From contig OY727103.1 of NCBI GenBank assembly GCA_963402885.1, positions 1,676,501 through 1,740,500 of the forward strand: a DNA stretch of 64,000 nucleotides. Reading direction: 5' to 3'. A model generated the notes under the pieces. The model did no database searches, was not told the origin of the DNA, and saw nothing but the letters and a program-made list of their open reading frames with translations. Shown one piece after another: positions 1-64,000 of the stretch; within the stretch, counting starts at the first letter, position 1, and every line of letters begins with the position of its first letter. Origin of the DNA: Antedon bifida. Taxonomy: Eukaryota > Echinodermata > Crinoidea > Comatulida > Antedonidae. Position numbers and translations under genes: made by a program.

Positions 1-313
1 CTAACTGTGTACATTTGCATACCTGTGACTGGTTGAAATTAAAAATGTACTTTTATTGGAAAGTCCTGAAGAGTAACGAAAAAGAATGAATGAAAGGAGA
101 ATGTTAAAAAAAACTAATTATACTATTAGAAAGGCTAAGATGTTTATATTTCTATTTACCTGAATGATTCCAACAGTCTTGCATCTTAGTACATCTGATT
201 TTCCCTGTGATTAGTTCCAACATCCTTGCATCGGTTTCCCCATGGTGCTACCTAAAAAGAGAAGTAAAAAAGAAAAATAATTATACCATTAGATAGGCTA
301 AGATGTTTCTTAC

Positions 314-361
314 CTGTGATTGGTTCCAACAGCCTTGCATTGGTATGTCCATAGCTAACAT
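314..361 (-). other. Representative 48-nt exon-like cassette of the array
   Basis: One clean example of the repeated cassette. On the minus strand it is bounded by a pyrimidine-rich acceptor ending TTTTTAG and a donor GTAAGAAAC. The body is a multiple of three and, if read in phase 1, gives residues like VSYGHTNARLLEPIT with no stop. Near-identical copies recur through the array, but 47-nt versions exist that would shift frame. I do not recognise the peptide. Confidence 0.5.
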
Positions 362-1170
362 CTAAAAAGAGAAGAAAGAAAAGAAAAAAGAATTATACTA
401 TTAGATAGACTAAGATGTTTCTTACCTGTAAAATAGACAATTAATTATAGCATAGGATATTATGTTTCTTACCTGTGATTGGTTGAAACAACATTGCATC
501 AGTATATCCATAGGTGCAATCTGAAAAATTAAATAGTAAGGAAAACTAACTATGTACATTTGCATACCTGTCATTGGTTGAAATTAAAATGTATTTTTTA
601 TAGGAAAGACCTGAAAAGTAAGGAAAAAAAATAAATGATAGGAGAATGTTAAAAAAAACTAATTATACCATTAGGTAGGCTAAGGTGTTTATATTTTTAT
701 TTACCTGAATGATTCCAACAGTCTTGCATCTGAGTACATCTGATTTTCCATGTGATTAGTTCCAACATCTTTGCATCGGTTTCCCCATTGTGCTACCTAA
801 AAATAGAAGTAAAAAAGAAAAATAATTATACTATTAGATAGACTAAGATGTTTCTTACCTTTAATTTTGTCCAATAGCCCTGCATTGGTATGTCCATTGG
901 TGCCATCTGAAAAGAAAAAGTATAAAGAAAATTAATTATACTATTAATAATATAACATAGGATATGATGTTTCTTACCTGTGATTGGTTCCAAATGCCTT
1001 GAACCTGTACATCCATAGTGCAATCTGAAAACAGTAACTTAATAGACAATTAATTATACCATTACATAGAATATGATGTTTCTTACCTGTAATTGGTTCC
1101 AAAAACTGCCTTGCATCTATCCATCCATATAGTATGACCTGAAAAGAGTACCTAAATAAAAACTATATTT

Positions 1171-1575
1171 TACCACCTTACACATTATATCAAATAAATT
1201 TACAAAAAAAATACCATGATTTAAAATGCATTGAAACTTAAACCTCTAGACCCTTAGCTACACTTAATAAATCTTAGCTACACACATACCTGCAGGCAAA
1301 ATGTACTATACCAAAATATAATGCCACCTTACACATTATATCAAACACATTTACAAAAAAATACCATGATTTAAAATGCACTGAAACTTAAACCTCTAGA
1401 CCCTTAGCTACACTTAATAAATCTTAGCTACCTGCAGACAAAGTTTACAATACCAATAATGCCACCTTACACATTATATCAAATAAATTTACCAAAAAAT
1501 ACCTTAATTTAAAATGCACTGAAACTTAAACTTGTAGACCCTTAGATACACTTAATATATCTTAGCTACACATAC
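1171..1575. repeat. ~150-bp AT-rich satellite block 1
   Basis: Tandem copies of a ~150-bp unit containing TACACATTATATCAAATAAA and CCTCTAGACCCTTAGCTAC, lying between groups of mini-exon cassettes. Several copies carry, on the minus strand, TTTGCCTGCAG directly followed by GTATGTGTG (junction at 1290/1289), an acceptor abutting a donor. Confidence 0.9.
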
Positions 1576-3523
1576 CTGTAGATGTGGCATTCTTACCTGT
1601 GATTGGTTCCAAAAATACCTGTGATTCACTTGCTTCCAACAGCCCTCCATTGACATTTCCATAGGTGAGATCTGGAATAATAGTAGTACCAAGTTTCTTG
1701 CATCTATACCTCCATATGCTATCTGAAAGAAGAAAGTAAAAAAAACACCCAACTAATTATACCATTTGATAGGCTAAGATGTTTCTTACCTGTGATTGGT
1801 CCAACAGTCTTGCATTGGTATGTCCATAACTTCTATTTAAAAAGAGAAAGTAAAATGAAAATGAACTTTGCTATTACTAATAAAAAAATGGTAATGTAGG
1901 CCTACATGTGATATGTTGCATTCTTACCTGTGATTCATTTGTTTGAAACAGTCCTCCACTGACAAGTCTATAGGTGATACCTGGAAAACCAAGTTTCTTG
2001 AATCTGTACCTGCATAATGATATCTGAAAGATAAAGAAAAAACAACTAATTATACCATTAGATAGGCTAAGATGTTTCTTACCTGTGATTGATCCAACAG
2101 CCTTGCCTTGGTATGTCCATAGCTGCTATCTGCAAAGAGAAAGTAAAAAAAAAGAACTATACCATTAGATTGGCTAAGATGTTTCTTACCTGTGATTGGT
2201 TCCAACAACCTTGCATTGGTATGTCCATAGCTGACATCTGAAAAGAGAAGAAAGAAAAATGAATTATATTATTAGATAGACTAAGATTGGTTGAAACAAC
2301 ATTGCATTGGTATATCCATAGGTGCAATCTGAAAAATTAAATAGTAAGGAAAACTAACTGTGTACATTTGCATACCTGTGACTGGTTGAAATTAAAAATG
2401 TACTTTTATTGGAAAGTCCTGAAGAGTAACGAAAAAGAATGAATGAAAGGAGAATGTTAAAAAAAACTAATTATACCATTAGAAAGGCTAAGATGTTTAT
2501 ATTTCTATTTACCTGAATGATTCCAACAGTCTTGCATCTGAGTACATCTGATTTTCCCTGTGATTAGTTCCAACATCCTTGCATCAGTTTCCCCATGGTG
2601 CTACCTAAAAAGAGAAGTAAAAAAGAAAAATAATTATACCATTAGATAGGCTAAGATGTTTCTTACCTGTGATTGGTTCCAACAGCCTTGCATTGGTATG
2701 TCCATAGCTAACATCTAAAAAGAGAAGAAAGACAAGAAAAAAGAATTATACTATTAGATAGACTAAGATGTTTCTTACCTGTAAAATAGACAATTAATTA
2801 TAGCATAGGATATTATGTTTCTTACCTGTGATTGGTTGAAACAACCTTGCATCAGTTATCCATAGGTGCAATCTGAAAAATTAAATAGTAAGGAAAACTA
2901 ACTATGTACATTTGCATACCTGTCATTGGTTGAAATTAAAATGTATTTTTTATAGGAAAGACCTGAAAAGTAAGGAAAAAGAATGAATGAAAGAAGAATG
3001 TTAAAAAAAACTAATTATACCATTAGATAAGCTAAGGTGTTTATATTTTTATTTACCTGAATGATTCCAACAGTCTTGCATCTGAGTACATCTGATTTTC
3101 CCTGTGATTAGTTCCAACATCCTTGCATCGGTTTCCCCATGCTGCTACCTAAAAAGAGAAGTAAAAAAGAAAAATGAATTATACTATTAGATAGACTAAG
3201 ATGTTTCTTACCTTTAATTTTGTCCAATAGCCCTGCATTGGTATGTCCATTGGTGCCATCTGAAAAGAAAAAGTATAAAGAAAATTAATTTTACTATTAA
3301 TAATATAACATAGGATATGATGTTTCTTACCTGTGATTGGTTCCAAATGCCTTGAACCTGTACATCCATAGTGCAATCTGAAAACAGTAACTTAATAGAC
3401 AATTAATTATACCATTACATAGAATATGATGCTTCTTACCTGTAATTGGTTCCAAAAACTGCCTTGCATCTATCCATCCATATAGTATGACCTGAAAAGA
3501 GTACCTAAATAAAAACTATATTT

Positions 3524-4219
3524 TACCACCTTACACATTATATCAAATAAATTTACCCAAAAAATACCATGATTTAAAATGCATTGAAACTTAAACCTCT
3601 AGACCCTTAGCTACACTTAATAAATCTTAGCTACACACATACCTGCAGGCAAAATGTACTATACCAAAATATAATGCCACCTTACACATTATATCAAACA
3701 CATTTACAAAAAAAGACCATGATTTAAAATGCATTGAAACTTAAACCTCTAGACCCTTAGCTACACTTAATAAATCTTAGCTGCCTGCAGACAAAGTTTA
3801 CAATACCAATAATGCCACCTTACACATTATATCAAATAAATTTACAAAAAAAATACCATGATTTAAAATGCATTGAAACTTAAACCTCTAGACCCTTAGC
3901 TACACTTAATAAATCTTAGCTACACACATACCTGCAGGCAAAATGTACTATACCAAAATATAATGCCACCTTACACATTATATCAAACACATTTACAAAA
4001 AAATACCATGATTTAAAATGCACTGAAACTTAAACCTCTAGACCCTTAGCTACACTTAATAAATCTTAGCTACCTGCAGACAAAGTTTACAATACCAATA
4101 ATGCCACCTTACACATTATATCAAATAAATTTACCAAAAAATACCTTAATTTAAAATGCACTGAAACTTAAACTTGTAGACCCTTAGATACACTTAATAT
4201 ATCTTAGCTACACATACCT
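3524..4219. repeat. ~150-bp satellite block 2 (expanded)
   Basis: Same unit as the block at 1171-1575 but longer. The extra copies here explain most of the 384-bp difference between the 2353- and 2737-bp half-repeats. Confidence 0.9.
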
Positions 4220-6260
4220 GTGGATGTGGCATTCTTACCTGTGACTGGTTTCAAATAACTGATATCTGAAAAGAGAAGGTAAAAAGAAAATGAATTATAC
4301 CATTAGATAGACTAAGATGTTTCTTACCTGTGATTGGTTCCAAAAATACCTGTGATTCACTTGGTTCCAACAGCCCTCCATTGACATTTACATAGGTGAG
4401 ATCTGGAATAATAGTAGTACCAAGTTTCTTGCATCTATACTTTCATATGCTATCTGAAAGAAGAAAGTAAGAAAAACACCCAACTAATTATACCATTTGA
4501 TAGGCTAAGATGTTTCTTACCTGTGATTGGTCCAACAGTCTTGCATTGGTATGTCCATAACTTCTATTTAAAAAGAGAAAGTAAAATGAAAATGAATTTT
4601 GCTATTACTAATAAAAAAAATGGTAATGTAGGCCTACATGTGATATGTTGCATTCTTACCTGTGATTCATTTGTTTGAAACAGTCCTCCACTGACAAGTC
4701 TATAGGTGATACCTGGAAAACCAAGTTTCTTGAATCTGTACGTACCTGCATAATGATATCTGAAAGATAAAGAAACAACAACTAATTATACCATTAGATA
4801 GGCTAAGATGTTTCTTACCTGTGATTGATCCAACAGCCTTGCCTTGGTATGTCCATAGCTGCTATCTGCAAAGAGAAAGTAAAAAAAAAAGAACTATACA
4901 ATTAGATTGGCTAAGATGTTTCTTACCTGTGATTGGTTCCAACAACCTTGCATTGGTATGTCCATAGCTGACATCTGAAAAGAGAAGAAAGAAAAATGAA
5001 TTATATTATTAGATAGACTAAGATTGGTTGAAACAACATTGCATCGGTATATCCACAGGTGCAATCTGAAAAATTAAATAGTAAGGAAAACTAACTGTGT
5101 ACATTTGCATACCTGTGACTGGTTGAAATTAAAAATGTACTTTTATTGGAAAGTCCTGAAGAGTAACGAAAAAGAATGAATGAAAGGAGAATGTTAAAAA
5201 AAACTAATTATACTATTAGAAAGGCTAAGATGTTTATATTTCTATTTACCTGAATGATTCCAACAGTCTTGCATCTTAGTACATCTGATTTTCCCTGTGA
5301 TTAGTTCCAACATCCTTGCATCGGTTTCCCCATGGTGCTACCTAAAAAGAGAAGTAAAAAAGAAAAATAATTATACCATTAGATAGGCTAAGATGTTTCT
5401 TACCTGTGATTGGTTCCAACAGCCTTGCATTGGTATGTCCATAGCTAACATCTAAAAAGAGAAGAAAGAAAAGAAAAAAGAATTATACTATTAGATAGAC
5501 TAAGATGTTTCTTACCTGTAAAATAGACAATTAATTATAGCATAGGATATTATGTTTCTTACCTGTGATTGGTTGAAACAACATTGCATCAGTATATCCA
5601 TAGGTGCAATCTGAAAAATTAAATAGTAAGGAAAACTAACTATGTACATTTGCATACCTGTCATTGGTTGAAATTAAAATGTATTTTTTATAGGAAAGAC
5701 CTGAAAAGTAAGGAAAAAGAATGAATGAAAGAAGAATGTTAAAAAAAACTAATTATACCATTAGATAAGCTAAGGTGTTTATATTTTTATTTACCTGAAT
5801 GATTCCAACAGTCTTGCATCTGAGTACATCTGATTTTCCATGTGATTAGTTCCAACATCTTTGCATCGGTTTCCCCATTGTGCTACCTAAAAATAGAAGT
5901 AAAAAAGAAAAATAATTATACTATTAGATAGACTAAGATGTTTCTTACCTTTAATTTTGTCCAATAGCCCTGCATTGGTATGTCCATTGGTGCCATCTGA
6001 AAAGAAAAAGTATAAAGAAAATTAATTATACTATTAATAATATAACATAGGATATGATGTTTCTTACCTGTGATTGGTTCCAAATGCCTTGAACCTGTAC
6101 ATCCATAGTGCAATCTGAAAACAGTAACTTAATAGACAATTAATTATACCATTACATAGAATATGATGTTTCTTACCTGTAATTGGTTCCAAAAACTGCC
6201 TTGCATCTATCCATCCATATAGTATGACCTGAAAAGAGTACCTAAATAAAAACTATATTT

Positions 6261-6665
6261 TACCACCTTACACATTATATCAAATAAATTTACAAAAAAA
6301 ATACCATGATTTAAAATGCATTGAAACTTAAACCTCTAGACCCTTAGCTACACTTAATAAATCTTAGCTACACACATACCTGCAGGCAAAATGTACTATA
6401 CCAAAATATAATGCCACCTTACACATTATATCAAACACATTTACAAAAAAATACCATGATTTAAAATGCACTGAAACTTAAACCTCTAGACCCTTAGCTA
6501 CACTTAATAAATCTTAGCTACCTGCAGACAAAGTTTACAATACCAATAATGCCACCTTACACATTATATCAAATAAATTTACCAAAAAATACCTTAATTT
6601 AAAATGCACTGAAACTTAAACTTGTAGACCCTTAGATACACTTAATATATCTTAGCTACACATAC
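6261..6665. repeat. ~150-bp satellite block 3
   Basis: Copy of the 1171-1575 block, 5090 bp downstream and almost identical to it. Confidence 0.9.
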
Positions 6666-8625
6666 CTGTAGATGTGGCATTCTTACCTGTGATTGGTTCC
6701 AAAAATACCTGTGATTCACTTGCTTCCAACAGCCCTCCATTGACATTTCCATAGGTGAGATCTGGAATAATAGTAGTACCAAGTTTCTTGCATCTATACC
6801 TCCATATGCTATCTGAAAGAAGAAAGTAAAAAAAACACCCAACTAATTATACCATTTGATAGGCTAAGATGTTTCTTACCTGTGATTGGTCCAACAGTCT
6901 TGCATTGGTATGTCCATAACTTCTATTTAAAAAGAGAAAGTAAAATGAAAATGAACTTTGCTATTACTAATAAAAAAATGGTAATGTAGGCCTACATGTG
7001 ATATGTTGCATTCTTACCTGTGATTCATTTGTTTGAAACAGTCCTCCACTGACAAGTCTATAGGTGATACCTGGAAAACCAAGTTTCTTGAATCTGTACC
7101 TGCATAATGATATCTGAAAGATAAAGAAAAAACAACTAATTATACCATTAGATAGGCTAAGATGTTTCTTACCTGTGATTGATCCAACAGCCTTGCCTTG
7201 GTATGTCCATAGCTGCTATCTGCAAAGAGAAAGTAAAAAAAAAGAACTATACCATTAGATTGGCTAAGATGTTTCTTACCTGTGATTGGTTCCAACAACC
7301 TTGCATTGGTATGTCCATAGCTGACATCTGAAAAGAGAAGAAAGAAAAATGAATTATATTATTAGATAGACTAAGATTGGTTGAAACAACATTGCATTGG
7401 TATATCCATAGGTGCAATCTGAAAAATTAAATAGTAAGGAAAACTAACTGTGTACATTTGCATACCTGTGACTGGTTGAAATTAAAAATGTACTTTTATT
7501 GGAAAGTCCTGAAGAGTAACGAAAAAGAATGAATGAAAGGAGAATGTTAAAAAAAACTAATTATACCATTAGAAAGGCTAAGATGTTTATATTTCTATTT
7601 ACCTGAATGATTCCAACAGTCTTGCATCTGAGTACATCTGATTTTCCCTGTGATTAGTTCCAACATCCTTGCATCAGTTTCCCCATGGTGCTACCTAAAA
7701 AGAGAAGTAAAAAAGAAAAATAATTATACCATTAGATAGGCTAAGATGTTTCTTACCTGTGATTGGTTCCAACAGCCTTGCATTGGTATGTCCATAGCTA
7801 ACATCTAAAAAGAGAAGAAAGACAAGAAAAAAGAATTATACTATTAGATAGACTAAGATGTTTCTTACCTGTAAAATAGACAATTAATTATAGCATAGGA
7901 TATTATGTTTCTTACCTGTGATTGGTTGAAACAACCTTGCATCAGTTATCCATAGGTGCAATCTGAAAAATTAAATAGTAAGGAAAACTAACTATGTACA
8001 TTTGCATACCTGTCATTGGTTGAAATTAAAATGTATTTTTTATAGGAAAGACCTGAAAAGTAAGGAAAAAGAATGAATGAAAGAAGAATGTTAAAAAAAA
8101 CTAATTATACCATTAGATAAGCTAAGGTGTTTATATTTTTATTTACCTGAATGATTCCAACAGTCTTGCATCTGAGTACATCTGATTTTCCCTGTGATTA
8201 GTTCCAACATCCTTGCATCGGTTTCCCCATGGTGCTACCTAAAAAGAGAAGTAAAAAAGAAAAAAGAATTATACTATTAGATAGACTAAGATGTTTCTTA
8301 CCTTTAATTTTGTCCAATAGCCCTGCATTGGTATGTCCATTGGTGCCATCTGAAAAGAAAAAGTATAAAGAAAATTAATTTTACTATTAATAATATAACA
8401 TAGGATATGATGTTTCTTACCTGTGATTGGTTCCAAATGCCTTGAACCTGTACATCCATAGTGCAATCTGAAAACAGTAACTTAATAGACAATTAATTAT
8501 ACCATTACATAGAATATGATGCTTCTTACCTGTAATTGGTTCCAAAAACTGCCTTGCATCTATCCATCCATATAGTATGACCTGAAAAGAGTACCTAAAT
8601 AAAAACTATATTTTACCATTACATA

Positions 8626-9772
8626 CCACCTTACACATTATATCAAATAAGTTTACCAAAAAATACCATTATTTGAAATGCATTGAAACTTAAACCTCTA
8701 GACCCTTAGCTACACTTAATATATCTTAGCTTCACACATACCTGCAGGCAAAATGTACTACACCAAAATATAATGCCACCTTACACATTATATCAAATAA
8801 ATTTACAAAAAAAATACCATGATTTAAAATGCATTGAAACTTAAACCTCTAGACCCTTAGCTACACTTAAAATATCTTAGCTACACACATACCTGCAGGC
8901 AAAATGTACTAAACCAAAATATAATGCCACCTTACACATTATATCAAATACATTTACAAAAAAATACCTTAATTTAAAATGCATTGAAACTTAAACCTCT
9001 AGACCCTTAGCTACACTTAATAAATCTTAGCTACCTGCAGACAAAGTTTACAATACCAATAATGCCACCTTACACATATCATATAAACTTACCAAAAAAA
9101 TACACCATGATTTAAAATGCATTGAAACTTAAACCTCTAGACCCTTGCTACACTTAATAAATCTTAGCTACCTGCAGACAAAGTTTACAATACCAATAAT
9201 GCCACCTTACACATTATATCAAATACATTTACAAAAAAATTACCATGATTTAAAATGCATTGAAACTTAAACCTCTAGACCCTTAGCTACACTTAAAATA
9301 TCTTAGCTACACACATACCTGCAGGCAAAATGTACTATACCAAAATATAATGCCACCTTACACATTATATTAAACACATTTACAAAAAAATACCATGATT
9401 TAAAATGCATTGAAACTTAAACCTCTAGACCCTTAGCTACACTTAATAAATCTTAGCTACACACATACCTGCAGGCAAAATGTAGTATACCAAAATATAA
9501 TGCCACCTTACACATTATATCAAACACATTTACAAAAAAATACCTTAATTTAAAATGCATTGAAACTTAAACCTCTAGACCCTTAGCTACACTTAATAAA
9601 TCTTAGCTACACATACCTACAGGTAAAATGTACTATACCAAAATATAATGCCACCTTACACATTATATCAAACACATTTACAAAAAAATACCATGATTTA
9701 AAATGCATTGAAACTTAAACCTCTAGACCCTTAGCTACACTTAATATATCTTAGCTACACACATACCTGCAG
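8626..9772. repeat. ~150-bp satellite block 4 (terminal, longest)
   Basis: About seven to eight consecutive units of the same satellite end the array. Single-base differences and small indels separate the copies. The AG/GTATGT juxtaposition on the minus strand (plus-strand ACATACCTGCAGG) is present in most units; one unit has ACATACCTACAGG instead, which keeps the minus-strand GT but changes the bases before it. Confidence 0.9.
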
Positions 9773-9799
9773 GAACAAGTTTATAATATAAACTTCTAC

Positions 9800-10078
9800 C
9801 TTCCAACAGCCATGCCTCACCATCATGTATTTTTATCGGCAAGACCTGAAAAGTAATGAAAAAGAAGTAAAACATGCATTTTTACTTACCTATGGCTGGC
9901 CCAACAGCTTTGCATTTGTCTCTATATCTGCTATCTGAAAAAAGAAAGTATAAAGAAAATGAATTATACTATTAGATAGACTAAGATGCTTCTTACCTGT
10001 GATTGGTTCCAACAGCCTTAATTGCATCTGTACACCTGATGCTCTTTGATTGGTTTTCTTGTAATGTCAAAACTATAT
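9800..10078 (-). other. Three single-copy exon-like cassettes flanking the array
   Basis: Three minus-strand cassettes resemble the array units but lie outside the repeat. 10078-9997 (82 nt) has acceptor CTTTTCAG and donor GTAAGAAGC, and ends in the array core GGAACCAATCACAG. 9934-9890 (45 nt) has acceptor CTTTTTTCAG, donor GTAAGTAAA and an open phase-1 reading. 9845-9800 (46 nt) has acceptor ACTTTTCAG and donor GTAGAAG. They are plausible founders of the array or its first downstream exons. No homology is recognised. Confidence 0.4.
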
Positions 10079-11288
10079 CTGAAAAGATAAGAAACATGGT
10101 TATATATGAACTTATTTCTATTTCTTAGTTTAAGGATTACACTATTTTAATTATTTGTTCTAAGGTTCCCCAAATTCATTTTGCATGCTTTCTGACACCT
10201 TTTACGTTTTGCACAATATAAACAAGTAATGTGTTAGTATACAAGTAACATTCATATCTGGGTCTGCATTAACTAATAGTTGCTGATGTCCCAAGAAACC
10301 TAAATTACCTGAAAAATAAAAGAAAGTGCAGCAGGGAAAAAATATTCTTAATTAATTTACAGTTAACATACATTCATAAACAAGAAAAACACATAACAAA
10401 ACATCTATTTGTGTAAACGTAAAAGGTTGCAGAAGTGCGTGCAAAAACAAAAATTATCCAAAAATCTTGAAAGTAACAAGAAGTATGAACACCAATGGTT
10501 ATGGGATTTCTACTGAGAAATAAAAGAGTATAACAAAAATATTACTTATCTGTCATAAGTGTTGAGAAGTACAGCATGAATGATGATACCAGGCAGCGAT
10601 CTAGAATTAAAACCTGAAAAAAAAAAAAAAAATTGAAAAAAAAAATTAAATAAATAAAATAAAAACTAATATAAAAAAAATTATGTTAAATAATATATTC
10701 GTAATATTTAAATTATTGTAATCTGTGCTTTAATCTATTAAATTCAACAATAAGTTTCGACGTATACAAATTCTTCGTTCGAAAACAGAGCCCGTACCAC
10801 CAAGAAGTTCTGTTCCCGCGAGTAGATTGGGCCGAGTAGAAAATCAGACAACACCTGTCACGTCACAGTTTACCGGGAACCAGTGTACGCGCTAGACAGA
10901 CGATAATGTTCTTCGCGGTGATTTACTTTTCAGAAAACCTATGCAAATAAATAGGCTCAGTTTTATTCGCTAACAATCGATAAAATGAACTGTATTGATG
11001 AAATCAGTGTTGTAGGCCTAATAATCAATGTGTTGAAATTGAAAATTGGTAATTTAGTAGGCAGAAGTAGCCTCAATTACAACTTTATATGAGTCGACGG
11101 TGGTGTGTGTGTGTGGTGAGGCGGGGAAAAAGGTGGTTCATAAAATCAATATTTTCTGTATAAAAATGTGACATTAAATAAGCTAAATAACAAAATTATT
11201 AGCTAAGGGCATACTAGAAGTCGATATGATAATCGTGAACTTGAAGATATTTTGGATTAAGATATTTTCAAACCAATAAAATACTTAC
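10079..11288. other. Intergenic or intronic stretch without a recognised gene
   Basis: Mostly AT-rich, with an A-rich tract at 10615-10680. Around 10745-10930 it becomes richer in CpG. If the candidate minus-strand exon at 11289-11400 is real, this is its first intron. Acceptor-like pyrimidine-AG sites occur near 10306 and 10611 on the minus strand, but I see no GT donor paired with them. Confidence 0.4.
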
Positions 11289-11400
11289 CTACTCTCGGCC
11301 TACTCTACCTGTCTCGTCTCTTCTTCTTATTCTTCTTCTTCGATGTTTCTTCGCCGCCGTCAATTTACGAAATGGCAACGTAAGTCGGTGGCGGGACGAA
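11289..11400 (-). other. Candidate non-coding first exon of the minus-strand array transcript
   Basis: Minus-strand sequence rich in GAAGAAG ends in CCGAGAGTAG followed by the strong donor GTAAGTATT at 11288. No ATG lies in the stretch. It is preceded by a CpG-containing stretch with an octamer and three CCAAT boxes, so a transcription start near 11400 is plausible. The upstream boundary is a guess. Confidence 0.35.
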
Positions 11401-11408
11401 AACTAAAT

Positions 11409-11546
11409 ATGCAAATTTGTTGATGAACTTATTCTAACTGTGATTGGCTAATTCGTCGTCATCCTCGTTGATGTGAATCGTTGATTGGTTACTCAATTAT
11501 TACTGTTGCCCCCGCGTATTCTGAACTTCCTCAGAACAACGATTGG
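11409..11546 (-). promoter_or_regulatory. Octamer plus three CCAAT boxes
   Basis: ATGCAAAT lies at 11409-11416. ATTGG, which is CCAAT on the minus strand, lies at 11443-11447, 11484-11488 and 11542-11546. Spacings are 41 and 58 bp. All three share orientation and sit just upstream of the candidate minus-strand first exon. Octamer (POU) and CCAAT (NF-Y) elements are classical promoter motifs; promoter activity here is inferred. Confidence 0.4.
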
Positions 11547-11599
11547 TAATTCAGAAACACGTGTCTGCTACTAAGCTCCGCCTCGGAAGTTTTAAGAAC

Positions 11600-13853
11600 T
11601 TTCAATATTGTAGAGGGCGCTACACATGTGGTAAGGTTGCCAGGATCATACAATAAAATATTATGTTGTTATTATGTGTCAGGACCTCAAAACGCCTGGA
11701 CAAACAAGTTATCAAAATTACTTCTTCTATTAGCTTAGGGTGCCTAAACTATTGAATTACGATAGGTGGCGGTATTATTTTGGGTAAGATTATTTCCAAG
11801 TTAATAAGAAAACCGACGAATCATTCGTAATCAATCTTAATTAATAAAAGATTAATTTACTGAAATTTAAAGAAGATTCTTATTAATAATAATTTGCTGA
11901 ATGGATAAACCGCAAAACTAGGCCTTCACTGCCCAAAATGAATACTTTTTACAAATACAAGGCAACAGGAACACTCAAGCTTTAATAATATTATGGGACA
12001 CTACAACAATTTTATAATATTAGTATAGTGTGTTTTAATTAATTAAAGTAGTTGAAATTAATCTTCTACCATTAATAGGTTACTCTAACAAGATGGTATG
12101 AATATTATATTTTAACAATAAACAGAATTCGTAATTTAAAAATATAAAATATTAACTTGAAAGATACTTTTCATAGACTAATAAATCTATTATAGGTCTT
12201 TTTGTATCATATTATGAATTAACTCAGTATCTCTCTATTAATTTCAATCATATTTGTATCCGTTTTTGTCGACAGGACCACAATGCAAAACAAGTATATT
12301 TATTTATTTCTTGATTGTGTATAATCCTGTATAAATATGTTGATAAATAAAAAAAAATAAATATTTGTATATGTTATATTATTATTTGAATACGAGATTA
12401 GACCGTCAGGGTAGATTTTTATGTTGGAATTCTATAAATGCAATATTGTTCATATCATATTTCCTTCCTTATCCAACGAAACACAAACAAACATCCACAC
12501 AATGTATAAAGTCTACACTATCAAATTGTATGTGACAAAAAAATGTGATGTGCCCATATATGGACATGATGATGTCATATCAATACCATATTTGGGCATA
12601 TCACTACCAAATTTGGGCAAATCACACTTGTTTGTCAAACTAGTTTGATAGAGTAGACAGAGCTTTACCGCGGCTCTCTTAATTTCACGATATTTTGTAT
12701 TTATTTACTAAATTTAGAGTGTGTATAATCTATTTTTCTAACTCTTGGTTATTTTTTTTATTATTCGTTGTGACAAAATAAATAGTTAATAAACAGTAAC
12801 AATTTTGTATAACGCTATCTGCCTTTTATAATGATTTATTTTAATTGACAATTTATACTGACACTTTTATCATTTGAAATACATAAAGCCCACATTTTTT
12901 TTACCCTAATCTTGAACCGATGTCACGTGCGAGATGATCATGTGGTATATACCTACCGTTTATAAGTAACTGCGCTTCTATACTCAATTACCAATTTTTA
13001 TTTACTCCTACCAGTGTCCGGCAAAATGCTAAACATTAAATTAAACTTGCATATGGTGACGTGATCCGTTGAGTTATCTGACCAATGCCTGTTTTACCCT
13101 AGGACTGTAGACTTTGCAGAAATTCAGAGAATTCTACAGAATAAAATGGCGTTACGACAGAAAGAATTTAATATCCCCGTGCAGACCACCTGTATTCAAT
13201 TTTAAGAAACAGGAATATCGAATATTAAAGAGATTGAGTCCATTTTGAAGATCGGTGGGTTAGGACGAATAATAATCTTATATAACCGATTTGATTTTAT
13301 TAGTATTTTCAGTTACATTATATATTATAGGTTAACAATGTTCAAAGAAATCATGGTAACTGCCATTTATATGCATTAAATAATTTTACCGTGAAAATAA
13401 ATACTGTAGTACATGTACTATAACTGTACGCTATCATATACTGTTCAGGCAGCCTTTAAATGGTAGAGCGCCCTCTCTAATGGTGCAATCCAGCGTAAAC
13501 ATTTTAGTCCAGTTCAGAGTCCCTAAGCTACCAAAATATTGAATAAATTTTGGTATGGACAATAGAAGTAACAAAAAAAACCACTACAAAATGTTTAGGT
13601 AATTCTGAAATACATATTTCCGTGTGTATATGAATATATATTTTATATTTTATTTTGATAATGTTATTTTTTAAGCAAATAATGTGTGTATTTTTGCTCC
13701 CCTGGCGAACACTGATTCTGGCAATCATTTTTTCCAAGATACTAGTATCGGATTGGAGGAAAGTTTGTAGTGTCAAGTCTGTGATAGATACCCCTTATCT
13801 CTACTTTTAATTTACAAAATTAGGCTTATTATTACAATTTTGCACCGTAGAAG
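11600..13853. other. Upstream region of REDIC1, no other gene seen
   Basis: AT-rich DNA between the minus-strand promoter-like stretch and the REDIC1 start codon. It contains one copy of the AGCTCTGTC inverted-repeat element (about 12507-12667). I see no open frame with splice support elsewhere. Confidence 0.4.
12507..12667. mobile_element. MITE-like inverted-repeat element, AGCTCTGTC family, copy 1
   Basis: Ends are inverted repeats (GTCTACACTATCAAA on the left, GTTTGATAGAGTAGACAGAG on the right). The interior is itself palindromic, pairing TGTGATGTGCCCATATATGG with a CCATATTTGGGCA-type half around ATGATGATGTCAT. Related copies lie at 31412, 49963, 50688 and 57618, and a deletion form at 45026. 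Flanking TTA/TAA suggests, weakly, PIF/Harbinger-type target duplication. Confidence 0.75.
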
Positions 13854-16800
13854 ATGAATTGGGTGGGTGGAATAAGGTAGGATGACTATAACATACGTCT
13901 TAGTGATTTCATGTAGGCCTATGTATTGGACTAGGCCTAGACTAAAAGGGCCTACTAAAGTAATGTAATGTACTCTACCGGGCGGAAATCTAGGCCTAAG
14001 GCATATAGCCTAGGGCCTAGCTATCTATTCCGGCCCGCGGTAGCGTAGAGCAGCAGGATAGCGTAGAGCAGTAGGATAGTATAGACCGGGGCCTGTAGGC
14101 CTTAATGTTTAATTTAAGATTAATGATTTGATGAAAAATGTATTTTATTATACTATAGGAAGCGTGTAAGAAGTACAAAAGAGGAAAAGAGAATACAACA
14201 GGTAAATAAGTGAGAAACACATTCTTGTTCTAGGCCTACAAACAATACATACAAAACAGCATTTTATTTTAGGCCTAGTGCCTATGCATTATTACTACTA
14301 TTACTCATTAGGCCTAGCCTAGGTATTATAATGTATTTTTCACAGCATATTCATTTTTTTTCTTAGGAATATTTTGAAAAGAAGCGATATATGAACCAGT
14401 TAAACCGAGTATTTGATGCTTCTTCTTCAAGCAAGTCGTCACATTCAGCTGGTGGTAGTCAGGATCTACTGTTTATCAATACTTGTAACCACATCCATAA
14501 GACAACACAAGGTACCATACTACAGCTAAAAAATGGCGAATACAAAACATTAAAAAAATAACATGAATATACTAATTACTATTTGTATAATACATGTGAG
14601 GAGAGATATTTATGACAATGACATTTAATTTATATGTAAAGCAACATCATTCAATCAATTCAATGAAACCCATAAGTGTCTTATTAGGGGTGCACCTTCC
14701 TTCAATTTGAATGGTAAAAAAAATGATGCACTACTTATACTTTGACAGACTATTAATAATTGTATATTATTGCTTCTCCGTTAAAAAAACCCTGGATCAT
14801 AACCTAACCTACCTCACCCACCTTTTGTGATACAAAACAAATACAATTATTTATTTTTTTGCAGCAAAACGAATGCAAGGAATCAAGAAGGTTAACCATG
14901 TAGATTTAGAAAAAGTATTTGATCCTTTTCAAAATGATCGTAAAAGAAGAAGAAATGTGGAACTACCAACAATGTCTCCGATTGAAACGCCCTCTAAGCT
15001 AGACCTCAACGACCAACAGGATGTTCCAAGGTAGGCTTGCAAGAAATGTTTTTATTTTCTTTTATTATTTAATCTGGATTACTGTATGTAAAATATAATA
15101 TTATATATATATATATAGTATAATATAATCTATTATTGTACTTGGGCCAGCGGCCTACATACTATTGAATAAATGAATGAATTAATGTATAATATTGTGA
15201 TCAATTAAAGTTAAAGCCTAATTTGGACTTCTATTGGTTGATAACTACTATAATACTATATTGAACTGTGTATTCTTTTGCATTAGATTTTCCCATCAAT
15301 ACCATGTGTGTGCTACCAGTACTTCAGATCACAGACACTCAATACAATCCAGTGACCAGAAACCTAGAATTCAACCAGTTTTTGAAGATGGTAGAAATAA
15401 GGAAAATATGCATAAACCCATGGTAAACATAATGATAGACATTATACAAAATTGATCTCTGTTACTTCATTATTATTCATGAGGCCCCTGGTTTAGAAAC
15501 CCTAACGCTGGAGGCAGGTGTATTTCAATGGTGGTTTTTTTCCTCTGGACTCCTGTAAGCTCTTGGGCTCCTGGGTTTAGCCAATGAGCTCATAGCTGTT
15601 AAGCCACTGTATGTACAGCATCAGAGCTCAATTTCTGTACATTACTTTTACACACTGCAATGTTTTGACATCATTTTCTTCTTCTTTGATCAGGAGCAAG
15701 ATATTTCTGAAAGTATAATGTCCAACAGCGCAAAAAAACAATCGTCTGTTTTGAAACCATTTACAAAAAATGATATCTATTGTACGTCAACACCATATTC
15801 AACCTTGTCACCAATGCACGATAAGTTTGATGTGACGTCACCACTGCATAATAAGTTTGATGTGACATCACCACTGCACGTTAAGTTTGATGCTTTAGTA
15901 GGTTATGATTCCTTTTCGAAGAAACAGAGATTCAACAACATTTTAACATCACAGCAAAAATTCTTTGTAGATGATGGGCGTAACCACAAGTGTGAATCAA
16001 ACTTAAGTATGATACTAAATCAAACTAAGAACCAAGTTGGTTCAATTTATGAGAATCATAGCCAAGTACCTCGCCCTAGTACGTACCAACATTATGTGCC
16101 AACCTCACCAGACCCATATGGTATGGGAGACTTAGAACGGACCAATCGGTATACAGATGCTTACAACACGGAAAGCTTCTATCCTTCTGATATGCGGTTA
16201 AGTAAGCGACTAACATCACCACCGAAGCGCAAAGTACAATTGCCGTCTAGTTGTGTAGAATCTTCAAAATGGCAAACTTCTAGTAGAAGTTCTGATTGGA
16301 GAAATTTTATATTTGATTCTTCTCAAGACAATACTGTCTGTGAAAGGTAAATAATGTAAAAAAGATATAGAAAGATTTATATAAAGTGAGAATTTTTATT
16401 TTGTGATAACCAAGGCTTGATGACATCACAACAGGTGGAGTTTGTGATGTTAAATTGTTTTTTTGATGGTGGAGGAGGGGGGGGGGGGGGGGTAGGGTGG
16501 AGGTAATCCTAAGGTATCTGAAGAATATGCATGCACAATAAATATGAATTTTGTTATATTTCTACAGGCATGAAATATGTGACGTTGAGTTGGATACTAA
16601 CAAGTTGAAAATGAACAGTATGTCGGAGGAATTAATGCAACAGGTACAATTGTTATTAAAATAAAGCTGACATAAGAATATCTGGGTCAGACTAACGTAG
16701 TTCATTATGCTTATCTGAGTCAGACTAACGTAGTTCATTATGCTTATCTGAGTCAGGGCTAACTTACTTGTCATATGCTTAATTATTGGCAACTATCATA

Positions 16801-18856
16801 ATAGGAAGATGATTGACAGGTGATTATAGCTTATACCGAGGAAAAGTAAAATTACAATTACTTTTACTCGTCCCTGCTTTTTATGCCTTATTAGTTTCCC
16901 TTTTTTGATCTAATTTAGTCACAACAAGTCACCAATTACAATAAAATGATGCACGCAAATCAGTCTTATGTAATGCTTAATTAACTCTATTTTTTAAATG
17001 ACAAATGAAAAATACCTAATGTTTATCTAATTTCAGGTTTTATCGCTAGATGAAGAAATAATGAGTACATATGCAACACAGCAGACTGATGATACAGCAT
17101 TAGGTATGAAACGTTCAGTATACCAACAATTTTAGATCTTGTCATAATTATAAAAATTTTTTTAAACCCTAAAACCCATAGCGATATAATGAATTAAAAA
17201 AAGGAGATTGTAATAAATGTTAGATTGGATTAAAAAGGCGTGTTGTAAAAAACACTTTGATTAAAGGTGAATCTCAAATAGAATTGGGAAGATTGTTTAT
17301 GGCATGGTTTAGGCATGGACCTATACATTATCTAATGTATAGGTCCATGATTTAGGTTCTACAGCATTGATCACCACTTCTATCACCCAATTGTGAGGTT
17401 CAGATCACATGATTAACATGAAATGTTAGTACTAAATGCATTCTGGGATTTGTTTATGGATAAGTTAACATTAAAGCGTATCGATTGCCCACTATGAATG
17501 ATGAATAATGTCAAAACTTTTAAATTTACCAAGGCTACTTTTACTTTCTTCTTTCCAATTAATCGTCTCATATTATCTAATTATAGGTATGTTCCTTATT
17601 ATTGTTTTATTTTATCAAATAGATAAAGTTTTCTTAAATCTATCCAGCACTCAATCATCACATGATTATCAGCATGAATGTTTTTCAGTCGACAACAATC
17701 AACAACTGGTAAGAACACTCTATCAGCCCTTGTATTAGGAAATCTTGGAATAATTTTGGGGCAGATTTGAAATAAAAACAATTATTAGGAAAACTTTTTT
17801 CTAATATTTGTATTGTATCTGTATCTACTTTATTAGTGATTATAATATTTGTTTATATTTTAGGAACAATATGTAAATAATAAACTAGCAAAAGATGAAA
17901 CTGATGTCAGCAGTAGGATCTCAGCAGAACCTAAGATTGTTAAGGGTCACAATTCAACTGAAGATACAGGACCTCAGCTTAGCGAACCTAATCTTATTCA
18001 GACTACACCTAATGTTACACAGACTACACCTAATGTTACACAGACTACACATAATGGTGCACAGACTACACATAATGTTACACAGAATGCACCTAATGTT
18101 ACACAGAATGCACCTAATGTTACACAGACTACACCTAATGTTACACAGAATACACCTAATGTTACACAGACTACACCTAATGTTATTCAGATTACACCTA
18201 ATCTTAATCAGACTAAATATAATCTTATTCAGACTAAATCTAATGTTACACAGACTACACCTAATGGTACAAAAACTACACTTAATGTTACACAGACTAC
18301 ACTTAATGGTACAAAAACTACACTTAATGTTACACAGACTACACCCAATCTTATTCAGACTACATCTAATCTTAATCAGACTAAATCTAATCTTATTCAG
18401 GCTAAATTTAATCTTATTCAGTCTACACATTTGCAAGAAACAAACAAAAGCTTGAAATCATCAGGAACTCCACAGAATGCATTAAATGACTTTACTAAAC
18501 AAACTGTTAACGTTAGTAGAACGTCACATGGCATTGATTGTACCACTCAGACTACAGGTATCCATTGTGGCACATGCAAATGCCTATGTACACCTGGTTT
18601 AGAACACACTCAAAAGCTGCAAACACTGGACGGTCAAGGCAATCAAGATGACAATCATACGGACATTTTGATAGAAAAAGATGTAAATAAATGTGACCAC
18701 CAAAATATTATGACTAATGAGAGTGGAGTGTTAGAAATTCTAAAAAAATCTCATTTAGGTTTAGTTGGTAGCAATATGGACGACAACATTTGTCAGAAAA
18801 TACAATGTAATGAAAGAATAAGATATTCTCTTCGTCCAAGAAATGTAAACAAATAA
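13854..18856 (+). CDS. REDIC1: REDIC1 (C12orf40) ortholog, meiotic crossover regulator
   Basis: Ten exons: 13854-13876, 14159-14201, 14367-14511, 14865-15030, 15287-15422, 15694-16346, 16568-16643, 17037-17103, 17623-17708, 17864-18856. They join in phase to 795 residues. The tiny first exon reads MNWVGGI, followed by a basic stretch and EYFEKKRYMNQLNRVF, matching the conserved N-terminus of vertebrate REDIC1; a second conserved block is VELPTMSPIETPSKLDLND. In mammals the protein supports class I crossover formation in meiosis by acting at recombination intermediates; the same nuclear role is inferred here. The middle is low-complexity. The last exon carries 21 near-perfect heptapeptides of the type PNVTQTT (17990-18430) and ends RYSLRPRNVNK. 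The repeat is not known to me from vertebrate orthologs and is probably lineage-specific. The start choice rests on the N-terminal match and splice phase. Confidence 0.88.
17314..17349. repeat. Perfect 36-bp inverted repeat in a REDIC1 intron
   Basis: Two 17-bp arms (CATGGACCTATACATTA and its exact complement) separated by TC. It lies in the intron between 17104 and 17622. No coding role. Confidence 0.9.
17990..18430 (+). repeat. 21-bp coding minisatellite in REDIC1
   Basis: Twenty-one copies of a 21-bp unit like CCTAATGTTACACAGACTACA encode heptapeptides PNVTQTT and variants (HNVTQNA, PNGTKTT, SNLNQTK). Because the unit is a multiple of three, copy-number change preserves the frame. The long open frames on the opposite strand here are shadows of the repeat. 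Confidence 0.95.
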
Positions 18857-18872
18857 ACATGGTAAATAAGAC

Positions 18873-18878
18873 AATAAA
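18873..18878 (+). promoter_or_regulatory. Polyadenylation signal for REDIC1
   Basis: AATAAA lies 17 bp after the REDIC1 stop; another AATAAA overlaps the stop codon at 18852-18857. Assignment is by position only. Confidence 0.4.
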
Positions 18879-19360
18879 GCTGATCACTGTAATGCATATT
18901 TAGCAAACTTGATACTTTTATGTATTTACAGCGAAAACAGAAATTTGTAACAACTTAATTTGGTGGTTTAATTTGAGAAAAAACCCGATTGCTTTAAAAT
19001 TAGTTTGAATTTAATTTCAAGTGGATGGAGATATTCTGTATTGAGTTTAATAACAGAATTAGTTGTTGTTAGTTTAGTCGAATTATTTAGATTTAATGTA
19101 TTGTATAATTCAAGTAATCTACTTAGTTGATTATACTAAGAAATAAAAATTGTATGACAACATCACTTGACTTTTTTGAATTAATTACATATAATGTCTT
19201 CCCTTTTAAATTGATATGAAAGATGTGTTATTATTATCTCTCAACTAATTTGACAAGAAACCTGTTTGGTCAATTGATGATCATGGCCTCAAGCATTTTT
19301 TTTTATATTTATTCTTTATCTAACTCTATATATATATATATAACTCTTCTTCTCTAAGTT
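18879..19360 (+). other. REDIC1 3' flank and putative promoter of the HYR receptor cluster
   Basis: No gene. The stretch, including TATTTACAGC and TTTGGTGGTTTAATTTGAG, is recognisably repeated at 21240-21620 and at about 29995-30500, each time just upstream of a signal-peptide exon. It is therefore the likely shared promoter region of receptor copies A, B and C. Confidence 0.6.
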
Positions 19361-20735
19361 ATGAAATCGAGGACTTTATTACACAGTGTTTTATTTTACC
19401 TTTTTACTTATTATTTAGCTTACAGTTGGGGTAAGTATTATTTTTCTGTTTGTTTTATTCGGGTCTAGGTATAGATGGTAAATATCTGCCATTCTAAAAC
19501 AAAAAGTACGTGACAATGATATTGTTCATCCAGCTGGTTTACAGTTTTGTTTTTTAATTGTCTTAAATTCTGACGCATTAAACTACTTCAGATTTCTTTT
19601 AAGCTCTACGCTTCTACATTTTCATGGTTTGAAGATGAATTGAGAACTTTGCAATATAACCATAGTGTTTTATACTACTTTTACTTAATATTTAACGCCC
19701 TCCCCCCACCCCCCCCCCCTCCACCATTATTAATTGTCGCAAATTTTAATGCAAAAGATAAGATTAAGCTGAGCCCTTCATTTCACCATTTTTAGGCCAT
19801 AGGCCCCCTATTTCAAAATCATAGATCCGCCACTGCGCTTCGTGCAGTATATCTAGTATTTCAGTATTTAGGGCTTACTCAATGTTTTATTCATGTGTGC
19901 GGTTTTGCAACCATTAATCTTCATGTTCTTTACAATTTGCATGGTGATGCTAACACACTCCTTGGATACAACACCACCAGTTCTTGTCTGTGATCCTGTC
20001 GTTTATGTTTATACAAATCCTGGAAGCGATGAGGGAACGGTTGATATTCGGTCATTTATACAAGCAAATGATATAATAACAATCATTCCAGGACACATAA
20101 TAGATTATCCGATTGGTCGAAGTGAAGAAATGTTCATAGTAATTGGCCCGTCTCTAAACAGCGGGTCATGTATAATTGAAATAAACGTGGAAGGTGAGTA
20201 ATAGATGTACAATGGTGGATACTGAATGTCATTTCTTTTTCATTTTTTTGTAATTTTTTTGTAAAGTTTTATCGGATTCCATTCCTTTTACTTGAAATGT
20301 ACACTATAATAAAATGTTCAACTTCAATTTGTATACAAATTGCAATAAAGAAAATTGATTGATTGATATCTCCACTGCGGCAATGATTCATCGTATTAAA
20401 CATGAGTTTAACAATCTGATATTACAGCTCTTTGATTTTTGGAAATGTGCTATAAAATTCCTAACGTTATTGTTATCAATTAAATTTTACATTAATAGAT
20501 AATGAGGCTCCTGTATTGAATTGCCCCGATGATATTCATGAGTTTTTACAAGGCGGACCAACACGACATTTTGACCTTAGTGACAATGTAACTGCAACTG
20601 ACAACTCACAAGAGGTTGTAACCATCTATCCTGATCCAAATGTTGATCTCGGAGTTGGCGTGCATACTGTTGTTTTTACAGCAACGGACACAGCAGGAAA
20701 TACCGATAACTGTACATTTACAATGGAAATTCTAG
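19361..20735 (+). CDS. HYR receptor copy A: 5' fragment (signal peptide plus two HYR exons)
   Basis: Exon 19361-19430 starts MKSRTLLHSVLF, a hydrophobic signal peptide, and ends in phase 1 at GTAAGTATT. Two HYR exons follow: 19966-20193 and 20499-20735. The second is intact (acceptor ATTAATAG, DNEAPVLNCP start, phase 1-1). The first lacks its acceptor: the expected AG before ATACAACACC is GG. An ATG at 19893 opens an in-frame alternative start with a hydrophobic leader (FMFFTICMVMLTH) running straight into this HYR domain. No GAIN or transmembrane exons follow before copy B begins at 21627. Because all HYR exons are phase 1-1, the last exon here could splice in frame into copy B exons from 22528, so A may be an alternative 5' end of B. 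Otherwise it is a truncated duplicate encoding a secreted fragment. Confidence 0.55.
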
Positions 20736-20775
20736 GTAAATATTGTTTTAACGTCAAAAGTTACGAAAGATCAAA

Positions 20776-21240
20776 CTCATGAACTCCACAGACTTTACTA
20801 AACAAACCACTCAGACTACAGGTGCCACTCAGACTACAGGTGCCACTCAGACTACAGGTGCCACTCAGACTACAGGTGCCACTCAGACTACAGGTGCCAC
20901 TCAGACTACAGGTGCCCATTTGTAAGTGCACACCTGGTTATGAACAAACTCAAAAGCTTGACGGTCAAGACTTACTGGATGGTCAAGACTTAGAGGACGA
21001 CAATCATACGGATATTTTAATAGAACAAATAAAAGATTAAAAGATAAACTTGATATTATAATATTATGACGAATGAAAGAGTATCAGACAATTCAAAGGA
21101 ATCTCATTTAATTTTAGTTTGTAGCAATATGGACGACAATATTTGTCAGAAAAAACAATATAATGAAAGATATTCACTCCACCCAAGAAATGTAAACAAA
21201 ATATGCAATCAAGCTCATGACTATTATATAACGCTGCATC
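20776..21240 (+). pseudogene. Broken duplicate of the REDIC1 last exon
   Basis: The stretch aligns by eye with 18460-18880 of REDIC1: GACTTTACTAAACAAAC, CCACTCAGACTACAGGT, GACGACAATCATACGGA and TATGGACGACAA.ATTTGTCAG are shared in the same order. The copy has in-frame stops (for example after the repeat, CATTTGTAA) and small deletions. It also carries its own expansion of an 18-bp unit, ACTCAGACTACAGGTGCC, six copies at about 20811-20911, which replaces the short single-copy form in the parent. Its 3' flank continues into a duplicate of the receptor promoter and signal-peptide exon. Confidence 0.85.
20811..20911 (+). repeat. 18-bp minisatellite in the REDIC1 pseudo-exon
   Basis: Six near-perfect copies of ACTCAGACTACAGGTGCC. 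The unit is single in the parental REDIC1 exon (near 18546), so expansion followed duplication. Confidence 0.95.
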
Positions 21241-21626
21241 TTTAGCACATTTTTTTTTAACGTATTTACAGCGAAAAAAAACCCCAGAAATTCGAAAAAC
21301 TGTAATTTGATGGCTTTAGTTTGAGGATTACTTCCAAATTAGTTTTTGTGCATTTTGTTTTGTAGTGTATGGAGATAATAAGAATAGTCGTAACGATCAA
21401 TATTTTGACACGATGTTAGCTTATCAGTTGATTAAAGAAATAAGAGTTGTATGACAATGGTCGTCACTTGCCTTTTGTTTAATGAATTACATTACATAAA
21501 ATATCCTCCCTTATAAGTCACCTGAAAGATTTGTGGTTATTATCTCTCAACTATTTGACAAGAAACGCTTTTGAACAGTTTATGATCCTCGACGACTCAA
21601 GCATAACGTATGTGCTTCTATACATG

Positions 21627-24600
21627 ATGCAATCGATGACTTTATATTTTGTTTTATTTTACGTTCTTACGTTAGCATACAGTGTGGCGGCGAAGGGTAA
21701 GTATTCTTTTTATTTATGTGTTTTTAAAAAATCATACCGGATGTCCCATAAAGCTAAAACAGCTTCATTTTAATGGATTCTAGTCATTTCTGGTCTGGAT
21801 CTGGTAGCTTCTGTACAATCGCCATCATAATAGGATCTCGTACAGGTTGCGCTCCCATGGGCATAGCTGGTTGCAATTAAGTTGCAATCTTAGCGATGCT
21901 GTCGATGTCTAGTGCGTCCAGTTGAGTTTTGAAATTAGTTAGAGTTGGTGCACATCAAGTTGAGTCGGGTAGAGCGTTCCCTTTACAATTTATTTAAATA
22001 TAATTGAGTGTTTATTAATCCCTATTCAAAATACAACACCACCGGTACTTACATGCCAACCTGTCGTTAATATTTCTACAAATCCTGGAAGCGACAAGGG
22101 AACGGTTGATTTTATATCATTAGGCCTAGTATCAGGAACAGACGATCAGTCAAATATTGTATCAATTAAACCAAGACTTATAATAGATTATCCGATTGGA
22201 AAAAGTGAACAAATTTTCACAGGAACTGATCTATCTGGAAATAGCGAGTCATGTACAATTGAAATAAACGTGGAAGGTGAGTAAAATAAATGCAAAAAGT
22301 TAGATAGGAAAGTCATTTCTTTTAAAAGGCTGATAATGATGATACTGATGATGATGATGACTATAATAATAATAATAATAATGATGATGATGATAATGGT
22401 AATAATGATGATGAAAATGATGATGATTAAATAAAAGAAAAGAAAGAAAAGACATAATAATGATGATGATTTTGGAAATGTGCTATGTAAATCGAAACGT
22501 TATTGTTATTACTTTTTACAATAATAGATAATGAGGCTCCTGTATTGAATTGCCCCGGTGACATCCAGGACTTTTTACAAGATGGACCAACACGACACTA
22601 TGATCTTGGTGACAGTTTCAGTGTAACTGATAACTCAGGAGAAGTTCCAGCCATCAATCCTGATCCTAAAGTGTTGTTTCCTCTTGATCTCGGAGTTGGC
22701 GTGCTGTTGGCTTTTTTTGAAGCAATGGACTCAGCAGGAAATGAAGGTACCTGTACATTTACAATTGAAGTTATAGGTAAGTAGCAGAGTCCACGTAAAA
22801 ATCCAAAGTTATTAAAGAGCAAACTTTGCATACAGAGGGAAAGGCCTACTCGATTCAAAGCTTTTGTTTAGTAAAATGTATCGCGTTTAGAAACCAAACT
22901 TACAGCTCACTTTGCAAATAAGTATCGATTAATCAATTTACAGATCTAACACCACCTGCACTTTCATGTCCACCTGCTGGTCATTTCACTACCGATCATG
23001 GAAGCGCCGTAGTTACCATTGACTATTCAGATGAAATAAACGCAACTGATAACTCGGGACAAGTAGACGTAAGGCCTCGTCCAAATGACGTATTCCCCAT
23101 GGATTTTCCGATTGGACAAACTGAAAAGAATTTTAGAGCAAAGGACCCGAGTGAAAATTCAGTCACTTGTTTGGTGTTAATAACTGTTGAAGGTGAACAT
23201 AAATAGATACGTAAAAAAAAAAAAAAAAAATAACCAACAAAATAAAGAATTGTTCTACCGAATGTTTATGTGTATATACTTTGATTACTTTTGTTGTTTT
23301 TTACTGCCATTTTTTGCAATTTCTCAATTTGACCTTTGACTTATTTTATTATTTATTACTTATTTAAACTCTGATAAACAAATCATTAATATCAATTAAT
23401 AGATAACGAGCCACCATCTTGTCCACCTGGTAGTAGTAATTTTACTACCGATCCTGGAAGCGACAGAGCTACGGTTGATTTCTTAACTACATTTTACCCA
23501 GCTGATAATTCCGGACAAGTTTTTGGTAATTTTACAACAATGGTTGGTTTTTATCCAATTGGAAAAAGCGTGGAAACTTTAGTTGTAACTGACCCAAGTG
23601 GAAACACTGTCGAGTGTACTGTTCAAATAAACGTCCGAGGTGAGTGATTAAAATAATATATCGGATAAAGAAAGTAGGAGCAAAAATTACGTCGAATGAC
23701 GATGATAAGACGTGCTTCCGATATATCTTTCCAGTGTGGTACGAATATGATATCCTTTAACAGTAACTGCCTCACCAGTAAGAATTGTTCATTATTAATA
23801 TTATTTGATTGATTTTAATACTTAATGTTAAATTTTGATTAATAAAACTGTACATTAATAGATACAGAGCAGCCTGTATTGAATTGTCCTGGGGACATGT
23901 TGACACCCCTTGAAGAGAATGCAACAGTGAATATCCAGTTGCCGATGATAAATGCAAATGACAACACAAACGACACCCTTATCATTCGTCCTCATCCTGA
24001 AGATATATTCCCTGTTAATCTTGGAGTTGGAGACTTTTATTTTACCTTCACAGCAAACGACTCGTCAGGAAATGTCGGTAGCTGTGCATTTCAAATTATA
24101 ATTTTAGGTAACTCAGCCTGTAGACCAATTTATTCGTGTGAATTGAAAGCGTTAACTAAATGCGCATGCGTATATAATTTACATATCCATATTATACTTT
24201 CTGTAATAAACGCGATAAATTGCCTCGATTAGCACGACTACATTCGCCTCGTGGAAAACAGGCTTTCTTTAATATCTATTTTGTTGATTGATTGTACGGT
24301 TCTGTAAATCATATGTACCAAACACCATAACATGATTCCCTCTACTTTATATTATCTTACAAATGTACGTTCTCTAACCAGGATGTAGTTCTAAAACAAT
24401 GCAATATACATTTTTATTAATTTGTATTCAAGATATAACACCGCCTGAACTTGACTGTCCACCTATCTATACTGTTTATACCAATCCTGGAAGTGACAAG
24501 GGCACAGTTGATCTATCGAATTTAATAAAAGCAACGGATAATTCAGGAGAAGTGGAAATTCACCAAACTCTCCGAGCGAATTATACAATTGGAAGAAGGG

Positions 24601-27600
24601 TGGAAAATTACACAGCAAGTGATCCGAGTGGAAACAACGTGGAGTGTACAGTTGAAATTTACGTTCAAGGTAAGTATCAGATAAACGAAAGTGATAGTGG
24701 AAACATGTCATTAAACTAACCACTTTGATGCGATTGTTTCAAACATTTTTTAATGCGGCTTTGTTCTTCCTTATTTATCGATTAACAGATAGAGAACCAC
24801 CTGTACTTTACTGTCCACCTGGAGGTAATTTCACTACCGATCCTGGAAGCGATGTTGCTACGGTTAATTTTACAACTACATTATACGCAACTGATAATTC
24901 CGGACACGTTTTTGGTAATTATACAACAACTGTTGGTTTTTATCCAATTGGTAAAAGTGTGGACACGTTCTTTGCAATTGATCCAAGTGGAAACAGTGTG
25001 AAGTGTACAGTTGACATCATAAACGTTCGAGGTGAGTGATTATGAAATGAAATTTTAATTAATTTTATTTCAGCTTAATATCAAGAATGACGTCAAAGAT
25101 GATAGTAACGATAATCACTTACATGAGTTATAAACAAGGCCAACAGCCATAAGTTGCGTGCTAAAACGCATAGTGATACCAGACCGACCGACCGACCGAC
25201 AGACCGACCGACATAGCGAACTATAGAGTCGCGTCCACGCGACTAAAAAGTTATATAAACATCCAATACAGTACGTGATTCCAAATACGGTCCATTTGAG
25301 TATCATTTTTGGCGCTATTTAGCGATGAAGCACCGATAGCTGCATAGCGAGTCATTACTTGTAAACTTGCACATTCTTACTCATACTTTAGCTTTCGGAA
25401 TTTGTTATGTTCTTTGTGTGTTTTTACGGATGTATTGGAAAGAGTGACGTACATGTGATTCAAACAATTTCTTTTAATTTATGTAATATAACAGATATAG
25501 AAGATCCAGTGTTAAATTGTCCATCTACCAACATGAAGATTTATCCAACTACTGATTCTGTATTGGCATATCTAAACTACTCAGAAGTACTGACAGCAAA
25601 GGACAACTCGATGGAAATTATCATCTCTCCAAATCCTAATGCAACATTTTATGGAGGAATTGGTATTGGACAGAATGAGTATAAATTTACTGCAGCAGAT
25701 TTATCGGGAAACACGGATTTCTGTGATTTTAGGTTAATGGTTCCAGGTAAGGAAACGTTCCTATCATTTATAGATGGTGAAGCAAACATTTAGCAGCACG
25801 CCATCACTTAATAAATTGTTTAATATTCTTATTACAGGTTACTTTACATTAGAAGAAAAACGCAATGTAACAAGCCCTGTATCAACTGAGCCATATAGTA
25901 TCGTGTTTTGGGCATCGACTGAACACGCTGTAAAAGAAGGTATGATTTAATCATAGGTTAACATCTGAATACAATTAATATTCTTCAGATTTAATCAAAT
26001 AACTGGTTACCGTTATCCTTACATTAGAACACATTATGCTCAACATCGTAAGATCATTGTTGTAAGTCAAATATAATAAACATTGGAACTATCTTCCAAA
26101 ATCCAACAAAAAATCGTGGCTTACCTCGTCAGTGACACTACAAAGAAGCGCACGCGCGCGTACAAAAGATGTTTTAGTATGCGAGCGTCTATTTATGTTA
26201 CCAATGTTAGTAACTAACAGTAACAAAATAGTAATAGTCCTATAGTTTACGATGGGATTCATCAAGATTATTGTATTTTTCAGATGGACCATTTGTTGTT
26301 AATGCAAGTTTAACTAAACTTTCGGCTAACACATTATTGGAAAATGTGTAAGTAATGATGAGTGTCAGCCTATAACACAAATAATAAATTCATTGCATAT
26401 ATTCTCTTAACTGTCTTCATTCATTGGTAAATACAGGCAGATGTGTCAACCTTATGATAATACATAATACATAAGAAAATAAATTAGATTTTTACGTAAA
26501 TCGTGAATATATATATTCTTTTATTTCAGTATCCCAAATTAATTTTTTTTCAGCAATGGAGAGTTTTACAAAAGTGTGACTGACGTACTTAATCTTGATA
26601 GTTTTGATAGAAATTTTACAAAAATAAGTTTGAATTGTGAGATTTACTTTCCTACATTAAAGGTAAGATTGAAACATAGGAAAATTACAAGAAAAATTAA
26701 ACACGTTTAAACTAAGTTGTAAAACATTTATATACAAATCAACTTAAATGTTTGTTGTTATTGTAATTTTTCTTTAAAGGAGAATGTGGAGGTGGATGAA
26801 AATGTACTTCCGGTTTGTCACTTTACAAATGATAAGTATCCTCCATCGTAAGTATCAATTGTAGATTAAAAAAACAATCTGCGCACGCTCTGAAACCAGA
26901 TACGACCATGCGAAATCTCTGAGATTTCTAGTACTGAACAAGTATTTCGTAATGATATAAAGACATGGGACAGAACGTAAGCGACTCATACACCATAAAT
27001 ACAAAACTTACTTACTAAAGATTTACTTTGTAATTTTTCACTTTATTAAAGCGAGTGTTTATGGGCAACTGATGGATGTGTAACAATCTACGAAGAAGAC
27101 TATTACGTAACTGGTGTGACGTGTAGATGTAATCATCTGACGTCATTTGTCATTCTCATGAAACCAAAACCGGTAATTTAACTGATACAATAGAACTCTT
27201 CCTTCAGAACATCGCGAAGGATATATACAGTACATATCTGTTTTATTAACACAAGGCCATGTGAGAGGACAGTGGCCCTATAAATGAATCGCTTTCTTGG
27301 GTACCAAAGGTTCCCCCGGTTATTAAAACGTAGCAAGGGGAAATAGCTTTATATAATTAGGCCATATGTGGTTTTGCTGTGAACTCATTCATAACTTGTT
27401 TCTGATATCAGACCCACTAATGGCTACTACCACACACAAACTGGTTGTGTATTCTTAGCTTTGTATAATACTTTACTCAATTGCTGTTTTCTGTTTAATA
27501 AAGAAATCAACGGATCAACACATGTCTATACTCACGAAATGTGGATTGGTAATCTCCAGCGTTTTTCTCATCATCACTCTAGTTATTATTTGTGGTTTTA

Positions 27601-29492
27601 GGTAAGTTACAATAATAGGCCTACCTGTGACATCGCTTAATCCTCGCCACTCTAATCCTTATACGTTGTGAATTTCAAGCTAACTGAGAAGAAGTACGGC
27701 ACCACGTGTATTCAAAATGTAGACAATGCCGATGCCCCAAGTCTTTTTTTATTGTCTTTTTTTATGTCAGTCCACTAGTCGGCGTTTCGATTTTGCCTGG
27801 AAGTAACTACTGGCTATTCGAGAGCTATTACACATATGAAACGCCTTGTGTGCCAAAATATTTATCTTTTTACCAATATGAAATCGAAATACAGTCTATA
27901 GAACCTAGACTAAAGCTAATGGTACGAAATAAGTAATACACGATCGATTAAACGAATTAACATAACTATTTTCTAATTTCAGAGAATTAAGAAGTTCGGA
28001 TAGATTTAGAATGCTGCGCCATTTGGTGATTTCGTTACTCTGTGTCAACACTCTGTTTTTGCTACTTGAGTCAGATGCTAATAAATCTCTGGTAAATATA
28101 TCGAATGTCACTGACTTCACAGTTGAAATAAGTTCCTTTGAAAACTTGAATAGTTTGTAAGGTTGGTTGTAATAACATTGTTCTTCTTCTCGTTGCTTTT
28201 TTCTTAAACTTCTTTTTCCATTCAATCAACAGATAGCATGTAGTCTGCTGGCGGGATCCTTACACTATAGTCTGTTAGCGAGTGTTTTATGGATGGTTAT
28301 CATATCAACCGATTTATATATCAAGATCAAGCATCCATTTCTGAACCATGAACGACGATTCTCGTACAGCCGATTTATCGGTTGGATTATTCCCGCCATT
28401 ATCGTCGGGATAACTGTTGGATCAACGCAAGACAATTACGCATCTGATAGGTTAGTACAAAAATAGTTATTAACCAACAACAATGTTCGCCATGATGGTC
28501 ATTAAAAAAATATTCCTATATTTTTTCTATTTTTTAGATGTTGGCTGTCCACAGACTCAGGGAGTATATGGGCATTCATTTCTCCAGTTTGCCTGGCTGT
28601 GTTGGTAAGGACATTTATTCCATTTACAAAGTTAACGAATAAGTTAATAATACCTAATAATGTATACACACAAAGAACATGTTTGGTGTTCTTTGATACA
28701 ATTACTTTATTTTACAGACTGTACTTGTACAGTTATTGATAATTGGCTACGTAGCTTATAAGAAATCTCAACTACCAAACCAAACTGGAGAAGATGCCCA
28801 ACACCTCAAAAGAATCAGGTTAGGCCAAACAATGTATACATGCTTTGTCTTTAAGCAACGGAATGTATGAAGAACATACGCAACTAAAGATACCTCATGA
28901 TATGGTATCCAGATACTATTTGAAGAGGAATAGTTACTTGTACCTTTACGTTCGAAGCTTCTTTCTAATTTCAATGTAGACTAAATTCAATTTATTTTAC
29001 TTAATTTTGTAGAACTCTATTTAGTGGCCTATTGCTCCTTACACCAACCGTTGGACTTTGGTGGATATTTGGTGTCGTAGTCATCTTCTCTGATTCGGTG
29101 GGCCTGGAATACATCTTTGTGACAATGAATTCCTTTCAGGGACTATTCATCGGGTTCACTCAGTGTGTTCTCAGCAAAGAGGTGATATATTTGTTCAATT
29201 TGTTATATTGATAATATTTTTACTTTCATCGAAAAAAGAAGAGAGAAAAAACGAATACATGAATATGAATAGCATAATTAGAGAAAACAAATGAAAAGGG
29301 GGAATCCCAGTAACAGAACTTCTAAATGTAGAAACCTCCTGTTATACAAACAAATTTAGAAAACAAATTTGAAAAGGCACTCAATTTTACCTTTTATTTT
29401 TGTAGGTGCGAGATATTGTAAGGAAATCATTCAACAACCGAGTAAAACAGAGCGAACATACAGTAAACACTGCAATAACTACCACAAACTAA
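21627..29492 (+). CDS. HYR-domain adhesion GPCR, copy B
   Basis: Signal-peptide exon 21627-21696 (MQSMTLYFVLFYVL). HYR exons: 22031-22276 (acceptor lost), 22528-22776, 22944-23192, 23403-23639, 23862-24107, 24433-24669, 24789-25031, 25495-25746. GAIN-like exons: 25838-25939, 26284-26347, 26554-26662, 26780-26847. GPS exon 27052-27172. Seven-helix exons: 27504-27601, 27983-28091, 28233-28450, 28538-28604, 28718-28818, 29013-29181, 29406-29492. Phases join throughout, giving about 1031 residues without the first HYR exon (1113 with it). Each HYR exon has the DNS/AxDxSGN...C pattern. The GPS reads CRCNHLTSFVILM, so autocleavage at HL/T with a TSFVILM tethered agonist is expected. Helix 7 contains NSFQGLFIGFTQC, typical of adhesion (class B2) receptors. 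It is presumably a plasma-membrane adhesion and signalling receptor; ligand unknown. The AA in place of AG before 22031 suggests the first HYR is skipped. Confidence 0.82.
22326..22470. repeat. GATGAT/AATAAT microsatellite
   Basis: Degenerate trinucleotide tract (GATGATGATG, AATAATAATAAT) in the intron between the first and second HYR exons of copy B. Confidence 0.9.
23862..24669 (+). repeat. Tract near-identical to 34545-35352 (copy C)
   Basis: Two HYR exons and the intron between them match copy C at a constant offset of 10683 bp with no net indel, and only scattered substitutions were seen. Other introns of B and C differ widely in length and sequence, so this tract looks like a recent conversion or exchange. 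Confidence 0.85.
25180..25212. repeat. GACC/GACA tetranucleotide tract
   Basis: Short run of ACCGACCGACCGAC-type repeats in a copy B intron, followed by a small inverted repeat GTCGCGTCCACGCGAC. Such short elements with internal tetranucleotides are common interspersed repeats in marine invertebrates; identity unproven. Confidence 0.6.
27052..27172 (+). other. GPS exon of receptor copy B
   Basis: Encodes the GPCR proteolysis site: ECLW, then CVTIYEEDYYVTG, then CRCNHLTSFVILM. Four cysteines and the HLT cleavage triad are present. The nucleotide sequence is nearly identical to the copy C exon at 37986-38106, although flanking introns have diverged. Confidence 0.9.
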
Positions 29493-30501
29493 CAATCGAG
29501 TAAAACTAACAGCACGCGGATTACTCGCGTGTTATACATATCCAGTACACGTTTCATCTCACTTGTTGCACGAATTGTATCGACGCGCGAGTAATGTAAT
29601 ATATTATTGTTATTTGTAAAATGTAATATTTTAAATATTAAACTGTTTTAATTTTTAAACTAATAATAAATACAATTAAATGTATGCTTATTTCAATGAA
29701 TGTCATTGAAGTGCGTGTAATATAATATTGTTGAGATAAACATTATTTTTTTTTGCATTTTAAAACAACTTAATAATAAAAAATGCTAAATACATTTCTA
29801 CTTTATGAACCAAAGTTGTATTTACTGGTTATACTGTTTAGCTAAAGGTTTGGTATAATAGAAAAATTAAGCAAAATTAAGATTTCTATAAACCGGAAGC
29901 CTTTAATTTCGCTTCATGAAAACGAAAGCACCATATTGTTTGTAAACGAAACAAAGATGATTGATAATTTTTAGGCATCTTTTACTTTTATTTAAAAGTA
30001 TTTACAGCACAAACAGAAATTTGCGAAAACTTTAATTTGGTGGTTTAATTTGAGAAAGAAAAAAACAACTTGTGCTTGATTACTTCCAAATTAGCTTCTG
30101 TTGCATTTTGTTTCATAGTGTATGGAAATAATAAGAATAGTCGTAACGATCAATGTTTTGTACTAAATAATTTTGGTGGCTTATTTATGATAAAATGATA
30201 GCTTAGTTGATTAGGTTTGGTCGAATTATATATATATCAAATTGTATAATTCAAATACTACTAGAAAGTTCGATTGGATCGATTAATACGAAATTACAAT
30301 AAAACATTAAGAATGTATAACAATGGTATATTTGACTTTAATTACATATTGCCTTTCAAACTCATCTCAAATATGTGTGATATTATCTCTCAACTAATTC
30401 GTCAAGAAAGTAGTTGAATGGTTTTGGTGATGTAGATGATCTCGTCTCCAGCATAAAGTATACAGTATAAGTTTACCGTCTTTCAACTCAGTACTCTCAT
30501 A
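29493..30501 (+). other. Intergenic between receptors B and C
   Basis: Copy B 3' flank with AATAAA at 29665-29670. From about 29990 it resembles 18900-19360 and 21240-21620, the duplicated promoter region upstream of the signal-peptide exons. No REDIC1 coding remnant is visible here, unlike upstream of copy B. Confidence 0.6.
29665..29670 (+). promoter_or_regulatory. Polyadenylation signal, receptor copy B
   Basis: AATAAA 173 bp after the stop codon; assignment by position only. Confidence 0.35.
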
Positions 30502-33500
30502 ATGAAATCGAGGACTTTATTTTACTATGCTTTATTTTACATTTGTACTAATCATTTAGCCTACAGTGGTGAGTATTTTTTAAATTGTACTTGCAGTCCT
30601 ATTTCAGTAGGAATGAACCCTAAACGGAAGAATGTTATCAATTAATTTGAAGTAAAAATGCTTAATTGATTTTTTTTGTAGGACTTACTTTGTATTTTGT
30701 TCTGACAGGTAGATGAATTTTAAATTTAAATTTCAAATAAAAACACAAGTAAAGATTTAAAGATTCATTATAGGAATGAAACAACTTTAAACAATGATAA
30801 ACGTTTATAAAATATATGCTTCAAATTGTGTTAAATCTACAACTTTGTATTGATATGCGTGTTATCTCTATAGTGAATACTTGTAGATGTTATGGCAAGC
30901 ATACAAAGCGTGCAATATTAATTGCATTTTCTCACTTTTAAAAAATTTTCAATAGTAAATCTATCTGTACTTATTATTGTATGAGCTTTTATGAAAATGT
31001 GTGTCTTACGAATTTGTTTTCTTAATATTCAAGATATACTTGATTGTCCGTCTACTGTTAATGTCTCTACCGATCCTGGAAGCCACAAAGCTTCGGTCGA
31101 TTTTAATAATATAATAGTAATACATCCAACGAACAGTTCAGGACCACTAACTATTACCCCATCATTTGGTCAATTTCGAATTGGAAAACACTACACTGTC
31201 TTCAGAGCTACTGATCAGGCAGGAAAATATGTAGGTCTATCGTGTACAATTGAAATAAATGTCAAAGGTGAGAATATAAAAACCAGGTACAGTAATATAA
31301 TTGACTCTGATAATATGGAGAAGAAAATTAAAACGCAAAACTGCACGTGTTACCTTTAAATATTTCCACTAGAACGCAATGCATCGACTTAACGACGCAA
31401 GGTGCTGTACTAAGCTCTGTCAAAGTAAATCAAACTTTAGACCTGTGTGACAAAAAAGTGTGATGTGCCCATATATGGTAGTGATATGCTTAAATATGGT
31501 AGTGATATAACATCATCATGTCCATATATATATGGGCACATCACATTTTTTTGTCACATAAAGTTTGATAGTGTAGACAGATATTTAAGTAATCACTTGG
31601 AAACCGGCGACGCAAGTGCTTCAAAACGCAACGTCGATAAAGGGTCCGTCGAATCGGACATCGATGTTCCGTTTTCACTGCGCTCCACGTGGCTGTGCGC
31701 CAATCAATATGCGCGTAGTCGCGTGAAAACGAAACATTGACTTTCGATTGGATTTGTCGCCGGCGCTGGACCAGAACCGTGTCGGAACAGGGGTGGATTG
31801 CTATAAAACAGTCTTAACTGATGGTCTTACGTCCCCGATTAAAGCCGGCTTTATCAGATAGACGGTCTTACTAAAGCCACCCCTGTTAGACCATTGCTAT
31901 AAAACAGTCTTAGATAAGACCGTGTAAAGTAACAAATTGAGGGCGTACTTTGCGCGTAGAATACCAAATAAGGTAATGTTCGTCACGCTTGTTCAATTCA
32001 CAATCATAACAGTACGTACATTTCTACGCGAAAAAAATCTATTCTAGGCCTATATAAGAATAAAATCAACGTCATTATTTGATTTAACACTTAAAACTCG
32101 TTCAATTGGTTATCTTTGACGATAAATAATACGAAAAGCAACAAAAAGAGAGGTTTAAGACTGTTTTAAGACTCCTTCGAGTAGTAGGCTTTAATTTTAA
32201 AGACCGTTTACAGGTTAGACCGCGGTATAGCAATGGTCTATAATATAAGACTACTTGCTACGTCACGAATTATAGCCGGCTAAACGCTAAGACCGGTTAT
32301 AGACCGCTTATAGCAATCCGCCCCAGAAGTGAAAGACCCTTAACGCAGCAACGCGTAGTGCAGCGCAGAGTGTGAAGTGAAAGTCTACGGCAACTAAACG
32401 TTGACGCAAATCAAGCAGGTTAAAAGCACAATTCAATTTGGAAGAAGGACATTTTCTTAAGTTAAGTCGGTACAACGCAATTAAGTTGGTGTGTTCTAGT
32501 GGAAAACCAAGCTTTAAATGATTCCCTATTTTTTTAGGCATAAGCACTATAGTATTAAGCAAATGAGCTGTTAAATTTAATTCACTTCATTGTTAACGTA
32601 CGGTGTAATTTAAATATACTATAAGTCTACTACTACTCGATCACCAACGTCCAATGTTGGAATTATAATGATTCAATATAGTCATTTTTGTTTTGACCTT
32701 CATTAGGCCTACACATGACAAAATCAAATTTGTTTTTCATTAAAATTAAATATTAGATACAGAGGTTCCTGTACTTGACTGTCCGGGTAACCTTACCAAA
32801 GGTCTGCGTGTAAATGAGGCCACACGATACATAGAATTTGGAAATCCGGTTGGTGTCACAGACAACTCAAGAGAAAATCTCACGTCCCACCCGCATCCTG
32901 ATATTTGGTTTCCTGCTCATCTTCGAGTTGGAAAGACTAGTTATACTTTCACAGCAAATGATTCATCAGGAAATGTCGGTAGCTGTACATTCACAATAAC
33001 AATTGTTGGTAGGTAACAATAACAAAAAAATGGCCATTCAGCCGGTCGGCGGAAATATATTACAATCCACGTTCATGTCAATCGGTAATGTGACATGCTA
33101 TAACATATAACATTGAGCCAAATCATTAATTGGAAACAATTAAATATATTTCTTATTGATTTGTGTAGACGTAACACTGCCTGTGCTTAATTGTCCATCT
33201 GGTGCTTATTTCACTACTGATCCTGGAAGCGACACGGCTTCCATTGATTATTCAGATGAAATAACAGCAACTGATAACTCACAACAAGTAGACGTAACGC
33301 CTCGTCCAATTGACGTATTCCCGACGGATATTCCAATTGGACACAATGAATTTTCTTTCAAAGCTGAAGACTCGAGTGAAAATGAAGTAACGTGTTTAGT
33401 GGTAATCATTGTTGAAGGTGAATATTCTTTGAGAAATAATTACAAATGAAAATAATTTAAACTTAAATGTAAACTTTCAACGACACCAGCTTGTTATTTG

Positions 33501-36500
33501 TTGAACAACAAAATTGTAAATGGAAAGTTGTTACATAGCATGCATCATATTGTACTACATATTCAGCTGCAGATTTTTAGCGATTTTTTACTAATAAATT
33601 CTTTTTATATACCTTCAATGATCTTACAGCCTTTTCTTATGTTTAAGTTTTTTTAATTACTATTATTTGGTCTTACTGTAAACATTGCAATGTATAAATC
33701 TTTTATTTATCTTATCTTAATTAATAGACAAAGAACCACCTTCGTGTCCATCACCTGGTAGTGGGAATTTCACTACCAATATTGGAAGAAGCTATGCTAC
33801 GATTGATATCTCAACTACATTTTACGCAATCGATAATGCAGGAGAGGTTTTTAGTAATGTTACGGTTGGTTTACAGATTTATCCAATTGGGAAAAGTATT
33901 GAAACTTTCTCTGCAAGTGACTCAAGCGGTAACAATGTGACGTGTACAGTTGAAATAAACGTTCGAGGTGAGTGGTAGCATTTATTTGATGAGTTCTTTT
34001 ACCTGTTAAACGTTCCTTCAGTCGTTTGGCTGCTAATATGTTGTTAGTAACACTAACAAATAAATAATCTATCTTTGAATAGATGAAGAACCACCGGCTT
34101 GTCCACCTTTTATTAGTAATTTCAATAATGATCCCGGAAGTGACATAGCTACGATTTTCTTTCCAACTGTATTTCACCCAACGGATAATTCTGGACAAGT
34201 TTTTGGTAATTTTTCAACAATGGTTGGGTTTTATCCAATTGGAAAACGTGAGGAAACTTTAGTTGTAACTGACCCAAGTGGAAACAGTGTGGAGTGTACT
34301 GTTGAAATAAACGTCCGAGGTGAGTGATTAAAATAACGGATATCGGATAATAAAAATAGGAGCAAAACATTACGTCGAATGACGATGATAAGACGTACTT
34401 CCGATATATCTTTCCAGTGTAGTACGAATATGATATCCTTTAACAGCAACTGCCTCACCAGTAAGAATTGTTCATTATTAATATTATTTGATTGATTTTA
34501 ATACTTAATGTTAAATTTTGATTAATAAAACTGTACATTAATAGATACAGAGCAGCCTGTATTGAATTGTCCTGGGGACATGTTGACACCCCTTGAAGAG
34601 AATGCAACAGTGAATATCCAGTTGCCGATGATAAATGCAAATGACAACACAAACGACACCCTTATCATTCGTCCTCATCCTGAAGATATATTTCCCGTTA
34701 ATCTTGGAGTTGGAGACTTTTATTTTACCTTCACAGCAAACGACTCGTCAGGAAATGTCGGTAGCTGTGCATTTCAAATTATAATTTTAGGTAACTCAGC
34801 CTGTAGACCAATTTATTCGTGTGAATTGAAAGCGTTAACTAAATGCGCATGCGTATATAATTTACATATCCATATTATACTTTCTGTAATAAACGCGATA
34901 AATTGCCTCGATTAGCACGACTACATTCGCCTCGTGGAAAACAGGCTTTCTTTAATATCGATTTTGTTGATTGATTGTACGGTTCTGTAAATCATATGTA
35001 CCAAACACCATAACATGATGCCCTCTACTTTATATTATCTTACAAATGTACGTTCTCTAACCAGGATGTAGTTCTAAAACAATGCAATATACATTTTTAT
35101 TAATTTGTATTCAAGATATAACACCGCCTGAACTTGACTGTCCATCTATCTATACTGTTTATACCAATCCTGGAAGTGACAAGGGCACAGTTGATCTATC
35201 GAATTTAATAAAAGCAATGGATAATTCTGGAGAAGTGGAAATTCACCAAACTCTCCGAGCAAATTATTCAATTGGAAGAAGGGTGGAAACTTACACAGCA
35301 AGTGATCCGAGTGGAAACAACATGGAGTGTACAGTTGAAATTTACGTTCTAGGTAAGTGATTATAGAAATGAACTAAACGTTTATTACATAATTTAATGT
35401 TGACGATTAATATAATAATGATGAACATCCAACAGAAAAAACCCAGAGAATGTACAGTGTTGAGGTGAAAGTTTAAATAAAGAAGTTAATTCAAATTAAA
35501 TGCAACTTCGCTAAAATAATTGCATACTTTTGTTGTCGGTTGATTTCGGGTTATTGTCGGTTGATTTCGGTTTGTTGTAGTGTATAAAGTCTTGATCCAA
35601 TCTTCTATAGTATTTCCTGATCTGTTATATTCCAGAGTCGGGCTGTGGGAACGAATGCTTGCATATTCATGAGTTTTAATTATGTTGCGAGGATTAAACA
35701 TATTAAGCTAATCAAACTAATCACGTCAATAAAAATGTCACAAACCTTTTCTTTTTAACTGCGGCTTCTTTCTTCTACTATTATTATTAGATACGGAACC
35801 ACCTGTACTTTACTGTCCACCTGGAGGTAATTTCACTACCGATCCTGGAAGCGATGTTGCTACGGTTAATTTTACAACTACATTATACGCAACTGATAAT
35901 TCCGGACACGTTTTTGGTAATTTTACTACTGGATTGTATCCAATTGGAAAAAGTGTGAAAAACTTCTTTGCAATTGACCCGAGTGGAAACAGTGTGAAGT
36001 GTAAAGTTGAAATAGATGTCAAAGGTCAGTGAATAATTGTCAAAATATATTTCAACATAATTAGCATGAAAATGATGTAATGTCATCTATGAGAGTTAGC
36101 ACACATGATAATGATGATTATAAACTACAATATTGGGTCTTAGGGGATGATTACGTCATCGTTTTAAGAATGGAAATCTGAAATAACAATATTATTATTA
36201 TTGGAAAGAGTAACGCAGGTGGGAATATATAAGTCATATTACAGTATGTTTATAATATAACAGATACAGAAGACCCTGTGATAAATTGTCCATCTACCAA
36301 AATGACGATTTATCCAAATACCGATTCTTTACTGGCATCTCTAAACTACTCAGAAATACTAACAGCAAGGGACAACTCGATGGAAATAATCTTCTCCCCA
36401 AATCCAAATGCAACATTTTATGGAGGAATTGGTATTGGAGAAAAGGTGTACAACTTCACAGTAGCTGATTTATCGGGAAACATAGATTTCTGTGAATTTC

Positions 36501-39500
36501 GGTTAGCGGTTCCAAGTAAGATAAACCATTATGCACGCGAGCGATGTTCTAAACGCGCCCAGTTCTCGGTACTGTATCTAAAAGTATTATTGCATAGTTT
36601 TTTTATTATTGATATCTAAATTAAAATATTATCGTGTCAATTTTCATTTTATTATTAGTGAAGATGATGCCAGTAAACATAGTACCTTATTACATAAAAC
36701 AACACATATGCTAACATTTTTTTTTAATTACAGCCTATTTTACATTAGAGGAAAAACGCAGCATAACAAGCCCTGTATCAACTGAACCAGATAGTATCAT
36801 ATTTTGGGCCTCGACCGAAAACGCTGTAAAAAAAGGTATGTGTTTAAAATGAAAAAAGTTTTATGTCAAGCATAAATGAAATCGTCTCAAAAATACTTTG
36901 CTTACCTTGCCAATGACACCACATAAAACAACAAACAAAACCGCACGTGTACAAAATAGGATTGATGACAGTACATTTTTAGTACGCGCACGTCAATTCA
37001 ATAGTAACACAATGTAGAGACGCTTACAGTTTTAAGATGGGACTTATAAAGATTATTTTATTTTTTAGATGGACCATTCGTTGTTAATGCAAGTTTAACT
37101 GAACTTTCGGCTTACACATTATTTGAAACTGTGTAAGTAAATTCAAGAAGTATAAAAAACTTATACAATAATAAATATTACAGCTAGCTATTCATATTCT
37201 TCATCCATGGCAGGTTTAAATAATAGAACCTTTTAATGAAAACATGGTACATCAACCTTGGATTCGACAATTTACTAGAAATATTTCAATCTAATTTTTT
37301 TTCAGCGATGAAGAGTTTTTAGAAACTGCAACAGACGTAGTTACTCTTGACATTTTTGATAGAAAGTTTACAAAAATAAGTTTAAATTGTCGGATTCATT
37401 TTCCTATATTAAAGGTAAGTTTAAGAAGCGATTACATGCATAAGATTTTTAAACAATTCAATAATGTGCTTTATTATTTCGAAATGATTGATACTAGGCC
37501 TATCGACGTTAACTGACGAAGAAGTGTATCACAAAAATCATATGTTCCCAAAAATAATTTTCGGTATTCATTTTTAATCCAACAAAAAGGAAATTGCGTT
37601 GAATGGAAATTTAATGCCAGTTTGCCACTTTACAAATGATGATCACCCTCCGTCGTAAGTATCAATTTCAGATAAAATACCACGCACACATTGAACGCTC
37701 ACAACCTAGCTACGACCCTGTACGTTCTCCTCCTTCGCCTTGTTTCTAGAAACAACATATCATTCTGAAGATGGAGCTGTTTCATGTCAAGCGACAGTCA
37801 GATCACTGTGGTTGCCGTTTGTTGCTTTTGTTTCTGGCTTTCCAACATCACTTACTACTGAAGTATCCTTTTTCCAACATAAAAAGTAATTCAAGATTGT
37901 GAAGGACTTATAGCAAACCCTTGATAATTACCAATAAACTTATTTACTAAAAAGATTTACCTTGTAATGTTTCATGTTATTAAAGCGAGTGTTTATGGGC
38001 AACTGATGGATGTGTAACAATCTACGAAGAAGACTATTACGTAACTGGTGTGACGTGTAGATGTAATCATCTGACGTCATTTGTCATACTCATGAAACCA
38101 AAACCAGTTAGTTCTTCTTTTTATACTTCTCTATCATTCGGTTTTTGTAGCAGCTGATATATTTTAGGCTATATTTCAATTGGTTACTTATAGTTGGATA
38201 TTTTCTGTTCAGTTTAAAGAGGAATCAACGGATCATCGACACATGTCTACACTCACAAAATGTGGATTGGTAACTTCCACTTTTTTTCTCATCACCACAC
38301 TTGTCATTATTTGCTGTTTCAGGTAAAGTTACAAATACGAAATCATGTAAATAAGTTCATGGTTGCTCCTATAATGATCTACTATGGTACAAACATATCT
38401 CAAAATTGTAAAATTTTGACAATAAAATAGACTTGTATCTTGTATCTAATGCACTGGACCGATGGAACCAATATTTTGTAATTTCAGAGAATTAAGAAGT
38501 TCGGATAGATTCAGAATGCTGCGCCATTTGGTGATTTCGTTACTCTGTGTAAACACTCTGTTTTTGCTACTTGAGTCAGATGCTAATAAATCTCTGGTAA
38601 ATATATCGTAATAATGTTACTTTTCAAATATCACTGACTTAACAGTTGAAATAGTTCCTTTGAAAACTTGTTTAAATAGTTTGTAAGAAGGTTGGTTGTA
38701 ATAACATAATATTATGTTATTACAACCAACCTTCTTACAAATATATTATATCTTCTTCTCGTTCTTTTCCCATCAAACAGATAGCATGTAGTCTGCTGGC
38801 GGGATCCTTACACTACAGTCTGTTAACGAGTGTTTCATGGATGGTTATCATATCAACCGATTTATATATCAAGATCAAGCATCCATTTCTGAACCATGAA
38901 CGACGATTCTCGTACGTCCGGTTCATCGGTTGGATTATTCCCGCCGTTATCGTCGGGATAACTGCTGGATCAACACGAGACAATTATGCATCTGACAAGT
39001 AAGTAAACAATTATTAGATATTAACCAATCAGATGAAAGCTTCACATGACGTTTCTTAATAATTATATTCGTGTGATTTTCTACTTTTAGATGTTGGCTG
39101 TCTACAGACTCTGGTGCCATATGGGCATTTATTGCTCCGGTTTGCCTGGCTGTTTTTGTAAGAACATTTATTCCATTTACAAGTTATGCATGATAACGTT
39201 CAATAACACGAGATACACGCGTGAGAAGATTGTGTGAGAGAGTTGAGTTAGAAATGATATACAATTATTTAAATTCAACAGACTTTGAATTAAAATTTTA
39301 CAGTTTGGCGTTTTTTAATACAATTACTTTATTTTACAGATTGTACTTGTACAGCTATTGGTAATTAGCTACGTAGCTTATAAGAAATCTCAACTACCAA
39401 ACCAATCTGGAGAAGATGCCCAGCACCTCAAAAGAATCAGGTTAAGTCCAAACCATATACATTGGGTTGGTCTGCAATAAAATATACATCTATAGCTATT

Positions 39501-40190
39501 TGGTTTTAACAATATGACAAGGAGTAGAATTATTTTTTTTCCTATGTTTACAACAGAAATTATGAATAATTCATTAGCATAATTATGACATAATACAGGA
39601 CATTATAGGGGCGTCAATGCACCGTGGTACTAAATAAGGACTTATAATTACTTGCGTTCAGTTTCCAATTTCAATGTAGACTAAATTACATTTTTTTAAA
39701 TGTTATTTTGTAGAACTCTATTTAGCGGCCTATTGCTCCTTACACCAACCGTTGGACTTTGGTGGATATTCGGTGTCATAGTCATCTTCTCTGATTCGGT
39801 CGGCCTGGAATACATCTTTGTGACAATGAATTCCTTTCAGGGACTATTCATCTGGTGCACTCAGTGTGTTCTCAGCAAAGAGGTGATATTTGTTTACTAT
39901 TGATTATTGATAATTCTTTATTTTCATTCTCAAGTTCTTCTTAAAAAGAAGAGAAAAAAAGAATACATGTATATAAATACGGTAGCATATTAAAGAAAAC
40001 GAATGTAAAAGGGGAATCTCAGAAGCAGAGCTTATAAATGTAGAATGTTACAAAACAAGTATATATTTGAAAATGCACTCAATTTTACGTTTTTTTTCGG
40101 TAGGTGCGAAATGTTGTAAGGAAATCATTCAACAACCGAGTAAAGCAGAGCGAACATACAGTAAACACCGTGATAGCTACGACAAACTAA
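30502..40190 (+). CDS. HYR-domain adhesion GPCR, copy C (complete)
   Basis: Signal-peptide exon 30502-30568 (MKSRTLFYYALFY). Nine HYR exons, all phase 1-1: 31034-31267, 32757-33008, 33169-33417, 33728-33967, 34083-34319, 34545-34790, 35116-35352, 35791-36024, 36264-36515. GAIN-like exons: 36734-36835, 37069-37132, 37306-37414, 37590-37654. GPS exon 37986-38106. Seven-helix exons: 38213-38322, 38488-38596, 38781-38998, 39091-39157, 39340-39440, 39714-39882, 40104-40190. Lengths sum to 3570 nt, 1189 residues, every phase consistent. Secreted N-terminus of about 750 residues, then a GPS with CRCNHLTSFVILM and a short C-tail ending ATTN. The first HYR is about four residues shorter at its start than its paralogs. 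Unlike copies A and B, its first HYR acceptor (ATATTCAAG) is intact. Helix 7 has FIWCTQC where B has FIGFTQC. Ligand and G protein are unknown. Confidence 0.88.
31412..31588. mobile_element. AGCTCTGTC-family MITE, copy 2 (nested)
   Basis: Left end AAGCTCTGTC at 31412, right end AAGTTTGATAGTGTAGACAG to about 31580-31588. The core pairs GTGATGTGCCCATATATGG with CCATATATATATGGGCACATCAC. It is inserted in the element at 31363-32505. Confidence 0.75.
31790..32324. mobile_element. 535-bp element with GGGGYGGATTGCTATAA ends (nested)
   Basis: Left end GGGGTGGATTGCTATAA and right end TTATAGCAATCCGCCCC are complementary except one base. Sub-terminal AAACAGTCTTA and GACCGTCTTA-type motifs repeat inside. 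Non-coding. It sits within the outer TTTCCACTAG element. Confidence 0.75.
34545..35352 (+). repeat. Partner tract of 23862-24669 (copy B)
   Basis: Matches the copy B tract at a constant 10683-bp offset, introns included. It encodes HYR domains 6 and 7 of copy C. Confidence 0.85.
37986..38106 (+). other. GPS exon of receptor copy C
   Basis: Same cysteines, HLT cleavage triad and tethered-agonist start TSFVILM as the copy B exon. Donor is GTTAGT rather than GTAATT. Confidence 0.9.
38680..38741. repeat. Perfect 62-bp palindrome in a copy C intron
   Basis: Two exact 31-bp arms with no spacer (TTTGTAAGAAGGTTGGTTGT... and complement), centred between 38710 and 38711. The equivalent intron of copy B (around 28155-28182) contains only one arm, so the second arm is a new inverted duplication. 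Confidence 0.95.
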
Positions 40191-41754
40191 CAATCGAGTA
40201 AAACTAATCACATTACGCGGATAACTCGCGTGTATTTTTCGAGTATTTATTTAGTCTACTTTTGCTGTCTTTTTGCATTCATTTCTTCTCACTTGTCGCA
40301 CGAATGTCATTGAAGCTCGAGTACCGTAATGTAAAGTATATTTTGAAGAATCAACCGTGGTTTATTGTTTCCAATCTTAAACAAATAATAATTAAAGTCA
40401 TTCGGTGGTACAATATATATAAACAGATAGAACTCAATGTACAGTAAGTTTAGTTATTATATTAAATACGTATAAAGGACAAAAACGCAAGCAAGTAATT
40501 TGACCCAATCACGACACGTTGGATCATCCGAACTGTCGCTTGTGATTGGTCAACTCACTTGCATTGCGCCCACGTCATAGCGTTGCGTCCATGTGGGAAC
40601 CAATATATATATATATTGTATTATATACTAATTCTTGCTCAGAAAGAATTATTTACACTAGTAAATATATAGTTAATAGTATCTAGTTATCTGCAGCAAA
40701 GCTATTATTACATATTTATATATGCTGTGCGCAGTTGGAAATTATGTAAACGTAATTTTAAAGTCTGTGTATTCATATATTTCTTCTCAGTATAATTTCA
40801 AATAAACATTTTCTATATACTGTAACATAAAATAAATGTTTTTAATTCTAATATTAGACGATAAAAATAATGTGATTTTATTTATACAATAATGCACATT
40901 ATACCTAATTTACAATGAATTAAAATATAGCCTCTATATTAAATATTGTTTATGCAGAATGTATACAGTTTTACAGCAAAAATATTAATGTTGATTTAGC
41001 TTAAAATTGAACTGTAGGCCTACTGTGTGATTTTTTGTTTTCTGTAATTCTGAGGGAGGATAGTCGGATTAATAGGAGCATAATAACAAAGCATCAGGCA
41101 ATCATTTTCAGTTAAATGTAATACTACCAACTACTAGGTAATGTAACATTATTTGGACGAAACCTACAATATAAAAATAACCTCTTAAAAATATCCAGGA
41201 TATGAAAGACTGATACTACAATGACCTATGACATTGACCTATGACCTTCTAAAACAGTATCATTTTAGATAATATCTACTCTTTGTAAATAAATAAATGG
41301 TTGATTGATATGAAATGAATGAATTGATATGCACTTGTAGTAGTATAGTAGTAGTAATATTTTATGCACAGAAAAAAAAAATATGATCATACCATAATGT
41401 TATAATTGCATTAAACACACATAAGTAATTACCTGATTATTTTTCGGATAAAATAAATAAAAACACCTGTCCAAAACTTTGGCCCAAAACAAGGTTAGAT
41501 TTTTGTTTGTATTAAAACATGTTAAAAGATTTAATTTATTAAAACACTATTGATGTACTATTGCAAAACAAACGGGTAGAATGATTTATTTTTAGTTGGC
41601 GTGAAGTGCTACTGATAGTGTAAAAGTCTGGTGGGATGAAAGGTAAATATGGTGGGTAGTAAATACATAGAAATTATATATAACAAATATACACAGACAT
41701 TAATATAAATCATAATAAAGTTATGTACAGATATACTAGGTATACAATATATTT
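40191..41754. other. 3' flank of copy C and intergenic DNA
   Basis: AATAAA at 40801-40806 may serve copy C. At about 40487-40570 there is an imperfect hairpin element: CGCAAGCAAGTAATTTGACCC pairs with GGTCAACTCACTTGCATTGCG around two ATCACGAC/GTGAT blocks, resembling a small MITE. A related half lies at 44960-44985. No gene seen. Confidence 0.5.
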
Positions 41755-42075
41755 GATATCCTTGGATATGCATTGAAGACCCCTGGATTGTTTTTGACAT
41801 CCCTTGATATGCCTTGAAGATCCCAACATTTTCTGACATCCCTGGATATGCTTTGAAGATCCCTGGATTGTTTTTGACATCCCTGGATATGCCTTGAAGA
41901 CCCAGAGATTTTCTGACATCCCTGGATATGCCTTGAAGACCTCTGGATATGCCTTGAAGACCCCTGGATTTTCCTGACATCACTGGATATTCCTTGAAGA
42001 CCCTTGGATTTTTTCTGACATCCCTGGTTATGACTTGAAGACCCCTGGATTTTTTTTGACATCCCTGGATATACT
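41755..42075 (-). repeat. Minisatellite CCTGGATATGCCTTGAAGAC
   Basis: Tandem degenerate units of about 35-50 bp built from CCCTGGATATGCCTTGAAGA and TTTTTGACATC blocks. Open frames on the minus strand reading GISRDVRK or QGSSRHIQG are repeat shadows seen in more than one frame. Confidence 0.9.
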
Positions 42076-42147
42076 TTTATCACAACTGAATACATTGTTG
42101 ACACAATGCAAACAAAAGTACTGATGAACAGAATACTAGTAATATGA

Positions 42148-43014
42148 TTAACTGCTGACAGGATATCTTGTATCAACCTCATCGTCATCCTCCTCGTCCT
42201 CTTGAAGTAAATGTTGCCGAACCTCTGAAAATATACGTTTAAACAAGTTTATTAAATCATCTTCAAAAAGCTACTTAAAATGGAGTTGTTACAATTATTA
42301 TTAGACTGGTAATTCACTGTATAATCAAAGTGAATGAAGATTTGATTATATATTTGGACACACACGCTTGAATCTCAATATCATTCATTCATTCATTCTC
42401 TTCCGAGGATTCTATATCAAAAGGTAGCTGGACCAATTAAAGCCTGGTGACCAACTGTAATCAATCCACAGCAAACATGTTTTATTATGACAGCCAGTGT
42501 GCTACTATAATAATAATAATAAATGAAAACTTGTATAGCGCCGGTGTCCCCCACCCATGTGGAGCACATGGCACTTTGTGCATTAGATACACTGTTTCTT
42601 ATTTTATTTGCAATCAGCAGGTTGGCAGATTATTCTAGATCTATAGTCTGTAGCATGCAACTGGTAGTCAAACCACATTTTGGTTTCACATGATGGTTAT
42701 TAACTAAAACAGTTTGGGGGAATCTACTAAAAAAAACAAAACCAACCATAAAAGTTAAACCAATCTTAACAATTCACCACAGCGTAAAATAAATAACATT
42801 TCTAAGGATAAAGGAATTATTGGTATACTGAACAGCAAACCTCTAAAAGTATTTGTGACAAATAAAAGTGCATGCCATAAATAAAAACACTAATAAGTTT
42901 AGGAACCAACCATGCATGTCTAAAAACTTGAACACTATTACCTAGCTTGTCAGTGTAAAGTACCATAGTAACTGCTATAAGGCTGGTGTCGCAGAACACT
43001 AACCCTACCATCAT
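42148..43014 (-). CDS. Possible two-exon 49-residue microprotein
   Basis: Exon 43014-42942 starts ATGATGG and ends at donor GTAATAG; exon 42224-42148 has acceptor ATTTTCAG. Joined in phase 1 they give 49 residues: a hydrophobic N-terminal half (VGLVFCDTSLIAVTMVLY), then a strongly acidic tail (LLQEDEEDDDEVDTRYPVSS) and a stop. A pyrimidine-rich tract and AAAAG just precede the first ATG, so the first exon may instead be internal to a longer transcript. It lies downstream of SLC2A13 on the same strand, so an alternative 3' end of that gene is another option. I recognise no family. The acidic tail and the splice-phase match are the only coding evidence. Confidence 0.35.
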
Positions 43015-43189
43015 CTTTTATCAAGCAAATGAGTGCAAAAGCGAAATAAGGTCAAAGGTTAGCACGTTTTAGATATCTTCTTTCATGCATACAGGTCATA
43101 AGTCTTTTATTTTTAAAAGGTTTAATAATGATAGAGTGCTAATATTACTTTATGCTAATATTTCTATTATTGTTTGTATTGACATTTCC

Positions 43190-43275
43190 AACAGTAAGAG
43201 TGCAATCAGGATTTGAACCCCCACCCTTGACTATGTAAGCAAGCATTTTAGCAAACAAACTACAGTGCCACCGTG
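43190..43275 (-). repeat. tRNA-derived SINE-like fragment
   Basis: On the minus strand the stretch holds a B-box-like GGTTCAAATCC and an upstream A-box-like segment. The arms are incomplete, so it is not a functional tRNA. Confidence 0.4.
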
Positions 43276-43587
43276 AAATGAAGAATATCATACTTCTTAA
43301 ATAAATTTTGATAAAACATCCAAAATCTTGATGTTTTTACAAAATAATCATTTAATAAAAAAGGATATTAAAAATTGATTATTAAAAACAATTTAGTACA
43401 ATAAAAGCATAGAAAATTACAAGTAAGCAAAATGCTATCAATAGAAGAATTCAAAATATATATAAAAAACTAAAAATATGATAAATGATATCAACAAAGT
43501 AAATTATACTTAATGTATCTTGATATTAATTTGATATTCAGATGACGCAACAGGGCACTAACCAGCTCATCAATTAAACTAATTACT

Positions 43588-46500
43588 TTACGACGTACCA
43601 TCGGATCCATCAGCATCCCGACGTGGCGCTACTCTTACGTAACGTACATCAGGCGTTTCATCATCTGATGCGCATAGTATACACGGCCGATCAAATAGTC
43701 GTTGGATGTCCTCAAGACGCTTCCCTTTGGTCTCTGGCAGTAACGTCACCATAAACAACAGGCCTAACGTTGAAAGTCCAGCGTATAAGAAAAATGTACC
43801 TGTAATGGAGAAATAATACATACTTTCTTATTTATTACCTTTATTTTTATTGCCATCATGACGTATTTACATTACGGCAAATAGGACTAGCTTTAAGATT
43901 ATCTACATAAATAACATTTCGAAGGCATTTCATGGGAAAACACACTGCGTCATCATACTGTATTTGAACACAAATGCATAATAATTCCTTAGATGGTACT
44001 GATGTGGCCACATGCTCTATTTTAGTCATATCATCAAATCGAAGAAGACGGTTTGAATAAAATAAAATATTGAATAAATGATAATGTACAAACCTTGCCT
44101 GGTGATTGCTTGAGTAAGACTTAGGAAGGTCATTGATATAACAAGATTAAACGTCCAATTAGTGAAGGTTGATAACGAGTTGCACGTACTGCGAGCCCAT
44201 TGTGGGTAGATCTCAGAGTTAATGGTCCAAGGCATTGGTCCCATTCCTAACGGAATAAAAGAAAAGAGATATCCACCATTATTATCAATCAATATTATTC
44301 TCTTATACGCATCCAACAACAAGTAACTCACCATTTACAGGATGGATAAATTATTTTAAAAATTGTAGTGCTTATAAACTAAGTCTCATAAGTCGTGAGT
44401 TAAAACCCTGGGACTAGGTCAGGATTAAACCCTAGACCTTGGGATTGGAAGGCAATCATGTTAACCACCAAGCAATAGCTCCACTACTATTTTACGAATA
44501 ATAACAATGATATTAATCAAATGATGTTAATGATTACTACGACTGTACCTGGAGCAAAGAACATTAAATAGAGAACCATTCCAACGACAGCAAGGAATGC
44601 ATAGGGTGAGGGGCAGTAATCAAATGCCCAATCAGCATCACAGGAAACGATGTTCTGATCTTGAACGCCCTCTACACACGCTCCATCAGATATCGTGCCG
44701 TTGAAATCTTCATAACAGAATCCACAATGTTGGTTTAGGATACATCCGTCACATGTGCTGAAAGTGATTAGACTTAGACAGTTAATTGAAAATGTTCTTG
44801 TCCTTCAGATAGAAAATTAGGTAGTCATGTGTATGTAATTGTAAAATTGAAAAATGAAGTCAGAATTTTGGTGACAGTGAAAGACAATTTAATAAATAAT
44901 ATAAATAGATTTTCAATTACATTACTTAGTTTCTAGACTGTTGATCGACCATTGCATTGTGATTGGTCAATTACTTGTAGTCTGTTTTACGTCCTTGCAT
45001 TGAATTCAAGTGCAAAGCAATCTAAAGCTCTGTCTAGTTTGATTAGTGTAGACAGAGCTCTAAGGAATAACCTTTCAATCCGTGTATGGGTGAGTAGGTG
45101 TGTAGGAGTTTTATGACAACATTTCTACTTACCTATAACTGCAGATTGTGCTGTTTGTGTAAACATCAACTGTCGGTGAATCCATTGAAGACAAATAAAA
45201 ACTTACTCCAAGAAATATGTGTGAAAAAACAACACCTAAAAATACAGAAAATAAATATAAACAGTCTGTGTTGTACACAAGGTACACTGTCACAAAGACG
45301 TGCTCTACATTGCTAAACTTCGGCAGCTGAGAACCCCAGCAACCGAGAAACATGCTTGTCCCCACATTTGGCCACTAAAAACAAAAATCACATTGTTGGA
45401 AATAATTGCTCTGTATCGAAAAAAATGTATTTCATTTCATTGAATGTATGAAAATATCTGAAAAATTAAAACAAAAAACTTGTAATTATAAACGACAGCA
45501 AGATTGTGTAAACAGACGGCCACTTGATGCGTGGTGGTCCCGAAGAAATATTGATTGAGAACCTGACAAGGTTCTTGAGGAGAAAGCTCAGATAAGTCAA
45601 CAGTAAACAGACCAGGCAATGTTTATACAGATGCACGCTACGTGTTCAATATTAATTAGTAATCCTCTGGTGAATTTGCTAAATTAAGCTGTATGTAGAT
45701 TGTAAAGAAAGTTCAAGTCAATTTGATAGACGATCAAAAGTTAAACTAATGTAGGCAAGTCGATTTTAGTATAACAGTACAGTCAACCTAGCAAAAATCT
45801 AAATGTTATTATTAACTATGTACAGTAAGCTAAATTTACAAAAAGAAGACTTTACGAAACAAGACCCAATACACTGTACAACCCCATAACATCATTCCAA
45901 AGTACTAATACAACCTTGCGTTTAAGAATGGTATACTTATACCAAAATATAGCTATGTATTGTTGATAAATCATGTTATGTTGAGATAAATCATTTCATT
46001 TTTTATTATTGTTAGTTTTAAACTACTGAATTACTTTTTATATAGTGCTCAAATGAGGAAATAATAATTTGATGGTAAGCCAGGCTGACTGTTTTTGATT
46101 GATTTATTCTGATTAAAATAAACTCTCTAAGATGAACTGTATTATTATACAATTAAGTTATAACTAAGTAGACGTAAGTAACCTCCAAATCCAGACGTAA
46201 GTAACCTCCAAATCCAATTTCACCGTTTCACTCTATTTTCTCATTAACTCGTCAATAAAGATTTATAGACAATTGCAAATTATCCAATCACGTTTCAGCT
46301 GTAAAGATTTGATGTAATTATATTTTAAAGACTATATATGTGTAACGAATGTAAAAATATATTGGATTTGCTCGCCAATAAATTATCTGCATATAATGTA
46401 ACAGCTGCTCCTACAGTAGTCTATAATTTTAATTTCTTTTAACTATTGATTGAATTGTTATTGTAAGTATAAGATCAGAATATGGTTAGCACTGTATAAT

Positions 46501-49500
46501 GTATAAGAAATCCCAATGCAAACTAGATTTAGTGATCCAGTGCAACATGAGTGTATGTTTAAAATATGTGTATGGAAATTGGATGTATGCTAATTCTAAC
46601 ATGAATTATCTGTTTATAATTCTGAACCTAATTTATTAACTCAATATATGTATGCCATATACAGGATACAGTATACTGTAGAAAATACAGTAAAGGATAA
46701 AGCAATATTTCAGACACCCTAAATGTTTTTCACAAGAATACAGTCATAGAAAAAAATTCTTTAGGTGATGATTCTATCCCTCATTAACTATATACAGAAA
46801 TTATCATAAAAGCCCTTTTAAAACTAATATTTGGTCCAAATTATTTCTGATTGCGAATTATATAGTGAATAAAAAAGAAATAAAATGTTGTATTTGTAGC
46901 TTTTATGTGTAATCTAATATTTATAGTAAAATAACCAAATAATGTGTGGGCTGTATTCAAAATCTGAATCTCATAATTACAAAGTTGTGAAATTATACAT
47001 TACATTTCTCAAGGGAATATAGTATATGTGATTTTAGATGAAATTTGATAATAAGAGGTGCGACTATACTTAAGGTTGCCTATAAAGGCAGCACTAAACC
47101 AAAGTACTAACCACTAAATCATGACAAAGTATTGCGTTGTAATGAGTAATAATACAAAGGTTTGATTCTGGAAAAGCAGTGTATGCATATGAATTGGCAT
47201 TTAAATAGTGAATACCATTCATCTATTATACACACTACATATACAATAATTAAAGTGGCATATATTAAACACTAATTACTATTGAACGCAATGTTATATA
47301 ATGCAGGATAATGTGCAGAAAAAAATGCAAAAAAAAAAAAAATCACAAAATGACAAAGTAGCTGATTCCTGGTACTGTTATGTGTATCTATTATTTGTCC
47401 AGTACCACCATATGCAAACTCTATAAAACAGTATCATATTTATATCACATGTGATGCCTGTATCATAACCTACTGTAAACCTTAACACAATGCAAGCAGG
47501 AGTTATATTACAGGATTTGTCTATAACATTGAACAGGAGGTACAGTACATTGGTTGGCCAGAGAGAGCGAGAGATGGATAAAGTGAATGTTAGTATCCTC
47601 TTGTAAGAAGAATAAAATTGACCTGACCTCACCTGCCATACTTATGATACTCAGTTTTCTCCGTCCAAGTCGATCAACAAGAAGCAAGCCGACCAAGGTG
47701 AAGAGAAAATTGACAGAAGAGACGGCGGCAGCTAACCAGATGACCACAGAGTTATCTTTGATGCCTGCCATATGTATTATTGTTGCGCTGTAGTACCTGC
47801 ATTACAAATTAAAGATAAAGTTAAAATTGTCCTTTACGTACGTATAGCTATTTCATCATGTTTGTAGTATACAATATGATGGTTATCTATAGGCTATTAC
47901 CTTACCAGATAACTGAAATAATAGACCAAACATCAATCGATCATTCAATATAATAAGATTGCATCACCACTTTAGGTACTTATTGTTGCTATACAGTTTC
48001 TTGATATTCTAAATATTTTATATTTTGGAACAGAAATAAGTGTTGAAGATTCGCAAATAAAATTTTAGAATATAGAGATGAATATGAAAAAGAGCAAAAA
48101 CAGGGTAAAATAAAAAAAAAGAATAATAATAATAGATAGATATATATAGTGCAAATCAACGATGTCTCTATGCGCTTGACAATAGAGAGAAAGAGTGGAA
48201 AACAAAAGGAAGAGAACAAAACGACAAAAACACCAAGCTAGCACGCAAACCCGAGTATGGGGAAACACCATTACAGTTGACTGGGGATCAGTGTGTAAGT
48301 GCCCCAGTTAGCATCGGTTAAGTCTTGATCTTTTTTTTCTATAACGTATGGTAATATTTCACAACAATTATAAGAAACAGAACAAAGGAGAAAAGAAAAT
48401 TAAGGAAAGTCTGAAGTAATTGAAGATTGTGTGCACAAGTGTAGAAATCCAATTTCCCTTGCAATGTGAGTGTGTACTTAATAACCATCATCAAGATCAG
48501 AATTTAATCCTTTTAACAAGACATTGCGATGCTGGTTATTGACTTAGCGGCTTCATCGACTTCAAGATGAGTAAACCAATTATAAGCATTTAATAATTAC
48601 CTTAATTAAAGGCAACTTCTGAAGTAATTAAATATTACGTTTAAAATCACTCATACACTGATAATGTGTTTTATTATAGAAATAGATTGCATAATGGAGC
48701 ATGAAGAAAAATGCCTCAGTGATAATGTATTGTACTTTGAAAGAACCCTTCACACCAAATATACTGTACGCACACAAAAAACTATAACTAACTACCGTAC
48801 TACAGACAAACAGTACTGTAGGCCTACTATAAGAATTTAATATGCAACATGTACAATAAAGCTTTATGGAAGAAGATACATCATTCTATGTTTAAAATTG
48901 TTATTTCAATACAGAAAAAAATAAACCAATAATAACCCAGAAATAAGAGAATTATATACCTTTACCAATTCTGGGAGTGGGAGGGTCTTTATAACAAAAT
49001 ATCATAAAGTTATTAAAATATTAAAAGTACTAGATATTGATGAATGGTGAGATAAAGTGAACAATGAAATAGATAAGTGAATGAATGATGGGTTGGGAAG
49101 AGAGGTTGATGAACAAATAAATGAATGAGATAATTAAACAACAGTATAAAGATGTTGTAAGGGTGGGTGCTGGTAACAATTTGGCAGGGTGCAAGGCTTT
49201 TAAACTGCTGTACTGTAGTAGAACATTCCTCTCTACCATGTATATGGATGGATGGATAAAGAGGAGGATAAAGTGATTCATAAATGTTGGTTGACAGACA
49301 GACAAACTTACATGACTGTATTTATACCGGCTAGCTGTTGAAACATCTGTAATCCACAGCCTACAATTAATGCTTGTCTCACTCGTGAATCTTTAAATAT
49401 ATTGCTTAAAATGTTTGAATTTCCTGAAAAAAGATTCAAAACAATAATGAAGTAGTTGTATAAATGCATTGAATTAGATTTGCCATTTTTTATGTACAAA

Positions 49501-51950
49501 CTCAAATGAGACATATAAGATACAGTATACAATCAACAGTAACATTAGTCGTCCAAATTGAGATGATTTAATCAAAAGTCGAAAATATTATCCTCTTTGA
49601 CGGGAAAAGCAACCTCATAACCAGCATGCTTCTATTCATATCAGAAACATTAAGATAGCACAAGATCTTGGTTGTGGCAACATAATCCTTCATATCAAGT
49701 GGAAATGATATTTAAATTAGCAAAGATGACATATCATTTGCAACATATAATATCTGAAACATATGGAACATTATATAGTGTGTAACCTATACAAAGCTAT
49801 TCTTGTAACACACTCCTCTGCTATATTCAATTCAATTATTCTTTAGTAAATTCCATTGAAAAAAAATTATCTTTGTCTACAAAATGTATATTAGTACTTT
49901 CCTTGGAATGTTTTTGTACCCTTTTAATGTTTTTTTATGGTTTAATATTTAATACACTTTTAAGCCTTGTCTACAGTATCAACCTTTATGTGACAAAAAA
50001 TGTGATTTGCCCATATATCGACATGATGATGTCATATCACTACCATATTTGGGCACATCACACTTTTTTTGTCAAATTAGTTTGATAGTGTAGACAGAGC
50101 TTTGTGATACTGAAAGTTATAGATATATAACAGAACTAAATAATCTCTTACCCAGATGCTCAGCCTTTCGTATCTCCTCCACACTTGTGCGTATACTTTC
50201 AAACTCTTCACCATAATTATTTTCTCCGCCATAAATTTTTCCTAAGACTTTCTTGGCTTCCTGATACTGGCCTTTAATTACGAGCCAGCGAGGACTCTCA
50301 TTGAGAAACATGAGGCCTACCAGCTGTAATAGAGCAGGTACAGCAGCCAGTCCCAGCATATATCTATTAGAGAATAATTAGAATGTTCTTACATATCATA
50401 GATACACTGTACTCAAATAAAACAGATTAATACACAACATGAGACCTTCATTAACGTAACACTATCGTCAAAATTGAGCAATATTGTCTAAAATTACATA
50501 GAAAATATCATACAGTATCGGGTACAGTATTAATTAAATCAAACTTATTATATCCAACAATGTGAAGATAAATTAAAGAAGATTTGACATTTCCACAATA
50601 AAGAATAATTATTAGAATGCTGTGAAATTATAATGATGTTTTGGATAAAGTATACATACTCAAATAGAACAGAACAGTATAATATAAAGCTCTGTCTACA
50701 CATCAAACTTTATGTGACAAAAAAATGTGATGTGCCCATATATATGCCATACAATATTTGGGCACATCACACTTTTTTGTCAAACTACTGTAGTTCGATA
50801 GTCTAGACAGAGCTTAAGACAAAACATGAGACATACTGTACAATATGAAACACTAGTCATCTAAATTGAGTAAGTCTAAAATTACATATAATATTATATA
50901 GGTATCAAATTTATAGCAATTTTAATTTACAATTTTATCCTGTACAGAAAAGGAAATATGTACATGAAAAATAAAGGCATTTTCAGTCATACCTCCAACC
51001 ATTTTCAGTATCGTTAGAGAATAGTCCATCAACGACACTGGCAACTAACTGGCCACCGGTAATGAACAAATTGTTGACCGTAACAAGTCGCCCTCTAACA
51101 TGACTCGGAGATGCTTCTGCTATGTACATTGGGACAGTCATTGATGCAAAACCTTCATAAAAAATTTGTTTTTTTTTAAATAATTGTTAATATTGATTAG
51201 CAAGTGATATTATGTTTTCCTTTTTTAACCCAAAATATGTGGCAAACTGGTGATTGAATTGATTGTATTACATAAAAATGTACTAATAAAATGAAAATAT
51301 ACTATTTAAAATCCCATACGTACTTGTAATGTTAGTGCATTATAACTTCTCTAACATCCAAACCTCTATTTTATTAATCAATATTATAAATTCCCCAATT
51401 TCAGTTTCATATTTATATATTGAAATACACCAAATAAATATTAAAATAAGGAAATGAAATTATATCTCATTATCTTATCAGTAATAATAATCCTAATTAT
51501 TATATAAATATGGTGAAAACTTTAAAAGTACATACCTATTCCAACCCCAACAACAATTCTACCAATCAGAAGAACTTGTTTATTCATTGTGGGTGCAAAG
51601 GCAAGCACTAGTGAACCGCAAGCAAAGACTAAACTTGATGCTATAATAACCGGTCTTCTACCAAAACGATCATTCAATACTCCACCAATAAGTGCTGATA
51701 TGGCTGCTGCTCCAATGGTAACACTAACTATAAGTTCTTGCCATACAATATCAAGTTTAAAGTCATCCTTGAGGAGTATCATTGCACCCGACACTACCCC
51801 AGTGTCGTACCCGAACAAGAAGCCACCAATCCCCGCAACAGACGCGAGTATCGCCACGTACAGCCTACTGTACGGTGGCCTAATTTTAATTGGCCTAGCA
51901 TTTGAGTTAACTAACCGTTCTCGGCTGCTAAATCGCCCTAAATCTGCCAT
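43588..51950 (-). CDS. SLC2A13: SLC2A13 ortholog, proton/myo-inositol symporter (HMIT)
   Basis: Nine exons from 5' to 3': 51950-51536, 51152-50993, 50363-50152, 49423-49312, 47796-47633, 45235-45133, 44757-44549, 44246-44094, 43799-43588; 1740 nt, 579 residues, phases consistent. It encodes a 12-helix sugar-transporter-family protein importing myo-inositol with protons. Visible signatures: [15 protein letters not shown] in helix 1, DRFGRRP and DRLGRRK between helices, [19 protein letters not shown] in helix 7, [15 protein letters not shown] in helix 10, and [12 protein letters not shown] after helix 12. The HMIT-specific extracellular loop between helices 9 and 10 is present, with [15 protein letters not shown]. 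Start chosen at ATG 51950 (MADLGRF), which has G at -3 and +4; the frame extends a little upstream without another ATG. A large inverted-repeat element begins 176 bp upstream. Confidence 0.95.
44400..44490 (-). repeat. tRNA-derived SINE-like fragment in an SLC2A13 intron
   Basis: On the minus strand TGCTTGGTGGTTAACATG resembles an A box and GGGTTTAATCCTG a B box, about 30 bp apart. The cloverleaf is not complete. Confidence 0.4.
45026..45059. mobile_element. AGCTCTGTC-family MITE, internally deleted copy
   Basis: Left end AAAGCTCTGTCTAGTTTGAT directly meets right end AGTGTAGACAGAGCT, leaving little more than the terminal inverted repeats. It lies in an SLC2A13 intron. Confidence 0.7.
45236..47632 (-). 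other. Large SLC2A13 intron
   Basis: No supported exon. Short open frames here, for example around 45437-45619, lack paired splice sites and conserved residues. Confidence 0.6.
49963..50101. mobile_element. AGCTCTGTC-family MITE, copy 3
   Basis: Ends AGCCTTGTCTACAGTATCAA and GTTTGATAGTGTAGACAGAG. Palindromic core GATTTGCCCATATATCG / CCATATTTGGGCACATC. It lies in an SLC2A13 intron. Confidence 0.8.
50688..50814. mobile_element. AGCTCTGTC-family MITE, copy 4
   Basis: Ends AGCTCTGTCTACACATCAAA and GATAGTCTAGACAGAGCT, flanked by TAA on both sides, the best evidence in the window for a 3-bp TAA target duplication. It lies in an SLC2A13 intron. Confidence 0.8.
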
Positions 51951-52711
51951 ACCGTTATACACATATGTAGCCAACAATTTAAACAAAATTAGGTGTCATT
52001 TAACTACAAAAAGAGGTTTAACATGATGACTTTCCCAATCCACCACGTACGTAGCTCCGAACACAATGGAAATTTCCAAGGCGATTTATTATGAAACCGT
52101 GCTTAGCCAAGCGTTTCACACATTGAGGTATATTCAGAGCGTCATTCTGACGATGGAGCATTCTCTACTTCTCTATGGGGCGCCATTTATGCCTTTATTT
52201 ACTTCAGAAATAGAAATAGTACTACTGTAACTGGTCCAGTGAAATTTGGCACCGGTGAAGCACAGTGATATAGAATCGATATAAGTCACTAATTTAAATA
52301 TATTTCGTATGTTAATATACTGTGCTCAAGTGGACCCAATTTGGCAAAAGGGGAGCACAGTGATATAAAATAGAAATAAAGTCAATAAATTTGATTGCAG
52401 TATCTCATTCGTATCTATAATACACTGAGTTCAATGGACCCAATTTGGCACAAGCGGAGCACATGGATATAAAATAAAAAACAAATTACTAAAACGTTAT
52501 ATCTCATTATAATAGTTAACCCATCTTTGCGCACAGTAAAATAATCACATACAAAAACAAAATATTTCAAACCTGGTATATAATTATGTTCAATTTCCGT
52601 TACTTCATCCGTAATGATGTTAATTTTGCCTGACATTTACAACCCTCAAAATATCTCTCTTTCAAAAATAAAAGAAAAACAATATTCATTATTTTCGATT
52701 AAAAAAAAAAG

Positions 52712-52790
52712 CCCGTAGAGATTCGAACCCAATCCAGAGCTGAAAGCACTCAAACGTAAACCTGAGGATTGCCCATTAAGCTACAAAGTA
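52712..52790 (-). repeat. tRNA-like sequence on the minus strand (one of four)
   Basis: Minus strand TGGGTTCGAATCTCTACGG is B-box-like, with TAGCTTAATGGGCAA upstream like an A box. Related copies lie at about 53415-53480, 55199-55277 and 55486-55552. Arms are imperfect; these are repeat parts rather than tRNA genes. Confidence 0.5.
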
Positions 52791-53572
52791 GTACATGTCT
52801 GAACAGCTGATAATAGTCTATTTATACGTGTATTACGTAATTCATCATTACGTCATAAATATCTTATTAACCTTGTTAAAACCAAAATAACCAGTTAGGA
52901 TTTTTTATGGGGTTAATGGAGAGTGAAATAAGATAAAATATTGAACATTTGCAAAGATGGCGATTTCTAGACCAATTTCGAAGCTTAGTCTAATTCCGCC
53001 GGCCGCCGGGGGCTAGGCCTCAGGTATATACGAAGTCGAGTTTTAAAGTAGAAAACCCCACCTAAAATTTTGACGTCGCATCTGGATAGTTGACATTTTA
53101 ACATTATCATAATTATCATAGGTGATTATGTATAGTAGGCCTAATAAGTATAAGTATAATGTGCAATTCTGGGCTCTGCCCCAACCATGGTGGGCTAGTA
53201 CTGGAGACTTATATTTAATTTCATATTTCAATGAATAGGTGCACTTTCCGGGGACACTAAATAATTCATCATTACGTAATAAATATCACATTAACCTTGT
53301 TAAAACCAAAAATGAATGCCATACACTTTTGTTTATGATTTAAGGTCCACTTGCCTAGGCCTGACATTTTCAATCCTCCAAATATCTCTCTTTAAAAAAA
53401 AAACAATTCATAAAAAAAATATCCGTAGAGGTTCGAACCCCAAAACTGAGCAGTACCCGTTGCACCACAAACTGAAACATGACTGAACAGCTGATAATTG
53501 TCTATTTATACGTGTATTATGTAATTCATCATTACGTCATTAATATCCTATTAACCTTGCTAAAACCAAAAT

Positions 53573-53835
53573 GATCAGTTAGCTCAGTCGTCTGAGCGTC
53601 GTGTTAACACACGTATGTCGTGGGTTCGATTCCCGGTGGTCCCTGGTCGGTGGAATAGAGTTAAAGGCATGCGGCCACTGTGTTTGGGGTTCACAGAATT
53701 ATACGTCCCCCTTTCCACCACACATCATGAGGCGACAACATCAATGCATCTGGTGATGTGCTGGAAACGACCCCAAAAGGCTGTGGCAGGGCCTTAGTGC
53801 TGAGGCAGGGAGAGCACATTTAACATCTTTTTTTT
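53573..53835 (+). repeat. tRNA-headed SINE, copy 1
   Basis: Head GATCAGTTAGCTCAGTCGTC has a good D arm and A box; GGGTTCGATTCCC is a perfect B box. The anticodon arm does not fold normally. The body (ATGCGGCCACTGTGTTTGGGG ... GGCAGGGCCTTAGTGCTGAG) ends in a T-rich tail. The same unit recurs at 55650. Open frames across the body are shadows shared by both copies. Confidence 0.7.
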
Positions 53836-55649
53836 TATTTAATTTTTTTTCCAACCTGTAATTCGATCTCGTAAATTTTATGTTTGCCGCCCTCAATTTT
53901 AAAAGAAATTTAATTTTATATTTTCATCGCATGTGTACGAAACGGTTTGGTATGCCGTGCGTTGTTATGCAATGGTTGTGCAGGTGTAGTGGGAAAGATG
54001 GTATTGTTAGTCATTCGCGGTCAACACGCCACACTGTTAAATTTTGATTTTGTTAATCAATATTGCTACATTGGTAGCGAAATGTCCGATTCATGCAAGA
54101 TATTGTATTGTAAAATGTTATGAATAAACTTTTATGGTAGTTGGTGTGTATTGCCGCACCGTCCTCAGAATAAACATGTTTTGAAAAGATAGTTTGTCTC
54201 CGATGGTTTTTGTAGGCCTATGGGGTTAATGGAGAGTGAAATAAGATCAAATAAAGATGCCGATTTCTAGTCAATTTCGAAGCTTAGATTAATTCCGCCG
54301 CTGGGTAGGCCTTATACGAAGTCGAGTTTTAAAGTAGAAAACCTCACCTAAAATGTTAAAGTCACATCTGGATAGTTGAAATTTTAACATTATCATAATT
54401 ATCATAGGTGATTATGTATAGTTATAAGTATAAGTGCAATTCTTGGCTCTATTTTCATTATTAGCTCTGCCCCAACCATGGTGGGCTAATTTCAATGAAT
54501 TATAGGTGCACTTTACGGGGACAAGCTCTTGTCCTGGTGAGTCTTAAATAGTTTGTTTCATATAATTTAAAATCATGTAAAGTGCCATTTTTTCGGGCGG
54601 GAACCTATGCAGGTTCTATTTTTCAAAATTGGCTTTGCTCAGCGCCAAGCATGGTGTGGTACTGAAGATTCTTATACATGTTGTTTGAAGAAATAATAGA
54701 TGTCATTTCCGGAGACCTTGCAGCTCTATATTAAACAGTTTGGTATGCCGTGCGTTGTTATGCAAATGAGTTTGTGCAGGTGTATTATGGGGAAGACGGT
54801 ATTTAGTCATTCGCGGTCAACACGCCACACTGTTAAATTTTTATGTTGTTAATCTTTACATTAGAAGATTGTTCAAATCATGTAAATAAAACATTTTCCG
54901 GCCGAGAACCTCAGCTCCCCTCTTTTTAGTTTGCAAAAGTAATCTCGAAAAGAACTCCATGAGGAAAAGAAGCCCACCCAAGAGTACTAAAAATGAAGGA
55001 GCACATGGGCTTCTTTTCGAGGTTTTATGGCAGTCTATTTGATGAAAAATAATGCTATGCAACGTTGTTTCTGATTTTAAAAAAGGTCCACTTGTTTAGG
55101 CCTGACATTTACAACCCTCAAAATATCTCTCTTTCAAAATAAAAGAAAAACAAATATTCATTATTTTTTTAATTTATTTATTGTTTATTTTAAAAAAAAT
55201 ATCCGTAGAGGTTCGAACCCAATCTACTAGAGCTGAGAGCACCCAAAGCTGAGCATTACCCGTTAGGCCACAAAGTAGTACATGACAGAACAGCTTATAA
55301 TAGTCTCTGTATACGTGTATTTCATAATTCATCATTACGTCATAAATATCACATTAACCTTGTTAAAACCAAAAATGAATGCCATACACTTTTGTTTATG
55401 ATTTAAGGTCCACTTGCCTAGGCCTGACATTTTCAATCCTCCAAATATCTCTCTTTAAAAAAAAAACAATTCATAAAAAAAATATCCGTAGAGGTTCGAA
55501 CCCCAGCTGATAGCACTCAAAACTGAGCAGTACCCGTTGCACCACAAACTGAAACATGACTGAACAGCTGATAATTGTCTATTTATACGTGTATTATGTA
55601 ATTCATCATTACGTCATTAATATCCTATTAACTTTGCTTAAACCAAAAT

Positions 55650-55909
55650 GATCAGTTAGCTCAGTCGTCTGAGCGTCGTGTTAACACACGTATGTCGTGG
55701 GTTCGATTCCCACGCTGGTCGGTGGAATAGAGTTAAAGGCATGCGGCCACTGTGTTTGGGGTTCACAGAATTATACGTCCCCCTTTCCACCACACATCAT
55801 GAGGCGACAACATCAATGCATCTGGTGATGTGCTGGAAACGACCCCAAAAGGCTGTGGCAGGGCCTTAGTGCTGAGGCAGGGAGAGCACATTTAACATCT
55901 TTTTTTTTA
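55650..55909 (+). repeat. tRNA-headed SINE, copy 2
   Basis: As copy 1 but with an intact acceptor and T arm: GATCAGT pairs with GCTGGTC (with G-T wobbles) and GTGGG pairs with CCCAC. The anticodon arm reads CGTGTTAACACACG and still lacks a normal 7-nt loop, so I do not call a functional tRNA. Confidence 0.7.
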
Positions 55910-57370
55910 TTTAATTTTTTTTCCAACCTGTATTCGATCTCGTAAATTTTATGTTTGCCGCCCTCAATTTTAAAAGAAATTTAATTTTATATTTTCATCG
56001 CATGTGTACGAAACGGTTTGGTATGCCGTGCGTTGTTATGCAATGGTTGTGCAGGTGTAGTGGGAAAGATGGTATTGTTAGTCATTCGCGGTCAACACGC
56101 CACACTGTTAAATTTTGATTTTGTTACATTGCTACATTGGTAGCGAAATGTCCGATTCATGCAAGATATTGTATTGTAATATGTTATGAATAAACGTTTA
56201 TGGTAGTTGGTGGGTAGCGGCCACCGTCCCAGAATAAACATGTTTTAAACAGATAGTTTGTCTCCGATGGTTTTTGTATGGGGTTAATGGAGAGTTAAAT
56301 AAGATGAAATTTAGAACATTTGTAAAGATGCCGATTTCTAGATCAATTTCGAAGCTTAGATTAATTCCGCCGCTGGGTAGGCCTTATACGAAGTCGAGTT
56401 TTAAAGTAGAAAACCCCACCTAAAATGTTGAAGTCGCATCTGGATAGTTGAAATTTTAACATTATCATAATTACCATATGTGACTATGTATAGTAATAAG
56501 TATAAGTGCAATTCGGGGCTCTATTTTCATTATTAGCTCTGCCCCAACTTAATATTTAATTTCATATTTCAATGAATAGGTGCACTCTCCGGTGACACTA
56601 AATCTTAGACAAACGCAAGTAATTAAAATCACTGATATGGCTTGAAACTAATTTGTCTTTTGCATTGCGGATGGAGTAACCGATATTGAACATATATACC
56701 AAGTATACCAAATATTTTTGAATTCCAGTATTTTTTCTCGATGTTTTTGTATGTGACTATTTTGGCGCCAAATTAGGTCCACTTGAGCACAGTGTATACA
56801 TACGAAACGATATTAAAAGTAGTGACTTATTTCTATTTTCTATCACTGTGCTACCCTGGTGCCAAATTGGGTCCACTTGAGCAGTTACCGTAGTACTATT
56901 TCTATTATTGAAGTTAATAAAGGCATAAATGGCGCTCCGTAGAGAATTAGAGGATGCTCCAGTCGTCAGAATGACGCTCTGAATATACCTCGCACATTAG
57001 TATGGGCGTCACGTGTGTAAACTAATTGTTTTAAAGTGTAGTCAAGCGTGTCACACTTAAGTATGGCGCACTAATATTGTTTCTTTTAGAATAAATTAAC
57101 TTTACTTTGTATATGTTGATGTAACCAGAATAAATTATTCTTTTTTTAACCTTTTAACAAAAATGAATGTATGTTGAAATCAGAAGGAATTGCAGTAAAA
57201 AAAAATCAAGCAAGAGTACAATGATTTGCATATCATATTTTATTCACATTATCATATGAAATACCAACTACAGTAGTGTAATCAGGATTTAATCATTATA
57301 TTATATTATTATAATCATCAGGGCTACACAAAGGCATTATACAGAGGTAAATAAACCGGCCCAATGCCTA

Positions 57371-58717
57371 TTATTGTGCAGTTATTGTATTGATATTTTC
57401 CATCTTCAACTGTTGTTTTTTACTATATAATGACTGGTATTCTTTTTTCGTTGTTAAAAGTTCTTTCTGTAAGTTTGCAATACGGCAACTTGACGAAACG
57501 GCTGTTGGATTAAAAAGAGAAAAAGAAATATTACAAAAACAATATTTACCTACATTAATATGAAATAAGACACAATATATTGTTATGGTTAATATACATT
57601 TAGTTGTCATATTGTAAAGCTCTGTCTACACTGTAAAACTTTATGTAAAAAAAGTGATGTGCCCATGGACATGATGATGTCATATCACTACCATATTTGG
57701 GCACATCACACTTGTTTTGTCAAACAAGTTTGAGACAGAGTGGACAGATAAAAGTGAGTTAAGTGTTAGTACTGCAAAGCAAACATACCTTGTATAAAGT
57801 CAGCCTGTCCGTGCCTTAGCACTCCAGGTACAAGGATACCAAACCATTTGATAGGGTCTGTAAGAACCTCTACATCACCTTCATTTTCTGTCGACTTGTC
57901 AGTTATTGTAAGCTCTTCAATTCTGCAAGTTGACTCAGAATCACCATCACTTTTTTCTTCTTGTCCCTTTCTTCTTCGAACTTTAAAACAAAAACAAAAC
58001 TATTTTTGAAATACAAAAGTAAGTAGTTAAATTACCAATGGTTGTTTTTTTTTTAAATAAAAGTATTTACAGTATACCATACAACACCCACCAGTGGTAT
58101 GTTTGGTTGTTGATTCAATTTGTTGCACAGTTTTTGACTTGCTTGTTTTCTTTTCTGGTTTCTTCCGAATTAGTTCAAAACATTCTTCACTAGTCTCACT
58201 ATATAGTAAATAAATATAATAATTATAATTATTAATTATTTTAACAAATAAAATATAAATAATTAATATGGAATTAAATTATCTGTATTAAAAATAATAT
58301 TGTATTGTTATTGTATAATAGATAGTTTGGTTTGTAAGAATAAATAGTATATAGCATTCAGAACTTACTTGATACATACTTCAGCTAATGCCTTCATACA
58401 CTTTGAATTGTATTGCAAACTCCCAACTGACTTGTTTCCCATCGAATACCTTGCCTTTGATAGGTTGAAGTATCCCTAAAATTAAAAGGACGAAACGACC
58501 ACACTCAAATTATTCACTCTAAACAACAACTTTAAATCGGATGTATTTTTTTATGTTGAAGCTTTGTTGCTGAGGCCTACACTTAAAATACAACAAAACC
58601 TACTTGTTTTAATGAATTTTCTAACAACGTTCTTTCAGCGTTCAGGTCATCTAATATATTAAAATACTGAATAACTAGTTCATCCAACTTTACGCAAATT
58701 TCGTTAAAATCTGTCAT
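57371..58717 (-). CDS. CCDC115: CCDC115 ortholog (Vma22-like V-ATPase assembly factor)
   Basis: Five exons: 58717-58604, 58475-58369, 58198-58092, 57980-57789, 57501-57371; 651 nt, 216 residues, phases consistent. The N-terminus has a coiled-coil (VKLDELVIQYFNILDDLNAE) followed by the family signature LSKARYSMGNKSVGSLQY. The C-terminus has DPIKWFGILVPGVLRHGQADF and a final coiled-coil. Known family role: an ER/Golgi chaperone, partner of TMEM199, that assembles the V0 sector of the vacuolar proton pump. It is slightly longer than the ~180-residue human protein because of a Lys/Glu-rich middle. Its start lies 637 bp from the divergent POLR1G start. Confidence 0.95.
57618..57748. mobile_element. 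AGCTCTGTC-family MITE, copy 5
   Basis: Left end AGCTCTGTCTACACTG, core GTGATGTGCCCATGGACATG with the complementary TTGGGCACATCACACTT half, and a decayed right end GTGGACAGA. Both sides are flanked by TAA. It lies in the last CCDC115 intron. Confidence 0.75.
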
Positions 58718-59354
58718 TTTTTCGACCGATTTCTTATAAAAACTCAATCAATGTTTTGATCTTGTGATGTGGTCTTTCTATAGAGGGCAGTAGCATAGCA
58801 CGTGTTTTCGTGTTTTGGTTTTTAAATGGTCTAAAAATCAGGTCTAAAGAAGTATAAAATGCACATAAAAGTTTCTAATAATACTTATAGTGAATAGTAG
58901 CAATACTGATTCTTCAGTTAGAGTAATTAGTTTGTTTATACTATTTAGCTAGGCTGTCTATGATGAGGCATGTGAAACTAGTAGGCTAAACGTACCGCCA
59001 GGGTACTAAACACGGCGGGCGTATGTGATTCAGTAGGGCAGTTGAAATTTGATAAATCAGGCCTAGGTTAGCTTAGCATTTTTAAATAACTTTGAATTGC
59101 CTGCATGATTTCTTGAATAGAATTTGATGTATGTAAATAGTTTTAATATTTGATTGTAAAATAACACACAGCAGACGTACGGTGCAATTCAATTTTAATA
59201 AAGTTATATATACTAAATAAATGGTTAAAACTTTTTAGTAGCGGCACCTTCTAAAAAATGTCTACTCTTTAATTTGTATTGCCTTTAATTACAATTTCGC
59301 CTACTTCTATTTTTATTACAGTACGTTTGAGCATCCAATGTTTGAAACAAAAGA
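58718..59354. promoter_or_regulatory. Shared divergent promoter region of CCDC115 and POLR1G
   Basis: 637 bp separate the two start codons, which point away from each other. A more CpG-containing part lies around 58980-59030 (GTACCGCCAGGGTACTAAAC, CACGGCGGGCGTATG). A bidirectional promoter is inferred from geometry only. Any non-coding first exon of POLR1G would lie here. Confidence 0.45.
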
Positions 59355-61322
59355 ATGTCAACACCTAAGAAAAGAAAACATGAAACGCCACCAAGCTCAC
59401 CAGAAGAAGCATCTGCTGCTGGTGATGACAAGTAAGACTTCTTCAGTTAATTAACTGTACAGTGATTGCCAGTTAGTTTCAGTTAAAGAGTGAGATATCT
59501 TATTATTAAAATGGTTGGACAGATTGAATAATATTGGTTTTTAATCATTGCTATTTTAGATTTACCTGTCCAGCAAAGTTCAAAAAATGTAAACCTGATT
59601 ATGAAGGTCTCTGTTTAGAGGATTTAAAAGGAGAAAATGAAAAAGAAATTTGGTTAATTAGGGCACCTATTGATGTAAGTATTAATCACTCTAGGCTGGC
59701 TCGTAACAGGACCGAAATGTATAAGCTGCTCGCAAAACTTTAAATCGCCGAGTAGCTTTATACTCAGAACACTTACCCATGGTTTGTGTGCCTTGTGTTT
59801 AAATTTAGAAATTTATTATAAACTACCTGTATATTATAATTATCAAGAAAGTATGCAAGTCTAGAGAGAATTTAATTAGAATAGGCACAGAATGAATATA
59901 TTTGTTTCTTGCAGTTTGAAAGCAGTTTTCTAGATGGAAAAGAACTGATTCAAAATGCTCAATACAAGTTAGGTGAAAATAAGCAATTTGAATTAATTGT
60001 CAAGGAGTCAAAACAGGTAAAGTACTAAGGGTAGCTCACTTAAATGTGTTTAAGAATACTGAGACAGTAATATTTATTTCAACAATTAAACATTGTTTAT
60101 TAATTTCAATTCAGGTTGGAAACATTACAGCTGTTTTACCATCAAAGAAAAAGAAAAAACTACAGACAGGTTAATATATTATCACTTTTCTCCAAAATCA
60201 TTTATTTTCATCTGTCGCATGCCCCAAACGCAATCCCCCTGAGGTCGACACAGGATCAGGTCACAGATTTTTCTTTTTTTTTCTTCTAAAAATATTATTT
60301 ATTATGTCCAATTATAAATTTATATTAAATTCTTTAAACAGGTCCTGCTTTTAAAGGTTTGATATCAGTTGTGAACTCAGTAGATGTTCTACCAGTTGAT
60401 CTACCGATGAGTCCTCCTAAGATGAGTTTTGATATCCCTCAAAATCTCAAGCAGCGTTTCACACCATTTGGCTGTGGTAAGTTGGCTTAGATATTCTTGC
60501 CTCTATTATTTCCTGCAACATCAGACTGGTGACTTGCTTGTGGCATGTAATTTTTTCTTAACTTCAGCTTTTACTACTAAAAGTTTGATGAGATGTTGCA
60601 TACATTACATTATAAAGACTAGCTCACAAAACTGAATTTTAGTGAAATCTATTAATGACTGAGCAAAAAGATAAAGTACTGTAGTAGTGGCACTGAAAGT
60701 AAGGTTAACATGCTTACTTGCCATTACTAAGGTCTTGGGTCCAAATCATTTCTCTGGTTCAATATTATTAACAATTTCTGTATAATTAACAGGCAACAGA
60801 TAGGGAAATGTTGTATTTTCATACATATTACTAATATATTTTGTTAGGATCTCCGTCGAAGAAAAGAAAAATAAAAACTAAATGCAAAAAAGAAGAAGAT
60901 TATCCGTTTGAAGACTCAATTATAAAAATGGAAAAAGACGTTGATGTTCTAGGTACTGTGTAGTATATTTATTAATCATGAAAAGTTTTACAAGTCTAGA
61001 AGAACGAAGATCATTTATTTGTCAAATACTTCATATTATAGATTTTACTATTATTAAAAGCAAACATATATGTTTTCAATCTTTTTGGCCTTGTTTTTTA
61101 GATACATCCTCTAGTAAAAAGAAAAAGAAGAAAAAAGACAAAAAGCACGACATAGATAATGTTGTTGAAATAAAAAAAGAACCCGACAATGAGAGTGTAA
61201 TATATTCACCACAAAAACAAGAAGTAAAACAAGAAACTTACAGTGATGAAGCTGATAACCCAAATATAAAACAAACTAGTAGTGGAAAGAAGAAAAAGAA
61301 GAAGAAACACAAAAAAGAATGA
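59355..61322 (+). CDS. POLR1G: POLR1G ortholog, RNA polymerase I subunit RPA34 (CD3EAP)
   Basis: Seven exons: 59355-59431, 59560-59674, 59915-60016, 60115-60169, 60342-60476, 60848-60952, 61102-61322; 810 nt, 269 residues, phases consistent. The N-terminal half fits the RPA34/PAF49 dimerisation domain: FTCPAKFKKC, EIWLIRAPIDF, FLDGKEL, then VGNITAVLPSKKKKKLQ. The middle has LPMSPPKMSFDIP and LKQRFTPFGCGSP. The C-terminal exon is a Lys-rich disordered tail (SSSKKKKKKKDKKH, ending SGKKKKKKKHKKE), typical of a nucleolar localisation tail. Family role: with POLR1E it forms the TFIIF-like module of Pol I in rRNA transcription. It is about half the length of the human protein because the acidic/basic tail is shorter. 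Confidence 0.9.
60690..60775 (+). repeat. tRNA-derived SINE-like fragment
   Basis: GTAGTGGCACTGAAAG followed by GGTCTTGGGTCCAAATCATTT resembles a decayed A-box/B-box pair in a POLR1G intron. Confidence 0.3.
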
Positions 61323-61446
61323 AGATTAAGGTATTACAAAGAACTTACTCACTTTTAGTTTTTTTTATGCACCAGTTATGTTCAATGATAAGGGGAATTA
61401 TTCTGTGTAACACATATCGACAGAAATAGAACTGAACTGTCCACAA

Positions 61447-62205
61447 AACTTTGATGTTGATGTGGTCAAGTGGACATCGCTGCACTCACTTTAACTAAAC
61501 TTGTTGGCAGTACAGTAGAGTTGTTGGTGAAGTATCAGAAACTTTGATGTTGATTTGGTCAAGTGGACATCGCTGCACACACTTTAACTAAACTTGTTGG
61601 CAGAACAGTAGAGTTGCTAGGTGAAGTATCGGAAACTTTAATGTTGATTTGGTCAAGTGGACATCGCTGCACTCACTTTAACTAAACTTGTTGGCAGAAC
61701 AGTAGAGTTTCTAGGTGAAGTATCGGAAACTTTAATGTTGATTTGGTCAAGTGGACATCGCTGCACTCACTTTAACTAAACTTGTTGGCAGAACAGTAGA
61801 GTTGCTAGGTGAAGTATCGGAAACTTTAATGTTGATTTGGTCAAGTGGACATCGCTGCACTCACTTTAACTAAACTTGTTGGCAGAACAGTAGAGTTGCT
61901 AGGTGAAGTATCGGAAACTTTAATGTTGATTTGGTCAAGTGGACATCGCTGCACTCACTTTAACTAAACTTGTTGGCGAACAGTAGAGTTGCTGGGTGAA
62001 GTATCGGAAACTTTAATGTTGATTTGGTCAAGTGGACATCGCTGCACACACTTTAACTAAACTTGTTGGCAGAACAGTAGAGTTGCTGGGTGAAGTATCG
62101 TAAACTTTAATGTTGATTTGGTCAAGTGGACATCGCTGCACACACTTTAACAAAACTTGTTAGCAGTAGAGTTGCTATGTGAAGTATTTGAAACGTTATG
62201 ATGTT
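61447..62205 (+). repeat. 94-bp tandem repeat, about eight copies
   Basis: The landmark GGACATCGC recurs at 61472, 61565, 61659 and onward at ~94-bp steps up to about 62127. Units contain CACTTTAACTAAACTTGTTGGC and AGTAGAGTTGCTAGGTGAAG and are 95% or more alike by eye. It begins about 125 bp after the POLR1G stop, so it may lie in that gene's 3' UTR. Confidence 0.95.
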
Positions 62206-62654
62206 AAAGTGGAGATTCGACAAAGAAAGCGTTGAGGACTTATTATTTTAATTTAATAAAGTGGAAAGCAATTGAGTAAGTGTTGCGTCACAGAAATAAT
62301 AATAAATGTGACTGTCAGTGTTTCAAAACAACAGTTTGCATAGCAAGAGATAAACATCATTTATAAATTTTTATTTCTGAGTATGAAAATACTAAAATTA
62401 GCATCTTTAATATAAAGTTAAATTAAACTAAAACTGATTAAATTAGTTAAGTACTAACTTAAATATTACAAAGGTTGTATTATTTGGTAAACAAAAAGTA
62501 ATTGGATGTCTTTAAGGACATAGAAATCATCTTCACCCAAAGTTTACAGATTTTATCTTGCTGAAGAATAAAAAATTACAACTTGAATATATATTTAAAA
62601 ATGTTAACAAACAGAAAGTAAAAACCCATTCACCATATCAACCACCACCAAGTT
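62206..62654. other. Intergenic between the 94-bp repeat and the downstream MITE
   Basis: AT-rich; I see no gene or clear element. Confidence 0.5.
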
Positions 62655-62850
62655 AAGCGTGGTTTCCACTAGCAACGCAACGCAGCCACGTATTGATGCA
62701 AAGTGCTGTATTGCGGAACCGACGACGCAAGAGTGCTGCAAACATCGCAGGTTTGATTTGAGGCAGGTGGGGGCAAACACAATTATCGGAAGGGCATTTT
62801 CTTACGTTGCGTAGGTTACGTTGCGTCGTTAGTGGAAACCAAACGTTAGC
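62655..62850. mobile_element. Inverted-repeat element with GGTTTCCACTA ends
   Basis: Left GGTTTCCACTAGCAACGCAAC and right GTTGCGTCGTTAGTGGAAACC are inverted copies. The interior repeats ACGCAA-type motifs. It is related to the outer element at 31363-32505. Confidence 0.75.
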
Positions 62851-62983
62851 AAGCACAATATTAAATTTAGCGAATCCTGTAGAGTAAAAAAGTGTACTAC
62901 ATGATAATTTAGAAAACTATGGAAACCATATCAAACACTATAATAAGATTGGAAAATATTGTATGATAAATATTTTTCTTAGC

Positions 62984-63906
62984 TTATCTATTAAGTTTCC
63001 AGAACAAACAAATAATAATAATAACAATAACTGAAACACCTAAACAAACACTCAAAACTGCGATTGCGACAATATTATTGTCGTTGCAATCCGAGTCTTC
63101 TTCTTCTTCATAATCGTCCTGTCTTTGACTGTTTAGAAAGTTACCACATTTATAAAAGTCGTTCGGCACAGGAGGAAGATCCGATTGTTCACCAACTCGT
63201 ACTATCAGTGCCATGCCAAGCTACAAATAAAAACACATTTCAAATTACAGAACTTCATAATATTGTAGTATTCGGCCCTGTCCATCTTAGATCATGAGCT
63301 CATCTTTTCATGAATCGCGCGATATATAGAGAGTTGTTAAATCGATTGCATTTTTTTTCTATAATTTAAAATAAAACAAATTTCAATTAAATAAGTTTAC
63401 CTCAACATGAAATTCCAAATGACAATGAAAGAACCACCATCCAGGGTTGTTGGCATGGAAACGGAGAATCACGTACCCGCCATCAGGAACAATCACAGTG
63501 TCTTTCTTCAGGGATAAGTGAGCCTCGCGTCGCAAAAGTCCTTTAGAAAAAATAAAAGATTGTTGCGCGGATTTTATGTATACGAGCAAAAGTCTTACTA
63601 TGGGAAACGGTCATGTGATACGTGAAGACCAAACAAAAAGCAAAGATAATATTGAACGGTTCAATTACGGGAATGTTTCCTGGTAAAATCTAGGAAGCAC
63701 AGCTTAGGGCAGGTTGATAGAATGTATTATGTAGTCTAAAATTGTATGTATTTTTTACCCTGTCTATCCATTTCTTTGACCTGCTCAACACTGGTTTCTT
63801 CTCCTATTTTCTCAAAGCCAATCACTCGGAAGAAATGACCATGCAAATGCATTGGATGACTAGTACTAAACTGTTGCCCCTCGTTCACCACTACAAACTC
63901 AACAAC
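62984..63906 (-). CDS. Laccase-like multicopper oxidase, C-terminal part (5' end outside window)
   Basis: Three exons, 63906-63759, 63540-63401 and 63220-62984, encode the last ~175 residues. [12 protein letters not shown] and [12 protein letters not shown] are the two C-terminal copper-binding motifs of multicopper oxidases, supplying type 1, 2 and 3 copper ligands with Met as the axial residue. After the oxidase domain come an acidic linker (YEEEEDSDC) and one transmembrane helix ([20 protein letters not shown]) with a short basic tail, so the enzyme is anchored at the cell surface with the active site outside. The substrate (phenols, amines or metal ions) cannot be told from this part. The first exon listed begins after an acceptor, so more exons lie beyond the right edge. 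It converges on POLR1G. Confidence 0.92.
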
Positions 63907-64000
63907 CTGTAACGTTGAACAAGAAATCGGTCAAAAGCTGCAAATTAGCCAAATCAAGTACTCTCCCCCTTCCTAAAAAAATTATTATTACAAAAAGAGG

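What the first reader, a model, noticed from the sequence alone, without database searches (positions are those of the whole stretch)
1..9775. Tandem array of dozens of mini-exon cassettes that keep their splice sites
Seen: on the minus strand almost every ~45-48-nt monomer is bracketed by a pyrimidine-AG acceptor and a GTAAG-type donor, repeated about twenty times per half-unit over at least 9.8 kb. Cassette bodies vary in length (43-48 nt) and some carry stops in all frames, yet the splice consensus is kept. Inference: this could be a transcript with very many small non-coding exons, offering huge combinatorial splicing, or a splicing sponge. The alternative is plain unequal crossing-over of an old exon.
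Basis: partly seen in the sequence, partly recalled or inferred. Interest (0 to 1): 0.8.

Follow-up and report, generated by a model that had tools for sequence, protein, structure and literature searches.

The report
Noncoding genes of tandem mini-exons
An echinoderm-like genome appears to carry a small family of long noncoding RNA genes, each built from dozens to a couple of hundred head-to-tail copies of a roughly 45-letter exon whose splice signals have been kept by selection although the exons do not seem to encode protein.

Summary
The window holds the 5' part of a roughly 45-kb minus-strand gene: promoter-like block with three CCAAT boxes, leader exons, then mini-exon cassettes. Four paralogues with the same leader, cassette and 3' element lie within about 2 Mb on contig C15. 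The five loci hold 558 exon bodies, 53 in the window. In 225 distinct C15 units the acceptor AG never changed and the donor GT changed 3 times (22.8 expected at the unit's mean rate); the acceptor T-run and a branch-site-like block are slow too, while the rest of the intron drifts. A related orphan array on C1, without leader or 3' element, has a GT donor in only 8 of 16 units. The array exons look noncoding: mostly 2 mod 3 long, stop-making changes not depleted (16 of 73, 16.2 expected). Best reading: transcribed and spliced repeat-RNA genes, amplified by unequal crossing-over, with selection on splicing. There is no RNA evidence; constraint on the exon body depends on the tree used; function is inferred. 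Closest known analogue: the Firre lncRNA with its repeated exons.

The parts
11423..11771 (-). promoter-like block of the array gene, homologous in all five loci; CCAAT boxes on the minus strand at 11443-11447, 11484-11488 and 11542-11546; an octamer-like ATTTGCAT lies just downstream at 11409-11416
   Evidence: leader alignment; C16 vs C15 consensus 292 identical, 55 mismatched, 22 gapped columns; motif positions read; motif names recalled
11289..11360 (-). putative exon 1; donor GTAAGT directly left of 11289; its 5' end is a guess
   Evidence: alignment of five loci; start inferred
10546..10613 (-). leader exon 2, donor GTAATA
10243..10308 (-). leader exon 3, donor GTATAC
   Evidence: sequence and five-locus alignment
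9997..10078 (-). leader exon 4 fused to the first mini-exon body (82 nt)
9890..9934 (-). 45-nt mini-exon
158..8573 (-). mini-exon cassettes: 51 of the window's 53 exon bodies (bodies 40-46 nt; exons mostly 43-52 nt, plus fused doubles), e.g. 314-361, 859-906, 2083-2129, 5404-5451, 7757-7804, 8302-8349
158..245 (-). example of a fused double exon (two bodies): inner donor and acceptor lost, outer acceptor and outer donor GTAAAT kept; 8 such pairs in the window
421..430 (-). example of a zero-length cassette, TTTTACAG|GTAAGAAAC; 14 in the C16 locus, 0 in the four C15 loci
8626..9773 (-). block of the second (~150-bp) repeat carrying CTGCAG|GTATGTG, juxtaposed acceptor and donor; further blocks at 1173-1582, 3526-4220 and 6263-6672
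1..9321 (-). higher-order repeat of 5,090 bp (1-5090 and 5091-9321; half-units 2,353 and 2,737 bp), 97.8% identical over 4,250 columns
   Evidence: half-unit lengths positions

Best explanation
A family of long noncoding RNA genes. Each is transcribed from a conserved CCAAT-box promoter through leader exons into one or more tandem arrays of a 41-48-nt exon plus a ~62-nt intron, and ends in a shared 3' module. The spliceosome should join the cassettes into a long RNA made of repeated copies of one exon (inferred). Arrays grow and shrink by unequal crossing-over (inferred from the higher-order repeat). Units with broken splice signals are removed by selection, so splicing of the cassettes matters (inferred from rates). 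Most likely the mature tandem-repeat RNA is the product, acting as a multivalent scaffold or retention RNA in the manner of Firre's repeated exons (inference, weakest step).
For: Five loci share promoter-like block, leader exons and array. 374 genome-wide matches of one exon pattern equal the 374 in these five loci. Immediate AG and GT at 329 of 341 C15 exon bodies; of the other 12, 8 keep sites at shifted positions, 3 lost the donor, 1 is a 3' exon (classes read by eye). Parsimony changes on 225 distinct C15 units: acceptor AG 0 and 0, donor GT 3 and 0; 3 seen vs 22.8 expected at the unit mean (Poisson P 2.8e-7; also 3 on an intron-only tree). Donor +1..+8 2.12 changes per site, acceptor -7..-1 2.00, block 29-39 nt before the next exon 3.00, rest of intron 8.22, each P 0.001 or less. 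314 of 337 unit spacings are 100-109 nt, none near 200, so degraded units were not skipped inside runs. Indel patterns: exon 13 (22 units) in 41 nt, intron 38 (92 units) in 62 nt. No depletion of stops. The orphan C1 array without leader has lost donors (8 of 16 GT).
Against: No RNA data of any kind. No spliced retrocopy junction found in the genome with two junction patterns. The exon body is slower than the rest of the intron on the whole-unit tree (5.54 vs 8.22, P 0.0019) but not on an intron-only tree (7.88 vs 6.16, P 0.37); comparisons of representative units between families are weak (exon 38/41 vs intron 50/62, P 0.15; 35/41 vs 45/67, P 0.043; 35/41 vs 44/64, P 0.066; the C16 and C1 units were picked by hand). 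A spliced trimer does not fold better than shuffles (z 0.32). In the C16 locus only 141 of 217 bodies have both sites immediately adjacent, many of the rest being fused doubles. C1 units are probably one recently amplified block, so its losses may be a single event. Parsimony counts assume an independence that concerted evolution weakens.
Confidence: 0.6

Rival explanations
1. A minisatellite that happened to capture an exon with its flanks; unequal crossing-over and conversion keep it homogeneous and nothing is spliced.
For: Higher-order repeats 97.8% identical; nearest relatives of most distinct C15 units lie in the same locus (151 of 225 in the same locus only); no RNA data; the C1 array behaves this way.
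Against: Homogenisation acts on all columns alike, yet AG/GT, the T-run, donor +3..+8 and the branch-like block are slow while neighbours drift; leader and promoter-like block are kept in all five loci.
Confidence: 0.13
2. The arrays encode a repetitive protein: the exon consensus is open in all three frames and concatenated exons give ATG-ORFs of 251-791 codons.
For: No stop in any frame of the consensus; ORFs of 251, 387, 791 and 314 codons in loci a-d; the ORF of locus c exceeds order shuffles (P 0.016).
Against: 312 of 341 C15 exon bodies are 2 mod 3 long, so nearly every exon changes frame; 16 of 73 observed exon variants make a stop, 16.2 expected, permutation P 0.56; ORF length is within order shuffles in 3 of 4 loci (P 0.90, 0.23, 0.59); fused, 27-nt and zero-length exons coexist in C16.
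Confidence: 0.07
3. The DNA, not the RNA, is the functional part: each cassette carries a CCAAT-type motif (GAACCAATCACAG), making an array of binding sites or an enhancer.
For: The motif is well kept in the exon and a similar one occurs in the promoter-like block (AGCCAATCACAG). Identity of the motif is recalled, not tested.
Against: It does not explain slow AG, GT, T-run and branch-like block, nor the exon boundary lying exactly at the motif's end; degraded donors next to a nearly intact motif in C1.
Confidence: 0.08
4. Splicing sponge or combinatorial splicing: the array exists to load spliceosomes or to generate isoform diversity, the exon sequence being irrelevant.
For: Splice signals are the slowest sites, exon body constraint is weaker and tree-dependent; zero-length AG|GT sites also persist in C16.
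Against: No known mechanism needs exons of one sequence; exon length and several exon stretches are kept. Not testable without RNA.
Confidence: 0.1

Closest known systems
Firre lncRNA of mammals (repeating RNA domain, RRD)
   Same: Noncoding gene in which a local repeat forms many of the exons; PMC4820808 (12 passages read) gives 7 of 13 human and 11 of 23 mouse exons
   Different: Far fewer repeat exons, and the introns there carry other local repeats; here exon plus short intron is itself the tandem unit, 61-217 bodies per locus, five loci. No sequence relation was tested
Schistosome micro-exon genes (MEGs)
   Same: Genes made mainly of very short exons
   Different: MEG exons are mostly multiples of three, 6-81 bp, 10-20 per gene, introns of about 100 to almost 5000 bp, protein-coding (PMC10526429, 12 passages read); here exon bodies are mostly 2 mod 3, noncoding, C15 introns about 62 nt
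snoRNA host genes such as the SNORD116/SNORD115 host (recalled)
   Same: Tandem exon-intron units of a noncoding transcript
   Different: No snoRNA hit in the window or in five 10-kb stretches of the loci; intron interiors drift; one candidate RNA-like element per gene, at the 3' end
Recursive splicing ratchet points of Drosophila
   Same: Juxtaposed acceptor and donor, as in TTTTACAG|GTAAGAAAC and CTGCAG|GTATGTG here
   Different: Known ones sit in long introns (PMC8605326, search-listing abstract and outline); here they are decayed or repeat-borne cassettes and their use is untested

Membership tests
Multi-exon noncoding RNA gene | promoter and leader outside the repeat | tested here: met
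   promoter-like block plus leader exons homologous in 5 of 5 loci; promoter activity itself not tested
Multi-exon noncoding RNA gene | splice signals under constraint | tested here: met
   (C15 units)
Multi-exon noncoding RNA gene | no coding constraint | tested here: met
   16 of 73 variants make stops vs 16.2 expected; 312 of 341 exon bodies 2 mod 3; one exception to the ORF-order test, locus c, P 0.016
Multi-exon noncoding RNA gene | transcription and splicing | not testable with these tools
   no RNA reads; no spliced retrocopies found with two junction patterns
Firre-type repeat-exon lncRNA | repeat confined to exons, nuclear retention via hnRNPU | not testable with these tools
   here exon and intron repeat together; localisation and binding need experiments
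Micro-exon gene (schistosome type) | protein-coding exons mostly divisible by three | tested here: not met
   2 of 341 C15 exon bodies are 0 mod 3
snoRNA host gene | known snoRNA in introns | tested here: not met
   no snoRNA hit in the window at gathering threshold or at E<=1 in L012, L017, L021, L024, L025; the other fetched stretches of the loci were not searched

The most novel reading that the evidence does not exclude
A new class of gene in which a complete exon-intron cassette is the tandemly amplified and selected unit: five noncoding genes with 61 to 217 similar mini-exon bodies each, whose splicing builds a long repeat RNA of about 41-48 nt period, with zero-length cassettes as by-products.
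Probability: 0.3. Interest if true: 0.85.

Novelty: new variant of a known kind. Interest (0 to 1): 0.62.

Why it matters
It would be a natural system for asking how the spliceosome joins dozens to hundreds of nearly identical, very short exons in order, and how selection keeps splice sites in a tandem array that can otherwise grow and shrink freely. It would also show how a repeat RNA can be made from spliced cassettes instead of a satellite transcript. The C1 orphan array gives a built-in comparison of arrays with and without the promoter.

Tried and rejected
Protein-coding reading: not supported by frame, stop and ORF-order tests, except that locus c has one ORF longer than order shuffles (P 0.016).

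RNA structure of the spliced repeat: no signal (z 0.32). Known RNA families: none in the array part of the window (whose only hit is a tRNA at 55650-55721); in five 10-kb stretches of the loci only a 5S rRNA, two tRNAs and two sub-threshold miRNA matches, none identified as part of an array. Spliced retrocopies as proof of splicing: none with two junction patterns.

Recursive splice sites in the 150-bp repeat: of 67 anchored units in C16, 53 have AG|GT, 10 AG|GC and 4 neither; in the four C15 loci only 39 of 65 have AG|GT. Kept as a possibility only.

Host-gene or ribozyme reading of the 80-nt 3' element: interleaved helices pair in 94.8% of cells, but 128 of 500 shuffles reach that, and covariation is not above shuffles (119 of 500). 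Of 26 places, 25 were in hand; the truncated copies L044 and L049 were left out, and the weakest place was not fetched, so 23 were aligned. No HDV or other Rfam family hit it in the five stretches searched.

Surroundings of other copies of the 80-nt element: 6 of the other 21 examined. Five of the six have tandem repeats of about 300 bp or more within 6 kb upstream, the sixth (L055) one of 71 bp; only L050 resembles a 3' exon of the array genes, and none matches the cassette. One fragment of a copy had no Pfam hit.

Genome identity: COX1 codons (AAA at Asn positions, ATA mostly at Ile, TGA=Trp, AGR read as Ser) fit the echinoderm/flatworm code (recalled); a HYR domain lies in the window.

Literature: 10 searches. 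Those for noncoding tandem exon arrays listed nothing matching in what was shown (one search showed 15 of 43); the library holds open-licence papers only.
Full report
What is there. The window is G000:C16:1676501-1740500 of a 315.6-Mb, 27-contig genome. COX1 on contig C27 uses AAA at several positions where beef COX1 has Asn and ATA mostly where it has Ile, with TGA as Trp; this fits the echinoderm/flatworm mitochondrial code (name recalled), and the window holds a HYR domain. I therefore treat it as an echinoderm; the species is unknown.

Checking the observation. On the minus strand of 1-9775 the cassette pattern (pyrimidine tract, YAG, 20-75 nt, GTRAG) occurs 25 times, 0 times on the plus strand, against a shuffle mean of 3.3 and maximum of 11 in 200 shuffles. 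An exon-body model finds 53 bodies at 158-10041 after one chance hit at 40540 is dropped. 34 of 53 have both sites immediately adjacent, 3 of them with a weak GTATT donor. The other 19 are 16 bodies that form 8 fused double exons, each with one outer acceptor and one outer donor, and 3 bodies whose donor was deleted. There are 14 bodies per half-unit. The 5,090-bp higher-order repeat is 97.8% identical between its two copies, so copies are not independent.

Beyond the coordinates. The cassettes continue about 32 kb to the left, to C16:1,644,679: 217 exon bodies in the C16 locus, 141 of them with both sites immediately adjacent. To the right the gene has leader exons at 9997-10078, 10243-10308 and 10546-10613 and a first exon ending at 11289, preceded by a promoter-like block with three CCAAT boxes. 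Four more loci on C15 (near 18.75, 20.06, 20.60 and 20.76 Mb) carry the same leader (alignment of all five) and arrays of a 41-nt exon plus ~62-nt intron, with 61, 103, 72 and 105 exon bodies. A model of the whole unit gives 609 hits over the five loci, 257 of them in C16. One 20-base exon pattern gives 374 matches in the whole genome, all 374 in these five loci. A second pattern gives 329 matches, 315 in the five loci, 13 in an array on C1 and 1 elsewhere.

Leader conservation. C16 against the C15 consensus, gaps left out: exons 1-4 80.4, 81.2, 90.5 and 87.1% (the first includes the start region), introns 1-3 77.6, 76.0 and 83.3%, promoter-like block 84.1%. Exons are somewhat better kept, not strikingly so.

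Are the splice sites kept by selection? From 322 C15 units (225 distinct) I aligned the full 103-column unit. 314 of 337 neighbour spacings fall at 100-109 nt and none near 200, so choosing units by the exon body did not skip degraded ones inside runs; 13 gaps of 400 nt or more were not searched for relics. On a tree of the whole unit there are 587 parsimony changes (5.7 per column). The acceptor A and G have 0 and 0, the donor G and T 3 and 0; 3 changes on four sites against 22.8 expected, Poisson P 2.8e-7. On a tree built from intron interiors alone the same 3 changes are found. Donor +1..+8 has 2.12 changes per site, acceptor -7..-1 2.00, and a block (AATGGTATAAT) 29-39 nt before the next exon 3.00, against 8.22 in the rest of the intron (one-sided P 0.0005, 0.001, 0.0007). 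The block lies where a branch site would be (inference). The three exceptions are two ATAAG donors in locus b and one altered unit at the start of locus d. Over all 341 bodies, 329 have AG and GT exactly at the projected ends; of the other 12, 8 keep sites at shifted positions, 3 are the lost donors and 1 is a 3' exon (read by eye).

An internal comparison. The C1 array (16 units) has neither the leader within the 9.5 kb upstream nor the 80-nt 3' element in the 18 kb fetched. It has a GT donor in 8 of 16 units; 7 have AT and 1 is destroyed. C15 has 222 of 225 distinct units with GT (Fisher P 7.7e-9; the C1 units were not reduced to distinct ones). The C1 AT units look like one amplified block, so this may be a single loss; it is an illustration, not a replicated control.

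Noncoding. The exon consensus is open in all three frames, which makes long ORFs easy, but 312 of 341 C15 exon bodies are 2 mod 3 long and frames rotate. Of 73 distinct exon substitutions seen, 16 create a stop; 16.2 are expected from the same spectrum (P 0.56; computed on consensus columns). 17 of 58, 34 of 96, 17 of 71 and 37 of 104 spliceable exons carry a stop in some frame. Longest ORFs are within order-shuffled exons in three of four loci; locus c is the exception (791 codons, P 0.016).

How strong is the case for the exon body? Mixed. On the whole-unit tree the exon is slower than the rest of the intron (5.54 vs 8.22 per site, P 0.0019), and it has fewer indel patterns (13 in 22 units over 41 nt, against 38 in 92 units over 62 nt). 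On the intron-only tree it is not slower (7.88 vs 6.16, P 0.37). Representative units of the three array families, C16 and C1 picked by hand, give exon vs intron P 0.15, 0.043 and 0.066. A spliced trimer has no unusual fold. So splicing is under constraint; a sequence-specific RNA function is plausible but not shown.

Mechanism. I commit to: RNA polymerase II transcription from the shared promoter, splicing of the cassettes, and a long repeat RNA as product; arrays change size by unequal crossing-over. The shown steps are anatomy, homology and site rates. Transcription, splicing and function are inferred. The nearest working analogue is Firre, where a repeat forms 7 of 13 human and 11 of 23 mouse exons and acts in nuclear retention (PMC4820808, passages read). 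Membership in that family is not claimed. Schistosome MEGs differ in being coding and mostly in multiples of three (PMC10526429, passages read).

Side findings. Each of the five genes carries near its 3' end, apparently in the last intron (read by eye), an ~80-nt element with 26 matches in the genome; its interleaved complementary stretches are nearly invariant, so covariation cannot test them. The C16 array also holds 14 zero-length cassettes (TTTTACAG|GTAAGAAAC), and 53 of 67 units of the second repeat there have AG|GT, against 39 of 65 in C15; whether they act as recursive splice sites is open.

Verdict. Real, strongly non-random, and best explained as a family of noncoding mini-exon array genes. 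I call it a new variant of a known kind (repeat-exon lncRNA genes) because function and expression are unproven.

Noticed in passing
C16:1643436-1643517 (L012:6936-7017, minus); L017:8684-8766; L021:4531-4611; L024:3270-3351; L025:5841-5920 (minus): An ~80-nt element at the 3' end of all five array genes, with 26 matches genome-wide, some near-identical on different contigs. Its complementary stretches CCUCGCU/AGCGAGG and GAUCAUCA/UGAUGAUC interleave (pseudoknot topology as in HDV-like ribozymes, recalled), but covariation is not above shuffles and no Rfam family matched it.
   Followed up: partly
L050-L055 (6 kb upstream of six other copies of the 80-nt element): Five of six have tandem repeats of about 300 bp or more upstream of the element, e.g. 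57-bp and 74-bp arrays shared by L053 (C13) and L054 (C15), and 31-bp arrays in L051 and L052.
   Followed up: partly
L056:9552 to L057:1368 (C1:14325552-14327368): Orphan array of 16 units without leader or 3' element nearby; 7 units have ATAAA instead of a GT donor.
   Followed up: yes
window 23846-24232 and 34529-34915: Two ORFs with identical translation containing a HYR domain, about 10.7 kb apart, pointing to a recent segmental duplication.
   Followed up: no
window 51522-51995, minus: Exon of a sugar transporter/MFS gene (Pfam Sugar_tr 2.5e-17).
   Followed up: no
window 61446-62198: 94-bp tandem repeat, 8 copies; also a 21-bp array at 17986-18395 lying inside an open frame.
   Followed up: no
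L022-L024 (C15 locus c): Four exon-pattern matches lie on the opposite strand to the other 67 of the locus, suggesting a local inversion.
   Followed up: no
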